Origin: Thermodesulfovibrionales bacterium
GTDB lineage: Bacteria > Nitrospirota > Thermodesulfovibrionia > Thermodesulfovibrionales > JdFR-86
Direction: 5' to 3'
DNA length: 40,023 nt
Assembly (NCBI GenBank): GCA_030682405.1
Contig: JAUXOF010000063.1
Coordinates: 1 to 40,023, forward strand
In this document: positions 1 through 40,023 of the stretch, piece after piece
Position numbering within the stretch: position 1 is the stretch's first letter
Layout of the letters: each line of letters opens with the position of its first letter
Notes under the pieces: generated by a model
The model's database searches: none
What the model saw: only the letters and a program-made list of their open reading frames with translations
Told to the model about the DNA's origin: nothing
Made by a program: the position numbers and the translations under genes

Positions 1-126
1 CCCCCCTGTTTTATAAAGCAAGGAGGGCTTACGCTTATTAACCAAACAGGACATTTCTACTTTGGCTTGACACGGCATGAAGGCCGCTTGAGTTTAAACA
101 CGGATGAGGGTAATATATATACCTAA
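1..126 (+). CDS. 3' end of an unidentified gene (partial)
   Basis: Frame 1 is open from the first base and ends at a TAA at 124-126, 12 bases before the hpt start. The 41 visible residues include NQTGHFYFGLTRHEGRLSLN and look like normal coding sequence in codon use. I do not recognise the family. tilS often precedes hpt in bacteria, but this tail does not resemble the TilS C-terminal domain, so I make no assignment. The close spacing suggests cotranscription with hpt. Confidence 0.6.
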   Translation, partial: PPCFIKQGGLTLINQTGHFYFGLTRHEGRLSLNTDEGNIYT

Positions 127-138
127 AAGGAGGGTTCT

Positions 139-660
139 ATGGTTATCGGACGGCCTTTATTCACGGTAGAGCAGATACAGAACAGGGTAAAAGAGCTTGC
201 AAACAGCATCTCCGGCGATTACGAAGGCAAGGACCTCCTTGTCGTTCCGATACTTAAAGGGGCATTCATGTTCGCCTCAGACCTCGTAAGGTCAATAAAG
301 GTGCCGCTGACCATTGATTTCATAACAGCCTCAAGCTATGTGCAGACAGGCACGTCAGGGGAAGTGAAAGTGCACTGCGACATAAGGGAAAACATCAGGG
401 ACAAGGACGTGCTCCTGATTGAAGACATTGCGGATACAGGCATCACCCTTAACTACATAAGGGAAAGGTTTCTTGAAAGGGGGACCAAGACCCTGAAGAT
501 ATGCGCCTTCCTGAACAAAAAAGAAAGAAGGATAGCCGATGTGCCCCTCGATTACGTGGGCTTTGACATACCCAATATGTTTGTAGTGGGCTACGGGCTT
601 GACTATGAAAATAAATTCCGTAACCTGCCGTATATCGCCGTATTCAAAAAAACAAAATAG
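139..660 (+). CDS. hpt: hypoxanthine phosphoribosyltransferase
   Basis: The 173-residue protein has the usual size for bacterial HPRT, a cytoplasmic purine-salvage enzyme that joins hypoxanthine (or guanine) to PRPP to form IMP (or GMP). The PRPP-binding signature VLLIEDIADTGITL lies near residues 94-107, with the paired acidic residues E-D followed by D-T-G. The N-terminal segment VPILKGAFMFASDL is the conserved PPi-loop region, and the C-terminal YVGFDIPNMFVVGYGLDY is the purine-contact region. A strong Shine-Dalgarno sequence, AAGGAGGG (127-134), precedes the ATG. The gene lies 12 bases after the preceding coding frame, so it is probably in an operon with it. Confidence 0.95.
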   Translation: MVIGRPLFTVEQIQNRVKELANSISGDYEGKDLLVVPILKGAFMFASDLVRSIKVPLTIDFITASSYVQTGTSGEVKVHCDIRENIRDKDVLLIEDIADTGITLNYIRERFLERGTKTLKICAFLNKKERRIADVPLDYVGFDIPNMFVVGYGLDYENKFRNLPYIAVFKKTK

Positions 661-768
661 GGGCACGGCCCCGGCGATAGGGCACGGCCCCGGCGGTCGG
701 ACGGCAGGCGCTGCCCCTTTGATTTAGCCGCTCGATGAGACCCAACCCTATCGGAAAGGAGCTTTTTT
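661..768 (+). repeat. GC-rich direct repeat and dyad upstream of queD
   Basis: A 16-base unit (gggcacggccccggcg) occurs at 661-676 and again at 680-695, a 19-base period directly after the hpt stop. An 8-base inverted pair, cgataggg (675-682) and ccctatcg (746-753), brackets the region, and ggcag-gcg-ctgcc forms a smaller internal hairpin. The right arm of the dyad ends next to the queD ribosome-binding site (aaagga, 755-760). A structured leader or intergenic attenuator is possible. I see no match to a known preQ1 riboswitch. Confidence 0.5.
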
Positions 769-1140
769 ATGTATGAACTAATGGTAGAGACGACATTTTC
801 CGCAGCGCACCAACTCAGGGGTTACAAGGGCAACTGCGAGCGCCTGCACGGCCATAACTGGAAGGTGCAGGTGCACGTGCTTGCGCATAAACTCAATGAG
901 ATTGACATTGCAATTGACTTCCACGAGATTAAAAGGCTTGCTGCCGAGGTCGTCTCGCCCCTTGACCATTCAATGCTGAACGAACTGTTTCCGTTTACGG
1001 AAAAGAACCCGTCCTCGGAAAACATAGCCAAGTGGATATTCGATTCCCTGAGAAAAAAAATAAACTCCGACGGGGTGATGCTTTCGGCGGTCACGGTCTG
1101 GGAGTCTGACATCGCATCCGCGACCTACTATGAAGACTGA
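769..1140 (+). CDS. queD: 6-carboxy-5,6,7,8-tetrahydropterin synthase (QueD/PTPS family)
   Basis: The 123-residue protein belongs to the 6-pyruvoyl-tetrahydropterin synthase family. QueD converts dihydroneopterin triphosphate to 6-carboxytetrahydropterin in the queuosine (7-deazaguanine) pathway. The zinc ligands are visible as H14 (AAHQ), H27 and H29 (LHGHN). C23 is the expected catalytic cysteine, D66-H67 (PLDHS) the catalytic dyad, and the terminal WESD supplies the pterin-binding glutamate. The length is typical of bacterial QueD. No other queuosine gene is in the window. Its 3' end overlaps the next start codon by 11 bases, which indicates translational coupling. Folate-pathway PTPS-III is an alternative, but the cysteine and size favour QueD. 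Confidence 0.88.
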   Translation: MYELMVETTFSAAHQLRGYKGNCERLHGHNWKVQVHVLAHKLNEIDIAIDFHEIKRLAAEVVSPLDHSMLNELFPFTEKNPSSENIAKWIFDSLRKKINSDGVMLSAVTVWESDIASATYYED

Positions 1141-2467
1141 CAGCGGGTTCCCGGAAAGGCTCATCGGCCTCGCCTTAAAAAACGGCGTCTCCCATGCCGA
1201 GGTCTTTCAGAAGACATCACGAAGGCTCTCTGTGGAGGTCAAAGGGCGGGAGTTGGAGGCTGTTGAATCATCCCTGAGTTTCGGCTACTCCCTCAGGGTG
1301 ATAAGGGACGGAAGGCTCGGGTTTTCCTACTCCACTGACCCTGCCGAGTTCGAAAAAGTTGTTGAGGCTGCCGCAGGGTCGGCAAAGTGGACTGAAAAAG
1401 ACCTCTTTTTGGACCTGCCGGAGCCTTCGGGATACGGGATGCCGGAGATTTACGACCCTCTGGTGGAATCCATCGTCCGCAACCCGGAAAAAAAAGATGA
1501 GGCAGTGGAAAAGGCGCTTCTAATCGAAAAATCGGCAATGAAAGACAGCAGGATTAAAAGGCTCAGAAAGGCTACGGCCTCTTTTTCTTCCTCGGAAACC
1601 CTGATTCATAATTCCAAAGGCATTGCCGCGGGCTACAAGGCGACCTCATGCACCGCGCAGGTGATGGCCGTTGCGGAGGACCGGGGGGACAGCCGGATGG
1701 GATGGGATTTCCAAGGGGCTAGGTTCCTCTCGGACATCTCCTTTGAGAAGGTGGGCAGTACGGCAAGCATGAGGGCACTGAGGCTTCTCGGCGCACGAAA
1801 GACAACCGCAGTGAAGTCCCCTGTGCTTATCGAAAACGCAGTGGCAGTGGAATTCCTTGGGATATTCGCCTTGCTCCTTTCCTCCGATGCCGTCCAGAAG
1901 GGAAAATCCCTTCTCAAAGGAAGGCTCGGGCAGAAGATAATCAGCGAGCGCATTAATATAATAGACGACGGCCTGATGCCGGGGAAATTAGGCTCAATAC
2001 CCGTGGACGACGAGGGGGTGAGCGCCGGAAGGAAATGCCTTGTGGAAAAAGGCGTGCTTCAGGGTTATATGTACAACACATACACGGCGCGGAAGGATAA
2101 TGTCCGCTCCACGGGAAACGCCATACGCGGAGGTTTCTCAGGCATACCTTCCGTCGGCCCTACAAACTTATACATAGAGCCGGCAGAGACTGTTTCCGAC
2201 CTCACCGGAGCGCTCGGCACCGGGCTTTTCATAACAGAGGCGATGGGCATGCACACTGCCAACCCTATATCCGGGGACTTCTCCGTAGGGGTCTCAGGTT
2301 TGTGGGTGGAAGGCGGCGAGATAAAGTTTCCCGTAAAGGAGGCGGTCATTTCAGGAAACATCCTCGGGTTTTTTAAGGGGATTCTGGCCGCAGGCGACGA
2401 CCTTGTCTTTTACGGCAATATAGGGTCCCCGGGCCTTGTCGTCGGCCCTGTGGACATAAGCGCATGA
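1130..2467 (+). CDS. pmbA: PmbA/TldE-like metallopeptidase subunit
   Basis: The 445-residue protein has the TldD/PmbA fold. The N-terminal half carries the conserved FGYSLRVIRDGRLGFSYST segment, and the C-terminal half carries NLYIEPAE, GLFITEAMGMHTANPISGDFS and GNIL motifs typical of the TldE (PmbA) side. No HExxxH zinc motif is present, which agrees with PmbA rather than TldD. In E. coli, TldD and TldE form a heterodimeric protease that acts on modified peptides and CcdA. A tldD partner would be expected but is not in this window. The start overlaps queD by 11 bases and the stop overlaps the next ATG (ATGA). Confidence 0.85.
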   Translation: MKTDSGFPERLIGLALKNGVSHAEVFQKTSRRLSVEVKGRELEAVESSLSFGYSLRVIRDGRLGFSYSTDPAEFEKVVEAAAGSAKWTEKDLFLDLPEPSGYGMPEIYDPLVESIVRNPEKKDEAVEKALLIEKSAMKDSRIKRLRKATASFSSSETLIHNSKGIAAGYKATSCTAQVMAVAEDRGDSRMGWDFQGARFLSDISFEKVGSTASMRALRLLGARKTTAVKSPVLIENAVAVEFLGIFALLLSSDAVQKGKSLLKGRLGQKIISERINIIDDGLMPGKLGSIPVDDEGVSAGRKCLVEKGVLQGYMYNTYTARKDNVRSTGNAIRGGFSGIPSVGPTNLYIEPAETVSDLTGALGTGLFITEAMGMHTANPISGDFSVGVSGLWVEGGEIKFPVKEAVISGNILGFFKGILAAGDDLVFYGNIGSPGLVVGPVDISA

Positions 2468-3804
2468 ATATCAAAAACTCGACCGTGCTCATCGTAGATG
2501 ACGAGCCGGAAATACTTGAGTCCCTTGACATCATATTCAGGTCCCGGGGGTTTAAGCCGGTTCTGGCCTCATCCGGGGCGCAGGCCGTTGAGCTCTTCTC
2601 AAACAGCCCCATACCGGTCATCATAAGCGATAACGTGCTGCCGGACACTCAGGGCATAGAACTACTGAAGGAATTCAGGGGCATCCTGCCGGAGGTGCAG
2701 ATGATAATGATTACCGGCAAAGGCACTATAGACCTTGCCGTATCCGCCATGAAGGCAGGGGTATTTGATTTCGTCACAAAGCCCTTTGACCCCGAACACC
2801 TGATACAGCTTGTCATGAGGGCAAGAGAGCTTTACGACGCCCTTACGGAAAAAAATACCCTCAGGGAAGAGGTGGAAAAAATAACACAGCAGGACATCAT
2901 CGGCAGTCACCCCTCGATAAAAAAGCTCCTCGGTCTCATTGCCACGGTCTCGCAGACCGACAGCACCGTTCTCGTGGAAGGGGAATCAGGCACCGGAAAG
3001 GAACTTGTTGCAAGGCTGATACACAAAAAAAGCAAGCGCTCGGCAGGGCCTTTCGTCCCTGTGGACTCGGGTGCGATACCCGAGGGGCTTGTGGAATCCG
3101 AGATATTCGGCCACGAAAAAGGGGCGTTTACCGGCGCCGCGGGAACCAAGATTGGGAAGTTCGAGAGAGCGGCCGGCGGAACTCTGTTCCTCGATGAGAT
3201 AACGAACTTCCCCCTTTCATCACAGGCAAAGCTCCTGAGGGTGCTTCAGGAGGGGGTCATCGAAAGGGTCGGAGGCGTAAGGCAGATACCCGTAGACATC
3301 CGGGTAATCGCCGCAACAAACATTGACCTTGCAGGCGCGGTCAAAAGGGGGATGTTCAGGGACGACCTCTACTACAGGCTCAATATCATAAAGCTTAGGA
3401 TACCGCCCCTGAGGGAGAGAATGAGCGACATACTTGAGCTTTCTACCCATTTCATAAAAAAACACCTGCCCCGGATTAACGGCATTGCCAAAGGCATATC
3501 CACCGAGGCCATTCGGGCGCTGATGGAGTACCGGTGGCCGGGCAACGTCAGGGAGCTTGAAAACGCCGTTGAGCATGCGCTCATACTGTCAAAATCAGAA
3601 CTCATTATGCCCAAGGACCTGCCCTCCACGGATAGCGCTGTGTTTGTCTCGAAACTCGACGAGATAGAGAAAGCGGCGATAATCAAGGCCATGAAGGATT
3701 CCGGGGGGAACAAATACAGGGCAGCCAAGATTCTGGGCATACAGAGGTCTACACTGTACAGCAAGCTCAAAAAACTCGGCCTCTCGGACGCTGATTTTCC
3801 CTAA
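2464..3804 (+). CDS. NtrC-family sigma-54-dependent response regulator
   Basis: This 446-residue protein has the full three-domain layout. The receiver domain (about 5-122) has acidic residues D12-D13, phosphoacceptor D56, T84 and K106. The AAA+ domain has Walker A GESGTGKE (173-180), the sigma-54 contact loop GAFTGA (220-225) and Walker B GGTLFLDEI (about 238-246). The C-terminal Fis-type helix-turn-helix is GNKYRAAKILGIQRSTLYSKL. It activates transcription at sigma-54 promoters after phosphorylation. No cognate histidine kinase is adjacent and the target genes are unknown. The ATG overlaps the pmbA stop by 4 bases. It converges on the chemotaxis operon with only 16 bases between the two stops. 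Confidence 0.93.
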   Translation: MNIKNSTVLIVDDEPEILESLDIIFRSRGFKPVLASSGAQAVELFSNSPIPVIISDNVLPDTQGIELLKEFRGILPEVQMIMITGKGTIDLAVSAMKAGVFDFVTKPFDPEHLIQLVMRARELYDALTEKNTLREEVEKITQQDIIGSHPSIKKLLGLIATVSQTDSTVLVEGESGTGKELVARLIHKKSKRSAGPFVPVDSGAIPEGLVESEIFGHEKGAFTGAAGTKIGKFERAAGGTLFLDEITNFPLSSQAKLLRVLQEGVIERVGGVRQIPVDIRVIAATNIDLAGAVKRGMFRDDLYYRLNIIKLRIPPLRERMSDILELSTHFIKKHLPRINGIAKGISTEAIRALMEYRWPGNVRELENAVEHALILSKSELIMPKDLPSTDSAVFVSKLDEIEKAAIIKAMKDSGGNKYRAAKILGIQRSTLYSKLKKLGLSDADFP

Positions 3805-3820
3805 GGCCGGGGGTGGAATC

Positions 3821-4192
3821 CTATTTGGCGGCGATAATGTCCGTTACCGCTTTTATCAGTTCCTGCGTCTGGATGGGTTTTGTGAGATAGGCGTTGGCGC
3901 CCAATGCCATTGCGCGGTTTCTGTCTTCCTGCGCGCCCTCGGTGGTAATCATTATCACCGGGATGCTTTTGTATGCGTTGTCCTCCCTGATAAGGCTGAT
4001 GAGCTTAAGACCGTTCATCACAGGCATGTTGATGTCCGCCAGTATCAGGTCTATTTTCTCCGAGGAGAGCTTCTTCAATGCGTCAACCCCGTCCGAGGCC
4101 TCAATCACCTTCGAATCGGGTATCCGCTTCATGGCGAAACTTATTAGCTGCCTCATGGTGGGCGAATCTTCTACAACGAGTATTACCGGCAT
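3821..4192 (-). CDS. single-domain CheY-like response regulator
   Basis: The 123-residue protein is a bare receiver domain. E8-D9, phosphoacceptor D53, T83 and K105 are all in place, so it should be phosphorylated. No output domain is present. It is the last gene of the minus-strand chemosensory operon, two bases after the GAF-protein stop, so it is probably the output or a phosphate sink of this pathway. The segment DINMPVMNGLKLISLIR is typical of the CheY/PilG-like class. Which target it binds (flagellar motor, pilus motor or another partner) cannot be told. Confidence 0.88.
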   Translation of the reverse strand: MPVILVVEDSPTMRQLISFAMKRIPDSKVIEASDGVDALKKLSSEKIDLILADINMPVMNGLKLISLIREDNAYKSIPVIMITTEGAQEDRNRAMALGANAYLTKPIQTQELIKAVTDIIAAK

Positions 4193-4194
4193 CC

Positions 4195-5016
4195 CTACCT
4201 CTTCGGCTTCTCCTTCAGGAGGTCGAGAAAGCTCTGCAATGTCGTCAACTTCCTTTCCGACTGGGTGTAAAGCCTCGATGAGAACACGGCCGTAGCCGCA
4301 TGGCCCGCAAGGAGGTTGAAGAGCTCGTAGTCCACATTCGTAAAATTCTTTTTCTGGATGAAAAGGGCATATATGGAGATAACGCCTATCACATGCTCTT
4401 TTATCTTAAGCGGTATGCAGACAATCGGCTCGCCCTTCAGGATGTCCCCCTTTGCATTCATATCCTGAGAGAAATAACTCTCCCCGTCCTTGGTTACATT
4501 CCCGATAATGCCCTCTCCTATTTTCGCCCTGGGTATCTCGGCCGCGGACACGCCTTCTGCGGCAACCGGCAGCAGCTCGTTGGTCTTTTCGTCCATCAGG
4601 AAAACGGCAAACTTCTCGGCCCCCACAAGGTTTATGACTATCTCAAGGATTATCCTCAGCACCTCGTTGAAGTCAAGAGTGGAGTGCAGTTGATAGCTTG
4701 CGACATAGAGGTTGGCAAGGTTGTTGTTCTCCTCCTCCACCTCCACATACCTTACCGCAAAGTCCTTGTTCTCCTCCTCCACCTTGATGAACTTATCCTT
4801 GAGGAATTCTATCTCGGCCTCAAGGTCCTCAATCCTGTGCTGAAAGAGCTTGGCCCTTCCCTCGCCTCCCGACCTATTGACGCTCTCCTCAAGCTCGACC
4901 AGCCTGAACCTGAGCCTCTCGTTCTCCTTCAGAAGCTCCTTGGTAAACTCCTCCCCCTTCTTGAAGACCTGAAGGAATTCATCCGCCATTTTGCCTATGC
5001 TTGCTTTGCTCTCCAT
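4195..5016 (-). CDS. coiled-coil and GAF domain protein
   Basis: Of 273 residues, roughly 10-105 are charged heptad-rich coiled coil (EELLKENERLRFRLVELEE and similar). A GAF domain follows at about 108-250, with LGIL-like start STLDFNEVLRIILEIVINLV, core FAVFLMDEKTNELLPVAAEGV, and EGIIGNVTKDGES. There is no kinase, HD-GYP or GGDEF output domain and no membrane segment, so it is a cytoplasmic sensor or scaffold. It lies between cheB and the CheY-like gene with short gaps, which suggests that it modulates this chemosensory pathway. The ligand cannot be predicted. Confidence 0.8.
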   Translation of the reverse strand: MESKASIGKMADEFLQVFKKGEEFTKELLKENERLRFRLVELEESVNRSGGEGRAKLFQHRIEDLEAEIEFLKDKFIKVEEENKDFAVRYVEVEEENNNLANLYVASYQLHSTLDFNEVLRIILEIVINLVGAEKFAVFLMDEKTNELLPVAAEGVSAAEIPRAKIGEGIIGNVTKDGESYFSQDMNAKGDILKGEPIVCIPLKIKEHVIGVISIYALFIQKKNFTNVDYELFNLLAGHAATAVFSSRLYTQSERKLTTLQSFLDLLKEKPKR

Positions 5017-5032
5017 ACCTTACCCGATTGGT

Positions 5033-6073
5033 TTACCCTTTTGCCGTTCTTATCATCTCAGCGGCGATATCCGTAAGCGGCAGAACTTTTTTGGCGGCGC
5101 CCGCCGCTATCACCTCTGCGGGCATGCCGAAAACAACCGCCGTTTCCTCGGACTCTGCTATAGTATAACCTCCTTTTGATTTAATTTCCAGCATGCCCTT
5201 CCTGCCGTCGCTCCCCATGCCCGTAAGCACCACGCCCATCGTATTGTTGCCGTAGTGCTCTGCGGCGGACATCATCATAATGTCCACCGACGGTATGTAC
5301 TTGTCCTCGTAGACGGCATCTCTTAGGGAAACGTAGACCCTGCCGCGCCTCTTTGAAAGGGTCATATGGCAGCCGCCGGGACATATCAAGGCAACGCCGT
5401 CCTGTATCTCGTCGCCGTTTTCCGCCTCTTTTATCCTCAGCTTTGAAAGGCCGTTAAGCCTTTCGGCAAGCGGGCCGGTAAAGCCGCGGGGCATGTGCTG
5501 GCTTATTATTATCCCTGAGGGGAAATCCGAAGGCAGTTTCGTCAGTATTATCTGAAGGGCTGGCGGCCCCCCTGTTGATGCGCCTATGGCGACCACATCA
5601 ATATCTATTTTCGATGTCTGTACTTCGGGCTGGACGCCTTCGTCTGAGCCGAGGAGCTGAAGGTTGCGGCTCAAGACGTCCATGTTGAGGCCCTTTATGC
5701 CCATGACCTTGGCGACAAGGTCCTTCTCTATATTCTTGAGCTCCATAGAGGCCCGCCTCGACGGCTTTGCTATGAAATCCACGGCGCCGAGTTCAAGCGC
5801 CTTGAAGACCGTTTTCGTATCCGAATAGGAACTGACCATTATCACGGGCGTGGGCCTCTGGGCCATCAGCCACCTGAGGAAACTGAAGCCGTCCATCTCG
5901 GGCATCTCGAAATCCAATGTTATCAGGTCGGGCTTAAGCCTCAGGGTCTTTGCCATTGCGTCTATGCCGTCGGAGGCCACGCCTATGACCTCTATGCCCG
6001 GCACGGACTCAAGCATCTTCTTTATCGTCTGCCTGCTGAACGCGGAATCGTCAACTACAAGCACTTTCACCAT
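5033..6073 (-). CDS. cheB: chemotaxis methylesterase/glutamine deamidase CheB
   Basis: CheB (346 residues) removes methyl groups from receptor glutamates and deamidates receptor glutamines. The receiver domain (1-120) has D8-D9, phosphoacceptor D54 and K103. After a linker, the esterase domain carries the catalytic triad: S166 in GASTGGP, H193 in SQHMPRGFT and D289 in GMGSDG. The length is normal for the family. It starts one base from the cheR stop, so the pair opposes each other on the two receptors encoded upstream. Confidence 0.96.
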   Translation of the reverse strand: MVKVLVVDDSAFSRQTIKKMLESVPGIEVIGVASDGIDAMAKTLRLKPDLITLDFEMPEMDGFSFLRWLMAQRPTPVIMVSSYSDTKTVFKALELGAVDFIAKPSRRASMELKNIEKDLVAKVMGIKGLNMDVLSRNLQLLGSDEGVQPEVQTSKIDIDVVAIGASTGGPPALQIILTKLPSDFPSGIIISQHMPRGFTGPLAERLNGLSKLRIKEAENGDEIQDGVALICPGGCHMTLSKRRGRVYVSLRDAVYEDKYIPSVDIMMMSAAEHYGNNTMGVVLTGMGSDGRKGMLEIKSKGGYTIAESEETAVVFGMPAEVIAAGAAKKVLPLTDIAAEMIRTAKG

Positions 6074-6074
6074 G

Positions 6075-6977
6075 TCACCTTCCCCACACCATCTTAAACA
6101 GGGTGCTGTCGGAAAGAGGGATATCGATTTTCTTGGGTTTCTGATAGACCATGTCGTTTTTTAGATGCTTCAGCGTAAATGCCGTGGAAATATTCATCAG
6201 GGACTCCGCATGCCCCAAAAGCAGGTAGCCCCCGTCCGAGAGCCTTTGGTAGAAATTCTCTATAACCCTCTTCCTCGCATCAATGTGGAAGTATATAAGC
6301 ACGTTTCTGCAAAGCACCACGTCCACCGTCCCCACAAATTTTATCTTAAACGGGTCAAGGAGGTTGAGGTAGCTGAAATTGACAAGCCTCCTGACGCTGT
6401 CGTTTACCTTGTAAAGGCCGTCCTCCTCGGTAAAATATTTCTTGATGAAATACTCATCCGTGGTCCTGAAGGAGTTCTTCCTGTAAATGCCCCTCCTTGC
6501 CGCCTGAAGAACCCTCTGGTTTATGTCGCTTCCGAGCACCTCTATATCCCAGCCGTCAAACATGCCGCCCTGCTCAAGTATCAGCATGGCGATGGTATAA
6601 GGCTCCTCGCCCGAAGAACAGCCCGCCGACCATATCCTCAGTTTCCGGGCGCCGCCCCTCATGAGTCTCACTTCCTTCAGTATCTCCTCGCTCAGGGCCT
6701 TAAGCTGGCTCTCCTCCCTGAAAAAATAGGTTTCGTTTACCGTAAGGATATCCATTGCGGCTGAAAGCTCCTCCTCCTTCTGTCTGTCATAGAGGAGCAG
6801 CCTGTAGTAGTCCCTGAAGTTGTCGAGGTGATGGACCCTCAGCCTTCTTGAGAGCCTTCTTGAGAGAAGGTATTTTGAGGAATCGTCGAAATAGACGCCG
6901 CAGTAATCCTTTATCAGATCCCTCAGCAGCCTGAATGCCTCGTCCGAAAGCGGTATGGATTCTTCGATATCGCTCAT
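6075..6977 (-). CDS. cheR: chemotaxis receptor methyltransferase CheR
   Basis: The 300-residue enzyme transfers methyl groups from SAM to receptor glutamates. The N-terminal helical domain ends at the conserved NETYFFRE (81-88). The SAM-binding domain has GCSSGEEPYT (119-128), the acidic GSDIN segment after the second strand, and CRNVLIYF (223-230). No C-terminal TPR or pentapeptide-tethering extension is present. Its start overlaps the stop of the HEAT-repeat gene by 4 bases, and cheB follows one base after its stop. Confidence 0.96.
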   Translation of the reverse strand: MSDIEESIPLSDEAFRLLRDLIKDYCGVYFDDSSKYLLSRRLSRRLRVHHLDNFRDYYRLLLYDRQKEEELSAAMDILTVNETYFFREESQLKALSEEILKEVRLMRGGARKLRIWSAGCSSGEEPYTIAMLILEQGGMFDGWDIEVLGSDINQRVLQAARRGIYRKNSFRTTDEYFIKKYFTEEDGLYKVNDSVRRLVNFSYLNLLDPFKIKFVGTVDVVLCRNVLIYFHIDARKRVIENFYQRLSDGGYLLLGHAESLMNISTAFTLKHLKNDMVYQKPKKIDIPLSDSTLFKMVWGR

Positions 6978-8962
6978 CGCACAAACCGCTCAAGCGTTTT
7001 TATGACGGCAGGGTCTTCCTCTTTATCGAACAGCCTTTCGAGTTTTGCCCTGACGCCGCTGTCACGGCAGTCGCCGAGCGCCTCGACCGCAGCCACCCGT
7101 GTGGCCCAGTCGTCATCTTCTATAAAAGGCACAATAGCCCCTTCCACTCCCTCAAAACCGGAAAGCGCCTTTATTGCGGTCCTCCGTATCTCCTTATCCG
7201 CGGAGGTCAGCATGCCGATGAGCGCGGCTTTGGCCTCGGCCCCGCCGAGCTTCCCTATAGAGTCCACTGCCGTGGTCACAACAAAACCGTTCTTGTCCGA
7301 AAGGGCCTTTATGAGGGCCGGCGCCGCGCTTCTGCTGCCGAGCATGCCCAAGGCCTTTGCCGCCGCAACCCTTACCATGCCGTCAGGGTCGCTCAGTAAA
7401 AGGCAAAGGGGCTCAAGCGCCCCGTCGCTGCCTATTGCGCCAAGGCTTAAAGCGGCAGACACCCTTATGCCCTGGTCCTCGTCCGTAAGGGCAAGGGTGA
7501 GGTATTTTATGGAGTCCCCTGTTTTTATCGAAGAAAGCGCGCTTACAACCGCCCTCCTAACGTCCACGGAATCGTCCTTGAGCGCAAAGCCCAGCTCCGG
7601 AACGGCTCCGGCAAAAGACAGGACGCCCAGAAGAAGGGCGATATTTTTCCTGAGCACGGGGTTTTTGATTTTAAGACTTTCTATCAATTCATTGATGTCA
7701 AGGCCGTCCTTAAGCCTGCCCAATGCGCCTATAGCGGCCTCCTGAACATCCGGGTACATATCGAGCAGAAGCCCCTTGACGGGTTCTACGGCCCTCAGGT
7801 CCCCTATATTGGCAAAACCCGTGGCTGCTATGGCCCTGACGTGGCCGTCCGCATCCTCAAGCATCTTCAAGAAGATATCGTAGTAAAGGGGGGCGGCAAC
7901 CTCGGCGGCAACCGAGCATGTAAAACGCCTAAGCTGAGGGTTTTCCTTTTCAAACAGGGGGATAAGGGACTCCGGCTTGCCCCTGCCTATGAATACCAGC
8001 GCCCTCTTTACGTCATCCGCAAATTCGGCTTCGGAAGAAAGGTCAAGCAGCGGGTCAAGCGCCCTTTCATCCTTCAGGAGGCCAAGAAGCAGTATCGCAG
8101 AAACCCTCACCTCCGGCTTCGTGCTCCATGCGTGCTCCAGAAGGAGATGAATCGCACCGTCCCCGAAAAAACTTCTCAGATGCCCGGCTACGACTTCCTC
8201 CTTGACACCCTTGTGGTACAGCCTCTCCACGGCCTTAATGGCCTCTTCCTGAACGACCCTCGACTTGTCGTTGATAAAAGGCGCCACTTCCTTAAGGCAC
8301 TCCTCATCGCCGAGCTTTCCTATGGCCTTAAGCGCCGGTTCCCTCAGGGGCTTCCGCAAAAGCGCCCGTATGAGAGCGGGCAGCGCCCGCCCGTCGCCTA
8401 TCCTGCCCAAGGCGTCCGCCGCGGGATAGGCGGTCCAGAGGTCGCCCTCATCAAGGATTGCTATAAGCGCATCCACCACCGACGGCTCCCCGATAACCCC
8501 CAGATGTTCCACAGCCGAGGCCCTGACGTTTTCGTCCTCGTCCTTAAGCGCATCAAGCATCAACTGCAGGGCGTTTTTGTCCCGGAACTGGCCGAGCACA
8601 TCTATGATGAACTTCCTTACGTCCGCATTCGGCGTCTTGAACGCCTCAATCAGATAGGGCGTGGACTTCTTGCCGAGCCTCGTGAGCGTCTCTATGGCGG
8701 AATTCCTTGCGCCCGCGTTATCCTCCATGTAAAGAAGGGAAATCAGACCGTCTATGTAGGCGTCTATGGGGTACTCTTCAAAGAGCATTTCCTGGGCAGT
8801 CTTTCTTACCCTCCAGCCGCTGTCCTGCATCGCCTTTACGAACAGGGCTATGACATCGGCCCGGGCAATGCCGGGCGGCCCGGCCTTCAGCATCAAGACG
8901 GCGGCCCGCCTTTTATCCGTGTCTATGCTCTGCAGTTGTTTTTCAATCTCTTCCTTCAACAT
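6974..8962 (-). CDS. HEAT-repeat protein of the chemosensory operon
   Basis: The 662-residue protein consists of tandem HEAT/PBS-lyase-type helical repeats from end to end, with repeated cores such as VRASAVEHLGVIGEPSVVDAL, VRVAAAKALGMLGSRSAAPAL and IRVSAALSLGAIGSDGALEPL. I estimate about 20 repeats. No signal peptide, membrane helix or catalytic domain is apparent. It should form a cytoplasmic solenoid for protein binding. Its place between cheW and cheR, with 2-base and overlapping junctions, suggests a scaffold in the receptor array or a link to the output machinery. Such genes are known in some deltaproteobacterial-type chemotaxis clusters, but their role is poorly defined. Confidence 0.85.
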   Translation of the reverse strand: MLKEEIEKQLQSIDTDKRRAAVLMLKAGPPGIARADVIALFVKAMQDSGWRVRKTAQEMLFEEYPIDAYIDGLISLLYMEDNAGARNSAIETLTRLGKKSTPYLIEAFKTPNADVRKFIIDVLGQFRDKNALQLMLDALKDEDENVRASAVEHLGVIGEPSVVDALIAILDEGDLWTAYPAADALGRIGDGRALPALIRALLRKPLREPALKAIGKLGDEECLKEVAPFINDKSRVVQEEAIKAVERLYHKGVKEEVVAGHLRSFFGDGAIHLLLEHAWSTKPEVRVSAILLLGLLKDERALDPLLDLSSEAEFADDVKRALVFIGRGKPESLIPLFEKENPQLRRFTCSVAAEVAAPLYYDIFLKMLEDADGHVRAIAATGFANIGDLRAVEPVKGLLLDMYPDVQEAAIGALGRLKDGLDINELIESLKIKNPVLRKNIALLLGVLSFAGAVPELGFALKDDSVDVRRAVVSALSSIKTGDSIKYLTLALTDEDQGIRVSAALSLGAIGSDGALEPLCLLLSDPDGMVRVAAAKALGMLGSRSAAPALIKALSDKNGFVVTTAVDSIGKLGGAEAKAALIGMLTSADKEIRRTAIKALSGFEGVEGAIVPFIEDDDWATRVAAVEALGDCRDSGVRAKLERLFDKEEDPAVIKTLERFVR

Positions 8963-8964
8963 GC

Positions 8965-9426
8965 CTATGCCGTTTCAAACGTCTCTTTGGATTCCTGAAG
9001 CATCATCGTTTCCTCCGAGGTAAGGAACCTCTTCACATCTATGAGTATTACCACCCTGTCCGTTTTTTTCCCGAGTCCTCTAAGGTATTCGGTTTTCAGC
9101 CCCTTGAAAATTCCGGGCGGTTTGGTTATCTCGGCCTTCTCAAAACCCGTTATCTCCCTTACCTCATCTACGACAAGCCCGACCTTTTCGCCGCCTGCCC
9201 GGACGATGATAATACGCTCGTTCTTCGGGAGGGGCGCTACTAAAAGGCGCTTCCTCATGTCTATCATGGGTATCACATCGCCCCTTACTGTCAGCACCCC
9301 TGAGATAAAATCCGGCAGTTCGGGAATAGGACACACCTTCTGGGACTTAAGTATCTCGACGACATCGCTTATGCCGAGCCCGAACTCCTCCGTCCCGAGC
9401 CTGAATACGATGAACTTCTCCATCAC
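8965..9426 (-). CDS. cheW: CheW-type coupling protein (short form)
   Basis: The 153-residue protein is a stand-alone CheW domain. It begins [22 protein letters not shown] and has the typical [19 protein letters not shown] core and a [13 protein letters not shown] segment. CheW couples receptors to the kinase CheA. The operon also encodes a longer CheW, so two couplers are available for two receptors. It overlaps the receptor gene upstream by 4 bases and is followed by the HEAT protein after 2 bases. Confidence 0.93.
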
Positions 9427-11450
9427 CCGATCTTAAACGCCTCCATATCTTTTCTGAGCAGATTCATCTCTCCCTCAAGGCTTCTCAGGGAAAGCGACAC
9501 TGCCTCCATATCCCTCAAGGTGGCAGCCCCTATGCCCTTGACCTCCTCGATATAAGAGATAATGCCCTCGTTTATCTTCTCCTGATTTAAGACGGACTGA
9601 TTTATCTCCGCCAGCCTTTCGCCGGCAAGCTCAAGGTTCTTGGATATCAGCTTTGTCCCAACGGCCTGCTCCTCCGTGCCCCTCTTCGTGGATTCCGCCA
9701 CCTCCCTTACCTCTCCCACGCGCTCGAGCATGAATTCCGACGCCTTGGACTGTTCGTTCGTGGCCTTCGTCATCCGGGAGACCATCTTCCTTATATCGTC
9801 TATGGATGTGGATATCTGCCTGAGACCGCCCGCCTGCTCCTCTGTCGCCTTCTCTATCGCCTTGGCCATCTGGACGGATTTTCTGGAGGCGTCAAGTATG
9901 CTGCCCATCGCCTCCCCGGCCTTATATACCAGAGAACTGCCGTCATCTACAAACTGCATGCCCGCCTCTATGGAGACGACCGCATCGGCTATCTCTGCCT
10001 GTATGGTGCTCACAATGCCGGTTATCTCTTTGGTAGAGGCCGCAGTCCTGTCGCTTAACGCCCGTATCTCGTCGGAGACGACGGAGAAGCCCTTTCCGTA
10101 CTCACCCGCCTGAGCGGCAAGTATCGCCGCATTGAGGCTGAGGAGGTTCGTCTGCTCCGTGACCTCCTTTATCACCGAAAGCATCTTCTCGATGTCCTTT
10201 GACCTTGCCCCGAGACGCCTTACTATCTCCACCGAATACCTGACCTTGTCGGATATCCGCTCCATGCCCTCTATGGCCTCTGCCACCGTTATTACGCCCT
10301 TTTCGGCTGCAATCTCCCTGACGTTATCGGCAAGGGAGGTGGATTCCTTGGCGCTGGATTCCACCTCCTTGACGGACGCGCTTATCTCCTCCACCGAGGC
10401 CAGAGCGTCCTCGACCGAGGTGAGCATTTTTTCGGCGTTCTCTGCCATCGCCTTGGACGTCTGAGACAGCTCGGCAACCGTGGAGTAGGAGTTCTCGGAC
10501 GCCTGAAACAACCTGTTTGTGCTCGAGGCTATCTCATCGGCAATAGTCTTCATCTGAAGAAGGGAGGTTACGTTCTCCGCGGAAAACTCCGAAAGCCTCT
10601 CCGTGCTGCCCGTTATCATCTTCTGAGACTCATTGGCATTTTTTAAAGACAAAGACATCTTGTCCACAGAGTTTGACTGTTTCTGTATGCCCTTTGTCAC
10701 GTTCCCGAATGTCAGGTTAAGCTGTTTTATGGCCATTGCCACATTGTTGGTGGTCAAATGCAATTTCGTCACGGTTGAAGACAGCCCTTGCACCAGAAAC
10801 CTCAGTCCCTTGGAAATGACGCCGAGTTCGTTTTCGCCGGCATCCGAGATATCCACGGTGAGGTCGCCCGCAGTGACATTCTCTATGTTATTCTGGAGGG
10901 CTTTAACCGGGCTGCCGACACTCCTCTGAAAAAACAGATAGATGACCGATATCATCAGTATCACGACCAGCGCCTGACCCGCCGGCGGCACCGTAAGTAG
11001 GCTCAGCATCGCCGCGTTTACCTTATCGCCGCTGTATGTTATTTCGACCGCACCGATAGTGTCGTTGCCCGACCTTACCGGAACCGCAAGCTTGTTCGTC
11101 CACGGCATGAACAAGGGGTTTGCGCTCTGCCCCGCCTGCACTGACCGGGACGACATCCTCTCCTTCAAGACATTGCCCCCGGCGTCCAGAACGCGCACGG
11201 ATATTATGTCTCCGTCCCTCACGGACACATCAAGGAAGCGGTCAAGGGGTTCATAATTGTAATCCGTCATGGCGGCGGAAGAGAAATTCGCAGCGAGGCT
11301 GCCTATGCTGCTTATCTTATCCGAGAGCATTCTCATGTTGTGTCCCTTCTGGTCGTAAAGGAACCATGTCCATAAAGACCCCTGCCCTACCAAAAGGACA
11401 AAAAGCACGATGAGTATAAAACTGCCGGCAATGGATTTTCCGAACCTCAT
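9423..11450 (-). CDS. methyl-accepting chemotaxis protein
   Basis: This 675-residue receptor has an N-terminal membrane helix (about 9-32), a periplasmic sensor of about 120 residues, a second helix (about 155-177, [16 protein letters not shown]) and a HAMP domain with the [21 protein letters not shown] segment. A long cytoplasmic signalling domain follows. The periplasmic domain has no ligand motif that I recognise. The hairpin tip reads [20 protein letters not shown], where enteric receptors have VEAARAGE in place of ILAAQAGE. A good Shine-Dalgarno (aggaggggga) precedes the ATG. It lies 10 bases after the larger receptor gene. Confidence 0.93.
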
Positions 11451-11460
11451 TCCCCCTCCT

Positions 11461-14310
11461 CTATAGCATCCCCATCTTGGACATCATAGCCCTTACGCCA
11501 TTGTAGTCTTCATCGGATGCCTCCATAAAGCCCGTATAGCTCTTGTCTACAGCCTTCAGTATCTGTGCGCCCTCGGGCCTGCCGCCGAGTTCGACAAGGG
11601 CGGACTTGACGGCGCCCCTCTCTGAATTCCCCATGGAAGCGCTTGCGCATATGTTGAACTCCGGTATCTCATCCGAGACCTGCACGTAATAAAGCCCCAT
11701 GTCTTTATATTTGTCGGCGGCGGACTCCATAACCCCGCCGGCGTCAAACTCGCCGTCAATGACGGCCTTTACCACATCGTCGTGGTGACCGAGGTAGTTA
11801 TAATAGGAGAGGGCCTGAAGCTCTATCCCCGCATCAAGGAGCATTGCCCTCGGCACTATATGGCTTGACGTGGAGTGGGCGTCTCCGAACGCAAACGACC
11901 TGTTCCTGATGTCCCTTATTGACTTGATGCCGCTGTCGGCCTTTGTTATTACCAGGGCGCGGTGGAACGGCCTTCCTTCCCTCAGGGCCTTGGCAAGCAG
12001 GGCAACGCCGTAGCCCCTGTAGGCCTCTATGTATGTGGAGGGTGTCATGTAACAAAGCTGTGTGACCCCCTGCCCCAAATCCTTTACTGCGGTTTCAAAG
12101 TCAGTGGCTACTTTAAGCTCTATCTTCTTGCCGAGCCTCCTGCCGAGATAATCCGCAAGCGGAGTAAACCTCCTGAACATATCTGCCGGAGACTCAAGGG
12201 GTACGACGCCGAATTTTATGACCCCTGCGCCTTTTTCCTCGTAGAGCTTGAACCTCTCCATCTCCGTGACCAGAAGGTCCGAATCCTTTGATAGCTCGCG
12301 CAGGGCCTTGTTTATCTTGAAGGTGAGGTCCCTGTTTTCGCCCGGCAGGTTCTTTATCCTATCGACGGAATCCCGTATCTGGCCCGAGCCGAGTTTCTGC
12401 TCGTTAATGGCCCTCGCTATCTGCTGCGACCTGTCCGAGATAATCTCTATGGCCTGTGCCATCTGCCTGCTGGAGGCCTCCTGCTGCTGTGTGGCATTGT
12501 TGACCTGCAGGGAGGAGTTCTTCATCTTGTCCACGGCAACTATGACAAAGGCTATACCTTTTGACTGCTCCGCCGTAGCCCTGGCAATCTGTCCGACCAT
12601 CTCCCTGACGGTCTCTATCGAATCAGACACAAGCCTCGCCGCCTTCGCCTGCTCGCCGGTGGAACGCTCGATGGCAGCCGCCATTTCAGAGGACATCTTG
12701 GAACTTGCAAGAATCTTCTTCACGGCATCCGATGCCTCAGCGGAAAGCTTCAGCCCCTCCTCAACGGACGCCAGCCCGTCCTTCATCGCGTCAACGGCAT
12801 CCCTTACCTCCTGCCTGACGGACTGTATGAGGGTATCTATCTCCTGAGTCGAGAATGCGGTCCTTTCGGCAAGGTCCTTTATCTCGTCTGCGACAACCGA
12901 AAACCCCTTGCCGTGCTCGCGGGCCTGGGACGCCAGTATGGCGGCATTCAGGGCAAGCAGCGTCGTCTGGTCGGTGATATCGTCAATGACGTTCAGTATT
13001 TTGCCTATCTCATCGGAACGGCCGCCGAGTTTCTTTATGACGGAGGCGGTCTTCTCCACCGCCGTCTTAATCCTCTGCATGCCGAGCGCGGTCTTGTCAA
13101 TCGCGGCCACACCGAGAGTGGATGCGTCTTTGGTAACCTTTTCGGAGAGCTTCGCCGATTCCTTGGCGCTTGTCTCGACTTCTTTTATGGAATATATTAT
13201 TTCCTCCACTGCCGAAAGCGTCTCGTCCGATACCTTTGCGAGATGGTCGGAGCTCTCGGCAACCTCTTTTATCGTTGCATACATCTGCTCTATGGAGGAG
13301 GATGTCGCTTCCACTCCCTCTGAGAGTTCGCTGGTTATCTCCGTCACGGAGCCTATGCTTGCAGACATCTGTTCTATCGAGGCCGCAATCTCCTCGACCG
13401 AAGACGCAAGGCTTTCCGTGCCTTCGGCTATCTCCGTTATCGCGGCATTGAGCTGTTCGACGGAACTTGATATGTTGGCAACGGCCTCGGCCTCAAGCTG
13501 TATGCCCTCAAGCACCTTTCTCGATTCGCCTTCCACGCTGCCTGTTGCGCTGGATATCTCCCCGGCAATCTCCTTTACCCTCATGAGGACGGAGCTTATG
13601 GAGCGCAGGGACTCCTTTATAGACCTGTCGAGCTTTCCTATCTCGTCCTTTGTCTTTATGCCGGTCTTAAAAGACAGGTCTCCCTCTGACATCCTCAGGG
13701 CATTGGCCTCAAGCGTTCTTACGGGCCTTACGACAAAACCTCTTATTACCCGCCAGAAGATTATGCCCAGCACAGCCGCGCCCAGAAGGCTCCCCAGCAC
13801 AACCATAATCATAAAGTTCATCACCTTCCGGCGTTCCGCGGCCAAGGAGACGGATATCTTCACCGCGCCTATCACAGGGATATCGGCAGGATGGCAGCCC
13901 CGGCACTGGGCCCGGTTCTCAAGGGGCATGTAAAAGACTATGGAGTCGTCTCTTTGAGCCGCAAAGGCCGTCTTACCCTCGTAGACTTTTTTCAGGTTTT
14001 CAGCCTCGCCCGAATGAACCTCGCCGGTAAAGGCCACTTTCCCCTCATGGTTATAGACATCTATCGTCTCGAATCCGCTTACGGACTTAAGATTTCTTAT
14101 CAGCGTCTTTGCAGAATCGGCATTTCCTTCAAGCATTGTCCTGTCTATGCTTTCGGTAATTACCCTTGCAGTAGCTTCAAGCCTTTCAGTTGCCACGGAG
14201 TAAACGTCGGACTTGACGAAATAAAACACCAGAAGGCTGACCGCCACAACTCCGATTATGAGCAGGCTAAGCCCCATACCGAGAATTTTGAATTCAAGCT
14301 TTTCTCTCAT
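11461..14310 (-). CDS. chemoreceptor with periplasmic CxxCH heme motif and C-terminal PhnD-like domain
   Basis: One uninterrupted frame of 949 residues. Helix 1 (about 9-32) and helix 2 (about 164-186) bracket a periplasmic sensor with C136-R-G-C139-H140, a c-type heme attachment motif in a [17 protein letters not shown] context. HAMP (about 187-240) and a methyl-accepting signalling domain follow, with tip [20 protein letters not shown]. From about residue 697 to the end is a PhnD-like solute-binding fold: start [15 protein letters not shown], core [12 protein letters not shown] and [19 protein letters not shown]. No third membrane helix precedes this domain, so it should lie in the cytoplasm, unlike the usual periplasmic PhnD. 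It may sense a cytoplasmic phosphonate- or phosphate-like ligand or hold an adaptor. The 5' end overlaps the long CheW gene by 17 bases. Confidence 0.9.
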
Positions 14311-15127
14311 CCGCCCCCCCAGACATCCTGAAGTTCATCGCCTCCTGAAGCCTCACGACCGATATAAACCTGTTGTCGGCAACGACAACGCCCTCTATAA
14401 ACTTCGCCTCGGCCTCGCTCAGATGAGACGGCGGCTCAACTATATCCCCCGAGGGAATTCTTATCACGTCTATAACCCGGTCCACCAGTGCGCCTATCGA
14501 GCCCTTCGGCCCTTTAAGTATCACTATTTTCTCTTTTCCCTGTGCGCCGTCCTCGGAAAGGGAGAACCTAATCCTTAGGTCTATCAACGGGATTATCTTC
14601 CCCCTCAGGGACGTAATCCCGAGCATGAATTTCTCCGTCCTTGGCACCTTTGCGAACCTCTGCAGCTTCAGTATCTCCTCCACATCCGAGACCTTAAAGG
14701 CGTAGTCCTCCTTGGCGAGCTTAAAGGTCAAAAGCTCTACCATGTCTCCCTCCTGCTCTTTGTCCGGCGACGGCGGCACGGTTGACTCAGGCTCTTTAGG
14801 CGAGGGCATCCTCTCCTTGGCTGGCAATTCCCCTGCCGCTTCTTCAGCCTCAGGTTCTTCTTCCTCTATATCAGGCTGTAAGGCGACGTGCTCGGCATCT
14901 TCCTCAGGGGGTTTTTCATAAGCGGGATATTCTGTTTCTTCGGAAGGCCCGGAATCTCCGGTCTTCTCCTCCGCATGAGGGGAGGGGATAATCCCGGCAA
15001 CGGCCTCCGGGAACTCGGCCCCGGCCCCGACTATAGGTTCAGCCGAATGTTCGGCTTCTGCCTCCTTTTCGGCCTGACGGGCCTCCTTGGCCTCTTTGAG
15101 TTTCTTTCTTATTTTTGCAATATCCAT
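14294..15127 (-). CDS. CheW-domain protein with long acidic N-terminal extension
   Basis: I place the start at the ATG at 15127 (277 residues). An upstream ATG at 15214 would read into an intergenic repeat element. Residues 1-25 are a basic/acidic helix (KIRKKLKEAKEARQAEK). About 26-125 are Pro/Glu-rich low-complexity sequence. The CheW domain occupies about 127-265 (LLTFKLAKEDYAFKVSDVEE, GITSLRGKIIPLIDLRIRF, GALVDRVIDVI). It is the first gene of the minus-strand chemosensory operon. The disordered arm may extend reach or bind a partner, which is an inference. Confidence 0.85.
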   Translation of the reverse strand: MDIAKIRKKLKEAKEARQAEKEAEAEHSAEPIVGAGAEFPEAVAGIIPSPHAEEKTGDSGPSEETEYPAYEKPPEEDAEHVALQPDIEEEEPEAEEAAGELPAKERMPSPKEPESTVPPSPDKEQEGDMVELLTFKLAKEDYAFKVSDVEEILKLQRFAKVPRTEKFMLGITSLRGKIIPLIDLRIRFSLSEDGAQGKEKIVILKGPKGSIGALVDRVIDVIRIPSGDIVEPPSHLSEAEAKFIEGVVVADNRFISVVRLQEAMNFRMSGGADERKA

Positions 15128-15208
15128 ATTCGTATGGCTATCTATAGGAAAAATCACGTTAATTTTCCCATAAAAACATGGTAAATGTAAAGTGTCGGGG
15201 TTGGCCTG

Positions 15209-15300
15209 CGTCATTCTGGCTTGTCCAGAATCTTTCTCTAAGTAAGGATTCCCGACAAGTCTATGACCCGTGGGTCACGACCCATAGGGCGGGAATGACG
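15209..15300. repeat. composite inverted-repeat element carrying the three-arm module (copy 1)
   Basis: The element is bounded by cgtcattc (15209-15216) and gaatgacg (15293-15300). It contains a small hairpin, attctgg (15213-15219) with ccagaat (15225-15231), and an attcccg/cgggaat pair (15248-15254, 15290-15296). In the loop of that pair sits a module beginning ctatgacccgtgggtc at 15261. A 37-base stretch (15260-15296) is identical to 39111-39147. The outer arms resemble the Neisseria dRS3 pattern ATTCCC...GGGAAT. It lies between the divergent chemosensory operon and hom. Confidence 0.85.
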
Positions 15301-15330
15301 AAAAATATGTAACCTATTTTTTGAGATTAT

Positions 15331-15359
15331 TTGATTAGCTCCGGCAAATATGATATTTT
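15331..15359 (+). promoter_or_regulatory. possible sigma-70-type promoter for hom
   Basis: TTGATT (15331-15336) and TATTTT (15354-15359) are separated by 17 bases, 36 bases upstream of the hom start codon, in an AT-rich stretch. The -10 matches the consensus at only four positions, so this is a weak prediction. Confidence 0.35.
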
Positions 15360-15394
15360 AGAGAGGTCATAACAATTTCTAAGGAGAATAAAAA

Positions 15395-16699
15395 TTGGCA
15401 AAGGACGGCATATCGGTCGGAATCATAGGCTTCGGCACAGTGGGAACAGGCGCTGCAAGGATACTTCTTGAGAACGCAGACCTCTTACGGCAGAGGCTCG
15501 GTTTTCCGGTCAGGCTGAAAAGGATAGCGGACATAGACACCAAAAAAGACCGCGGCATAACGCTCCCAAAGGGGATGCTGAGGGCGGACGCCAACGAGGT
15601 TCTCAACGACCCGGAGATAGACATAGTCGCAGAACTGATAGGAGGCACGAGGCCGGCAAGGGACTTCATAGTCGGGGCGATAAGGAATAAAAAACACGTG
15701 GTCACCGCAAACAAGGCCCTGCTCGCCATTGAGGGAAACGCGATTTTCAAGGAAGCCCTGAGAAACGGCGTTCAGGTGGGGTTTGAGGCATCGGTTGCAG
15801 GCGGGATACCGATAATAAAGGTCATAAGGGAAGGCCTCATCGCAAACAGAATACTTTCAATATACGGAATCATAAACGGCACATCAAACTACATCCTTAC
15901 GAAGATGACTGATGAGGGCTTGGAGTTTGACCGCGCCTTAAAAGAGGCCCAGAGACTGGGCTATGCAGAGGCAGACCCTACCTTTGACATCGAGGGCATA
16001 GACTCCGCGCACAAGCTCACAATCCTTGCCTCCCTGGCCTACGGCATACCCCTTTCCTTTGACAAGGTTTATAAAGAGGGCATTACGAGGATTACCCCTC
16101 AGGACATAGAGTTTGCCGGGGAACTCGGCTACAAGATAAAACTCCTTGCGATTGCCAAGTGCGCGGACAAAAAGGTTGAGCTGCGGGTGCATCCCACAAT
16201 GCTTCCCAAGGACTATCTCATATCAAAGGTCGACGGCGTTTTCAACGCAATTTACGTTGAAGGAGATGCCGTTGGGGACACCCTCTATTACGGCAGGGGC
16301 GCGGGAGATATGCCCACAGGCAGCGCCGTTGTAAGCGACATCTGCGACATAGCAAAAAATATGATGTCTAATGCAAAGGGAACGCCTGTTTTCTTTACGA
16401 AAACAGCCCTCAGGGTCAAGGACATAACCGAGATAGAAAGCATGTATTACTTCCGTTTCTCGGCCCTCGACAAGCCGGGCGTGCTGTCAAAAATATCAGG
16501 CATCTTGGGGAAAAACAACATCAGCATAGCATCCGTAATACAAAAAGGCCGAAGGGTTGGAGAGGCCGTGCCCCTTGTGATACTCACGCACGGGGCAAAG
16601 GAAAAAGACATCTTAAAGGCCATAGCCGGAATAGACCGGCTTCCGGTGCTTGCGGCGCCGACGCGTTACATCAGGGTCGAGGGACCTGAGACAGGATAG
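15395..16699 (+). CDS. hom: homoserine dehydrogenase
   Basis: This 434-residue enzyme reduces aspartate semialdehyde to homoserine, the branch point to threonine and methionine. The Rossmann motif GIIGFGTVGTG is at about 7-17. The conserved VTANKALLA, EASVAGGIPII and GIINGTSNYILTKM blocks follow. EADPTFDIEGIDSAHKLTILA contains the catalytic region. A C-terminal ACT domain (about 349-425, YFRFSALDKPGVLSKISGILG) suggests threonine feedback control. The start is TTG, supported by AAGGAG (15381-15386) eight bases upstream. The gene stands alone on the plus strand. Confidence 0.95.
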   Translation: MAKDGISVGIIGFGTVGTGAARILLENADLLRQRLGFPVRLKRIADIDTKKDRGITLPKGMLRADANEVLNDPEIDIVAELIGGTRPARDFIVGAIRNKKHVVTANKALLAIEGNAIFKEALRNGVQVGFEASVAGGIPIIKVIREGLIANRILSIYGIINGTSNYILTKMTDEGLEFDRALKEAQRLGYAEADPTFDIEGIDSAHKLTILASLAYGIPLSFDKVYKEGITRITPQDIEFAGELGYKIKLLAIAKCADKKVELRVHPTMLPKDYLISKVDGVFNAIYVEGDAVGDTLYYGRGAGDMPTGSAVVSDICDIAKNMMSNAKGTPVFFTKTALRVKDITEIESMYYFRFSALDKPGVLSKISGILGKNNISIASVIQKGRRVGEAVPLVILTHGAKEKDILKAIAGIDRLPVLAAPTRYIRVEGPETG

Positions 16700-16758
16700 C
16701 CCTTTGGCATGAGACGGAAGACATGTCGGCTACTAACAGGAAAGGCGGGACCGAGCCC

Positions 16759-18378
16759 CTATCTGTGCTTTTTGAAATTCCGGCCAAAGATAAAATTCCT
16801 TGTCATTGCAAACTCAAGGTAAGGCTTGTCATCGGTATTTAAAGGTATATCAGGCATCTCCGCTATGGCCCTAACCTTATCAGGCGTAAGTATGAGCCGG
16901 ACGGGATAAGTTTCAAGGTGGCCTTCCGGGATCAGTTTCCATTTCTTCATCTTTTCGAAAACATCCTTTTCCGTGAACGAAAAAGGCTCATGCGAGCCGA
17001 TTAAGGTGAAGTTGTCGTGGTCCGGGGATTTCCACACATAGACATGGTCGAAAACAGAGGCAAAGGTCTTGATGCAGACCCTGATGTCTTTTTTGGTCAG
17101 CTTCCAGCCCTGAAGCCCCTGACAGAAAAGTCCGCCGGGATTCAACCTCGATGCCGCAGCCTCGTAAAACTCCCTTGTAAAAAGGTTTGCCGAGACGGAT
17201 TCCGTAGGCACGGACGGCTCTGAGGTGATGATGTCGTAAGTGTTGTCCGTCATTGCAAGGAATCTCCTTGCATCGTCCTTGTGGATATCAACTCCCGCAA
17301 GCGTCCCCGGTATACCGTACTTCCTGACGACATCCACAACTCCGGGGTTTATCTCGACAACGGAAACCTTATCCACCAGATGACTGCCGGCAAAAACCGT
17401 AATGCCTGCCCCCAGTCCGATAACGAGCATTTCCTGTGGAAATTCCATCGCTGCCACAGGCAGCATGGCAAGCATCATGGTGTTTGCGACATCCCCGGGA
17501 CCCACGCCCTCCATCTTTCCGCCGTGCTGTATCAAAAGGTAGTTGTTGTAGGAATATGCCCTTACGGTGCCTTCCGAATAATCCTTCTCCATCAGCTTTA
17601 CATGCATCTTCTCCGCATCTTCCATATGCCCCAAATCCTCGAACCTGTCTGCCATATAAAAGGTCGCAAACGGATGCTCGTTGGATGCCCCGCGCACGAA
17701 AAAGCCTGCTATAAACAGCAGGATAACAAAAGACAGGGCTATCTTCTTGGCGGTTTTTTCCCTTGAAAGCAAAATCACCGCGCCTCCGACCAGTATGTTG
17801 AGGCATCCGGCGCTGAAGGACGACCATTTTATACCGATAGCCGGAATAAGCAGAAACCCGGCGGACAGGGAGCCGAATATTGCGCCGAGGGTGTTTAGGG
17901 AATAGGCCATGGCAACCCTCCTGCCCATCTCATCCATCTGCCGGGTAAGCCTCTTAGAGACTATGGGGAAGGTTGCTCCCATCAGCGTGGTTGGAACCAG
18001 CATTATGGCGGCAGAAAACAAAAACTGGAAAATAAAATAAAGCTGCGGACTCAGATGGAAGCTCTTGTACATTTTGAAATAAACCGGAGGAAGGCTGTAT
18101 ATGAGGGGGACGGTAATCAGCCCGAAAAAACCTATGCCGAGCTCAAGGAGACCGAAATAAAAAATGAGATTCTTTTTCCCGTCCGCTATCTTTCCCCCTA
18201 AATATGCGCCTATGGCAAGGCCTGCCATGAACGTGGCAAGCATCGTAGAAAGGGCATAGGTGGTAGAACCCAGAATAAGGGAAAGGGCGCGCGTCCATAC
18301 CACCTCATACAGCAGGGCGGCTGCGCCGGAAAGACAGAAGGCCAAAAGCAGCGCTCTCTGCGTGTTCTTTTCGGTCAT
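16759..18378 (-). CDS. membrane protein fused to spermidine-synthase-like domain
   Basis: I choose the ATG at 18378 (539 residues) over the in-frame GTG at 18384, because AGGAGG (18384-18389) overlaps that GTG and is correctly spaced for the ATG. About seven transmembrane helices fill residues 1-230 (start CLSGAAALLYEVVWTRALSL, then MFS-like GLAIGAYLGGKIADG). A Rossmann domain of the polyamine aminopropyltransferase type follows (about 290-510: MLVIGLGAGITVFAG, VSVVEINPGVVDVV, DIITSEPSVPTES). Fusions of this kind are widespread, and most are not proven to make spermidine. The usual D-D motif of true spermidine synthases is replaced here by S-E-P-S, so another aminopropyl- or methyl-transfer-like role is possible. 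Confidence 0.8.
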   Translation of the reverse strand: MTEKNTQRALLLAFCLSGAAALLYEVVWTRALSLILGSTTYALSTMLATFMAGLAIGAYLGGKIADGKKNLIFYFGLLELGIGFFGLITVPLIYSLPPVYFKMYKSFHLSPQLYFIFQFLFSAAIMLVPTTLMGATFPIVSKRLTRQMDEMGRRVAMAYSLNTLGAIFGSLSAGFLLIPAIGIKWSSFSAGCLNILVGGAVILLSREKTAKKIALSFVILLFIAGFFVRGASNEHPFATFYMADRFEDLGHMEDAEKMHVKLMEKDYSEGTVRAYSYNNYLLIQHGGKMEGVGPGDVANTMMLAMLPVAAMEFPQEMLVIGLGAGITVFAGSHLVDKVSVVEINPGVVDVVRKYGIPGTLAGVDIHKDDARRFLAMTDNTYDIITSEPSVPTESVSANLFTREFYEAAASRLNPGGLFCQGLQGWKLTKKDIRVCIKTFASVFDHVYVWKSPDHDNFTLIGSHEPFSFTEKDVFEKMKKWKLIPEGHLETYPVRLILTPDKVRAIAEMPDIPLNTDDKPYLEFAMTRNFIFGRNFKKHR

Positions 18379-18386
18379 CTCCACCT

Positions 18387-18406
18387 CCTAAAATTATAAT
18401 TTTAGG
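18387..18406. promoter_or_regulatory. perfect 20-base palindrome over the ribosome-binding site
   Basis: The sequence cctaaaattataattttagg is its own reverse complement. Its proximal end supplies the first AGG of the AGGAGG Shine-Dalgarno of the spermidine-synthase-like gene, nine bases from the ATG. As DNA it is a candidate dimeric repressor operator; as RNA it could fold and hide the ribosome-binding site. It also contains TATAAT, but a promoter using that -10 would start transcription inside the Shine-Dalgarno. Confidence 0.6.
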
Positions 18407-18550
18407 TCTCTGTACATACTATACACTATAAATTTCTATAAGTTCCAGAGAGCTACCCGTGATATCGGCGAAAGTCGAGCCTGATTCCCAATGCCATTTT
18501 CCCGAGAGTTATGACAATGTATCGCATTTTCCGGCCTTTTTAGCGGTCTC

Positions 18551-20317
18551 TCAGTAGAAACCCTTGAGTTTATGCCTCAGCGGGTATGCGGGAGGGGTAG
18601 AACTTGGAAGCTCGGGCAATTCCTTGTCAAGAAGACTTCTGAAGAAATAATCATAACCGAGTTGCGGAAAATACTGCAAAAGTTCCTTATTTACAAGCAA
18701 TGACCCGTCTAAGTTATAAAATACGAATATGACATCGTCCGTATCTATAAGGCTTTTCCCCCAATGCTGGCTGTCGTATCTGAATTGAGTACGCTTAGTA
18801 TTTCCGGTTAAATACAAAACTAATGCTTCCCTATCCATCACATTTCCCGCCGTAAAATCGTTTCTGCAAAGGGCTACGTGTTTACGGAAATCTTCCGGCT
18901 TCTCCGATGTCGCGTAAAGTGCGTTTAAAACGAACTCGTAATCATATTCGTTGTCGAACTCCGTGTCAAAAACCGGCATATCCAGATAGATGTCAAAGAA
19001 AAACGCGGCCTTCTCCGGTATAACCGGGAACCGGGCGGTAAAAGCCCTCCAGAACCCGGCCTGCTTTTGCCATGAATTATAAGCGAGGTCGAGGTTGAAG
19101 TTGCTGAAAAATATCCCGATTCCTATCAGCGCGGATACGAATAATTTAAAAGCGGATTTTTTAAAGCTGTTTTTGAGGAAAAATGCAGGCAGAATAAATA
19201 ATAAACTTCCCCATACCATGGCGTAACCGAGTTGGACAATAATGCCGTGACGGGATTCTATCCTAAACCCCGGCACCCGCCCGGTAAACTCATATAGTGA
19301 AACCGACGGTATTAAGATAATTAAGCCGAAGGCAAGAACAAGCATACCTGTTCTCCATTGTGCCGCAGGGCTTTGTTTAAGGGATTCCTCCTCTTTAAAA
19401 ACCCCCCTAAGCGCATAAAGTCCTGACAGCATACCAAGAATCCCGAGCATAACCGACCATAGACTGGCGTATCTCGTCCAGTCAACAATCCCCGTAAAGC
19501 GAAACCAGTTTACGAAAAAGAAATGTTTAAGGAACTCAAGGTGCAGTTTCCACTTTAAAAAGAAAAGGGGGTCGGATTTATAGATATCGGTATAAATGCC
19601 GAAGGGCTTATATATTAATTTATAAAATATGAGAGGCATCAGAAGGAGGATGAAAGGCGAGCCGTACTTGACCAGATTCTTTATGATATGTTTTCTGTCG
19701 GCGCCCTCCCTGTAAAAAGAATATCCGATTATGAACAGTCTCGCAGGTTCAAGGGCTACAGCCGCTTCAAGCAGGACATATTCCGAAAACCCTGAAAGCG
19801 CAAGCCCAACGGCCAGCAGGGGCCAGCGCTTATCCCCGCTGAAAGCCCTCATGGTCAGATAAAGGGATATCACGCTAAGCAGGGACCCTAATCGGTAAGT
19901 TATGGTGGAGAAAATCGGCAATGTATAATCTATCGGATAAATGAGCAGAACGGCAGCCGACAGAAAAGCGGGAAACCTCTTCCCGAACAGGTCCCTCACG
20001 AGCAGATATAAAAAGCACGGCGTAAGCACCTGTGTGACTAAATTTAAGGAGTGCCCGATAATATAGAAATAGTCCGTATTTTTATGGAGACTGAAAAAAT
20101 AATAAGTGAAAATCCCATTGGCCGCCCTCCTCAACTCAAGCCACCCTGTGTTAAGGAACCCATCTAAGTCTTTGCTTTTGTACAGGGACAGGAACCATGC
20201 GTTGTCGTCCCAGAAGACATCGGCAAGAAAAAATATTCTGCCGTAGCTCAGGAGCGCAAAGGCGGCGATGAATACAGGATAAAAATCCGGCCTATCGGTT
20301 TTTAGCTGCTTTGGCAT
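18551..20317 (-). CDS. polytopic membrane protein, GT-C glycosyltransferase-like
   Basis: The 588-residue protein has about ten or more hydrophobic segments in residues 12-420 and a soluble C-terminal portion of about 160 residues. The first helix is followed by FFLADVFWDDNAWFL (D37-D38 region). An acidic pair in the first outer loop is typical of GT-C lipid-phosphosugar-dependent glycosyltransferases. I do not recognise a specific family, and no donor or acceptor can be named. A purine-rich ggggggaag precedes the ATG. It sits between the spermidine-synthase-like gene and the large glycan-type operon, separated from the latter by 112 bases, so it may have its own promoter. Confidence 0.6.
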   Translation of the reverse strand: MPKQLKTDRPDFYPVFIAAFALLSYGRIFFLADVFWDDNAWFLSLYKSKDLDGFLNTGWLELRRAANGIFTYYFFSLHKNTDYFYIIGHSLNLVTQVLTPCFLYLLVRDLFGKRFPAFLSAAVLLIYPIDYTLPIFSTITYRLGSLLSVISLYLTMRAFSGDKRWPLLAVGLALSGFSEYVLLEAAVALEPARLFIIGYSFYREGADRKHIIKNLVKYGSPFILLLMPLIFYKLIYKPFGIYTDIYKSDPLFFLKWKLHLEFLKHFFFVNWFRFTGIVDWTRYASLWSVMLGILGMLSGLYALRGVFKEEESLKQSPAAQWRTGMLVLAFGLIILIPSVSLYEFTGRVPGFRIESRHGIIVQLGYAMVWGSLLFILPAFFLKNSFKKSAFKLFVSALIGIGIFFSNFNLDLAYNSWQKQAGFWRAFTARFPVIPEKAAFFFDIYLDMPVFDTEFDNEYDYEFVLNALYATSEKPEDFRKHVALCRNDFTAGNVMDREALVLYLTGNTKRTQFRYDSQHWGKSLIDTDDVIFVFYNLDGSLLVNKELLQYFPQLGYDYFFRSLLDKELPELPSSTPPAYPLRHKLKGFY

Positions 20318-20429
20318 TCTTCCCCCCGCTCCATAAGCATATTAAGGCTTTTTTTAATTTAACAGTTTCCCTTTGCCGGTGTAAACAACAATTGCGCCCA
20401 AGCCCTGCGACATTGTCCCTTCGCGGGTC

Positions 20430-20957
20430 TCAGTCGAACTCGCTCTTTTTTCCAAGCACAAGGAGCTTCAACGCGGTCATCGCGTTTGCCGCCAACAGCA
20501 TGACCGGTTTCCCTATGAAGTATCTCCCGTCCTTGAGCGCTACCTGCCCGCTTCCGAGGAGCCTGCCAAGCCTGTTGGAAACCATCTCCTTTGCGTTGTA
20601 CCTTGAAAGAAGTTCCTCAAGGGTCAGGCCGCTTGAGTCCTTAACCTCTATGAGCAGCCGTATCCTGCGGGCAGTCACCCCGAGGTTTATGAAATGGAAA
20701 TATCCGTACCCAAGGGCCGAGTATGTAACCGCATCCGCCACTGCTGCCGAGATAAAATCAGCCGAGACGCGGGGCCTTATAAAATACGCATATCCCTCCA
20801 GCAGAAGCAGGCAAAGGAGCCCCGCGCCAAAGCCGAGAAAAATGGATTTAAGCAGGCCAAGCCCCCTTATGTGGCGGGCCGAGAGCACCTGAATCAGGAC
20901 GTTTGCCCCGAACGCAAAGACAGGGATTAATGGCTCAAAGACGCCGCCTTGCATCAC
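20430..20957 (-). CDS. small membrane protein with winged-helix-like tail (A)
   Basis: Of 175 residues, about 8-105 contain three or four hydrophobic helices (PLIPVFAFGANVLIQVL, IFLGFGAGLLCLLLLEGYAYF, ALGYGYFHFINLG). A soluble segment follows (LTLEELLSRYNAKEMVSNRLGRLLGSGQVALKDGRYFIG) that reads like a small winged-helix or DNA-binding-like motif ending in a beta wing. A hydrophobic stretch closes the protein. I do not recognise the family. It is the last gene of the operon and overlaps the previous gene by 4 bases. It shares its layout with that gene, so the two probably work together. Confidence 0.65.
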   Translation of the reverse strand: MMQGGVFEPLIPVFAFGANVLIQVLSARHIRGLGLLKSIFLGFGAGLLCLLLLEGYAYFIRPRVSADFISAAVADAVTYSALGYGYFHFINLGVTARRIRLLIEVKDSSGLTLEELLSRYNAKEMVSNRLGRLLGSGQVALKDGRYFIGKPVMLLAANAMTALKLLVLGKKSEFD

Positions 20958-21448
20958 CCGCCCCTAAGCGGAGCCCTAAGGAGCTTCCTATAGAAAATGA
21001 ATATCCTTATGAACGATTCGCCCTTTGGCGTGAGACGGTATCTGCCCCCCTCGAGATATACATGACCGTCCCTGAGCAGGTCTTTTATCCTCGGTATGAC
21101 CAGAACGTCGTCCGTCATCATCTCGTCAAACCTGCCCTTGGGAAGCCCCTCAGTGCCTGCCCCGGCTATGGCGTTGACCATGACGAGCGAGGGGCTGTCC
21201 ACCTCCATCGCCGAGTAGGTGATGATGTAAGCGAGGGTGAGGGAGACGACGAAAAGCCCTACTGATATGCACCCTTGCAAGCTCAGGGAGGCGGAGACCA
21301 GGAAAAAGACAAAAAAGGCTGCCAATGAGCCAAAGAATATAAGAAGTAGCGCCCTCGTCTGCCTTTTGGGAAGGCGAACTTTCCATATGCCGAGGTGGAG
21401 GATGAAAGAGACGCCGAATATGACCGAGCCCCACAGCAGGGTCTTCAT
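20954..21448 (-). CDS. small membrane protein with winged-helix-like tail (B)
   Basis: The start is placed at the ATG at 21448, which overlaps the stop of the TIM-barrel gene as ATGA, giving 164 residues. The longer frame from 21616 would overlap that gene by 170 bases. Three helices (about 3-20, 30-55, 60-83) are followed by a soluble part with DDVLVIPRIKDLLRDGHVYL and EGGRYRLTPKGESFIRIFIF, a winged-helix-like layout matching the neighbouring gene. The function is unknown. A pair of small membrane proteins at the end of a glycan operon may act in export or lipid handling, but this is speculation. Confidence 0.65.
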   Translation of the reverse strand: MKTLLWGSVIFGVSFILHLGIWKVRLPKRQTRALLLIFFGSLAAFFVFFLVSASLSLQGCISVGLFVVSLTLAYIITYSAMEVDSPSLVMVNAIAGAGTEGLPKGRFDEMMTDDVLVIPRIKDLLRDGHVYLEGGRYRLTPKGESFIRIFIFYRKLLRAPLRGG

Positions 21449-21963
21449 GCGGACTGCTCCCAGCTCCCTACGAAGTCGTTCAGCCTTTTGAACTCCTCGT
21501 AGGTCTGAAGCGACTTCCGGGCCTCGGATATGACAAGCCCTGAATATCCGCCTTCCCTCAGAAGGCCAAGTAGCCGTTTTCCATTTTCCGGGCTGTTGTG
21601 TATATGGGTATGCCACTTGTCCGAACCGAACGTATAGCCGCTCATGTGCACATGGGATGCAAGCCTTATGAAATTCATGAACCCCTCGTCGTCAAAAAAC
21701 ACGTTGTGAAAAACCGCAACCTCCGCGCCTATGGCCTTTGAAATGCGGGCAACGCCTTCAGGGTCGTAACCCTCGCCGGAGGCATGAATAGAGTAGCGGA
21801 AGGGATAGCCATTGCAAAGCCTTATTATGCCTTCCGTATCGCGGAGGATTTCCGCTGAGAGATAAAGCTCCACAGCCTCAAGCCCTGCCTGCCTCACAGC
21901 CCGGAAATATCCCTCCTCCGGAGCGCACTTTATCCCTATCGTTATGCCAGAAACATTTCCCAT
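21445..21963 (-). CDS. compact TIM-barrel protein (sugar isomerase/AP-endonuclease-2 fold)
   Basis: The 172-residue protein has strand-end motifs of the xylose-isomerase-like TIM-barrel superfamily: LEAVELYLS, FRYSIHASGEGYD, VAVFHNVFF, HVHMSGYTFGSDKWHTHIHN and GLVISEARKS. The Glu/His residues at these strand ends are plausible divalent-metal ligands. At 172 residues it is much shorter than the usual 250-300, so the barrel is either incomplete or minimal. It lies three bases after radical SAM gene 1. A sugar or cyclitol isomerase or epimerase role in the same pathway fits, but no substrate can be named. Confidence 0.6.
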   Translation of the reverse strand: MGNVSGITIGIKCAPEEGYFRAVRQAGLEAVELYLSAEILRDTEGIIRLCNGYPFRYSIHASGEGYDPEGVARISKAIGAEVAVFHNVFFDDEGFMNFIRLASHVHMSGYTFGSDKWHTHIHNSPENGKRLLGLLREGGYSGLVISEARKSLQTYEEFKRLNDFVGSWEQSA

Positions 21964-21966
21964 CGG

Positions 21967-23070
21967 TTAAATGAAATTTATATGCTCGGGCATTTCGCCC
22001 TCCGGCTGTTCAAGGGGCTCGCCGCCCTCTTTCAGGTCCCAGAGGAACTCGTTAATCTTGTGCTGCAGGCAGAGGCATCCGCACATGCTGTGGGCATCGA
22101 ACCCCTCGGAGGCTATGAGGTCCATTACCTCCCAATAGCGTTCGCCCTTCCAAAGCTCCTTAAAAGACGTATCCGCGATGTTGCCTATATGGTATCTTTT
22201 GTACGTGTTGTTGAAAAACATGCCGCAGGGGGCGACAAGGCCCGAACCGGATATCTGAAGCATGAAGGGGGGGCCGTAACAGCGGCTGTACTTCCTCTTG
22301 CCGTCGCTTAGAATCTTGGACCATTTCGCCCTGACAATATATGTGCCGGTGGAGTAAGTCTCTGCCTCCTTCAGGATGTCAATCATCCCATGGTATTTGG
22401 AGTAGTCCACGCCGAGAGTGCCGCGCTCGTCGTCGCTGCAGTGCTTTATGACGAGGTAGTCCGCCCCAAGCTCCCTGCCCAGCCGGGCAAGAGGGATAAT
22501 CTGGTCGTTGAACTCGGGCAGAAGAACCATCTGAAGCCCGATGGTAACGGCAAGGCCCTTTTGCTTTTTTATCCTCACGGCCTCCCTGATGGTGCCGATA
22601 ACCTTGTCGTACGCGCCAGTGCTGCAGCCGTGTATCTCTGCATACCGCTTGGGGTCTGCGGCAGAGATGTTAAACCTGAGGTATGTGAGGGCAGGCAGAA
22701 TTTCCTCGAGCCTCTCGTCCTTAAGCACGTGCCCGCTGGTCGCGGTGGACATATCAAGCCCGTTTGCCTTGCCGTGAAGCACGGCATCGTAGAAATGAGG
22801 CGAACAAGTGCTCTCCCCGTCGCTTATCAGGCTTACCGCCTTTACGCCGATTTCAGCGGCATCGTCCAGAAAGCGGAATATGACATCCCGCGTCATCCTC
22901 TTTTCGTCGTTTTCCTGAAGCTGCCCGTAGCAGTAAACGCACTTATAAGTGCACCTGCGGGTGAGGGCGCAGTCTATCGTGACAGGGGCTATCCTCTCGC
23001 CCCTCAGCCACGCCTCAACCCTTTCTTTATGCCACGCTATCTTGTGGCCGTCAAGGATAATCGTGCCCAT
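21967..23070 (-). CDS. radical SAM/SPASM protein, paralogue 1
   Basis: The 367-residue protein has the cluster motif CTYKCVYC (C40, C44, C47) for the SAM-binding [4Fe-4S] centre. A SPASM-type C-terminal region carries further cysteines (YSRCYGPPF, APCGMFF, SMCGCLCLQHKINEF) for one or more auxiliary clusters. The N-terminus LDGHKIAWHKERVEAWLRG matches the three paralogues at 27056, 28132 and 32234. The tail ends MPEHINFI after a short insertion, the most diverged version of the shared PEHVNFI ending. It is the most downstream of the four copies. The substrate is unknown, and the glycan context suggests carbohydrate or cyclitol chemistry over peptide maturation. Confidence 0.88.
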   Translation of the reverse strand: MGTIILDGHKIAWHKERVEAWLRGERIAPVTIDCALTRRCTYKCVYCYGQLQENDEKRMTRDVIFRFLDDAAEIGVKAVSLISDGESTCSPHFYDAVLHGKANGLDMSTATSGHVLKDERLEEILPALTYLRFNISAADPKRYAEIHGCSTGAYDKVIGTIREAVRIKKQKGLAVTIGLQMVLLPEFNDQIIPLARLGRELGADYLVIKHCSDDERGTLGVDYSKYHGMIDILKEAETYSTGTYIVRAKWSKILSDGKRKYSRCYGPPFMLQISGSGLVAPCGMFFNNTYKRYHIGNIADTSFKELWKGERYWEVMDLIASEGFDAHSMCGCLCLQHKINEFLWDLKEGGEPLEQPEGEMPEHINFI

Positions 23071-23085
23071 AAAAAACCGACCCCC

Positions 23086-23916
23086 TTATATCAGCTTGCT
23101 TTTGGACTGCGGATACTGCCTCTTGGCAGCCTGAGAGTCCTCGGATAAGGAGCCGCCCTTTTTGTCCTTCTTTACAAAGTAGAAATCCCTCACAAGCCTC
23201 ATGTATCCTTTTACAACCTTGTAGAAAGAAGGGAAAGAGACTGCCTTTGAGAGCCCCCCCTTCCTCATGCCGAGCCTATAGGGGACTTCGGCAAAAAGAT
23301 AGCCCTTTTTGACGGACCTCACGAGTATATCCGTCTGAAAGAAAAAGCCGCTGCTCCTATAGTCGAGGTCTTTCAGCACTGATTTCCTGTAAAGGACCGT
23401 GCCGTTTGTGTAGTTGAAGTTGGTAAAAAAAGTCGTGTTCACTATAAACCTGTAAACGAAGGAAAGGGCGTTCCTTAAAAAAGAGCGCGTCTCTTTGTTG
23501 AACACAAAAGGTATGATCATGTCCACATGCTCAAGCAGCCTCAGGTATCTGAAAATCTCCCACGGGTCGTTCTCGTTGTCCCCGGGCAGCATGACGACGC
23601 AATCCGAGGCAGCCATGTCCACGCCGTCCCAAAAAGAGTTCCCTATCCCTTTGGGAGTCTCATGCCTTAGAATGCCGATTCTGCCGTCCATTTTCATCAT
23701 CTCGGCCACTATGCCTTCAGTCCTGTCTGTGCTTCCGTCGTTTATGACGATGACCTCGCCCCTTATTCTGTTGTCGTCAAACGCATTTATCGTGTTTTCG
23801 ATAGCCGCGCGGATGTTTTTCTCCTCGTTAAGAGCGGGCATGACCACGGTAATCTCAGGCTTTAAGGCAGCACCGGAAGCCGGGTGAGCGGGCGTCAGGC
23901 TGTTTAACGTCTCCAT
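23086..23916 (-). CDS. family 2 glycosyltransferase (dolichyl-phosphate-mannose-synthase-like)
   Basis: The GT-A domain begins EITVVMPALNEEKNIRAAIE. VIVINDGSTDRTEGIV is the nucleotide-binding region, and PGDNENDP holds the metal-binding acidic residues in place of a plain DxD. NGTVLYRKSVL and a basic C-terminal half follow. No transmembrane helices are evident, so it is probably a peripheral cytoplasmic enzyme moving a sugar onto a polyprenyl phosphate or glycan. I place the start at the ATG at 23916 (276 residues). A GTG at 23961 would add 15 unsupported residues, and neither start has a strong Shine-Dalgarno. It is the only glycosyltransferase of the operon. Confidence 0.85.
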   Translation of the reverse strand: METLNSLTPAHPASGAALKPEITVVMPALNEEKNIRAAIENTINAFDDNRIRGEVIVINDGSTDRTEGIVAEMMKMDGRIGILRHETPKGIGNSFWDGVDMAASDCVVMLPGDNENDPWEIFRYLRLLEHVDMIIPFVFNKETRSFLRNALSFVYRFIVNTTFFTNFNYTNGTVLYRKSVLKDLDYRSSGFFFQTDILVRSVKKGYLFAEVPYRLGMRKGGLSKAVSFPSFYKVVKGYMRLVRDFYFVKKDKKGGSLSEDSQAAKRQYPQSKSKLI

Positions 23917-23978
23917 TTCTAAATATAACACACTGTAATCCGGGTGCGCAAGAATTCTCACCCTTAAAAAGAGGGCAG

Positions 23979-24983
23979 CTACGGCTTGTGGATGTATTCC
24001 GTCTCAGAGACCTTAAGCTCCTCAAAGTACTCATTGACCCATTCTATAACCTCATCAAGCCCCTCGCTGAGGCCTGTGCCGGGCCTCCATCCAAGCTCCG
24101 TGCGCACCTTTGTTGAATCTATCACATAGAGGGCGTCCTGCCCGAGCCTCTCGCCTATAATCTCGGCGGTCTCTTCGATGCTGCGCCCCATTTTTTCGCA
24201 AATAAGCAGCACCAAGTCGTATATGCTTATCCCCTTGCCGTCGGGCGAGATATGGTAAACGTCCCCGTTTCGCCCTCCCCTTGCTATCTTAAGAGTAGCG
24301 TCGCAGACGTCCCTGATGTGGATGTATGACTTCACCGCCCTGCCCCCGCCCTGAAGCTGGAGTTTCTTACCCGTTTTGATAAAAAGGACAGTCCTTGGGA
24401 TTATCCTGTAGAGCTGTTGGTACGGGCCGTAGACGTTGGTTGCGCGCGTATAAACCAGAGGAAGCCCCCTGTTGAGATAAAAGGGATAGAGGCTCAGGTC
24501 TCCGCAGGCCTTTGAAGCGGCATACGGGGTGGAGGGCATGAATCTGGCATTCTCCTCGGTCACGCCGTCGCATGGCCCATAGACCTCAGGGGAGGATATC
24601 TGCACGAATCGCCTGAGGTAGTCGTCCCCTGATATGCGGCTTGCAAGGTTCATTAGGGCTATGCAGTTTGTGTTGAACCACTGCTCCGGCGCGCTCCAGC
24701 TCTGCCCTACCATCCCCTGCGCAGCGAAGTTCAGTATGTAGTGGGGCCGGAATTCCCTGAGCGCGGCAACTATGGCATCGAGGTCTTTGTTGAGGTCAAG
24801 CATTCGGAAGCCGAACCTCCCGCCTGAGGATTTCTTATAAGGAAGAAAACAGCCTTTACTCTCAGGAGACCTGCTTATGCCCAAAACCGAGGCGCCGGGG
24901 TTTTCCCTAAGGACATAGTCCGCAAAGTGCGCCCCTGAGAAGGAATTGCTGCCTATGATTACAAACCTCTCCTCGTCTCCCAT
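23979..24983 (-). CDS. NAD-dependent sugar-nucleotide epimerase/dehydratase
   Basis: This 334-residue extended SDR protein has the nucleotide-binding loop GSNSFSG (11-17), NFAAQG, QISSPEVYG with E133, and the catalytic pair Y154/K158 (PYAASK). TRATNVYGPYQQLYRIIP and SYIHIRDVCDATLKIARGG are typical of dehydratases and epimerases acting on nucleotide sugars. The pattern is closest to GDP-mannose or dTDP-glucose 4,6-dehydratases. The residue pair before VYG (P-E) differs from the D-E of RmlB. It lies between E1 beta and the glycosyltransferase. It could create the 4-keto sugar on which the ThDP enzymes act, which is an inference. Confidence 0.85.
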   Translation of the reverse strand: MGDEERFVIIGSNSFSGAHFADYVLRENPGASVLGISRSPESKGCFLPYKKSSGGRFGFRMLDLNKDLDAIVAALREFRPHYILNFAAQGMVGQSWSAPEQWFNTNCIALMNLASRISGDDYLRRFVQISSPEVYGPCDGVTEENARFMPSTPYAASKACGDLSLYPFYLNRGLPLVYTRATNVYGPYQQLYRIIPRTVLFIKTGKKLQLQGGGRAVKSYIHIRDVCDATLKIARGGRNGDVYHISPDGKGISIYDLVLLICEKMGRSIEETAEIIGERLGQDALYVIDSTKVRTELGWRPGTGLSEGLDEVIEWVNEYFEELKVSETEYIHKP

Positions 24984-24992
24984 ACAGCCCTC

Positions 24993-26087
24993 CTAAAAAG
25001 GCCCCTTGAAATATTCGTCCGGGACATCGCCCACAACGTCCTTAAACCCAAGCTTCCGCGGGTTGAGCCTTACGCCCAGAACGTCCCCAATGGCAAGACA
25101 GATATCCGCCTCGCTGGGGTAGTAATGTCCTGCAAGCGCAGGGCTTGTGGGCGTGGGGACCGAAGGCAGCCCTAATCTTCTGACCTTGGCCTTAAGAGAG
25201 TCAAATCCCTTCTCAGCCACAACCGCCGCTATCTCGGCAGAGACGCCGAACTCATACCAGCTTGAATCCATGACCACAAGCCGCCCGGTCTTTGCAACCG
25301 AGCCTAAGATGGTCTCGGCATCGAGGGGTTTGACTGTGCGGAGGTTTACGACCTCCACGCTTATCCCGCTGCTTAGCAGCCCATCGGCAACTACCATCGC
25401 CTCAAGGGCCATGTCCATCGAGGCAACCACCGTGATGTCGCTTCCTTTTCGCATGACGTTGGCCTTGCCGAGGGGCATGGAGTAATATCCCTCCGGCACA
25501 TCGCCCATCTGGTTTGAAAGCCAGCGGTGCTCGACGAAAATCACCGGGTTGTTCTCCTCTATGGAGGCCGTCAGAAGCCCCTTGGCCTCGCACGGCGTGG
25601 TGGGAGCTACGACCTTAAGCCCGGGCACCTGCGCAAAGAGGGCCTGAAAGTTCTGCGAGTGCTGAGGCCCCTGCCCCCATCCCCGTCCCACTACGGTGCG
25701 GATGGTAAGCGGAACGCTTGCCTGCCCGCCGTACATGTAATGCCATTTGGCAGCGCTGTTTACAATCTGGTCCATCGCCATGAGCACGAAATCCGCCCGC
25801 TGGTGCGCCATGACCGGCCTCATCCCGCTTATCGCCGCCCCTATCGCAACTCCGGTCATTGCGTTTTCGGATATGGGCATGTCAAAGACCCTGCCCGTGC
25901 CGAACCTCTTCTGAAGACCCAGAGTAGTGCCGAACACCCCTTTAGGGTCAGGGGCGCCAAGCCCCATTACAAAAACCCCGGGGTCTTTTTCCATGCACTC
26001 TATAAGGGCCTCGTTAATTGCGGCAGTGAAGGTTATCAGCCTTTTCCCCTTAGGCCCGCATTCTTTCTTATTGTGATTATTGCGCAT
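24993..26087 (-). CDS. ThDP-dependent dehydrogenase E1 beta-like subunit
   Basis: The 364-residue protein has the PYR and C-terminal transketolase-like domains of 2-oxoacid dehydrogenase E1 beta. The catalytic glutamate E74 is in FDMPISENAMTGVAIGAA. HQRADFVLMAMDQIVNSAAKWHYMYGG and the C-terminal VNLRTVKPLD block are typical. It overlaps E1 alpha by 11 bases, as expected for an alpha2-beta2 enzyme. No E2 acyltransferase or E3 is present, so an overall dehydrogenase complex is unlikely from this locus. A carboligase role, adding a two-carbon unit from pyruvate to a keto sugar, is my preferred reading. Confidence 0.88.
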   Translation of the reverse strand: MRNNHNKKECGPKGKRLITFTAAINEALIECMEKDPGVFVMGLGAPDPKGVFGTTLGLQKRFGTGRVFDMPISENAMTGVAIGAAISGMRPVMAHQRADFVLMAMDQIVNSAAKWHYMYGGQASVPLTIRTVVGRGWGQGPQHSQNFQALFAQVPGLKVVAPTTPCEAKGLLTASIEENNPVIFVEHRWLSNQMGDVPEGYYSMPLGKANVMRKGSDITVVASMDMALEAMVVADGLLSSGISVEVVNLRTVKPLDAETILGSVAKTGRLVVMDSSWYEFGVSAEIAAVVAEKGFDSLKAKVRRLGLPSVPTPTSPALAGHYYPSEADICLAIGDVLGVRLNPRKLGFKDVVGDVPDEYFKGPF

Positions 26088-27051
26088 AAACGTCCATCAT
26101 GAGCCTGTCGGCCTCAGGGTAGGCCGAGGATTTAGCATACCTGACGGCCTCCCCGACCTCCTTGATAATCCTGTTGCGGGCCTTCAGGGCATAGTCCTTA
26201 GAGATAACGGATTCCCTGATGAGCTTTCTTTCGTAAGCGGCAACAGGGTCCGCCTTCTTCCACTGCTCGAGCTCTTCTTTTGCGCGGTATCCGAGCTCGA
26301 TGTCGCAGTTAGGGCCGCAGTGCTCCAGATACCTGTAGGTCATTGCCTCAAGCAGATACGGCCCGCGGCCTCGGCGTATGCCCCTTAGGGCGGAAGCCGA
26401 GGCCCTGTTGACCGCCTCAACATCGTTGCCGTTTACCCTTGAGCTTTCAACCCCCAATGAGCGCGCCACCTTATATATATTTCGCGAAGCGGGCTGCCTT
26501 ACGTTAAGAGGCGAATAGACGGAATAGAGATTGTTTTCGCATACGAAGAAAACAGGCAGGCGGTGCAGGGCCGCAAAATTAAGGCTTTCGTAAAAAAGCC
26601 CCTCCTCTGTCGCACCGTCGCCGAAGAAGACCACAGAGACCGACTTTCTGCGCCTGAGCTTGTTTGCAAACGCCACGCCCACGGCTATCGGAATGGTGTC
26701 GGCCACTATGGAAGTCGCCCCGAGAAAGTTCACAGACCTGTCTATCAGGTGCATGGAGCCGCCCTTGCCCGAGGCGCACCCGGTCTCCCTGCCGTACAGC
26801 TCGGCCACCATGCGCCTTAGGTCTCCGCCCCGCGCAAGGTAATGGCCGTGCGAGCGGTGGTTGCTCATTATCGTGTCCGCTCCGCCAAGGGCCTGACACA
26901 CGCCCACGGGGACGGCCTCCTGCCCTATGCAGAAGTGCACCGGACAGCGCATCTCCTGCTCCGCGTAGTAGCGGACAAGCTCCTCCTCTATCACCCTGAT
27001 GCGGAGCATCTCAAGGTAAAAGGCCAGCCTTTTGTTATTGCCAGTTCTCAT
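26077..27051 (-). CDS. ThDP-dependent dehydrogenase E1 alpha-like subunit
   Basis: The 324-residue protein has the ThDP-Mg binding motif GDGATEEG (144-151) followed 22 residues later by CENNLYSVYSP (N173-N174). An RSHGHYLARGG segment and GKGGSMHLID carry the conserved catalytic His residues of E1 alpha. It pairs with the overlapping E1 beta gene downstream. E1-like alpha/beta pairs also occur in antibiotic deoxysugar pathways, where they attach two-carbon branches. It follows radical SAM gene 2 after four bases. Confidence 0.88.
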   Translation of the reverse strand: MRTGNNKRLAFYLEMLRIRVIEEELVRYYAEQEMRCPVHFCIGQEAVPVGVCQALGGADTIMSNHRSHGHYLARGGDLRRMVAELYGRETGCASGKGGSMHLIDRSVNFLGATSIVADTIPIAVGVAFANKLRRRKSVSVVFFGDGATEEGLFYESLNFAALHRLPVFFVCENNLYSVYSPLNVRQPASRNIYKVARSLGVESSRVNGNDVEAVNRASASALRGIRRGRGPYLLEAMTYRYLEHCGPNCDIELGYRAKEELEQWKKADPVAAYERKLIRESVISKDYALKARNRIIKEVGEAVRYAKSSAYPEADRLMMDVYAQ

Positions 27052-27055
27052 GACT

Positions 27056-28120
27056 TTAGATGAAATTCACATGCTCCGGGGGATTTTTAACCATCCACAG
27101 AAATTCGTTGATTTCGTTCTGCCGGCAGTTTATGCCGCAGACCTTATGGACATTCACCTCGGTCTTTACCCTGTCCATCACCTCTTTATATCTTTCCCCG
27201 AACACTATGTCCCGGAATGACTCTTTAGTGAGGTCACCCGCACAGAAGGCCTCGTTTCCGAAGAAATTTCCGCAGTTATAGACCTTGCCGTTTCCGGATA
27301 TCTGGGGCAGAAACTCGCAGCCGTAGCAATGGTCGTATCCCCTTATGCCCCTGCCGCGCATCTTCTTCCACTTGACGATAACATTGTAGCCGCCCTCCGA
27401 GTAAGACTCCGCCTCCCTAAGAAGGGGGGCGAACCTGTCGTAGTCCTCGTCCCCGAGGTCAAGGTTGTGGTTATAGCTCTCGGAGCACTGCTTTATAACA
27501 GCGTAGTCCACGCCGAGATCTTTGCCAAGCCTTGCAAACGGAACGATGTCGTCCGCATTTTCCTCAATCAGGACGAGTTGAAGGCCTATCGTCACCTTCA
27601 AGCTGTTTTTCCTCTTGATCGCGACGCACTTACCGATGTTGCTTACGACCTTTCCGAAGCTCTCACGGCGGCTACCCATCACCTGCTCGTATTTCTCCGC
27701 GGAAGCCGCTATATTGAACCTTATCCATGTAAGCGAGGCGAGAAAATCTTCGAGCCCCTTCTCCTTGAGCACGAGCCCGTTGCTTGAGAGCGCCATATCC
27801 AATCCGGCCTCTGCCCCTGCTATCACAGCCTCGTAAACCCCGGGATGCACCATCGGTTCTCCGTCTCCGAGAAAGCCTATGGCCTTGACCCCCATCGAGG
27901 CAGCGTCTTTCAGAAAGGCTATGAGCGTATCTGTGGGGAAGGTCTCGCTTGTCCTGTTTTCAGGGACGGAGTAATAACAATATTTGCACTGGATATTGCA
28001 GGTCTTCGTTATCCCCATGTCTATATAGAGGGGCGCTATTCTTTTCCCGCTAAGCCAGTCTAAGACCCGCCCTGAGTGCCACATCAGCTTGTTTCCGTCC
28101 ATCAGATATTTGTCTGCCAT
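27056..28120 (-). CDS. radical SAM/SPASM protein, paralogue 2
   Basis: The 354-residue protein has CNIQCKYC (C41, C45, C48), the glycine-rich GFLGDGEPMVHP, and SPASM-type cysteines (YDHCYGCEF, YNCGNFF, VCGINCRQNEINEF). The N-terminus KYLMDGNKLMWHSGRVLDWL and the tail NPPEHVNFI are shared with paralogues 3 and 4. The last 35 bases of the gene match paralogue 4 with one mismatch, although the rest has diverged. The auxiliary-cluster cysteine pattern differs from paralogue 3 by the extra CYGC. Reaction and substrate are unknown. Confidence 0.88.
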   Translation of the reverse strand: MADKYLMDGNKLMWHSGRVLDWLSGKRIAPLYIDMGITKTCNIQCKYCYYSVPENRTSETFPTDTLIAFLKDAASMGVKAIGFLGDGEPMVHPGVYEAVIAGAEAGLDMALSSNGLVLKEKGLEDFLASLTWIRFNIAASAEKYEQVMGSRRESFGKVVSNIGKCVAIKRKNSLKVTIGLQLVLIEENADDIVPFARLGKDLGVDYAVIKQCSESYNHNLDLGDEDYDRFAPLLREAESYSEGGYNVIVKWKKMRGRGIRGYDHCYGCEFLPQISGNGKVYNCGNFFGNEAFCAGDLTKESFRDIVFGERYKEVMDRVKTEVNVHKVCGINCRQNEINEFLWMVKNPPEHVNFI

Positions 28121-28131
28121 ATGTTATACCT

Positions 28132-29211
28132 CTATATAAAATTCACGTGCTCGGGCGGATGCTTAATCTGCCAGATGAACTCGTCTACGCAGTGCGTCCT
28201 GCAGTTGGAGTAGCACTTCTTTACGTCAAGCTCTGCCACTTTTTGAATGACTTCAGCGTATCTCTCGCTTTCGATAATCTCCCTGAAGGATTGTTTTGTG
28301 AGGTCGCCCAAGCGGAACTCCTCTTCCTTGTAATTAAAGAACATCCCGCAGGGGTAAAGCCTTCCATCGCCGCTTGAGTAGAGGAGAAACGGCGCGCCGA
28401 GGCATCTGTCGTAAATCCGCTCGCCCATATTCATGACCTTACGCCACTTTACGATGACATTATAACCGTCTCTGCCCTGAGACTCGGCCTCGTGGAGTAT
28501 GTCCTCGAAGTTTTCGTAGTCGGCAAGTTTTTTGTAAACGCCGAGTGCGTTTTCCACGGTGTCGCTGCATTGTTTTATGACGAGGTAGTCCACTCCCAAT
28601 TCCCTTCCCAATTTGGCGAGAGGCACCGCCTGATCTACATTAGTCGGGGTGAGAACCATCTGGAGGCCTATCGTAACCGGAAGGTTCTTCCTCTTTTTAG
28701 TCTCTACACAGAACCTCATCTTGCTCACCGCCACCTCAAACTCCTTGCTCCTGTGGACCCTCCTGTATGCCTCGTCCGATGCCGCGCTTAGGTTGAACCT
28801 CATCCATGTGAGGTGCTCAAGCGCCATCTCGCCGTCCCTGCCCGCATCGAAGAGTATGCCGTTAGTGCCAATCGAGATGTCCACGCCTGCCTTTTTGCCG
28901 GTCTCTATCGCCTCATACACATGCGGGTTGAGGAGGGGTTCGCCCTCTCCGATAAAGCCCATTGACCTTACGCCCATCTCCCCTGCGCTTTTCATATAAT
29001 TCAAAAGCGGCTCGCGGGGGAAGTAGACCTCCGCGCCCTTCTTGTAGAAATTCCCCTGAAGCACCCCAAAACAGTACTCGCACCTGATGTTACAGCCTTT
29101 GCTCAAACCCACATCAATATGAAGCGGGGCGATTCTCTTTCCCTGAAGCCACTCCTGCACCCTGTCGAGGTGCCAGAAGAGCTTATGTCCGTCCATAAGA
29201 TATTTGTCCAT
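28132..29211 (-). CDS. radical SAM/SPASM protein, paralogue 3
   Basis: The 359-residue protein has CNIRCEYC (C40, C44, C47), GFIGEGEPLLNP, and SPASM-type cysteines (YDRCLGAPF, YPCGMFF, KKCYSNCRTHCVDEF). The N-terminus KYLMDGHKLFWHLDRVQEWL is nearly that of paralogue 2, and the tail is HPPEHVNFI. An eight-residue-longer loop after the cluster (GVLQGNFYKKGAEVYFPRE) sets it apart. It lies directly upstream of paralogue 2 (11 bases) and one base after the RmlD-like gene, so both steps are probably made in equal amounts. Confidence 0.88.
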   Translation of the reverse strand: MDKYLMDGHKLFWHLDRVQEWLQGKRIAPLHIDVGLSKGCNIRCEYCFGVLQGNFYKKGAEVYFPREPLLNYMKSAGEMGVRSMGFIGEGEPLLNPHVYEAIETGKKAGVDISIGTNGILFDAGRDGEMALEHLTWMRFNLSAASDEAYRRVHRSKEFEVAVSKMRFCVETKKRKNLPVTIGLQMVLTPTNVDQAVPLAKLGRELGVDYLVIKQCSDTVENALGVYKKLADYENFEDILHEAESQGRDGYNVIVKWRKVMNMGERIYDRCLGAPFLLYSSGDGRLYPCGMFFNYKEEEFRLGDLTKQSFREIIESERYAEVIQKVAELDVKKCYSNCRTHCVDEFIWQIKHPPEHVNFI

Positions 29212-29212
29212 T

Positions 29213-30052
29213 TCAAATCTCCCTGCAATACTCTCTTACGGCCTCTTTCCACGGCCTGAGAGCGTTTATTTTTATGGATTTAAGCGGTGTGTTCGTATTT
29301 TTTATCCCGACATACGGGAAGTCCCTATATGACGCTTTCTCGACCTTCACATCCAGCCCGAGTGTCTCTGTAATCTCCTTCATAAGCTCATAGAGTGAGG
29401 CCTTCCCCTCGTTCGCTATATGATAAACGCCATGCGGCATGGGGGCCTCGACAATCCTTTTTACCTCTGCGGCAACATCCTTGCTGTAAGTGGGCGATGA
29501 GATTATGTCCCCGGATATCCTTAAGGTCTTCTGCCCCTCCCTCGCCTTCTGGAGCATTTTTTCGACGAACTGGTTGTCCTTCGGGGTCTTTCCGAAAAGC
29601 ACAGAGACCCGGAAGATGTAAAAGCGCCCGGCAAGCGCCTGTATGAAGCAGTCCCCCGCATATTTCGTTGCACCGTATACATTTAAAGGACAGGGTGTGT
29701 CGCCTTCCGTGCAGAAATCTCCCTTGGAGTCGTTAAACACGGCATCCGTGCTGAAGTGCACAAGCAGAAACCCCATTTTATTGGAAAGCTCCGAGAGGGC
29801 CTTCGGGTAAAGCGCATTCATTCTGAAGGCACGCTCCGGCTCTTTCTCGCATGGGTCTATGCCTAAGAATGCGGCTGTGTTTATGAGGATATCCGGACTG
29901 TGCCTTGAAATCGTGTCCTGCACATCCTCGAAGTTCATAGCATCGAAGTCCTTGCTGCTTAAGCCTGTAACAGTATAGCCGTCGGCAAAGACTTCCTTAA
30001 TGGCCGTGCCCATCTTGCCCGTATGTCCGAGGAGAAGTATTTTTTTAGCCAT
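29213..30052 (-). CDS. RmlD-like dTDP-4-dehydrorhamnose-reductase-family SDR
   Basis: The 279-residue protein starts MAKKILLLGHTGKMGTAI, a Rossmann GxxGxxG loop. It has INTAAFLGIDPCEKEPERAFRMNA, HFSTDAVF and the catalytic Y126/K130 (VYGATKYAGD), all typical of RmlD. Family members reduce the 4-keto group of dTDP-6-deoxy-4-ketosugars with NAD(P)H. RmlA, RmlB and RmlC are not here, so the true substrate may be another keto sugar nucleotide. It overlaps the transketolase C-terminal gene by 8 bases. Confidence 0.85.
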   Translation of the reverse strand: MAKKILLLGHTGKMGTAIKEVFADGYTVTGLSSKDFDAMNFEDVQDTISRHSPDILINTAAFLGIDPCEKEPERAFRMNALYPKALSELSNKMGFLLVHFSTDAVFNDSKGDFCTEGDTPCPLNVYGATKYAGDCFIQALAGRFYIFRVSVLFGKTPKDNQFVEKMLQKAREGQKTLRISGDIISSPTYSKDVAAEVKRIVEAPMPHGVYHIANEGKASLYELMKEITETLGLDVKVEKASYRDFPYVGIKNTNTPLKSIKINALRPWKEAVREYCREI

Positions 30053-30956
30053 TTCCGTATGCCTTTTCGATTGCCCCTTTAATGCCCTCCGAGGATATGC
30101 CGTAATGGCTTCTCATGCCGGCATTGTTCGTTATCTTGTGGATAAACTCGTTTTTTATTCCGAGCTTTATCAGCCTGTAATCAAGCCTTTCGCTGACTAT
30201 CCACTCGGCAATAATGCTTCCGAGGCCGCCTTCTACAAAGTGCTCCTCTACGGTTATAATCGTGTGAATAGCCTTAAGCTCCTTTTCGAGGGAGCTGAAG
30301 TCCATGGGCTGAAGCATCGGGACAGAGACGGCCTTTGGCCTCCTGTCAACTCCTTTAAGGGCGGATACGACCTCAGTGCTCACAGAGCCGTGAAAGAGCA
30401 CGGCTACGCCTTCCCCTTCGTTTAAGACAACCGGTCTCGTTATGTCTTTGACCCTTCCGGTATGGATTACAGGCTCCCCGCTCTTTGCGATTCTAATGTA
30501 TACGGGGTCTTTGCTCTTGATTGCATACTCAGCACACTTAACCGCTTCGATGGGGTCCGAGGGCGACAATATGACGAGATTCGGAAGCGTCCTTGCAAGC
30601 GCAATATCCTCCACGGAATAATGCGTAACTCCCTGCGGGGAATAGGTGACCCCGCTTCCGATGCCTATTAAAGTGACAGGCACATTCTGGTAGCAGATGT
30701 CGTTTCTTACCTGCTCGTAGCACCTGTAGAGGACAAAAGGCACTATGTTATAGACGAATACCTTGAACCCGCTAAGCCCGAGCCCTGATGCCATGCCTAT
30801 CATGTTCTGCTCGGCAACGCCGAGGTTGAGGAACCTCTCCGGAAAAGACTTCTTGTAGTTGTCGAGAACCCCGAACCCTGCATCGCCGGTGATTAAAAAT
30901 ATATCCTTTTTCTTCCCTGCCTCTTTTGTAATCCTCTCAATTACGGAGTTTCTCAT
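30045..30956 (-). CDS. transketolase, C-terminal subunit (PYR and C domains)
   Basis: The 303-residue protein corresponds to the second half of transketolase. E49 in LGVAEQNMIGMASGLGLSGF is the catalytic glutamate that activates ThDP in its partner. TYSPQGVTHYSVEDIALARTLPNL is the conserved His-containing loop. The N-terminal half is encoded separately just upstream (three bases). Split transketolases are common in archaea and in some bacterial gene clusters. Here it sits among glycan genes, so two-carbon transfer to or from an unusual sugar is more likely than a pentose phosphate role. Confidence 0.9.
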   Translation of the reverse strand: MRNSVIERITKEAGKKKDIFLITGDAGFGVLDNYKKSFPERFLNLGVAEQNMIGMASGLGLSGFKVFVYNIVPFVLYRCYEQVRNDICYQNVPVTLIGIGSGVTYSPQGVTHYSVEDIALARTLPNLVILSPSDPIEAVKCAEYAIKSKDPVYIRIAKSGEPVIHTGRVKDITRPVVLNEGEGVAVLFHGSVSTEVVSALKGVDRRPKAVSVPMLQPMDFSSLEKELKAIHTIITVEEHFVEGGLGSIIAEWIVSERLDYRLIKLGIKNEFIHKITNNAGMRSHYGISSEGIKGAIEKAYGNG

Positions 30957-30959
30957 ATG

Positions 30960-31763
30960 TCAATATTTACAGAGATGCCGCATGGCCTCCTCACGAAGTT
31001 CGTCCGTCACGATGAAGTAGTGCCACTTCATCTCATCCTCCATGAACGGAACTCCTTTCCCCTTTGTAGTTTCTGCTATGATTACCTTTGGCTTGCCCTT
31101 TTCCCCGCCCTTTAATGCTCCTTTAAGCTCTGTAAAGCTGTGGCCGTCCACCCTCAATGCCTTCCATCCAAAAGCCTTCCACTTGTCCTCCATGGGCTCG
31201 AAATGACAAAGCTCTGACGGCCTTCCATAGCCCTGAAGGTCGTTGCGGTCCATTATCACGGTAAGATTGTCGAGCTTGAGCTTTGAGGCAAACATTGCGC
31301 CTTCCCATATCGAGCCCTCCTCGGACTCGCCATCCCCGATGAGGGCGAATACCCGTCTTCCATCCCTTTTAAGCTTATAGCCGTGCGCCATGCCTATGGC
31401 GATGTTGAAGCCATGTCCGAGGGAGCCGGCAGAGACCTCTATGCCGGGCGAGGTGAACCTGTCGAGATGCGCGGGGAGGGTTCCGTCGTTCTGCATGTAA
31501 CCGGAGAGCTTTTTCATGCTTATAATCCCCTTACAGGCTAAGGTTGAATAGAGGGCCATTGCGGCATGCGCCTTGCTGAGGACGAAGATGTCCCTGTTTT
31601 TCCAATCATTTTTGTCTATTTTCATGGCATGAAAATAAAGGGTTGTCAGGATATCCACGCATGAGAGGGAGGATCCAACATGGGCGCTCCTTGACCGGCA
31701 GGCAATCTCAAGTATGAGCCTTCTTACCTTTTCGGCAATATCCGGAAGCCTATGTACATCCAT
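30960..31763 (-). CDS. transketolase, N-terminal subunit (ThDP-binding domain)
   Basis: The 267-residue protein has the ThDP-Mg motif GDGESEEG from 143, with MDRNDLQGYG following. The catalytic and substrate histidines of transketolase are at H28 (SAHVGSS), H66 (SKAHAAMALY), H99 (LPAHLDR) and H117 (GSLGHGF). It forms a complete enzyme with the 30045 gene. The 46-base gap to the preceding Nudix gene is among the largest inside the operon, so an internal promoter is possible, though I cannot point to one. Confidence 0.9.
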   Translation of the reverse strand: MDVHRLPDIAEKVRRLILEIACRSRSAHVGSSLSCVDILTTLYFHAMKIDKNDWKNRDIFVLSKAHAAMALYSTLACKGIISMKKLSGYMQNDGTLPAHLDRFTSPGIEVSAGSLGHGFNIAIGMAHGYKLKRDGRRVFALIGDGESEEGSIWEGAMFASKLKLDNLTVIMDRNDLQGYGRPSELCHFEPMEDKWKAFGWKALRVDGHSFTELKGALKGGEKGKPKVIIAETTKGKGVPFMEDEMKWHYFIVTDELREEAMRHLCKY

Positions 31764-31809
31764 CCATTAATATACCACAGGCGTAAGCCGAATTAACGCA
31801 TAACCTGCC

Positions 31810-32226
31810 TCATGTTGTGTTCATCTTCTCTATGAGCCGTCCTACGAACCTTACCACTTCCCTGTCGTGCTCTATCATCTTAAGGGGGGCAATCTCTGTA
31901 TACTTAAACCATCCCCAGCCCTGCCCCTCCTGAAGCTTAAGAGCTGATTTGTCCCCTGAGAACTCCTCTATGAACACATACATATGTCCCCTTATGTCTC
32001 CGATTTCATAGTCCTGCTCGTATACGAATTCCGGCGCTTTTGCCCTGTAGTGGAGCTCCTCGAAGGCCTCTCTCCTTACGGCCTCCTCCGGTGTCTCTCC
32101 GTCTTTAATCCCGCCGCCAAAGAATGCCCAGTAGCCGGGCATAATGCGGGCGTCCTCTGTCCGGTGCTGAAGGAGTAGCCTTTTCTGACGGTCATAAAGC
32201 ATTATAAGCGCTACGCGGTTTTCCAC
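31810..32226 (-). CDS. Nudix hydrolase
   Basis: The 138-residue protein contains a complete Nudix box from G38 to E57 ([20 protein letters not shown]). Nudix enzymes cleave X-linked nucleoside diphosphates, including nucleotide sugars. The N-terminus [18 protein letters not shown] is standard for the family. It lies seven bases downstream of radical SAM paralogue 4. It may clear a nucleotide-sugar side product or release a sugar 1-phosphate. The substrate is not predictable from sequence. Confidence 0.88.
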
Positions 32227-32233
32227 TTCGTTA

Positions 32234-33301
32234 TTAGATGAAATTCACATGCTCCGGGGGGTTTTTAAGCTCCCAGAGGTATCTGTTTATCTCGTCCATC
32301 CTGCAGTTTACCCTGCACCTTGCCGGGTTTAGCTTCTTCTCTGCCCACTCGATGGATTTTTTCCTTCTTTCGCCCTCCCATATCTCCCTGAAGGTGCTTT
32401 CGTAGATGTTGCCGTAAAGGAACCTCTCGTCGCCGAGGTATACGCTACAGCCCCACACGTTGCCGCCCGCATCGAGGTAAGACCAAAACGGCAGCGCAAG
32501 ACAGCGCTTGTAGTTGCGCATGCCTTCGTCCCACTTAAGCATCGCCCGCGCCCTGAATATCACCCTGAAATTGTCGTCGCCAACCTTCTTAAGCTCGTCG
32601 GCAAGATGGAGGCTGTCTTTGTATTTTACGCCCTCGTATTTACGGGTCTTGCTCAGGAGGTGCTGAGAGTACGGCTTTATAACGAGGTAGTCCATCCCTA
32701 TGTCGCGCGCGGTCTTGGCCAAGGTTACCACCTCGTCCTTGTTCTCGGGCAGAAGGATAAGCTGCATGCCGAGGGCGCACCTGTGGCCGGCCTCCCGCTT
32801 AATCCTTGCGGCAGCGGCCATGTTCTTTATCACCCTGTCGAAATCCGCGGGCTTCGTGCGGTGGATTTTTGCATAGGTCTCGCTTGTGCCGGCGTTAATG
32901 CTCACTTTAATCCATTCAACATCGCCAAGTATCTTCTCGGAAACGGATTCCTTCATGAGCACCCCGTTTGTGGTCAGGGCCGCGTCTATCCCTGATTTCT
33001 TCGTGTGGCCTATTATCTCGACCATCTGCCTGTGGAGGAAGGGTTCGCCCTCGCCGGCGTACATGACGCTTTTAAGACCGAGGGAGCCCATCTCGGAAAG
33101 CCTCTCCTTGAGTATCCCGGCGTCCAGCTGCCTGTTTTGGTATTCCATGAAATCAAGCCCGCAGAAAGTGCAGCGGTGGTTGCATATCCCGGAGGGGCTT
33201 ATCTCCATGTAAATGGGATATATCAGTTTGCCCTCAAGCCAGTCGTTTACCCTCCCGACGTGATATATGAGCTTGTGGCTGTCTATCTTGAACTTATCCA
33301 T
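32234..33301 (-). CDS. radical SAM/SPASM protein, paralogue 4
   Basis: I place the start at the ATG at 33301 (355 residues), because its N-terminus [20 protein letters not shown] aligns with the three paralogues. The longer frame to 33622 would run 107 codons into the SIS gene. Cluster motif CNHRCTFC (C40, C44, C47), [11 protein letters not shown], and SPASM-type cysteines ([31 protein letters not shown]) are present. The tail is NPPEHVNFI. Its segment between motif and SPASM is the most different from the other three. It is the first copy in transcription order. Confidence 0.88.
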
Positions 33302-33309
33302 TCTTAAAC

Positions 33310-33888
33310 TTATCCATTCTTTGCGCCCATGATTACGTCCAAAATGCAGTGGCATATGGAATGGTGAAGCACCTCCACAGGCCCGTATGCCTGAGCCGCC
33401 ACATAGAAGTTTATATCCCCCATTGAAGAGAGGGGGTTGTCCGGGGAGAATCCGGACAGGGTTATCACCTCGCAGCGCCTCTGCCTCGCTGCCTCTACGC
33501 CTAACAGGATGTTTTCCGACCTGCCGGAGCTGCTTATGGCCACGAGTATGTCCCCCTCGTCTGCGAACATCCCGATGGGCTTTTCGAAGATATGCCTGTA
33601 GCCGTAGTCGTTCCCAATGCACGTGAGGACGGAGCTGTCGTTGAAGGCCACAGCCCTGATGCCGCCGTTTTTCCAGAAATCCGTAGACATGTGGCTCGAT
33701 ATTGCGGCGCTTGCGCCGTTTCCTATGAACATCATCTTCCGGCCCGCTGCGGCCTGACGGACTATCAGGCCTCCGGCCCGCTCAATCCCCAGATGAAAGT
33801 CCATGCGCCTGTTCGCCCCGTCCGTAACCCGTAATGAGTTTATGAAACCCGCAAGATCCTTATAATATTTCTCCGCTGCTTTTCGCAT
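33310..33888 (-). CDS. SIS-domain sugar isomerase, GmhA-like
   Basis: The 192-residue SIS protein has the sugar-phosphate loop FIGNGASAAISSHMSTDF, the SSSGRSENIL segment that grips phosphate, and a C-terminal VEVLHHSICHCILD close to that of GmhA. GmhA turns sedoheptulose 7-phosphate into D-glycero-D-manno-heptose 7-phosphate, the first step to ADP- or GDP-heptose. A transketolase in the same operon could supply or consume sedoheptulose phosphate. It lies six bases downstream of the kinase-nucleotidyltransferase fusion. Confidence 0.85.
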   Translation of the reverse strand: MRKAAEKYYKDLAGFINSLRVTDGANRRMDFHLGIERAGGLIVRQAAAGRKMMFIGNGASAAISSHMSTDFWKNGGIRAVAFNDSSVLTCIGNDYGYRHIFEKPIGMFADEGDILVAISSSGRSENILLGVEAARQRRCEVITLSGFSPDNPLSSMGDINFYVAAQAYGPVEVLHHSICHCILDVIMGAKNG

Positions 33889-33894
33889 CTTCCT

Positions 33895-35427
33895 TCACCT
33901 CAACAGGGCATGTATGAATTCAAGCAATTCGTGCTTCTCAATCGGCTTTTTGTTGCACACTATCTGGACCGCCAGCGCCCCCGCTGCGTTGCCTATAAAA
34001 GAAATCATCTCCAGAGGCGCGCCGGAGGCGAAAATAGGCGCGGTGAAGGCAAAGACCGCATCCCCCGCCCCTACCGTATCCACCACCTTCGAGGAGAATA
34101 TCGGCGTCCTCACCGCATCCTCGTTTCCGCTTACCGCTATTGCCCCCTTCTTTCCCAGAGTCACCACAAGGCAGTCGGTGTTTAAGACGTTAAACATGTT
34201 TTTTGCGACGTCCTCTATGTTTGCGAACCTCTCCTGAGCCGCAAGCCTTATCTCCGGCTCGTCGAGGCAGATGAAATTCGAGCGGCGGTATTTGGTAATC
34301 ATGTTATAGCCGGCGTTTGCGCTGTTTGTCTGGGTGTTTACCGCAAGCTTCCCCGCGTGCCCCTCTATGGCCCTTATCATGCCGCCGGTGATGAAACCGT
34401 GTCCGAAGTCAGAGACCATCACGAGGTCGTACCCGGGCATCACGGAACGGATGTAGGCGGAGATGTCGGACTCCATCTGCCCGCCTATGTAGCTGTCGCT
34501 AAGGTAATTTATCTCAAACAGCTTCTGGTTCAGGTACTGGTTTATGTACCTCTTTTTTATCACGGTCGGGCCGTCGTCCCTATAGAAGAACTTGGCGTCT
34601 ATGTTCGGCTTGAGGTTTTTCCTGATGAAATCCTCCCTCGAATCGTGGTTTCCGAGCAGCGAGACCAGATGCACCTTGCCGCAGAGCCCCGCTACGTGGT
34701 TTGCGATGGCAAACGCCCCTCCGGTGAACACCTCATGGGCCAGATACCTGCTAACCACCAGAGGGGCCTTGGCCGACTTGCCCATGGAGTCGCAGTAGTG
34801 GTATTCGTCTATAATCCCGTCCCCTATCAGGAGCACCTTCATGTCCTTGATGTTGTTCAGGGTATCGGCTATGTCCTTGAAATCGTATTTCTTGGAGAAT
34901 TTCCTGAGAAACGCCTTCGTATCATCGGGGTATATGTCAAGGAAGTTGTTGATTATGCTGGAAGAGCTGAACGAAAACCCCTCGGTCTCCTGAATTTTGG
35001 TCTGTCCGAAGTATAGCTCCTTCTCCGCCTCGAATATCTTCTTGTGTATCTTCTGGTCGCGCTCATGGTAGGTCTGGCCCTTCGCAAAGACGTCCGGCTT
35101 AATCATTTTAACGCAGTCAAACGGGGTCTCGTCATCCACCATGCAGACGTAATCCACCATCCAGAGGGAGGCGGCGTTCTCCACCCTCATCTGCTCGGGG
35201 AATATGGGCCTTCCCGGCCCCCTCCGCACGTCCTTGTCCTTTATGACCGTGACGATGAGGACGTTGCCGAGTTTTTTCGCCTCTGTAAGATGCCTTATGA
35301 TGCCGGGGTGTACAATGTCGAAGATGCCGTGACTCTGTACAACGACCTTGCCTTCGCGCCTGAGGGCGGCGGCCTTCCTGACCATCCCGTCCAAAACCAG
35401 TATCTTATTTTTTATGGCGCGCTCCAA
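33895..35427 (-). CDS. nucleotidyltransferase-PfkB kinase fusion (inverted HldE-like order)
   Basis: The 510-residue protein has an N-terminal cytidylyltransferase-like domain (about 25-160: SHGIFDIVHPGI, PDVFAKGQTYHERD) and a C-terminal PfkB-type kinase (about 185-505) with DTVGAGDA at 450-457 (catalytic D456). HldE has the same two activities in the opposite order: kinase first, then adenylyltransferase. The nucleotide-binding HxGH is H40-P-G-I43 here, with the second histidine lost, so this domain may be weak or inactive. The start is TTG at 35427, with gaggg just upstream, and overlaps the stand-alone nucleotidyltransferase by 16 bases. A heptose-7-phosphate-type kinase is the best guess. 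Confidence 0.85.
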   Translation of the reverse strand: MERAIKNKILVLDGMVRKAAALRREGKVVVQSHGIFDIVHPGIIRHLTEAKKLGNVLIVTVIKDKDVRRGPGRPIFPEQMRVENAASLWMVDYVCMVDDETPFDCVKMIKPDVFAKGQTYHERDQKIHKKIFEAEKELYFGQTKIQETEGFSFSSSSIINNFLDIYPDDTKAFLRKFSKKYDFKDIADTLNNIKDMKVLLIGDGIIDEYHYCDSMGKSAKAPLVVSRYLAHEVFTGGAFAIANHVAGLCGKVHLVSLLGNHDSREDFIRKNLKPNIDAKFFYRDDGPTVIKKRYINQYLNQKLFEINYLSDSYIGGQMESDISAYIRSVMPGYDLVMVSDFGHGFITGGMIRAIEGHAGKLAVNTQTNSANAGYNMITKYRRSNFICLDEPEIRLAAQERFANIEDVAKNMFNVLNTDCLVVTLGKKGAIAVSGNEDAVRTPIFSSKVVDTVGAGDAVFAFTAPIFASGAPLEMISFIGNAAGALAVQIVCNKKPIEKHELLEFIHALLR

Positions 35428-35924
35428 GGCCCCTCACCGCGTAAATGCTCTTTAATCAGCTCTGTGGATGAAAACACTATCTCGTGCGTAAACCTCATCT
35501 CCGCGCCAATCTCCTTGAGGACTTCATACTCCCTCTGAATCTTCCCTGTCTTGTCCTTGAGGTTCTCGAACTCCTGCCCCTTGACGTATATGTCGGGCCT
35601 CAAAAGCCTCAGCGTCTCCTCAGCCGTGGGCCACTGGTTTACGGCAACATAGTCCACGCACTCAAGCGCGGCAAGGGATTCCGCCCTAAGCTCTTGGTTA
35701 AAGACCGGCCTTCCCCGCCCCTTGTCCACATACCTGTCCGGCGTGACTGTGACCACAAGCACGTCGCCCATCAGCCTTGAGGCCAGAAGGTATTTTATAT
35801 GCCCGGGGTGCATGAGGTCGAAACAGCCGTGCGAGAGGACGATTTTCTTGCCTTCCGCCCTCAGAGAATCAAGCTCCTTAGCAAGCCCGTCAAGCGCCTT
35901 GACCTTCGTCTCCGGAGTCCTCAT
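35412..35924 (-). CDS. stand-alone RfaE2-like nucleotidyltransferase
   Basis: I place the start at the ATG at 35924 (170 residues). The longer frame would overlap the upstream gene by 176 bases. The core SHGCFDLMHPGHIKYL has an intact HxGH (H39-H42), and RPDIYVKGQEF and VFSSTELIKEH complete the cytidylyltransferase-like fold. Such enzymes join a sugar 1-phosphate to ATP or CTP with loss of PPi. It probably supplies the activity weakened in the neighbouring fusion. Only seven bases separate it from the upstream gene. Confidence 0.86.
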   Translation of the reverse strand: MRTPETKVKALDGLAKELDSLRAEGKKIVLSHGCFDLMHPGHIKYLLASRLMGDVLVVTVTPDRYVDKGRGRPVFNQELRAESLAALECVDYVAVNQWPTAEETLRLLRPDIYVKGQEFENLKDKTGKIQREYEVLKEIGAEMRFTHEIVFSSTELIKEHLRGEGPWSAP

Positions 35925-35931
35925 CCGAGTT

Positions 35932-36879
35932 TCAAAACCCCCTGACCGCGGTCCAGAGCGCAGGTATTGTCTGCGAGTGGGTGCCCCTGACGTAAAAGCT
36001 CTCCCCGCCGTCGGCGACGGTCCTGACGAGCATCGTCTTCCACGGCCTGAAGTAATAGGCAGGGCATTCCTTTGCCGGTTCTTTCCTGAAATCCCCCGGC
36101 AGCTCATGCAGGTCGCAGACGAGAGTAGTGAAACGCCTTATGTGCCTGCCCTCCTGAGCTGCCACGTTCCGCGCCATGCTCAGGGCCTTAAGATAAACTT
36201 CAGGGGCTGTCACCGCGCTGCCGAAATTCATAACCACCCCTCCTTCAAGCCTTGAGACCGCATCGGTAAAGCGCAAAAAATCAAAATAAGACGTGGCCCC
36301 TGCAGCCGCACCGTCGAAATTCGGATGCTCGTGTATTATGTCAAACCCTATGCCGACATGCACGGTGGCGGGAATCTTAAGCCTGTGGCAGGCGGCAAGA
36401 AGACTTATATCCTTATGGGGGAAATCCCCCTCGCATATCGCCTTGCCAACGGCCTCTCCCATGCCCACGCCGCCACGGGAATACGCCTCGTTCACTATGT
36501 CGTTTATGCTACCGGTCTCCTTCCAGAGGCCGAACTCCCCTTCCTTAATATACCGCGCCACGCTTTCGGTGGTGGCCCCTATCAACGCGAACTCGTAGTC
36601 ATGAATCACGCACGAGCCGTTCATGGAAAGGCATGTGACATAGCCGCGCTCCATAAGGTCTATGATATACCTCTGGACGCAGGCCCTAATCACATGGCCG
36701 CCCATCATCATTATTATCCCGCTTCCTCCGGCTTTTGCCGCCTTTATGCGCGAGGCTACTTCCCTTAGAGAGGCGTGAGGAGAACCGTGTGGGGCAAGCT
36801 CCATAATGCAACTTAAGCTTATGTCGTGGGTTCTTTCTCCGAGAGGCTTTATCCTGAGTTTTGCCCTGTCAAAGACCAT
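35932..36879 (-). CDS. deoxyhypusine-synthase-like protein
   Basis: The 315-residue protein resembles the deoxyhypusine synthase superfamily in bacteria: SGIIMMMGGHVIRACVQRYI, FALIGATTESVARYI, ATVHVGIGFDIIHEHPNFDG and GSAVTAPEVYLKAL. True deoxyhypusine synthase transfers an aminobutyl group from spermidine to eIF5A using NAD. Bacteria lack eIF5A, so this member has another unknown role. It is the first gene of the 19-gene operon, which links it to nucleotide-sugar genes. An NAD-dependent sugar or amine transformation is possible. The ATG is preceded by ggcagga. Confidence 0.75.
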   Translation of the reverse strand: MVFDRAKLRIKPLGERTHDISLSCIMELAPHGSPHASLREVASRIKAAKAGGSGIIMMMGGHVIRACVQRYIIDLMERGYVTCLSMNGSCVIHDYEFALIGATTESVARYIKEGEFGLWKETGSINDIVNEAYSRGGVGMGEAVGKAICEGDFPHKDISLLAACHRLKIPATVHVGIGFDIIHEHPNFDGAAAGATSYFDFLRFTDAVSRLEGGVVMNFGSAVTAPEVYLKALSMARNVAAQEGRHIRRFTTLVCDLHELPGDFRKEPAKECPAYYFRPWKTMLVRTVADGGESFYVRGTHSQTIPALWTAVRGF

Positions 36880-36893
36880 TTTCCTGCCTTATA

Positions 36894-36922
36894 ATTGTAA
36901 TGCCGCCTATTTTTAAAACTAA
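36894..36922 (-). promoter_or_regulatory. possible promoter of the 19-gene operon
   Basis: On the minus strand TTAGTT (36922-36917) and TACAAT (36899-36894) are separated by exactly 17 bases, 14 bases before the start codon of the deoxyhypusine-synthase-like gene. The -10 matches the consensus at five of six positions, but the -35 is poor. The leader would be very short and includes only aaggcaggaa. Confidence 0.4.
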
Positions 36923-36938
36923 CACACCTTGCGGCATT
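36899..36938. promoter_or_regulatory. 8-base inverted repeat at the operon promoter
   Basis: aatgccgc (36899-36906) and gcggcatt (36931-36938) form a perfect dyad with a 24-base centre that includes the putative -35 and most of the spacer. The position suits a regulator operator. No adjacent regulator gene is seen. Confidence 0.45.
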
Positions 36939-37016
36939 TTATCAAGCAAACACGGGGCGCTGCTGGGTCTGCGACATAGAGGATTCATGGAGAGGCGTAA
37001 CCCCTTTATTTTAAAG

Positions 37017-37101
37017 TGCCGGAGGCCGGACTTGAACCGGCACGGTGCTAAGCACCGAGGGATTTTAAGTCCCTTGCGTCTGCCAATTCCGCCACTCCGG
37101 C
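37017..37101 (-). tRNA. tRNA-Leu (anticodon UAA)
   Basis: The minus strand folds as an 85-base class II tRNA. The acceptor stem is gccggag/ctccggc, the D arm contains ggcggaattggcagac, and the anticodon stem ggga/tccc closes the loop cttaaaa with anticodon TAA. A long variable arm (ctcggtgcttagcaccg) and a T arm with ggttcaagtcc follow. CCA is not encoded after the discriminator A. It lies between the glycan operon and the TusA-like gene. I see no integrase or duplicated tRNA end beside it. Confidence 0.97.
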
Positions 37102-37200
37102 ATGATTGTTGATTTTAAAGGATTCGGAGGTGTTTGGTCAAACACCCCTCAGTTTTGCGCGAAACACCGATGCCTGAACGGAACACACTAAGAACAGCGG

Positions 37201-37437
37201 CTACTTTTTTCTTATGTAATAGTAAAACTTTTTATTCTCTTCCTTTGTGCCTAAAAGCTCATGGCCGAGCCTCTTTAGGAGTGCCGGGATATCGGCCTTT
37301 GTGCCAGAGTCCGTCGCTATTAATTCCATAACCTGTCCGGGCTCAAGCGCATCAATGGCCTTTTTGGCCTTCAGCACCGGCATCGGGCAGTTAAGCCCGC
37401 ATGCATCCACATGGACATCAGCCTTTATGTCCGCCAT
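37201..37437 (-). CDS. TusA-like sulfur carrier protein
   Basis: The 78-residue protein has the family motif CGLNCPMPVLKAKKAI, in which C17 of CPMP is the expected sulfur-carrying cysteine. TusA-family proteins relay persulfide sulfur for tRNA thiolation, molybdenum cofactor or dissimilatory sulfur metabolism. C13 gives a second cysteine that many TusA proteins lack. GGGGAGG precedes the ATG. It stands alone, so which sulfur pathway it serves is unclear. Confidence 0.92.
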   Translation of the reverse strand: MADIKADVHVDACGLNCPMPVLKAKKAIDALEPGQVMELIATDSGTKADIPALLKRLGHELLGTKEENKKFYYYIRKK

Positions 37438-37531
37438 ACAAATACCTCCCCTTTAGTTTTTAGAAACTTAGCAACATCCGGCCCCTAAAGTCAAGTTCAG
37501 CCGCTGTCATTTGTCGTCAAGCCGCTCCCGC

Positions 37532-37816
37532 CTACTTAATCATTTTTATGAATTCCTCAACCGGCAGGGCCACAAGCGTAAGGAGATGCACCGAACCCCT
37601 TGAGCCTAACTCCACGGACATGCGCATGACCGTATCGTTGTCAGGGGCGTCCACTATGTTTACGAAGTCATACGGCCCCAGGACTGCAAACTGCTCCCTA
37701 ACCTTCACGCCCATCTTTTCAAGCTCCTTGTTCACCTCAAGAATCCTCTGCGGATTCTGCTTGATGGTCTTTCTCCCCTCATCCGTAAGTGTGCTCAACA
37801 CGACATACGTTGCCAT
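37532..37816 (-). CDS. GYD-domain protein
   Basis: The 94-residue protein matches the small GYD-type ferredoxin-like family: ATYVVLSTLTDEGRKTIKQN, GPYDFVNIVDAPDN and GSRGSVHLLTL. The motif that names the family (G-Y-D) appears here as G-P-Y-D. These proteins form small oligomers of unknown function. A strong aaggagggg lies before the ATG. It is separated from the TusA-like gene by 94 bases and may share its transcript. Confidence 0.85.
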   Translation of the reverse strand: MATYVVLSTLTDEGRKTIKQNPQRILEVNKELEKMGVKVREQFAVLGPYDFVNIVDAPDNDTVMRMSVELGSRGSVHLLTLVALPVEEFIKMIK

Positions 37817-38049
37817 AACCCCTCCTTTTTAATTAAAGTCAACGCCATTGCCTCTCCTGAGAAATTCTATACCTTTTCACAGGGTTTTTCAAAAAACTTT
37901 TCTCTTGCCTCTTTACACTATGCAAGCCCTCCCTGCTTTAATTCAGGGGGGAGGGGGGGGTGCCAGAGCCTAACCCATTGATTTTATTCAATTCAAAGTT
38001 TAATAAGTTTACATTTGGTTTACAAACAAGCATCTTTTTAAAGCTCCTT

Positions 38050-38146
38050 TCCCCTTAAATAATACTACCTTACCCCTCTCTACGAGCCTTCGGCCAACCT
38101 CCTCTATGAGCCGTTGGCTCCGAGCCATAGGCCATTATTAAGGGGA
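38050..38146. repeat. inverted-repeat element with diverged three-arm module (copy 3)
   Basis: Outer arms tccccttaaataat (38050-38063) and attattaagggga (38134-38146) pair with a single bulge. Inside is ctatgagccgttggctc from 38104, continuing to 38131, which matches the module of copies 1 and 2 at 22 of 28 bases. The differences are compensatory: C to G in both outer arms is matched by C in the middle arm. No transposase is present. Confidence 0.7.
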
Positions 38147-38150
38147 GGAT

Positions 38151-38214
38151 TAAATCCCCTCCTGTGGTCTAAATCCCCTCCTGTGGTCTAAATCCCCTCC
38201 TTACCAAGGAGGGG
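38151..38214. repeat. tandem 19-base units ending in a CCCCTCCTT hairpin
   Basis: The unit taaatcccctcctgtggtc occurs at 38151-38169 and 38170-38188, and a third partial copy starts at 38189. The third runs into cccctcctt (38194-38202), loop acc, aaggagggg (38206-38214), a 9-base perfect stem. The same hairpin design recurs at 39299-39389. Two and a half units with no spacers do not make a CRISPR array. Confidence 0.8.
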
Positions 38215-38498
38215 CGAGGGGAGGTTTTTCCTCCGTGCCTCCTGCGGTTAATGTATTACAGGGGGACGGAACTCGTCTACCCGAACCGGTTCCGCCAAAC
38301 GAGGACAGTAGGGGGGAATGTCCTTGTCATTAGGGCAGAAAAATCTTGACAGAAATAAAGAGGCGGATAAAGGACATAGAAACAAAGAAAGTAAAGCCGC
38401 TCTCAAGGGAAGAAATTTTAAAAGATGTCCTATTAACCCACTCCCGCTTAGGGTCTGTCAGTCCTTTCCGGTGCGTCTTTATGGGGGAGTAAGACGGC

Positions 38499-38528
38499 TT
38501 GTTTTTGACCACGGCTTTGCCTTATACT
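38499..38528 (+). promoter_or_regulatory. weak promoter candidate for the toxin-antitoxin pair
   Basis: TTGTTT (38499-38504) and TATACT (38523-38528) are 18 bases apart, about 30 bases before the antitoxin ATG. The -10 is good and the -35 is poor, so this is tentative. Confidence 0.35.
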
Positions 38529-38557
38529 GCATTTATAAGCTTTTAAAAGGAGGCGAA

Positions 38558-38752
38558 ATGCCCTTAACAAAAAAGAACGTTATTTTCCCTGTCAGCGTAT
38601 TTGAGACGGCGGATACTAAGGAAGACCTTGAGGATTGGCTCTTGGCTCAAAACCCCGAATTCATAAAGAAAATGCGAAAAGCAAAAAAGGACGACATGCA
38701 GGGCAAGGGAAAAGATTGGAAAACTCTTAAAACCGAGCTATGTTTAAAGTAA
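38558..38752 (+). CDS. small antitoxin-type protein of a type II toxin-antitoxin pair
   Basis: The ATG at 38558 is chosen because AAAGGAGG (38546-38553) lies just before it. The product has 64 residues: a hydrophobic start VIFPVSVFETADTKEDLEDWL and a basic, Lys-rich C-terminus (MRKAKKDDMQGKGKDWKTLK). It resembles short antitoxins found with RelE/ParE toxins, with no obvious DNA-binding domain. The gene overlaps the toxin start by 13 bases, the usual coupling. It would bind and neutralise the toxin. The family name cannot be given. Confidence 0.75.
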   Translation: MPLTKKNVIFPVSVFETADTKEDLEDWLLAQNPEFIKKMRKAKKDDMQGKGKDWKTLKTELCLK

Positions 38753-39018
38753 CCTTCCTGCCCGAAGCCGAAGGGTCATTTAAGAAACTCGATAAACCCC
38801 TACAAGCAAGAATCGCCGAAAAGATAGACTGGCTCTCCATGAATGCGGATAAAATCATCCACCACCCGCTTGTCTCTTTGCCTGACGATTTGAAGGGTTT
38901 ATGCAGAATGCGGGTCGGAGACTATAGAATCCTGTATTGGACTTATGGTGAAATCAAGCAGATTAAGATTTACGATATAGAGCACAGGGGCAGGGAATAT
39001 CGTTCCATAAGAAAATAA
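38740..39018 (+). CDS. RelE/ParE-superfamily toxin
   Basis: The 92-residue protein has the fold signature of the superfamily: FKVTFLPEAEGSFKKLDKPL, LKGLCRMRVGDYRILYWTYG and IKIYDIEHRGREYR. RelE-type members cut mRNA on the ribosome; ParE-type members poison gyrase. The C-terminal H-R-x-x-x-Y pattern (HRGREY) is common in the RelE branch, so mRNA cleavage is slightly favoured. The gene is intact. Confidence 0.88.
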   Translation: MFKVTFLPEAEGSFKKLDKPLQARIAEKIDWLSMNADKIIHHPLVSLPDDLKGLCRMRVGDYRILYWTYGEIKQIKIYDIEHRGREYRSIRK

Positions 39019-39097
39019 GCCTTACAAAAACAGGGCGCTAACCAATCCCGAATTCTGGGGACACAATACTTACTAAGACGGCTATAAGTAAGGCGTC

Positions 39098-39147
39098 ATT
39101 CCCGCGAAGGTCTATGACCCGTGGGTCACGACCCATAGGGCGGGAAT
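39098..39147. repeat. ATTCCCG/CGGGAAT element with three-arm module (copy 2)
   Basis: Outer arms attcccg (39098-39104) and cgggaat (39141-39147) enclose the module. Bases 39111-39147 equal 15260-15296 with no mismatch over 37 bases. The left flank aggcgtcattcccgcgaagg is the classic form of this intergenic repeat. Confidence 0.88.
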
Positions 39148-39298
39148 CCAGACCCATGGATGCCCGATTACAGTCCTCGGGCATGACAGGATATGATTTT
39201 TATGTATCTTTACTTATGACCGCATTAGTAATTCACCTTCGGAAGCAATCTGCACTGGGTCTGCGTCAGATTTGTGGGGTTGGCTGTTTCCTCTTATT

Positions 39299-39389
39299 CC
39301 CCCTTTAGCAAAGGGGGTATGGGGGATTTTACGATGACAGCGATTTTATTTAAAAAATCTCCCCTCACCCCTCTTTTCCAAAGAGGGGG
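39299..39389. repeat. pair of C-tract/G-tract hairpins
   Basis: cccccttt (39299-39306), loop agc, aaaggggg (39310-39317) is followed by cccctcttt (39368-39376), loop tcc, aaagagggg (39380-39388). Both have a three-base loop and a TTT/AAA top, like the hairpin at 38194-38214. They look like a repetitive palindrome family. The flanking T and A runs could also give terminator activity. Confidence 0.75.
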
Positions 39390-39441
39390 ACAAAAACCTA
39401 ATCGGCCTTGCCCCACTTTTATGACGCACACCCATCTGAAC

Positions 39442-39470
39442 TTGACAGTTTTGCGGCTGGGCTTTATATT
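39442..39470 (+). promoter_or_regulatory. strong sigma-70-type promoter of the last gene
   Basis: TTGACA (39442-39447) is a perfect -35. TATATT (39465-39470) follows after exactly 17 bases. Transcription would start near 39476-39478, only a few bases before the ATG at 39481, giving an almost leaderless message. No Shine-Dalgarno is present. Confidence 0.7.
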
Positions 39471-39480
39471 AAGCGCACAT

Positions 39481-40023
39481 ATGAAAAAGGCGCATCTTAT
39501 AAGCGGGTCTATTGTTCTTCTTGCGGCGCTTGTTTTGCCCGCAACCTTTTTTAACATCTCCGAGCTACAGGCGCAAAACAGGCAATCTGTCGAGGAACGG
39601 CTACAGAAACTCGAAACAGGGCAGGAAGTGAATAAGGCGCTTATGGAGAAGGACAAGGAATTAAAGGATATTCTTGAAAAGGAGATATCAAGGAGCGCTG
39701 AGGCGCAGAGGCAGATTCAGGAAACTGCGTCTAAGACGATTGAAACAACGGGCGGAATTGCCAAATCAGTTATATGGGTTTTGGGCATTTTGGCTTCTAT
39801 ACTTGCCTTTTTCGGGATAAAAAGCATAAGGGATGTGCAGAAGGAACAGAAGAAAATTGAAGGCATGTCCAGAAAAATGGAGACGTATTGCACAAAGGCC
39901 GAAGCCGACCAGCGAAAAATAGGGGACGACCAGCGAACAATAGAGAATTTGAAGGAGACGTATTGCACAAAGGCCGAAGCCGACCAGCGAAAAATAGAGG
40001 ATTTGACAACGGAGATAGAGAAA
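39481..40023 (+). CDS. coiled-coil membrane protein with internal repeats (5' part)
   Basis: The frame is open from the ATG to the end of the window (181 codons visible, no stop). Residues 1-22 (KKAHLISGSIVLLAALVLPA) form a signal peptide or membrane anchor. About 28-94 are Glu/Lys/Gln-rich coiled coil. About 96-117 (SVIWVLGILASILAFFGI) form a transmembrane helix. After it, the unit ETYCTKAEADQRKI occurs twice with a 25-residue period. I do not recognise the family. The second helix suggests that the repeats are cytoplasmic if the N-terminus is exported. Each repeat has a cysteine. Confidence 0.75.
   Translation, partial: MKKAHLISGSIVLLAALVLPATFFNISELQAQNRQSVEERLQKLETGQEVNKALMEKDKELKDILEKEISRSAEAQRQIQETASKTIETTGGIAKSVIWVLGILASILAFFGIKSIRDVQKEQKKIEGMSRKMETYCTKAEADQRKIGDDQRTIENLKETYCTKAEADQRKIEDLTTEIEK
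39879..39997 (+). repeat. 75-base-period DNA repeat inside the last gene
   Basis: A 44-base stretch at 39879-39922 is repeated without mismatch at 39954-39997. The 75-base period keeps the reading frame (25 residues). A shorter echo, gaccagcgaacaatagag, lies between them (39927-39944). The identity at DNA level points to recent duplication or slippage. Confidence 0.9.

Follow-up and report, generated by a model that had tools for sequence, protein, structure and literature searches.

A chemoreceptor of the Nitrospirota with a PhnD-type solute-binding domain at its C-terminal, probably cytoplasmic, end

Introduction

Binding-protein folds are generally thought of as extracytoplasmic, and PhnD-like domains normally lie in the periplasm. 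What, then, might such a domain be doing behind the signalling domain of a chemoreceptor? The question is raised by one gene in a 40,023-nucleotide stretch of Thermodesulfovibrionales DNA (that whole stretch being termed the window), and it concerns whether the domain is a genuine solute-binding fold, on which side of the membrane it lies, what it might bind and what the receptor might control. The explanation preferred here, and held to be rather probable, is that the domain serves as a cytoplasmic sensor for some metabolite of the cell that carries an oxyanion group, C3 phosphates being the best candidates, integrated with a periplasmic heme-c sensor in the same chain.

Receptor layout and fold of the C-terminal domain

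The receptor, 949 amino acids long, is encoded on the minus strand by a single open reading frame, complement(11461-14310) (Table 1). A preliminary description had placed two membrane helices, HAMP, a signalling domain and then a PhnD-type domain in one frame; Pfam and hydropathy bear out that order, and the start near residue 697 given for the last domain is right, with the Pfam match at residues 700-936 and the domain taken as 697-949. The strand and the periplasmic heme-type sensor are points absent from that description. With its transmembrane helices, HAMP, MCPsignal and che operon setting, the protein has the make-up of a methyl-accepting chemotaxis receptor, and the placing of the PhnD-type domain after the signalling domain puts it among receptors with a C-terminal ligand-binding domain. 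An assembly artefact is excluded, since many genomes, each assembled independently of the others, have the fusion in a single frame.

Table 1. Features of the receptor gene and of the che operon in the window
Feature	Position	Strand	Evidence
Whole gene, chemoreceptor with C-terminal PhnD-type domain	11461..14310	-	ORF, Pfam
TM helix 1, about residues 9-31	14218..14286	-	hydropathy
Periplasmic sensor Mcp40H-20_sensor, residues 50-156, heme-c PAS type of GSU0582/GSU0935	13843..14163	-	PF21563, E=9.7e-8
CRGCH heme-c attachment motif, residues 136-140	13891..13905	-	sequence
TM helix 2, about residues 164-190	13741..13821	-	hydropathy
HAMP domain, residues 189-232	13615..13746	-	PF00672, E=2.4e-7
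MCP signalling domain (MCPsignal), residues 415-570	12601..13068	-	PF00015, E=4.4e-40
Returning coiled-coil helix and short linker, residues 571-695	12226..12600	-	model, mostly helical
PhnD-type (type II) solute-binding domain, residues 697-949, probably cytoplasmic	11464..12222	-	PF12974, E=4e-59; model; Foldseek
Ser813-Thr814-Ser815, oxyanion-binding STS motif	11866..11874	-	maps to Te_PtxB S130-T131-S132
His843, predicted third-oxygen ligand	11782..11784	-	maps to Te_PtxB H160
Phe885, at capping-tyrosine position of phosphite binders	11656..11658	-	maps to Te_PtxB Y208
CheW with N-terminal extension, first operon gene	14294..15214	-	PF01584
Second chemoreceptor, no C-terminal domain	9423..11450	-	PF00015
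CheW	8965..9426	-	PF01584
HEAT-repeat protein	6974..8962	-	PF13646
CheR	6075..6977	-	PF01739
CheB	5033..6073	-	PF01339
GAF-domain protein	4195..5016	-	PF13492
CheY-type receiver	3821..4192	-	PF00072

The Phosphonate-bd match spans the whole profile (1-242 of 242) at 200.4 bits against a cut-off of 27, and with NCBIfam TIGR01098 the domain scores 124.5 bits, the cut-off being 112.05. An AlphaFold model of the domain, made with a 35-sequence alignment (A1) of domain plus linker, has block-mean pLDDT values of about 90-98, and its best Foldseek match in the PDB is ArrX (6x8w; E=2.6e-29, TM 0.90 on the target), with PtxB (5jvb) at TM 0.87 and AioX and PhnD also ranked. The phmmer results concur (PtxB 5e-28, ArrX 2e-20). 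The high-confidence model and these best matches identify a type II binding-protein fold; a domain search and structure prediction, which the preliminary description had proposed as a check, have thus both returned the solute-binding fold that it had surmised. The full-length monomer model (pTM 0.39, with low confidence at residues 571-604 and 685-695) is too weak to judge domain coupling.

ArrX and AioX are signalling proteins, not transport proteins. They and PtxB share the domain's fold, and PtxB its oxyanion motif as well, but all are separate periplasmic proteins (sensors of arsenate and arsenite in the case of ArrX and AioX, with phosphite the ligand of PtxB), and their cap residues are unlike those of the window domain. 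A role as transport accessory, in which the domain would interact with a phosphate or phosphonate ABC transporter, is what the family name and profile might bring to mind. However, che genes surround the domain here and in relatives, where no adjoining PhnC/PhnE-type ABC transporter gene is seen. Members of the family usually lie in the periplasm and have a signal peptide or an N-terminal anchor; this domain has no signal peptide and comes after a signalling domain of the cytoplasm. Such a role is very improbable.

Membrane side and the putative heme-c sensor

Hydropathy detects no membrane segment after residue 230, the maximum 19-residue mean being 1.08. Since heme c attachment takes place outside the cytoplasm, the loop between the two transmembrane helices should be periplasmic and everything past the second helix cytoplasmic. 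The heme assignment itself derives from the Mcp40H-20_sensor profile (32.7 bits against a cut-off of 27) together with the CxxCH motif, which place the sensor in the heme-c PAS family, and C136, C139 and H140 are invariant in 30 aligned heme-type proteins (alignment A2); the direct match of the periplasmic part to 3b42 is weak (E=0.0015) with CxxCH aligned. Homologues in Bacillota that likewise have the MCP domain ahead of the PhnD-type one (loci L167, L170, L172 and L174-L177) have zero membrane segments. On these three grounds, the motif between the helices, the lack of a later helix and the homologues free of any, a cytoplasmic position of the C-terminal domain, as the preliminary description had it, is well supported by inference, and a periplasmic one is rejected.

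The receptor is then probably a two-sensor protein, with periplasmic heme c and the C-terminal domain. With GSU0582 and GSU0935 of Geobacter sulfurreducens it shares the periplasmic Mcp40H-type sensor, CxxCH between two transmembrane helices, HAMP and MCP domains. A review describes those proteins as having HAMP and then an MCP domain (PMC8396549), and the PhnD-type C-terminal domain present in the window receptor goes unmentioned for them.

The binding pocket

Residues of the pocket were mapped from phmmer alignments with PtxB sequences, at about 25% identity, onto the Te_PtxB residues of PMC5700983. Besides the correspondences in Table 1, Y55, Y100 and D22, the last being the partner of the cap Y208, fall at F738, H783 and L705. 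S813 is present in 78 of 78 fused domains, His at 843 in 75 and Phe at 885 in 73, with STS mostly kept, and conservation at the four STS-His positions exceeds that of position sets drawn at random from the domain (p=0.014 for Nitrospirota, p=0.006 for Bacillota). The remainder of the pocket differs by phylum, with Tyr738, Tyr783 and Asp885 in Bacillota and mostly Phe, His and Phe in Nitrospirota. Given that STS-His is conserved and the tyrosine cap replaced, the domain appears to retain its place for a head group with three oxygens and to have lost the phosphite-specific cap.

With Phe885 and Leu705 in place of the tyrosine cap and the aspartate that pairs with it, the domain stands apart from the phosphite-binding PtxB group and is unlikely to be a phosphite sensor: in Te_PtxB, Y208F lowers phosphite affinity by about three orders and essentially abolishes phosphate binding (PMC5700983). 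Another comparison is with GpxB, a PhnD-family protein that binds glycerol 1- and 3-phosphate with a Ser-Asn-Ser/His head site, without an aromatic cap and with Arg223 and Thr247 as tail residues; there the missing aromatic cap is accompanied by organic phosphates of larger size as ligands (PMC12718374). GpxB shares with the window domain the family, the Ser/His head site and the lack of a Tyr cap, but is a periplasmic component of a transporter, whereas the window domain is predicted to be cytoplasmic and is borne by a receptor.

Whether the domain still binds anything is a separate matter. It occupies the C-terminal place that the CheR/CheB tether has in other receptors, the chain ends in KMGML with no CheR-type C-terminal pentapeptide, and the receptor's own operon includes genes for both CheR and CheB, so the domain could be a scaffold that docks these or another partner, or that stabilises the dimer, with ligand binding gone. 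Conservation of the pocket residues across the 78 domains and in the separate Bacillota clade makes such a degenerate scaffold unlikely. Further, the sister receptor of the operon, though presumably served by the same CheR and CheB, has no such domain, and a scaffold leaves unexplained the linkage to glycerol and glycolysis genes described below. The scaffold is accordingly regarded as improbable, and the C-terminal domain would instead be, as part of the preferred explanation and with the same measure of confidence, a genuine, ligand-competent sensor domain working in the cytoplasm.

Spread and origin of the fusion

A frame of about 950 residues matching the domain is found in more than half of 61 genomes of the order, mostly at 45-68% identity, and among 296 Nitrospirota genomes at least 74 matches take in the linker. 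The fusion and its che operon are conserved across dozens of Nitrospirota genomes. In relatives the N-terminal sensor varies, being a heme PAS, a Cache (L147, L052) or a 4HB domain (L157), or it is reduced to a membrane hairpin (L139-L142, L151-L153), while the PhnD-type domain is the constant part, kept whatever the N-terminal sensor. Where the receptor has just a hairpin, or is soluble, no other sensor domain is recognised, which argues for a sensing role.

Every MCP fusion found in a GTDB scan was from the Nitrospirota, but restriction to that phylum proved wrong when a phylum-wide Bacillota search gave a second fusion clade. In 345 genomes of the Geobacter phylum and 399 of the Chromatiales phylum the fused frame was not found among the matches listed, where with 5-6 candidates scored per genome its absence is unproven. 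In a domain tree derived from a short search, and whose deep forks are weak, the fused domains of Nitrospirota form one group (SH-aLRT 86) and those of Bacillota another (100), with unfused proteins between them; two independent origins of the fusion are the likelier reading of these sequences.

Several other candidates fell away. Frames of 550-600 amino acids that might have been shorter fusions were, in those examined (L103, L108, L111, L113), tandem PhnD domains without MCP. L156 and L146 were rejected as MCP fusions, and L074 and L092, seemingly unfused domains inside the MCP group, begin at the very edge of a contig, probably as truncated receptors. The L156 frame (L156:5209-7470) has 754 residues, in which two PhnD-type domains come after four hydrophobic segments.

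Unfused PhnD relatives (L101-L138, e.g. L103:4559-9056, L114, L120 and L131) are in several cases tandem, and often have a histidine kinase and an NtrC-type regulator downstream. A regulator-like match is present at 17 of 40 unfused loci, with a Pfam check in four, which suggests a large group of PhnD-based three-component sensors.

Ligand class

Eight of 15 Bacillota fusions adjoin genes of glycerol/dihydroxyacetone metabolism or glycolysis, a count for which the gene set was chosen after the first neighbours had been seen, and in which several loci are of one clade, so that independent cases number perhaps three or four. The neighbours are GlpK/GlpA or DhaK-DhaL-DhaM at L162, L163, L169, L170, L174, L176 and L177, and gap-pgk-tpi-eno at L175. 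Within the Nitrospirota, two of five members of the 640-residue hairpin subclass lie beside glycolysis genes, L139 being divergent from iPGM (phosphoglycerate mutase) and L141 near GAPDH-PGK; no such metabolic neighbours are seen at L140, L142 and L187. Among the unfused PhnD loci, taken as control, one of 40 has such a neighbour. At L162, L163, L170, L174, L176 and L177 the MCP-PhnD genes are within the glycerol/dihydroxyacetone operons. Beside that of L170 there is a fusion of HPr with a sigma54 activator, which has homologues in L174, L176 and L177.

The receptor's own operon contains no metabolic genes, so that the class of ligand is transferred to it from relatives with different pockets, whose neighbours point to phosphorylated C3 compounds as candidate ligands of the window receptor too. 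A competing explanation is that the domain senses an inorganic oxyanion entering the cell, be it phosphate, sulfate, arsenate, phosphite or a simple phosphonate. Its nearest solved relatives are indeed PtxB, for phosphite, and ArrX, for arsenate and with sulfate bound in a mutant; the STS-His cradle is kept; and the unfused relatives checked precede a histidine kinase and NtrC-type regulator, which is a sensor arrangement. The replaced cap residues, with the effect of Y208F in Te_PtxB (PMC5700983), detract from this, and the metabolic neighbours of relatives favour organic phosphates over inorganic oxyanions. Inorganic oxyanion sensing is thus the strongest of the competitors, though still unlikely. 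As to the preliminary proposal that the receptor senses a cytoplasmic phosphonate, phosphite or related molecule, its ligand-sensing part gains from the kept STS-His and the retention of the domain in forms without a periplasmic sensor, while phosphite is disfavoured by the change of Tyr and Asp to Phe885 and Leu705 and by the C3 settings of the relatives.

Operon, host and output

The gene order of the operon (extended CheW, receptor, second receptor, CheW, HEAT, CheR, CheB, GAF, CheY) is the same in most of the relatives' loci examined. At L028, L029, L034 and L038 the spacing between the two receptors is about 0.8 kb, versus a few bases in the usual operon. CheA is upstream in relatives, and the orthologous CheA of the host sits on another contig (C22), near a Ras/Arf-type small GTPase, presumably MglA-like from its sequence, and a GAF-GGDEF protein, the locus being L185 (2438-3667 and 4498-6471). 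The host genome, 99.8% complete, gave no match for FlhA and has PilT-family ATPases above the curated cut-off. With FlhA missing, PilT present and CheA near a small GTPase, the gene content makes a pilus-based or regulatory output of the receptor more likely than flagellar chemotaxis.

Elsewhere in the window, at 21967-33622, there is a cluster of several radical SAM/SPASM proteins, sugar epimerases of GDP-mannose dehydratase and RmlD type and an E1 dehydrogenase/transketolase pair that is split; it may serve a pathway for surface glycans or modified sugars. The host genome's other PhnD-type protein (L001:462-2295) has a signal peptide-like start, and the gene before it has a start that we take to be ABC-type substrate-binding-like.

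A possible mechanism

In the preferred explanation, that of a cytoplasmic metabolite sensor, the PhnD-type domain, attached at the membrane-proximal end of the returning coiled-coil helix, would gauge how much there is in the cell of a metabolite carrying an oxyanion. A phosphorylated compound from central metabolism is the most likely, and the best candidates are C3 phosphates such as glycerol 3-phosphate, dihydroxyacetone phosphate, phosphoglycerate and PEP. As the domain's two lobes close around the ligand, the coiled coil would come under strain and CheA activity would change. Structures of TlpD display allostery from a C-terminal ligand domain to the kinase tip (PMC12871147), and as the C-terminal domain of TlpD acts in this way, coupling by lobe closure is judged by analogy the most likely. 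TlpD and the window receptor have in common a ligand domain that comes after the signalling domain and, in the window receptor by prediction, is cytoplasmic (PMC12871147, PMC7390727). However, its CZB is a small zinc-binding domain, whereas the window receptor has a whole two-lobed solute-binding protein and, in addition, a second, periplasmic sensor. The latter, with its heme c, would report redox state or a gas via the second transmembrane helix and HAMP, and the receptor would integrate this with the signal from the C-terminal ligand.

A bolder composite is also entertained, though held to be doubtful: that a periplasmic binding protein was relocated, twice and independently, to the cytoplasmic end of receptors, there to act as a C3 phosphate sensor, accompanied in Nitrospirota by a heme redox sensor, and to steer a pilus-based or other non-flagellar output.

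Significance

Ligand domains at the C-terminus of chemoreceptors are already recognised, with at least 17 types of them in Pfam (PMC7390727), and Phosphonate-bd may be among these. Literature searches found no paper on an MCP with a PhnD-type C-terminal domain. The interest lies in a binding-protein fold that has apparently been put to use twice inside the cell, and in the genomic clues to its ligand.

If the preferred explanation is true, metabolism-dependent (energy) taxis would gain a concrete molecular sensor, in a field where it is hard to show that an intermediate inside the cell is sensed directly. As some of the Bacillota versions are soluble and versions of this type lie beside glycerol or dihydroxyacetone kinase genes, the ligand question can be put to the test at once with a small purified domain. 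For Nitrospirota it would mean a receptor with two sensors, one for redox and, across the membrane from it, one for metabolism. A PhnD-type domain at the cytoplasmic end of a receptor, in either phylum, may allow cells to be guided by the state of their own metabolism.

Follow-up and report, generated by a model that had tools for sequence, protein, structure and literature searches.

Solute-binding proteins are taken to act outside the inner membrane, and the question raised by one gene in the 40,023-nucleotide window (the whole stretch of Thermodesulfovibrionales DNA analysed here) is what the fold of such a protein might do at the C-terminal end of a chemoreceptor. The gene (positions 11461-14310, minus strand, stop codon included) is a single open reading frame that begins with ATG at 14310 and runs uninterrupted for 949 codons to 11461. 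Pfam searches of its product matched Mcp40H-20_sensor at residues 50-156 (E = 1e-7), HAMP at 189-232 (E = 2e-7), MCPsignal (PF00015) at 415-570 (E = 4e-40), and Phosphonate-bd (PF12974) at 700-936, the last with E = 4e-59 and a score of 200 bits (cut-off 27). The receptor, encoded throughout on the minus strand, thus has the features of its class, namely a PF00015 domain with a conserved tip and a TM-periplasmic domain-TM-HAMP input module. Hydropathy peaks at residues ~14-32 and ~166-184; with the full-length model, TM1 is placed at ~8-33 (14212-14289) and TM2 at ~165-188 (13747-13818). Between them lies a predicted periplasmic heme-c sensor (~34-164; 13819-14211), assigned by Pfam and by alignment to PDB entry 3b42. 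The HAMP domain (189-240; 13591-13746; Pfam) is followed by the MCP coiled-coil signalling domain (~241-685; 12256-13590), delimited by Pfam, orthologue alignment, and modelling, with its predicted CheA/CheW-contacting tip near residues 450-475. A variable linker of about 12 residues (~686-697; 12220-12255), marked by low pLDDT at 691-694 and a mean identity of 0.36, leads into the PhnD/PtxB-like solute-binding domain (698-949; 11464-12219), for which Pfam, sequence matches, a fold model, and structural matches agree. A preliminary description had read two membrane helices, HAMP, a signalling domain, and a PhnD-type domain from about residue 697 in a single frame; Pfam, hydropathy, and recurrence in dozens of genomes confirm this layout, with the final domain starting at about 698. 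The c-type heme motif of the periplasmic domain was missing from that description.

Hydropathy analysis of the receptor finds two TM segments and none C-terminal of TM2. Among 86 distinct fused frames collected, 84 likewise have no later TM segment; in the other two the hydropathy matches are borderline, at 1.62 and 1.71. An adjacent pair of TM helices with almost no loop, and no periplasmic domain, is found in ten full-length fusions (L027, L082-L085, L093, and L131-L134). Since the MCP domain of these TM-hairpin variants necessarily lies inside the cell, their PhnD-like domain must lie inside also, and as far as can be read from their sequences it is the sole recognisable sensory domain that they possess. 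The secretion signs of an ABC-transporter solute-binding protein (signal peptide or lipobox) do not apply to a domain that is internal to the receptor and follows the MCP domain. A periplasmic location is rejected on sequence evidence, namely the TM-hairpin variants and the lack of a preceding TM segment after the MCP domain, so that the C-terminal PhnD-like domain most likely lies on the cytoplasmic side, as had been proposed. One candidate for a soluble receptor without TM segments (L138) was rejected, being a broken frame with its N-terminal half just upstream in another frame.

The MCP hairpin tip is near-invariant across 33 orthologues, and the two arms of the coiled coil have roughly the same length, some 225 residues either side of the tip. 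Arms of this kind would bring the C-terminus back to the level of HAMP and the membrane, a placement that comes from sequence arithmetic rather than from a modelled dimer. The full-length monomer model shows long helices, then a low-confidence linker (686-697), then the C-terminal domain. Its pTM is low (0.39), so local features alone were used, and the position of the domain beside HAMP rests on the coiled-coil arithmetic, not on the model. The next gene (9423-11450, minus strand; Pfam and alignment to the receptor) encodes a second MCP, MCP2, which has no C-terminal domain and ends at the point matching the start of the receptor's linker. The PhnD-like domain therefore appears to have been appended at the receptor's natural end. 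The tether of Tar and Tsr lies at the C-terminal end of the receptor. The PhnD-like domain occupies the same place and CheR and CheB are encoded in the same operon, as might be expected of a docking or structural module that binds no small molecule, but instead CheR/CheB in lieu of a pentapeptide tether, or some other cytoplasmic partner. The CheR/CheB version of this idea, raised in the preliminary description, finds no support here, since the partner receptor MCP2 has neither a tether nor a PhnD domain. A docking role would also leave the TM-hairpin receptors without any sensor and sits poorly with pocket residues that are conserved above the remainder of the domain; we consider it improbable.

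The AlphaFold model of residues 691-949 is a complete two-lobe solute-binding fold (class II; mean pLDDT 95.4), so structure prediction and domain search both recover the fold first read from the sequence. The top structural match is ArrX (VIA Z 30.9, rmsd 1.9 Å over 247 residues), PtxB matches with Z 30-31 at ~25-28% identity, and TM-scores between the modelled domain and ligand-bound ArrX and PtxB are 0.83-0.88. Sequence searches with the domain recover PtxB, ArrX, HtxB, AioX, and PhnD, the closest relatives with solved structures being phosphite-binding PtxB proteins. The domain passes the cut-off of the NCBIfam phosphate/phosphite/phosphonate solute-binding subfamily (TIGR01098; 124.5 against 112), and at 116-120 bits falls short of the 261 set for the PhnD equivalog (TIGR03431), the phosphonate transporter solute-binding protein. 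In a tree of 65 rows, the MCP-fused domains all group in a single clade (96/81) that excludes secreted solute-binding proteins, PtxB, and ArrX; ArrX groups not with the MCP domains but with the first domain of tandem proteins (100/100). By this phylogeny, the MCP-fused PhnD-like domain has a single origin.

The tandem proteins are secreted, carry two PhnD-like domains in ~550-660 residues, and were seen at four loci (L088 2811-4592, L089 3893-5890, L090 5251-6972, and L146 3609-5261). Three of them (L088-L090) were placed in the tree, where ArrX clusters with their first domain (100/100) and their second lies on another branch, near the MCP domains. A further locus, L086 (5756-15996), encodes two distinct MCP-PhnD receptors a few kb apart, one with and one without the heme motif, and a free secreted PhnD-like protein between them.

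A search of 84,980 GTDB species genomes with residues 674-949 returned 32 loci. All 28 of the close loci (55-66% identity) are from Nitrospirota MAGs and have the domain fused to an MCP in a single frame. An assembly join, a frameshift fusion, or chance is ruled out by the presence of the fusion in at least 28 independent genomes of several classes. At E <= 1e-60 the domain occurs in 91 of 396 Nitrospirota genomes, nearly always within a frame of 590-1080 residues. No receptor-length fusion was found at E <= 1e-40 in 349 sampled Pseudomonadota genomes, where the matches are free proteins of ~290-360 residues; of two longer frames there (551 and 580 residues), one is a tandem protein and the other an ordinary PtxB spuriously extended at its 5' end by read-through. 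In a profile search that covered these Nitrospirota and Pseudomonadota genomes, the fusion was thus seen in Nitrospirota only.

The start lies inside the locus in 50 of the 86 fused frames, and 32 of these 50 contain a CxxCH motif. Pfam analysis of fusions lacking the motif identified one with sCache_3_2, one with a 4HB-like module, and several with no periplasmic domain. Four related proteins of ~640 residues have a short coiled coil and an EAARAGE-type tip, so that the PhnD-like domain is found on two receptor types. Judged from these architectures, it looks like a modular sensor that combines with MCP coils of either length and with a periplasmic domain of the heme-c, sCache_3_2, or 4HB-like kind, or with none. 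Mean pairwise identity is 0.58 in the PhnD-like domain and 0.57-0.58 in the coiled-coil arms, against 0.40 in the periplasmic domain and 0.36 in the linker. The fused domain might in principle serve no function, being either neutral or already decayed, and a few family members do lack single pocket residues (T814 replaced by Ala or Leu, H843 by Gln). This explanation is nevertheless very improbable, since receptors from many families and several classes retain the domain (36-68% identity), together with one serine that never varies and a histidine and a phenylalanine that hardly do.

The putative ligand pocket was compared across 40 family members, using the numbering of Trichodesmium PtxB (Te_PtxB; PMC5700983). 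The predicted oxyanion-binding residues S813-T814-S815 (11866-11874, minus strand) align with Te_PtxB S130-T131-S132, and H843 (11782-11784, minus strand) with H160. This STS-H grip is largely retained, with S813 in 40/40 members, T814 in 32/40, S815 in 31/40, and H843 in 39/40. The cap residues E884-F885 (11656-11661, minus strand) align with Q207-Y208. Here the receptor departs from PtxB, the phosphite-specific capping tyrosine and its aspartate partner (Y208/D22) being replaced by F885/L705. Phenylalanine is present in 39/40 members and leucine in 35/40 (the remainder have Ile, Phe, or Val), with Leu or Ile paired with Phe in 38/40; the Leu/Phe pair is missing from the free solute-binding proteins nearest in the tree. 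Te_PtxB Y55 and Y100 correspond to F738 and H783. Conservation at the eight pocket positions exceeds that of randomly drawn positions (mean entropy of 0.79 bits, compared with 1.44; p ~0.01).

These residues bear on the earlier suggestion that the domain senses cytoplasmic phosphonate, phosphite, or a related molecule. That it is most likely a ligand sensor stands; that the ligand is phosphonate or phosphite is opposed by the F885/L705 cap, by the PtxB Y208F variant, and by the lack of PhnJ. A cytoplasmic sensor of reduced phosphorus would fit the retained STS-H grip and the rank of PtxB proteins as nearest solved relatives. Against this, the Tyr208/Asp22 cap has become Phe/Leu in 35/40 family members, and in PtxB the Y208F substitution alone weakens phosphite binding ~1700-fold (Kd 0.17 to 295 uM) and abolishes that of phosphate and methylphosphonate (Kd >60 mM) (PMC5700983). 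The window genome lacks PhnJ, of the C-P lyase, and only 3-4 of 121 genomes searched have it; for the window genome, linkage to C-P lyase is rejected on this ground. Identity as a phosphonate or phosphite sensor is unproven and, in our estimate, distinctly unlikely. By analogy with Y208F, the ligand is probably not simply phosphite, and the Phe/Leu cap may let the cytoplasmic domain ignore millimolar phosphate, for which the PtxB mutant, having no compensating leucine, is a hint rather than a test. As the grip itself is altered at F738 and H783, binding by the receptor domain could also be weak or lost.

The fold is permissive, ArrX having been crystallised with malonate and acetate, GpxB with glycerol-1-phosphate, and XAC2383 with ATP, and the domain might accordingly relay a cytoplasmic metabolite other than an inorganic oxyanion, such as a carboxylate, phosphate ester, or nucleotide. 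The STS-H grip and small hydrophobic cap instead suggest a small ligand, and we assign the metabolite reading a low probability. Ahead of phosphite or phosphonate we place a sulfur oxyanion from dissimilatory metabolism, either sulfite or thiosulfate, though this is a guess by analogy and more apt to fail than to hold. The PhnD-like periplasmic domains of TtrS and ThsS respond to tetrathionate and thiosulfate (PMC5408782), thiosulfate is chemically similar to an alkylphosphonate, and the ArrX structure was crystallised with sulfate. A strong dsrA match is present in 85 of the 91 genomes with a close domain match, including the window genome, against a background of dsrA above cut-off in 173 of 396 Nitrospirota genomes. 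The association (Fisher 5e-30) is strongly confounded by phylogeny, most matches belonging to one class of one phylum, and is not independent evidence as the genomes are related.

The periplasmic domain contains CRGCH (residues 136-140; 13891-13905, minus strand), a c-type heme attachment motif of the form CxxCH that is kept in 32 of 33 aligned orthologues. The domain matches the heme-c MCP sensor family Mcp40H-20_sensor (PF21563; E 1e-7) with the CxxCH motif aligned. It also aligns, over CRGCH/CQSCH (E 9e-4), with the solved chemoreceptor sensor 3b42, which we take to be one of the Geobacter heme-c domains. Matches to WD40 were repeat-inflated and disregarded. Given the heme motif, the receptor probably takes two inputs. 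Heme-c sCache domains joined to signalling modules act as NO sensors and are abundant in Nitrospirota (preprint, PMC12889525).

The receptor gene is part of a che operon on the minus strand, with genes overlapping or near-abutting in the order CheW(long)-MCP-PhnD-MCP2-CheW-HEAT-CheR-CheB-GAF-CheY-like. The first encodes a CheW with a long N-terminal extension and overlaps the receptor start (14294-15214; Pfam). Beyond MCP2 lie genes for CheW (8965-9426; Pfam), a 662-residue HEAT-repeat protein (6974-8962; Pfam and synteny), the methyltransferase CheR (6075-6977; Pfam), the methylesterase CheB (5033-6073; Pfam), a GAF-domain protein (4195-5016; Pfam and synteny), and a CheY-like response regulator (3821-4192; sequence and a match to the CheB receiver). 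Nearly all relatives with sufficient flanking DNA show this gene order; the HEAT-repeat protein is similarly fixed between CheW and CheR in nearly all of them. Upstream of the operon, relative L006 has a CheY-like gene, cheA, and an AAA ATPase, where the window genome instead has homoserine dehydrogenase; the cheA orthologue of the window genome lies on contig C22, with a match of 942 bits. The ATPase that adjoins cheA in the relatives' cluster is ExeA-like (L006 4353-5168), and probably the same gene accompanies cheA on contig C22 of the window genome, near 41283. Elsewhere in the window, two long frames (18554-20317 and 20957-21616, minus strand) have no Pfam or NCBIfam match.

The window genome encodes five MCPs above cut-off and three CheA, those on contigs C25 and C14 (L129 and L130) among them. 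No flagellin was found in it and PilT-family ATPases are present, making pilus control likelier than swimming. Its chemosensory systems therefore probably control something other than flagella, and the receptor itself probably acts on type IV pilus motility, or else on a different process that does not involve flagella, pilus control being inferred from the missing flagellin only. Around one PilT-like match (contig C48, 15293-16003), an implausible open frame of 24274 residues was reported, which presumably reflects a stretch of N or faulty output.

MCPs with cytoplasmic C-terminal sensors include TlpD, with a zinc-binding CZB domain, and DcrH, with hemerythrin. These share the location of the receptor's sensor but have other folds, not that of a solute-binding protein. 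PtxB and PhnD proteins (PF12974; 5jvb, 5o2j, and 3p7i) share the whole fold and the STS-H grip, but are secreted, unfused, and serve ABC transporters, and their cap Tyr/Asp and Y100 are Phe/Leu and His in the receptor. ArrX and AioX, which sense arsenic oxyanions, have the same fold and likewise a signalling rather than transport role; they differ in being periplasmic and separate from the histidine kinase with which they act, and the MCP domains form a clade apart from ArrX. In the kinases TtrS and ThsS, compared here by description, a PhnD-like domain is the sensor of a signalling protein with sulfur oxyanion ligands (PMC5408782), but it is periplasmic and drives a kinase, whereas that of the receptor is C-terminal, most likely cytoplasmic, and on an MCP. 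GSU0582, GSU0935, and the sCache_heme family have, like the receptor, a periplasmic single-heme-c sensor before TM2-HAMP-MCP (PMC3460858, PMC12889525); the literature covered mentions no solute-binding domain at their C-terminus. C-terminal cytoplasmic MCP sensors and PhnD-like signalling domains are thus each known, and we found no report of their combination. Our literature search, with most subscription papers and architecture databases beyond its reach, found no published account of a solute-binding fold as a C-terminal cytoplasmic MCP sensor.

Architecture, conservation, operon, and fold are established here at the level of sequence and model. We propose that the protein is a dual-input chemosensory receptor, in which a periplasmic heme-c sensor and a cytoplasmic PhnD/PtxB-type clam-shell sensing a small XO3-type oxyanion act through CheA, a reading that we hold with moderate confidence. 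The clam-shell, which a short flexible linker attaches where the returning C-terminal helix ends near the membrane, would close on an oxyanion held by S813/T814/S815/H843, with the Phe885/Leu705 cap discriminating against abundant cytoplasmic phosphate. Closure would move the two domains of the receptor dimer beside HAMP and so bias CheA activity, which would be integrated with the NO or redox signal of the periplasmic heme. A fuller version is that a phylum-wide class of Nitrospirota receptors, in a single event, acquired a periplasmic oxyanion-binding protein as a cytoplasmic domain, re-tuned its cap against phosphate, and now steer by sulfite or thiosulfate together with heme-c NO/redox input; taken whole, this is speculative and rather unlikely. 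If true, it would amount to metabolism-dependent taxis read straight from a respiratory intermediate of sulfur respiration.

A whole receptor lineage thus appears to use a solute-binding fold inside the cell, amid abundant phosphate, which poses a clear selectivity problem and suggests a solution to it. With its proposed inputs outside and inside the cell, the receptor makes a compact and testable example, and in these mostly uncultured bacteria it may sense a respiratory oxyanion directly within the cell.
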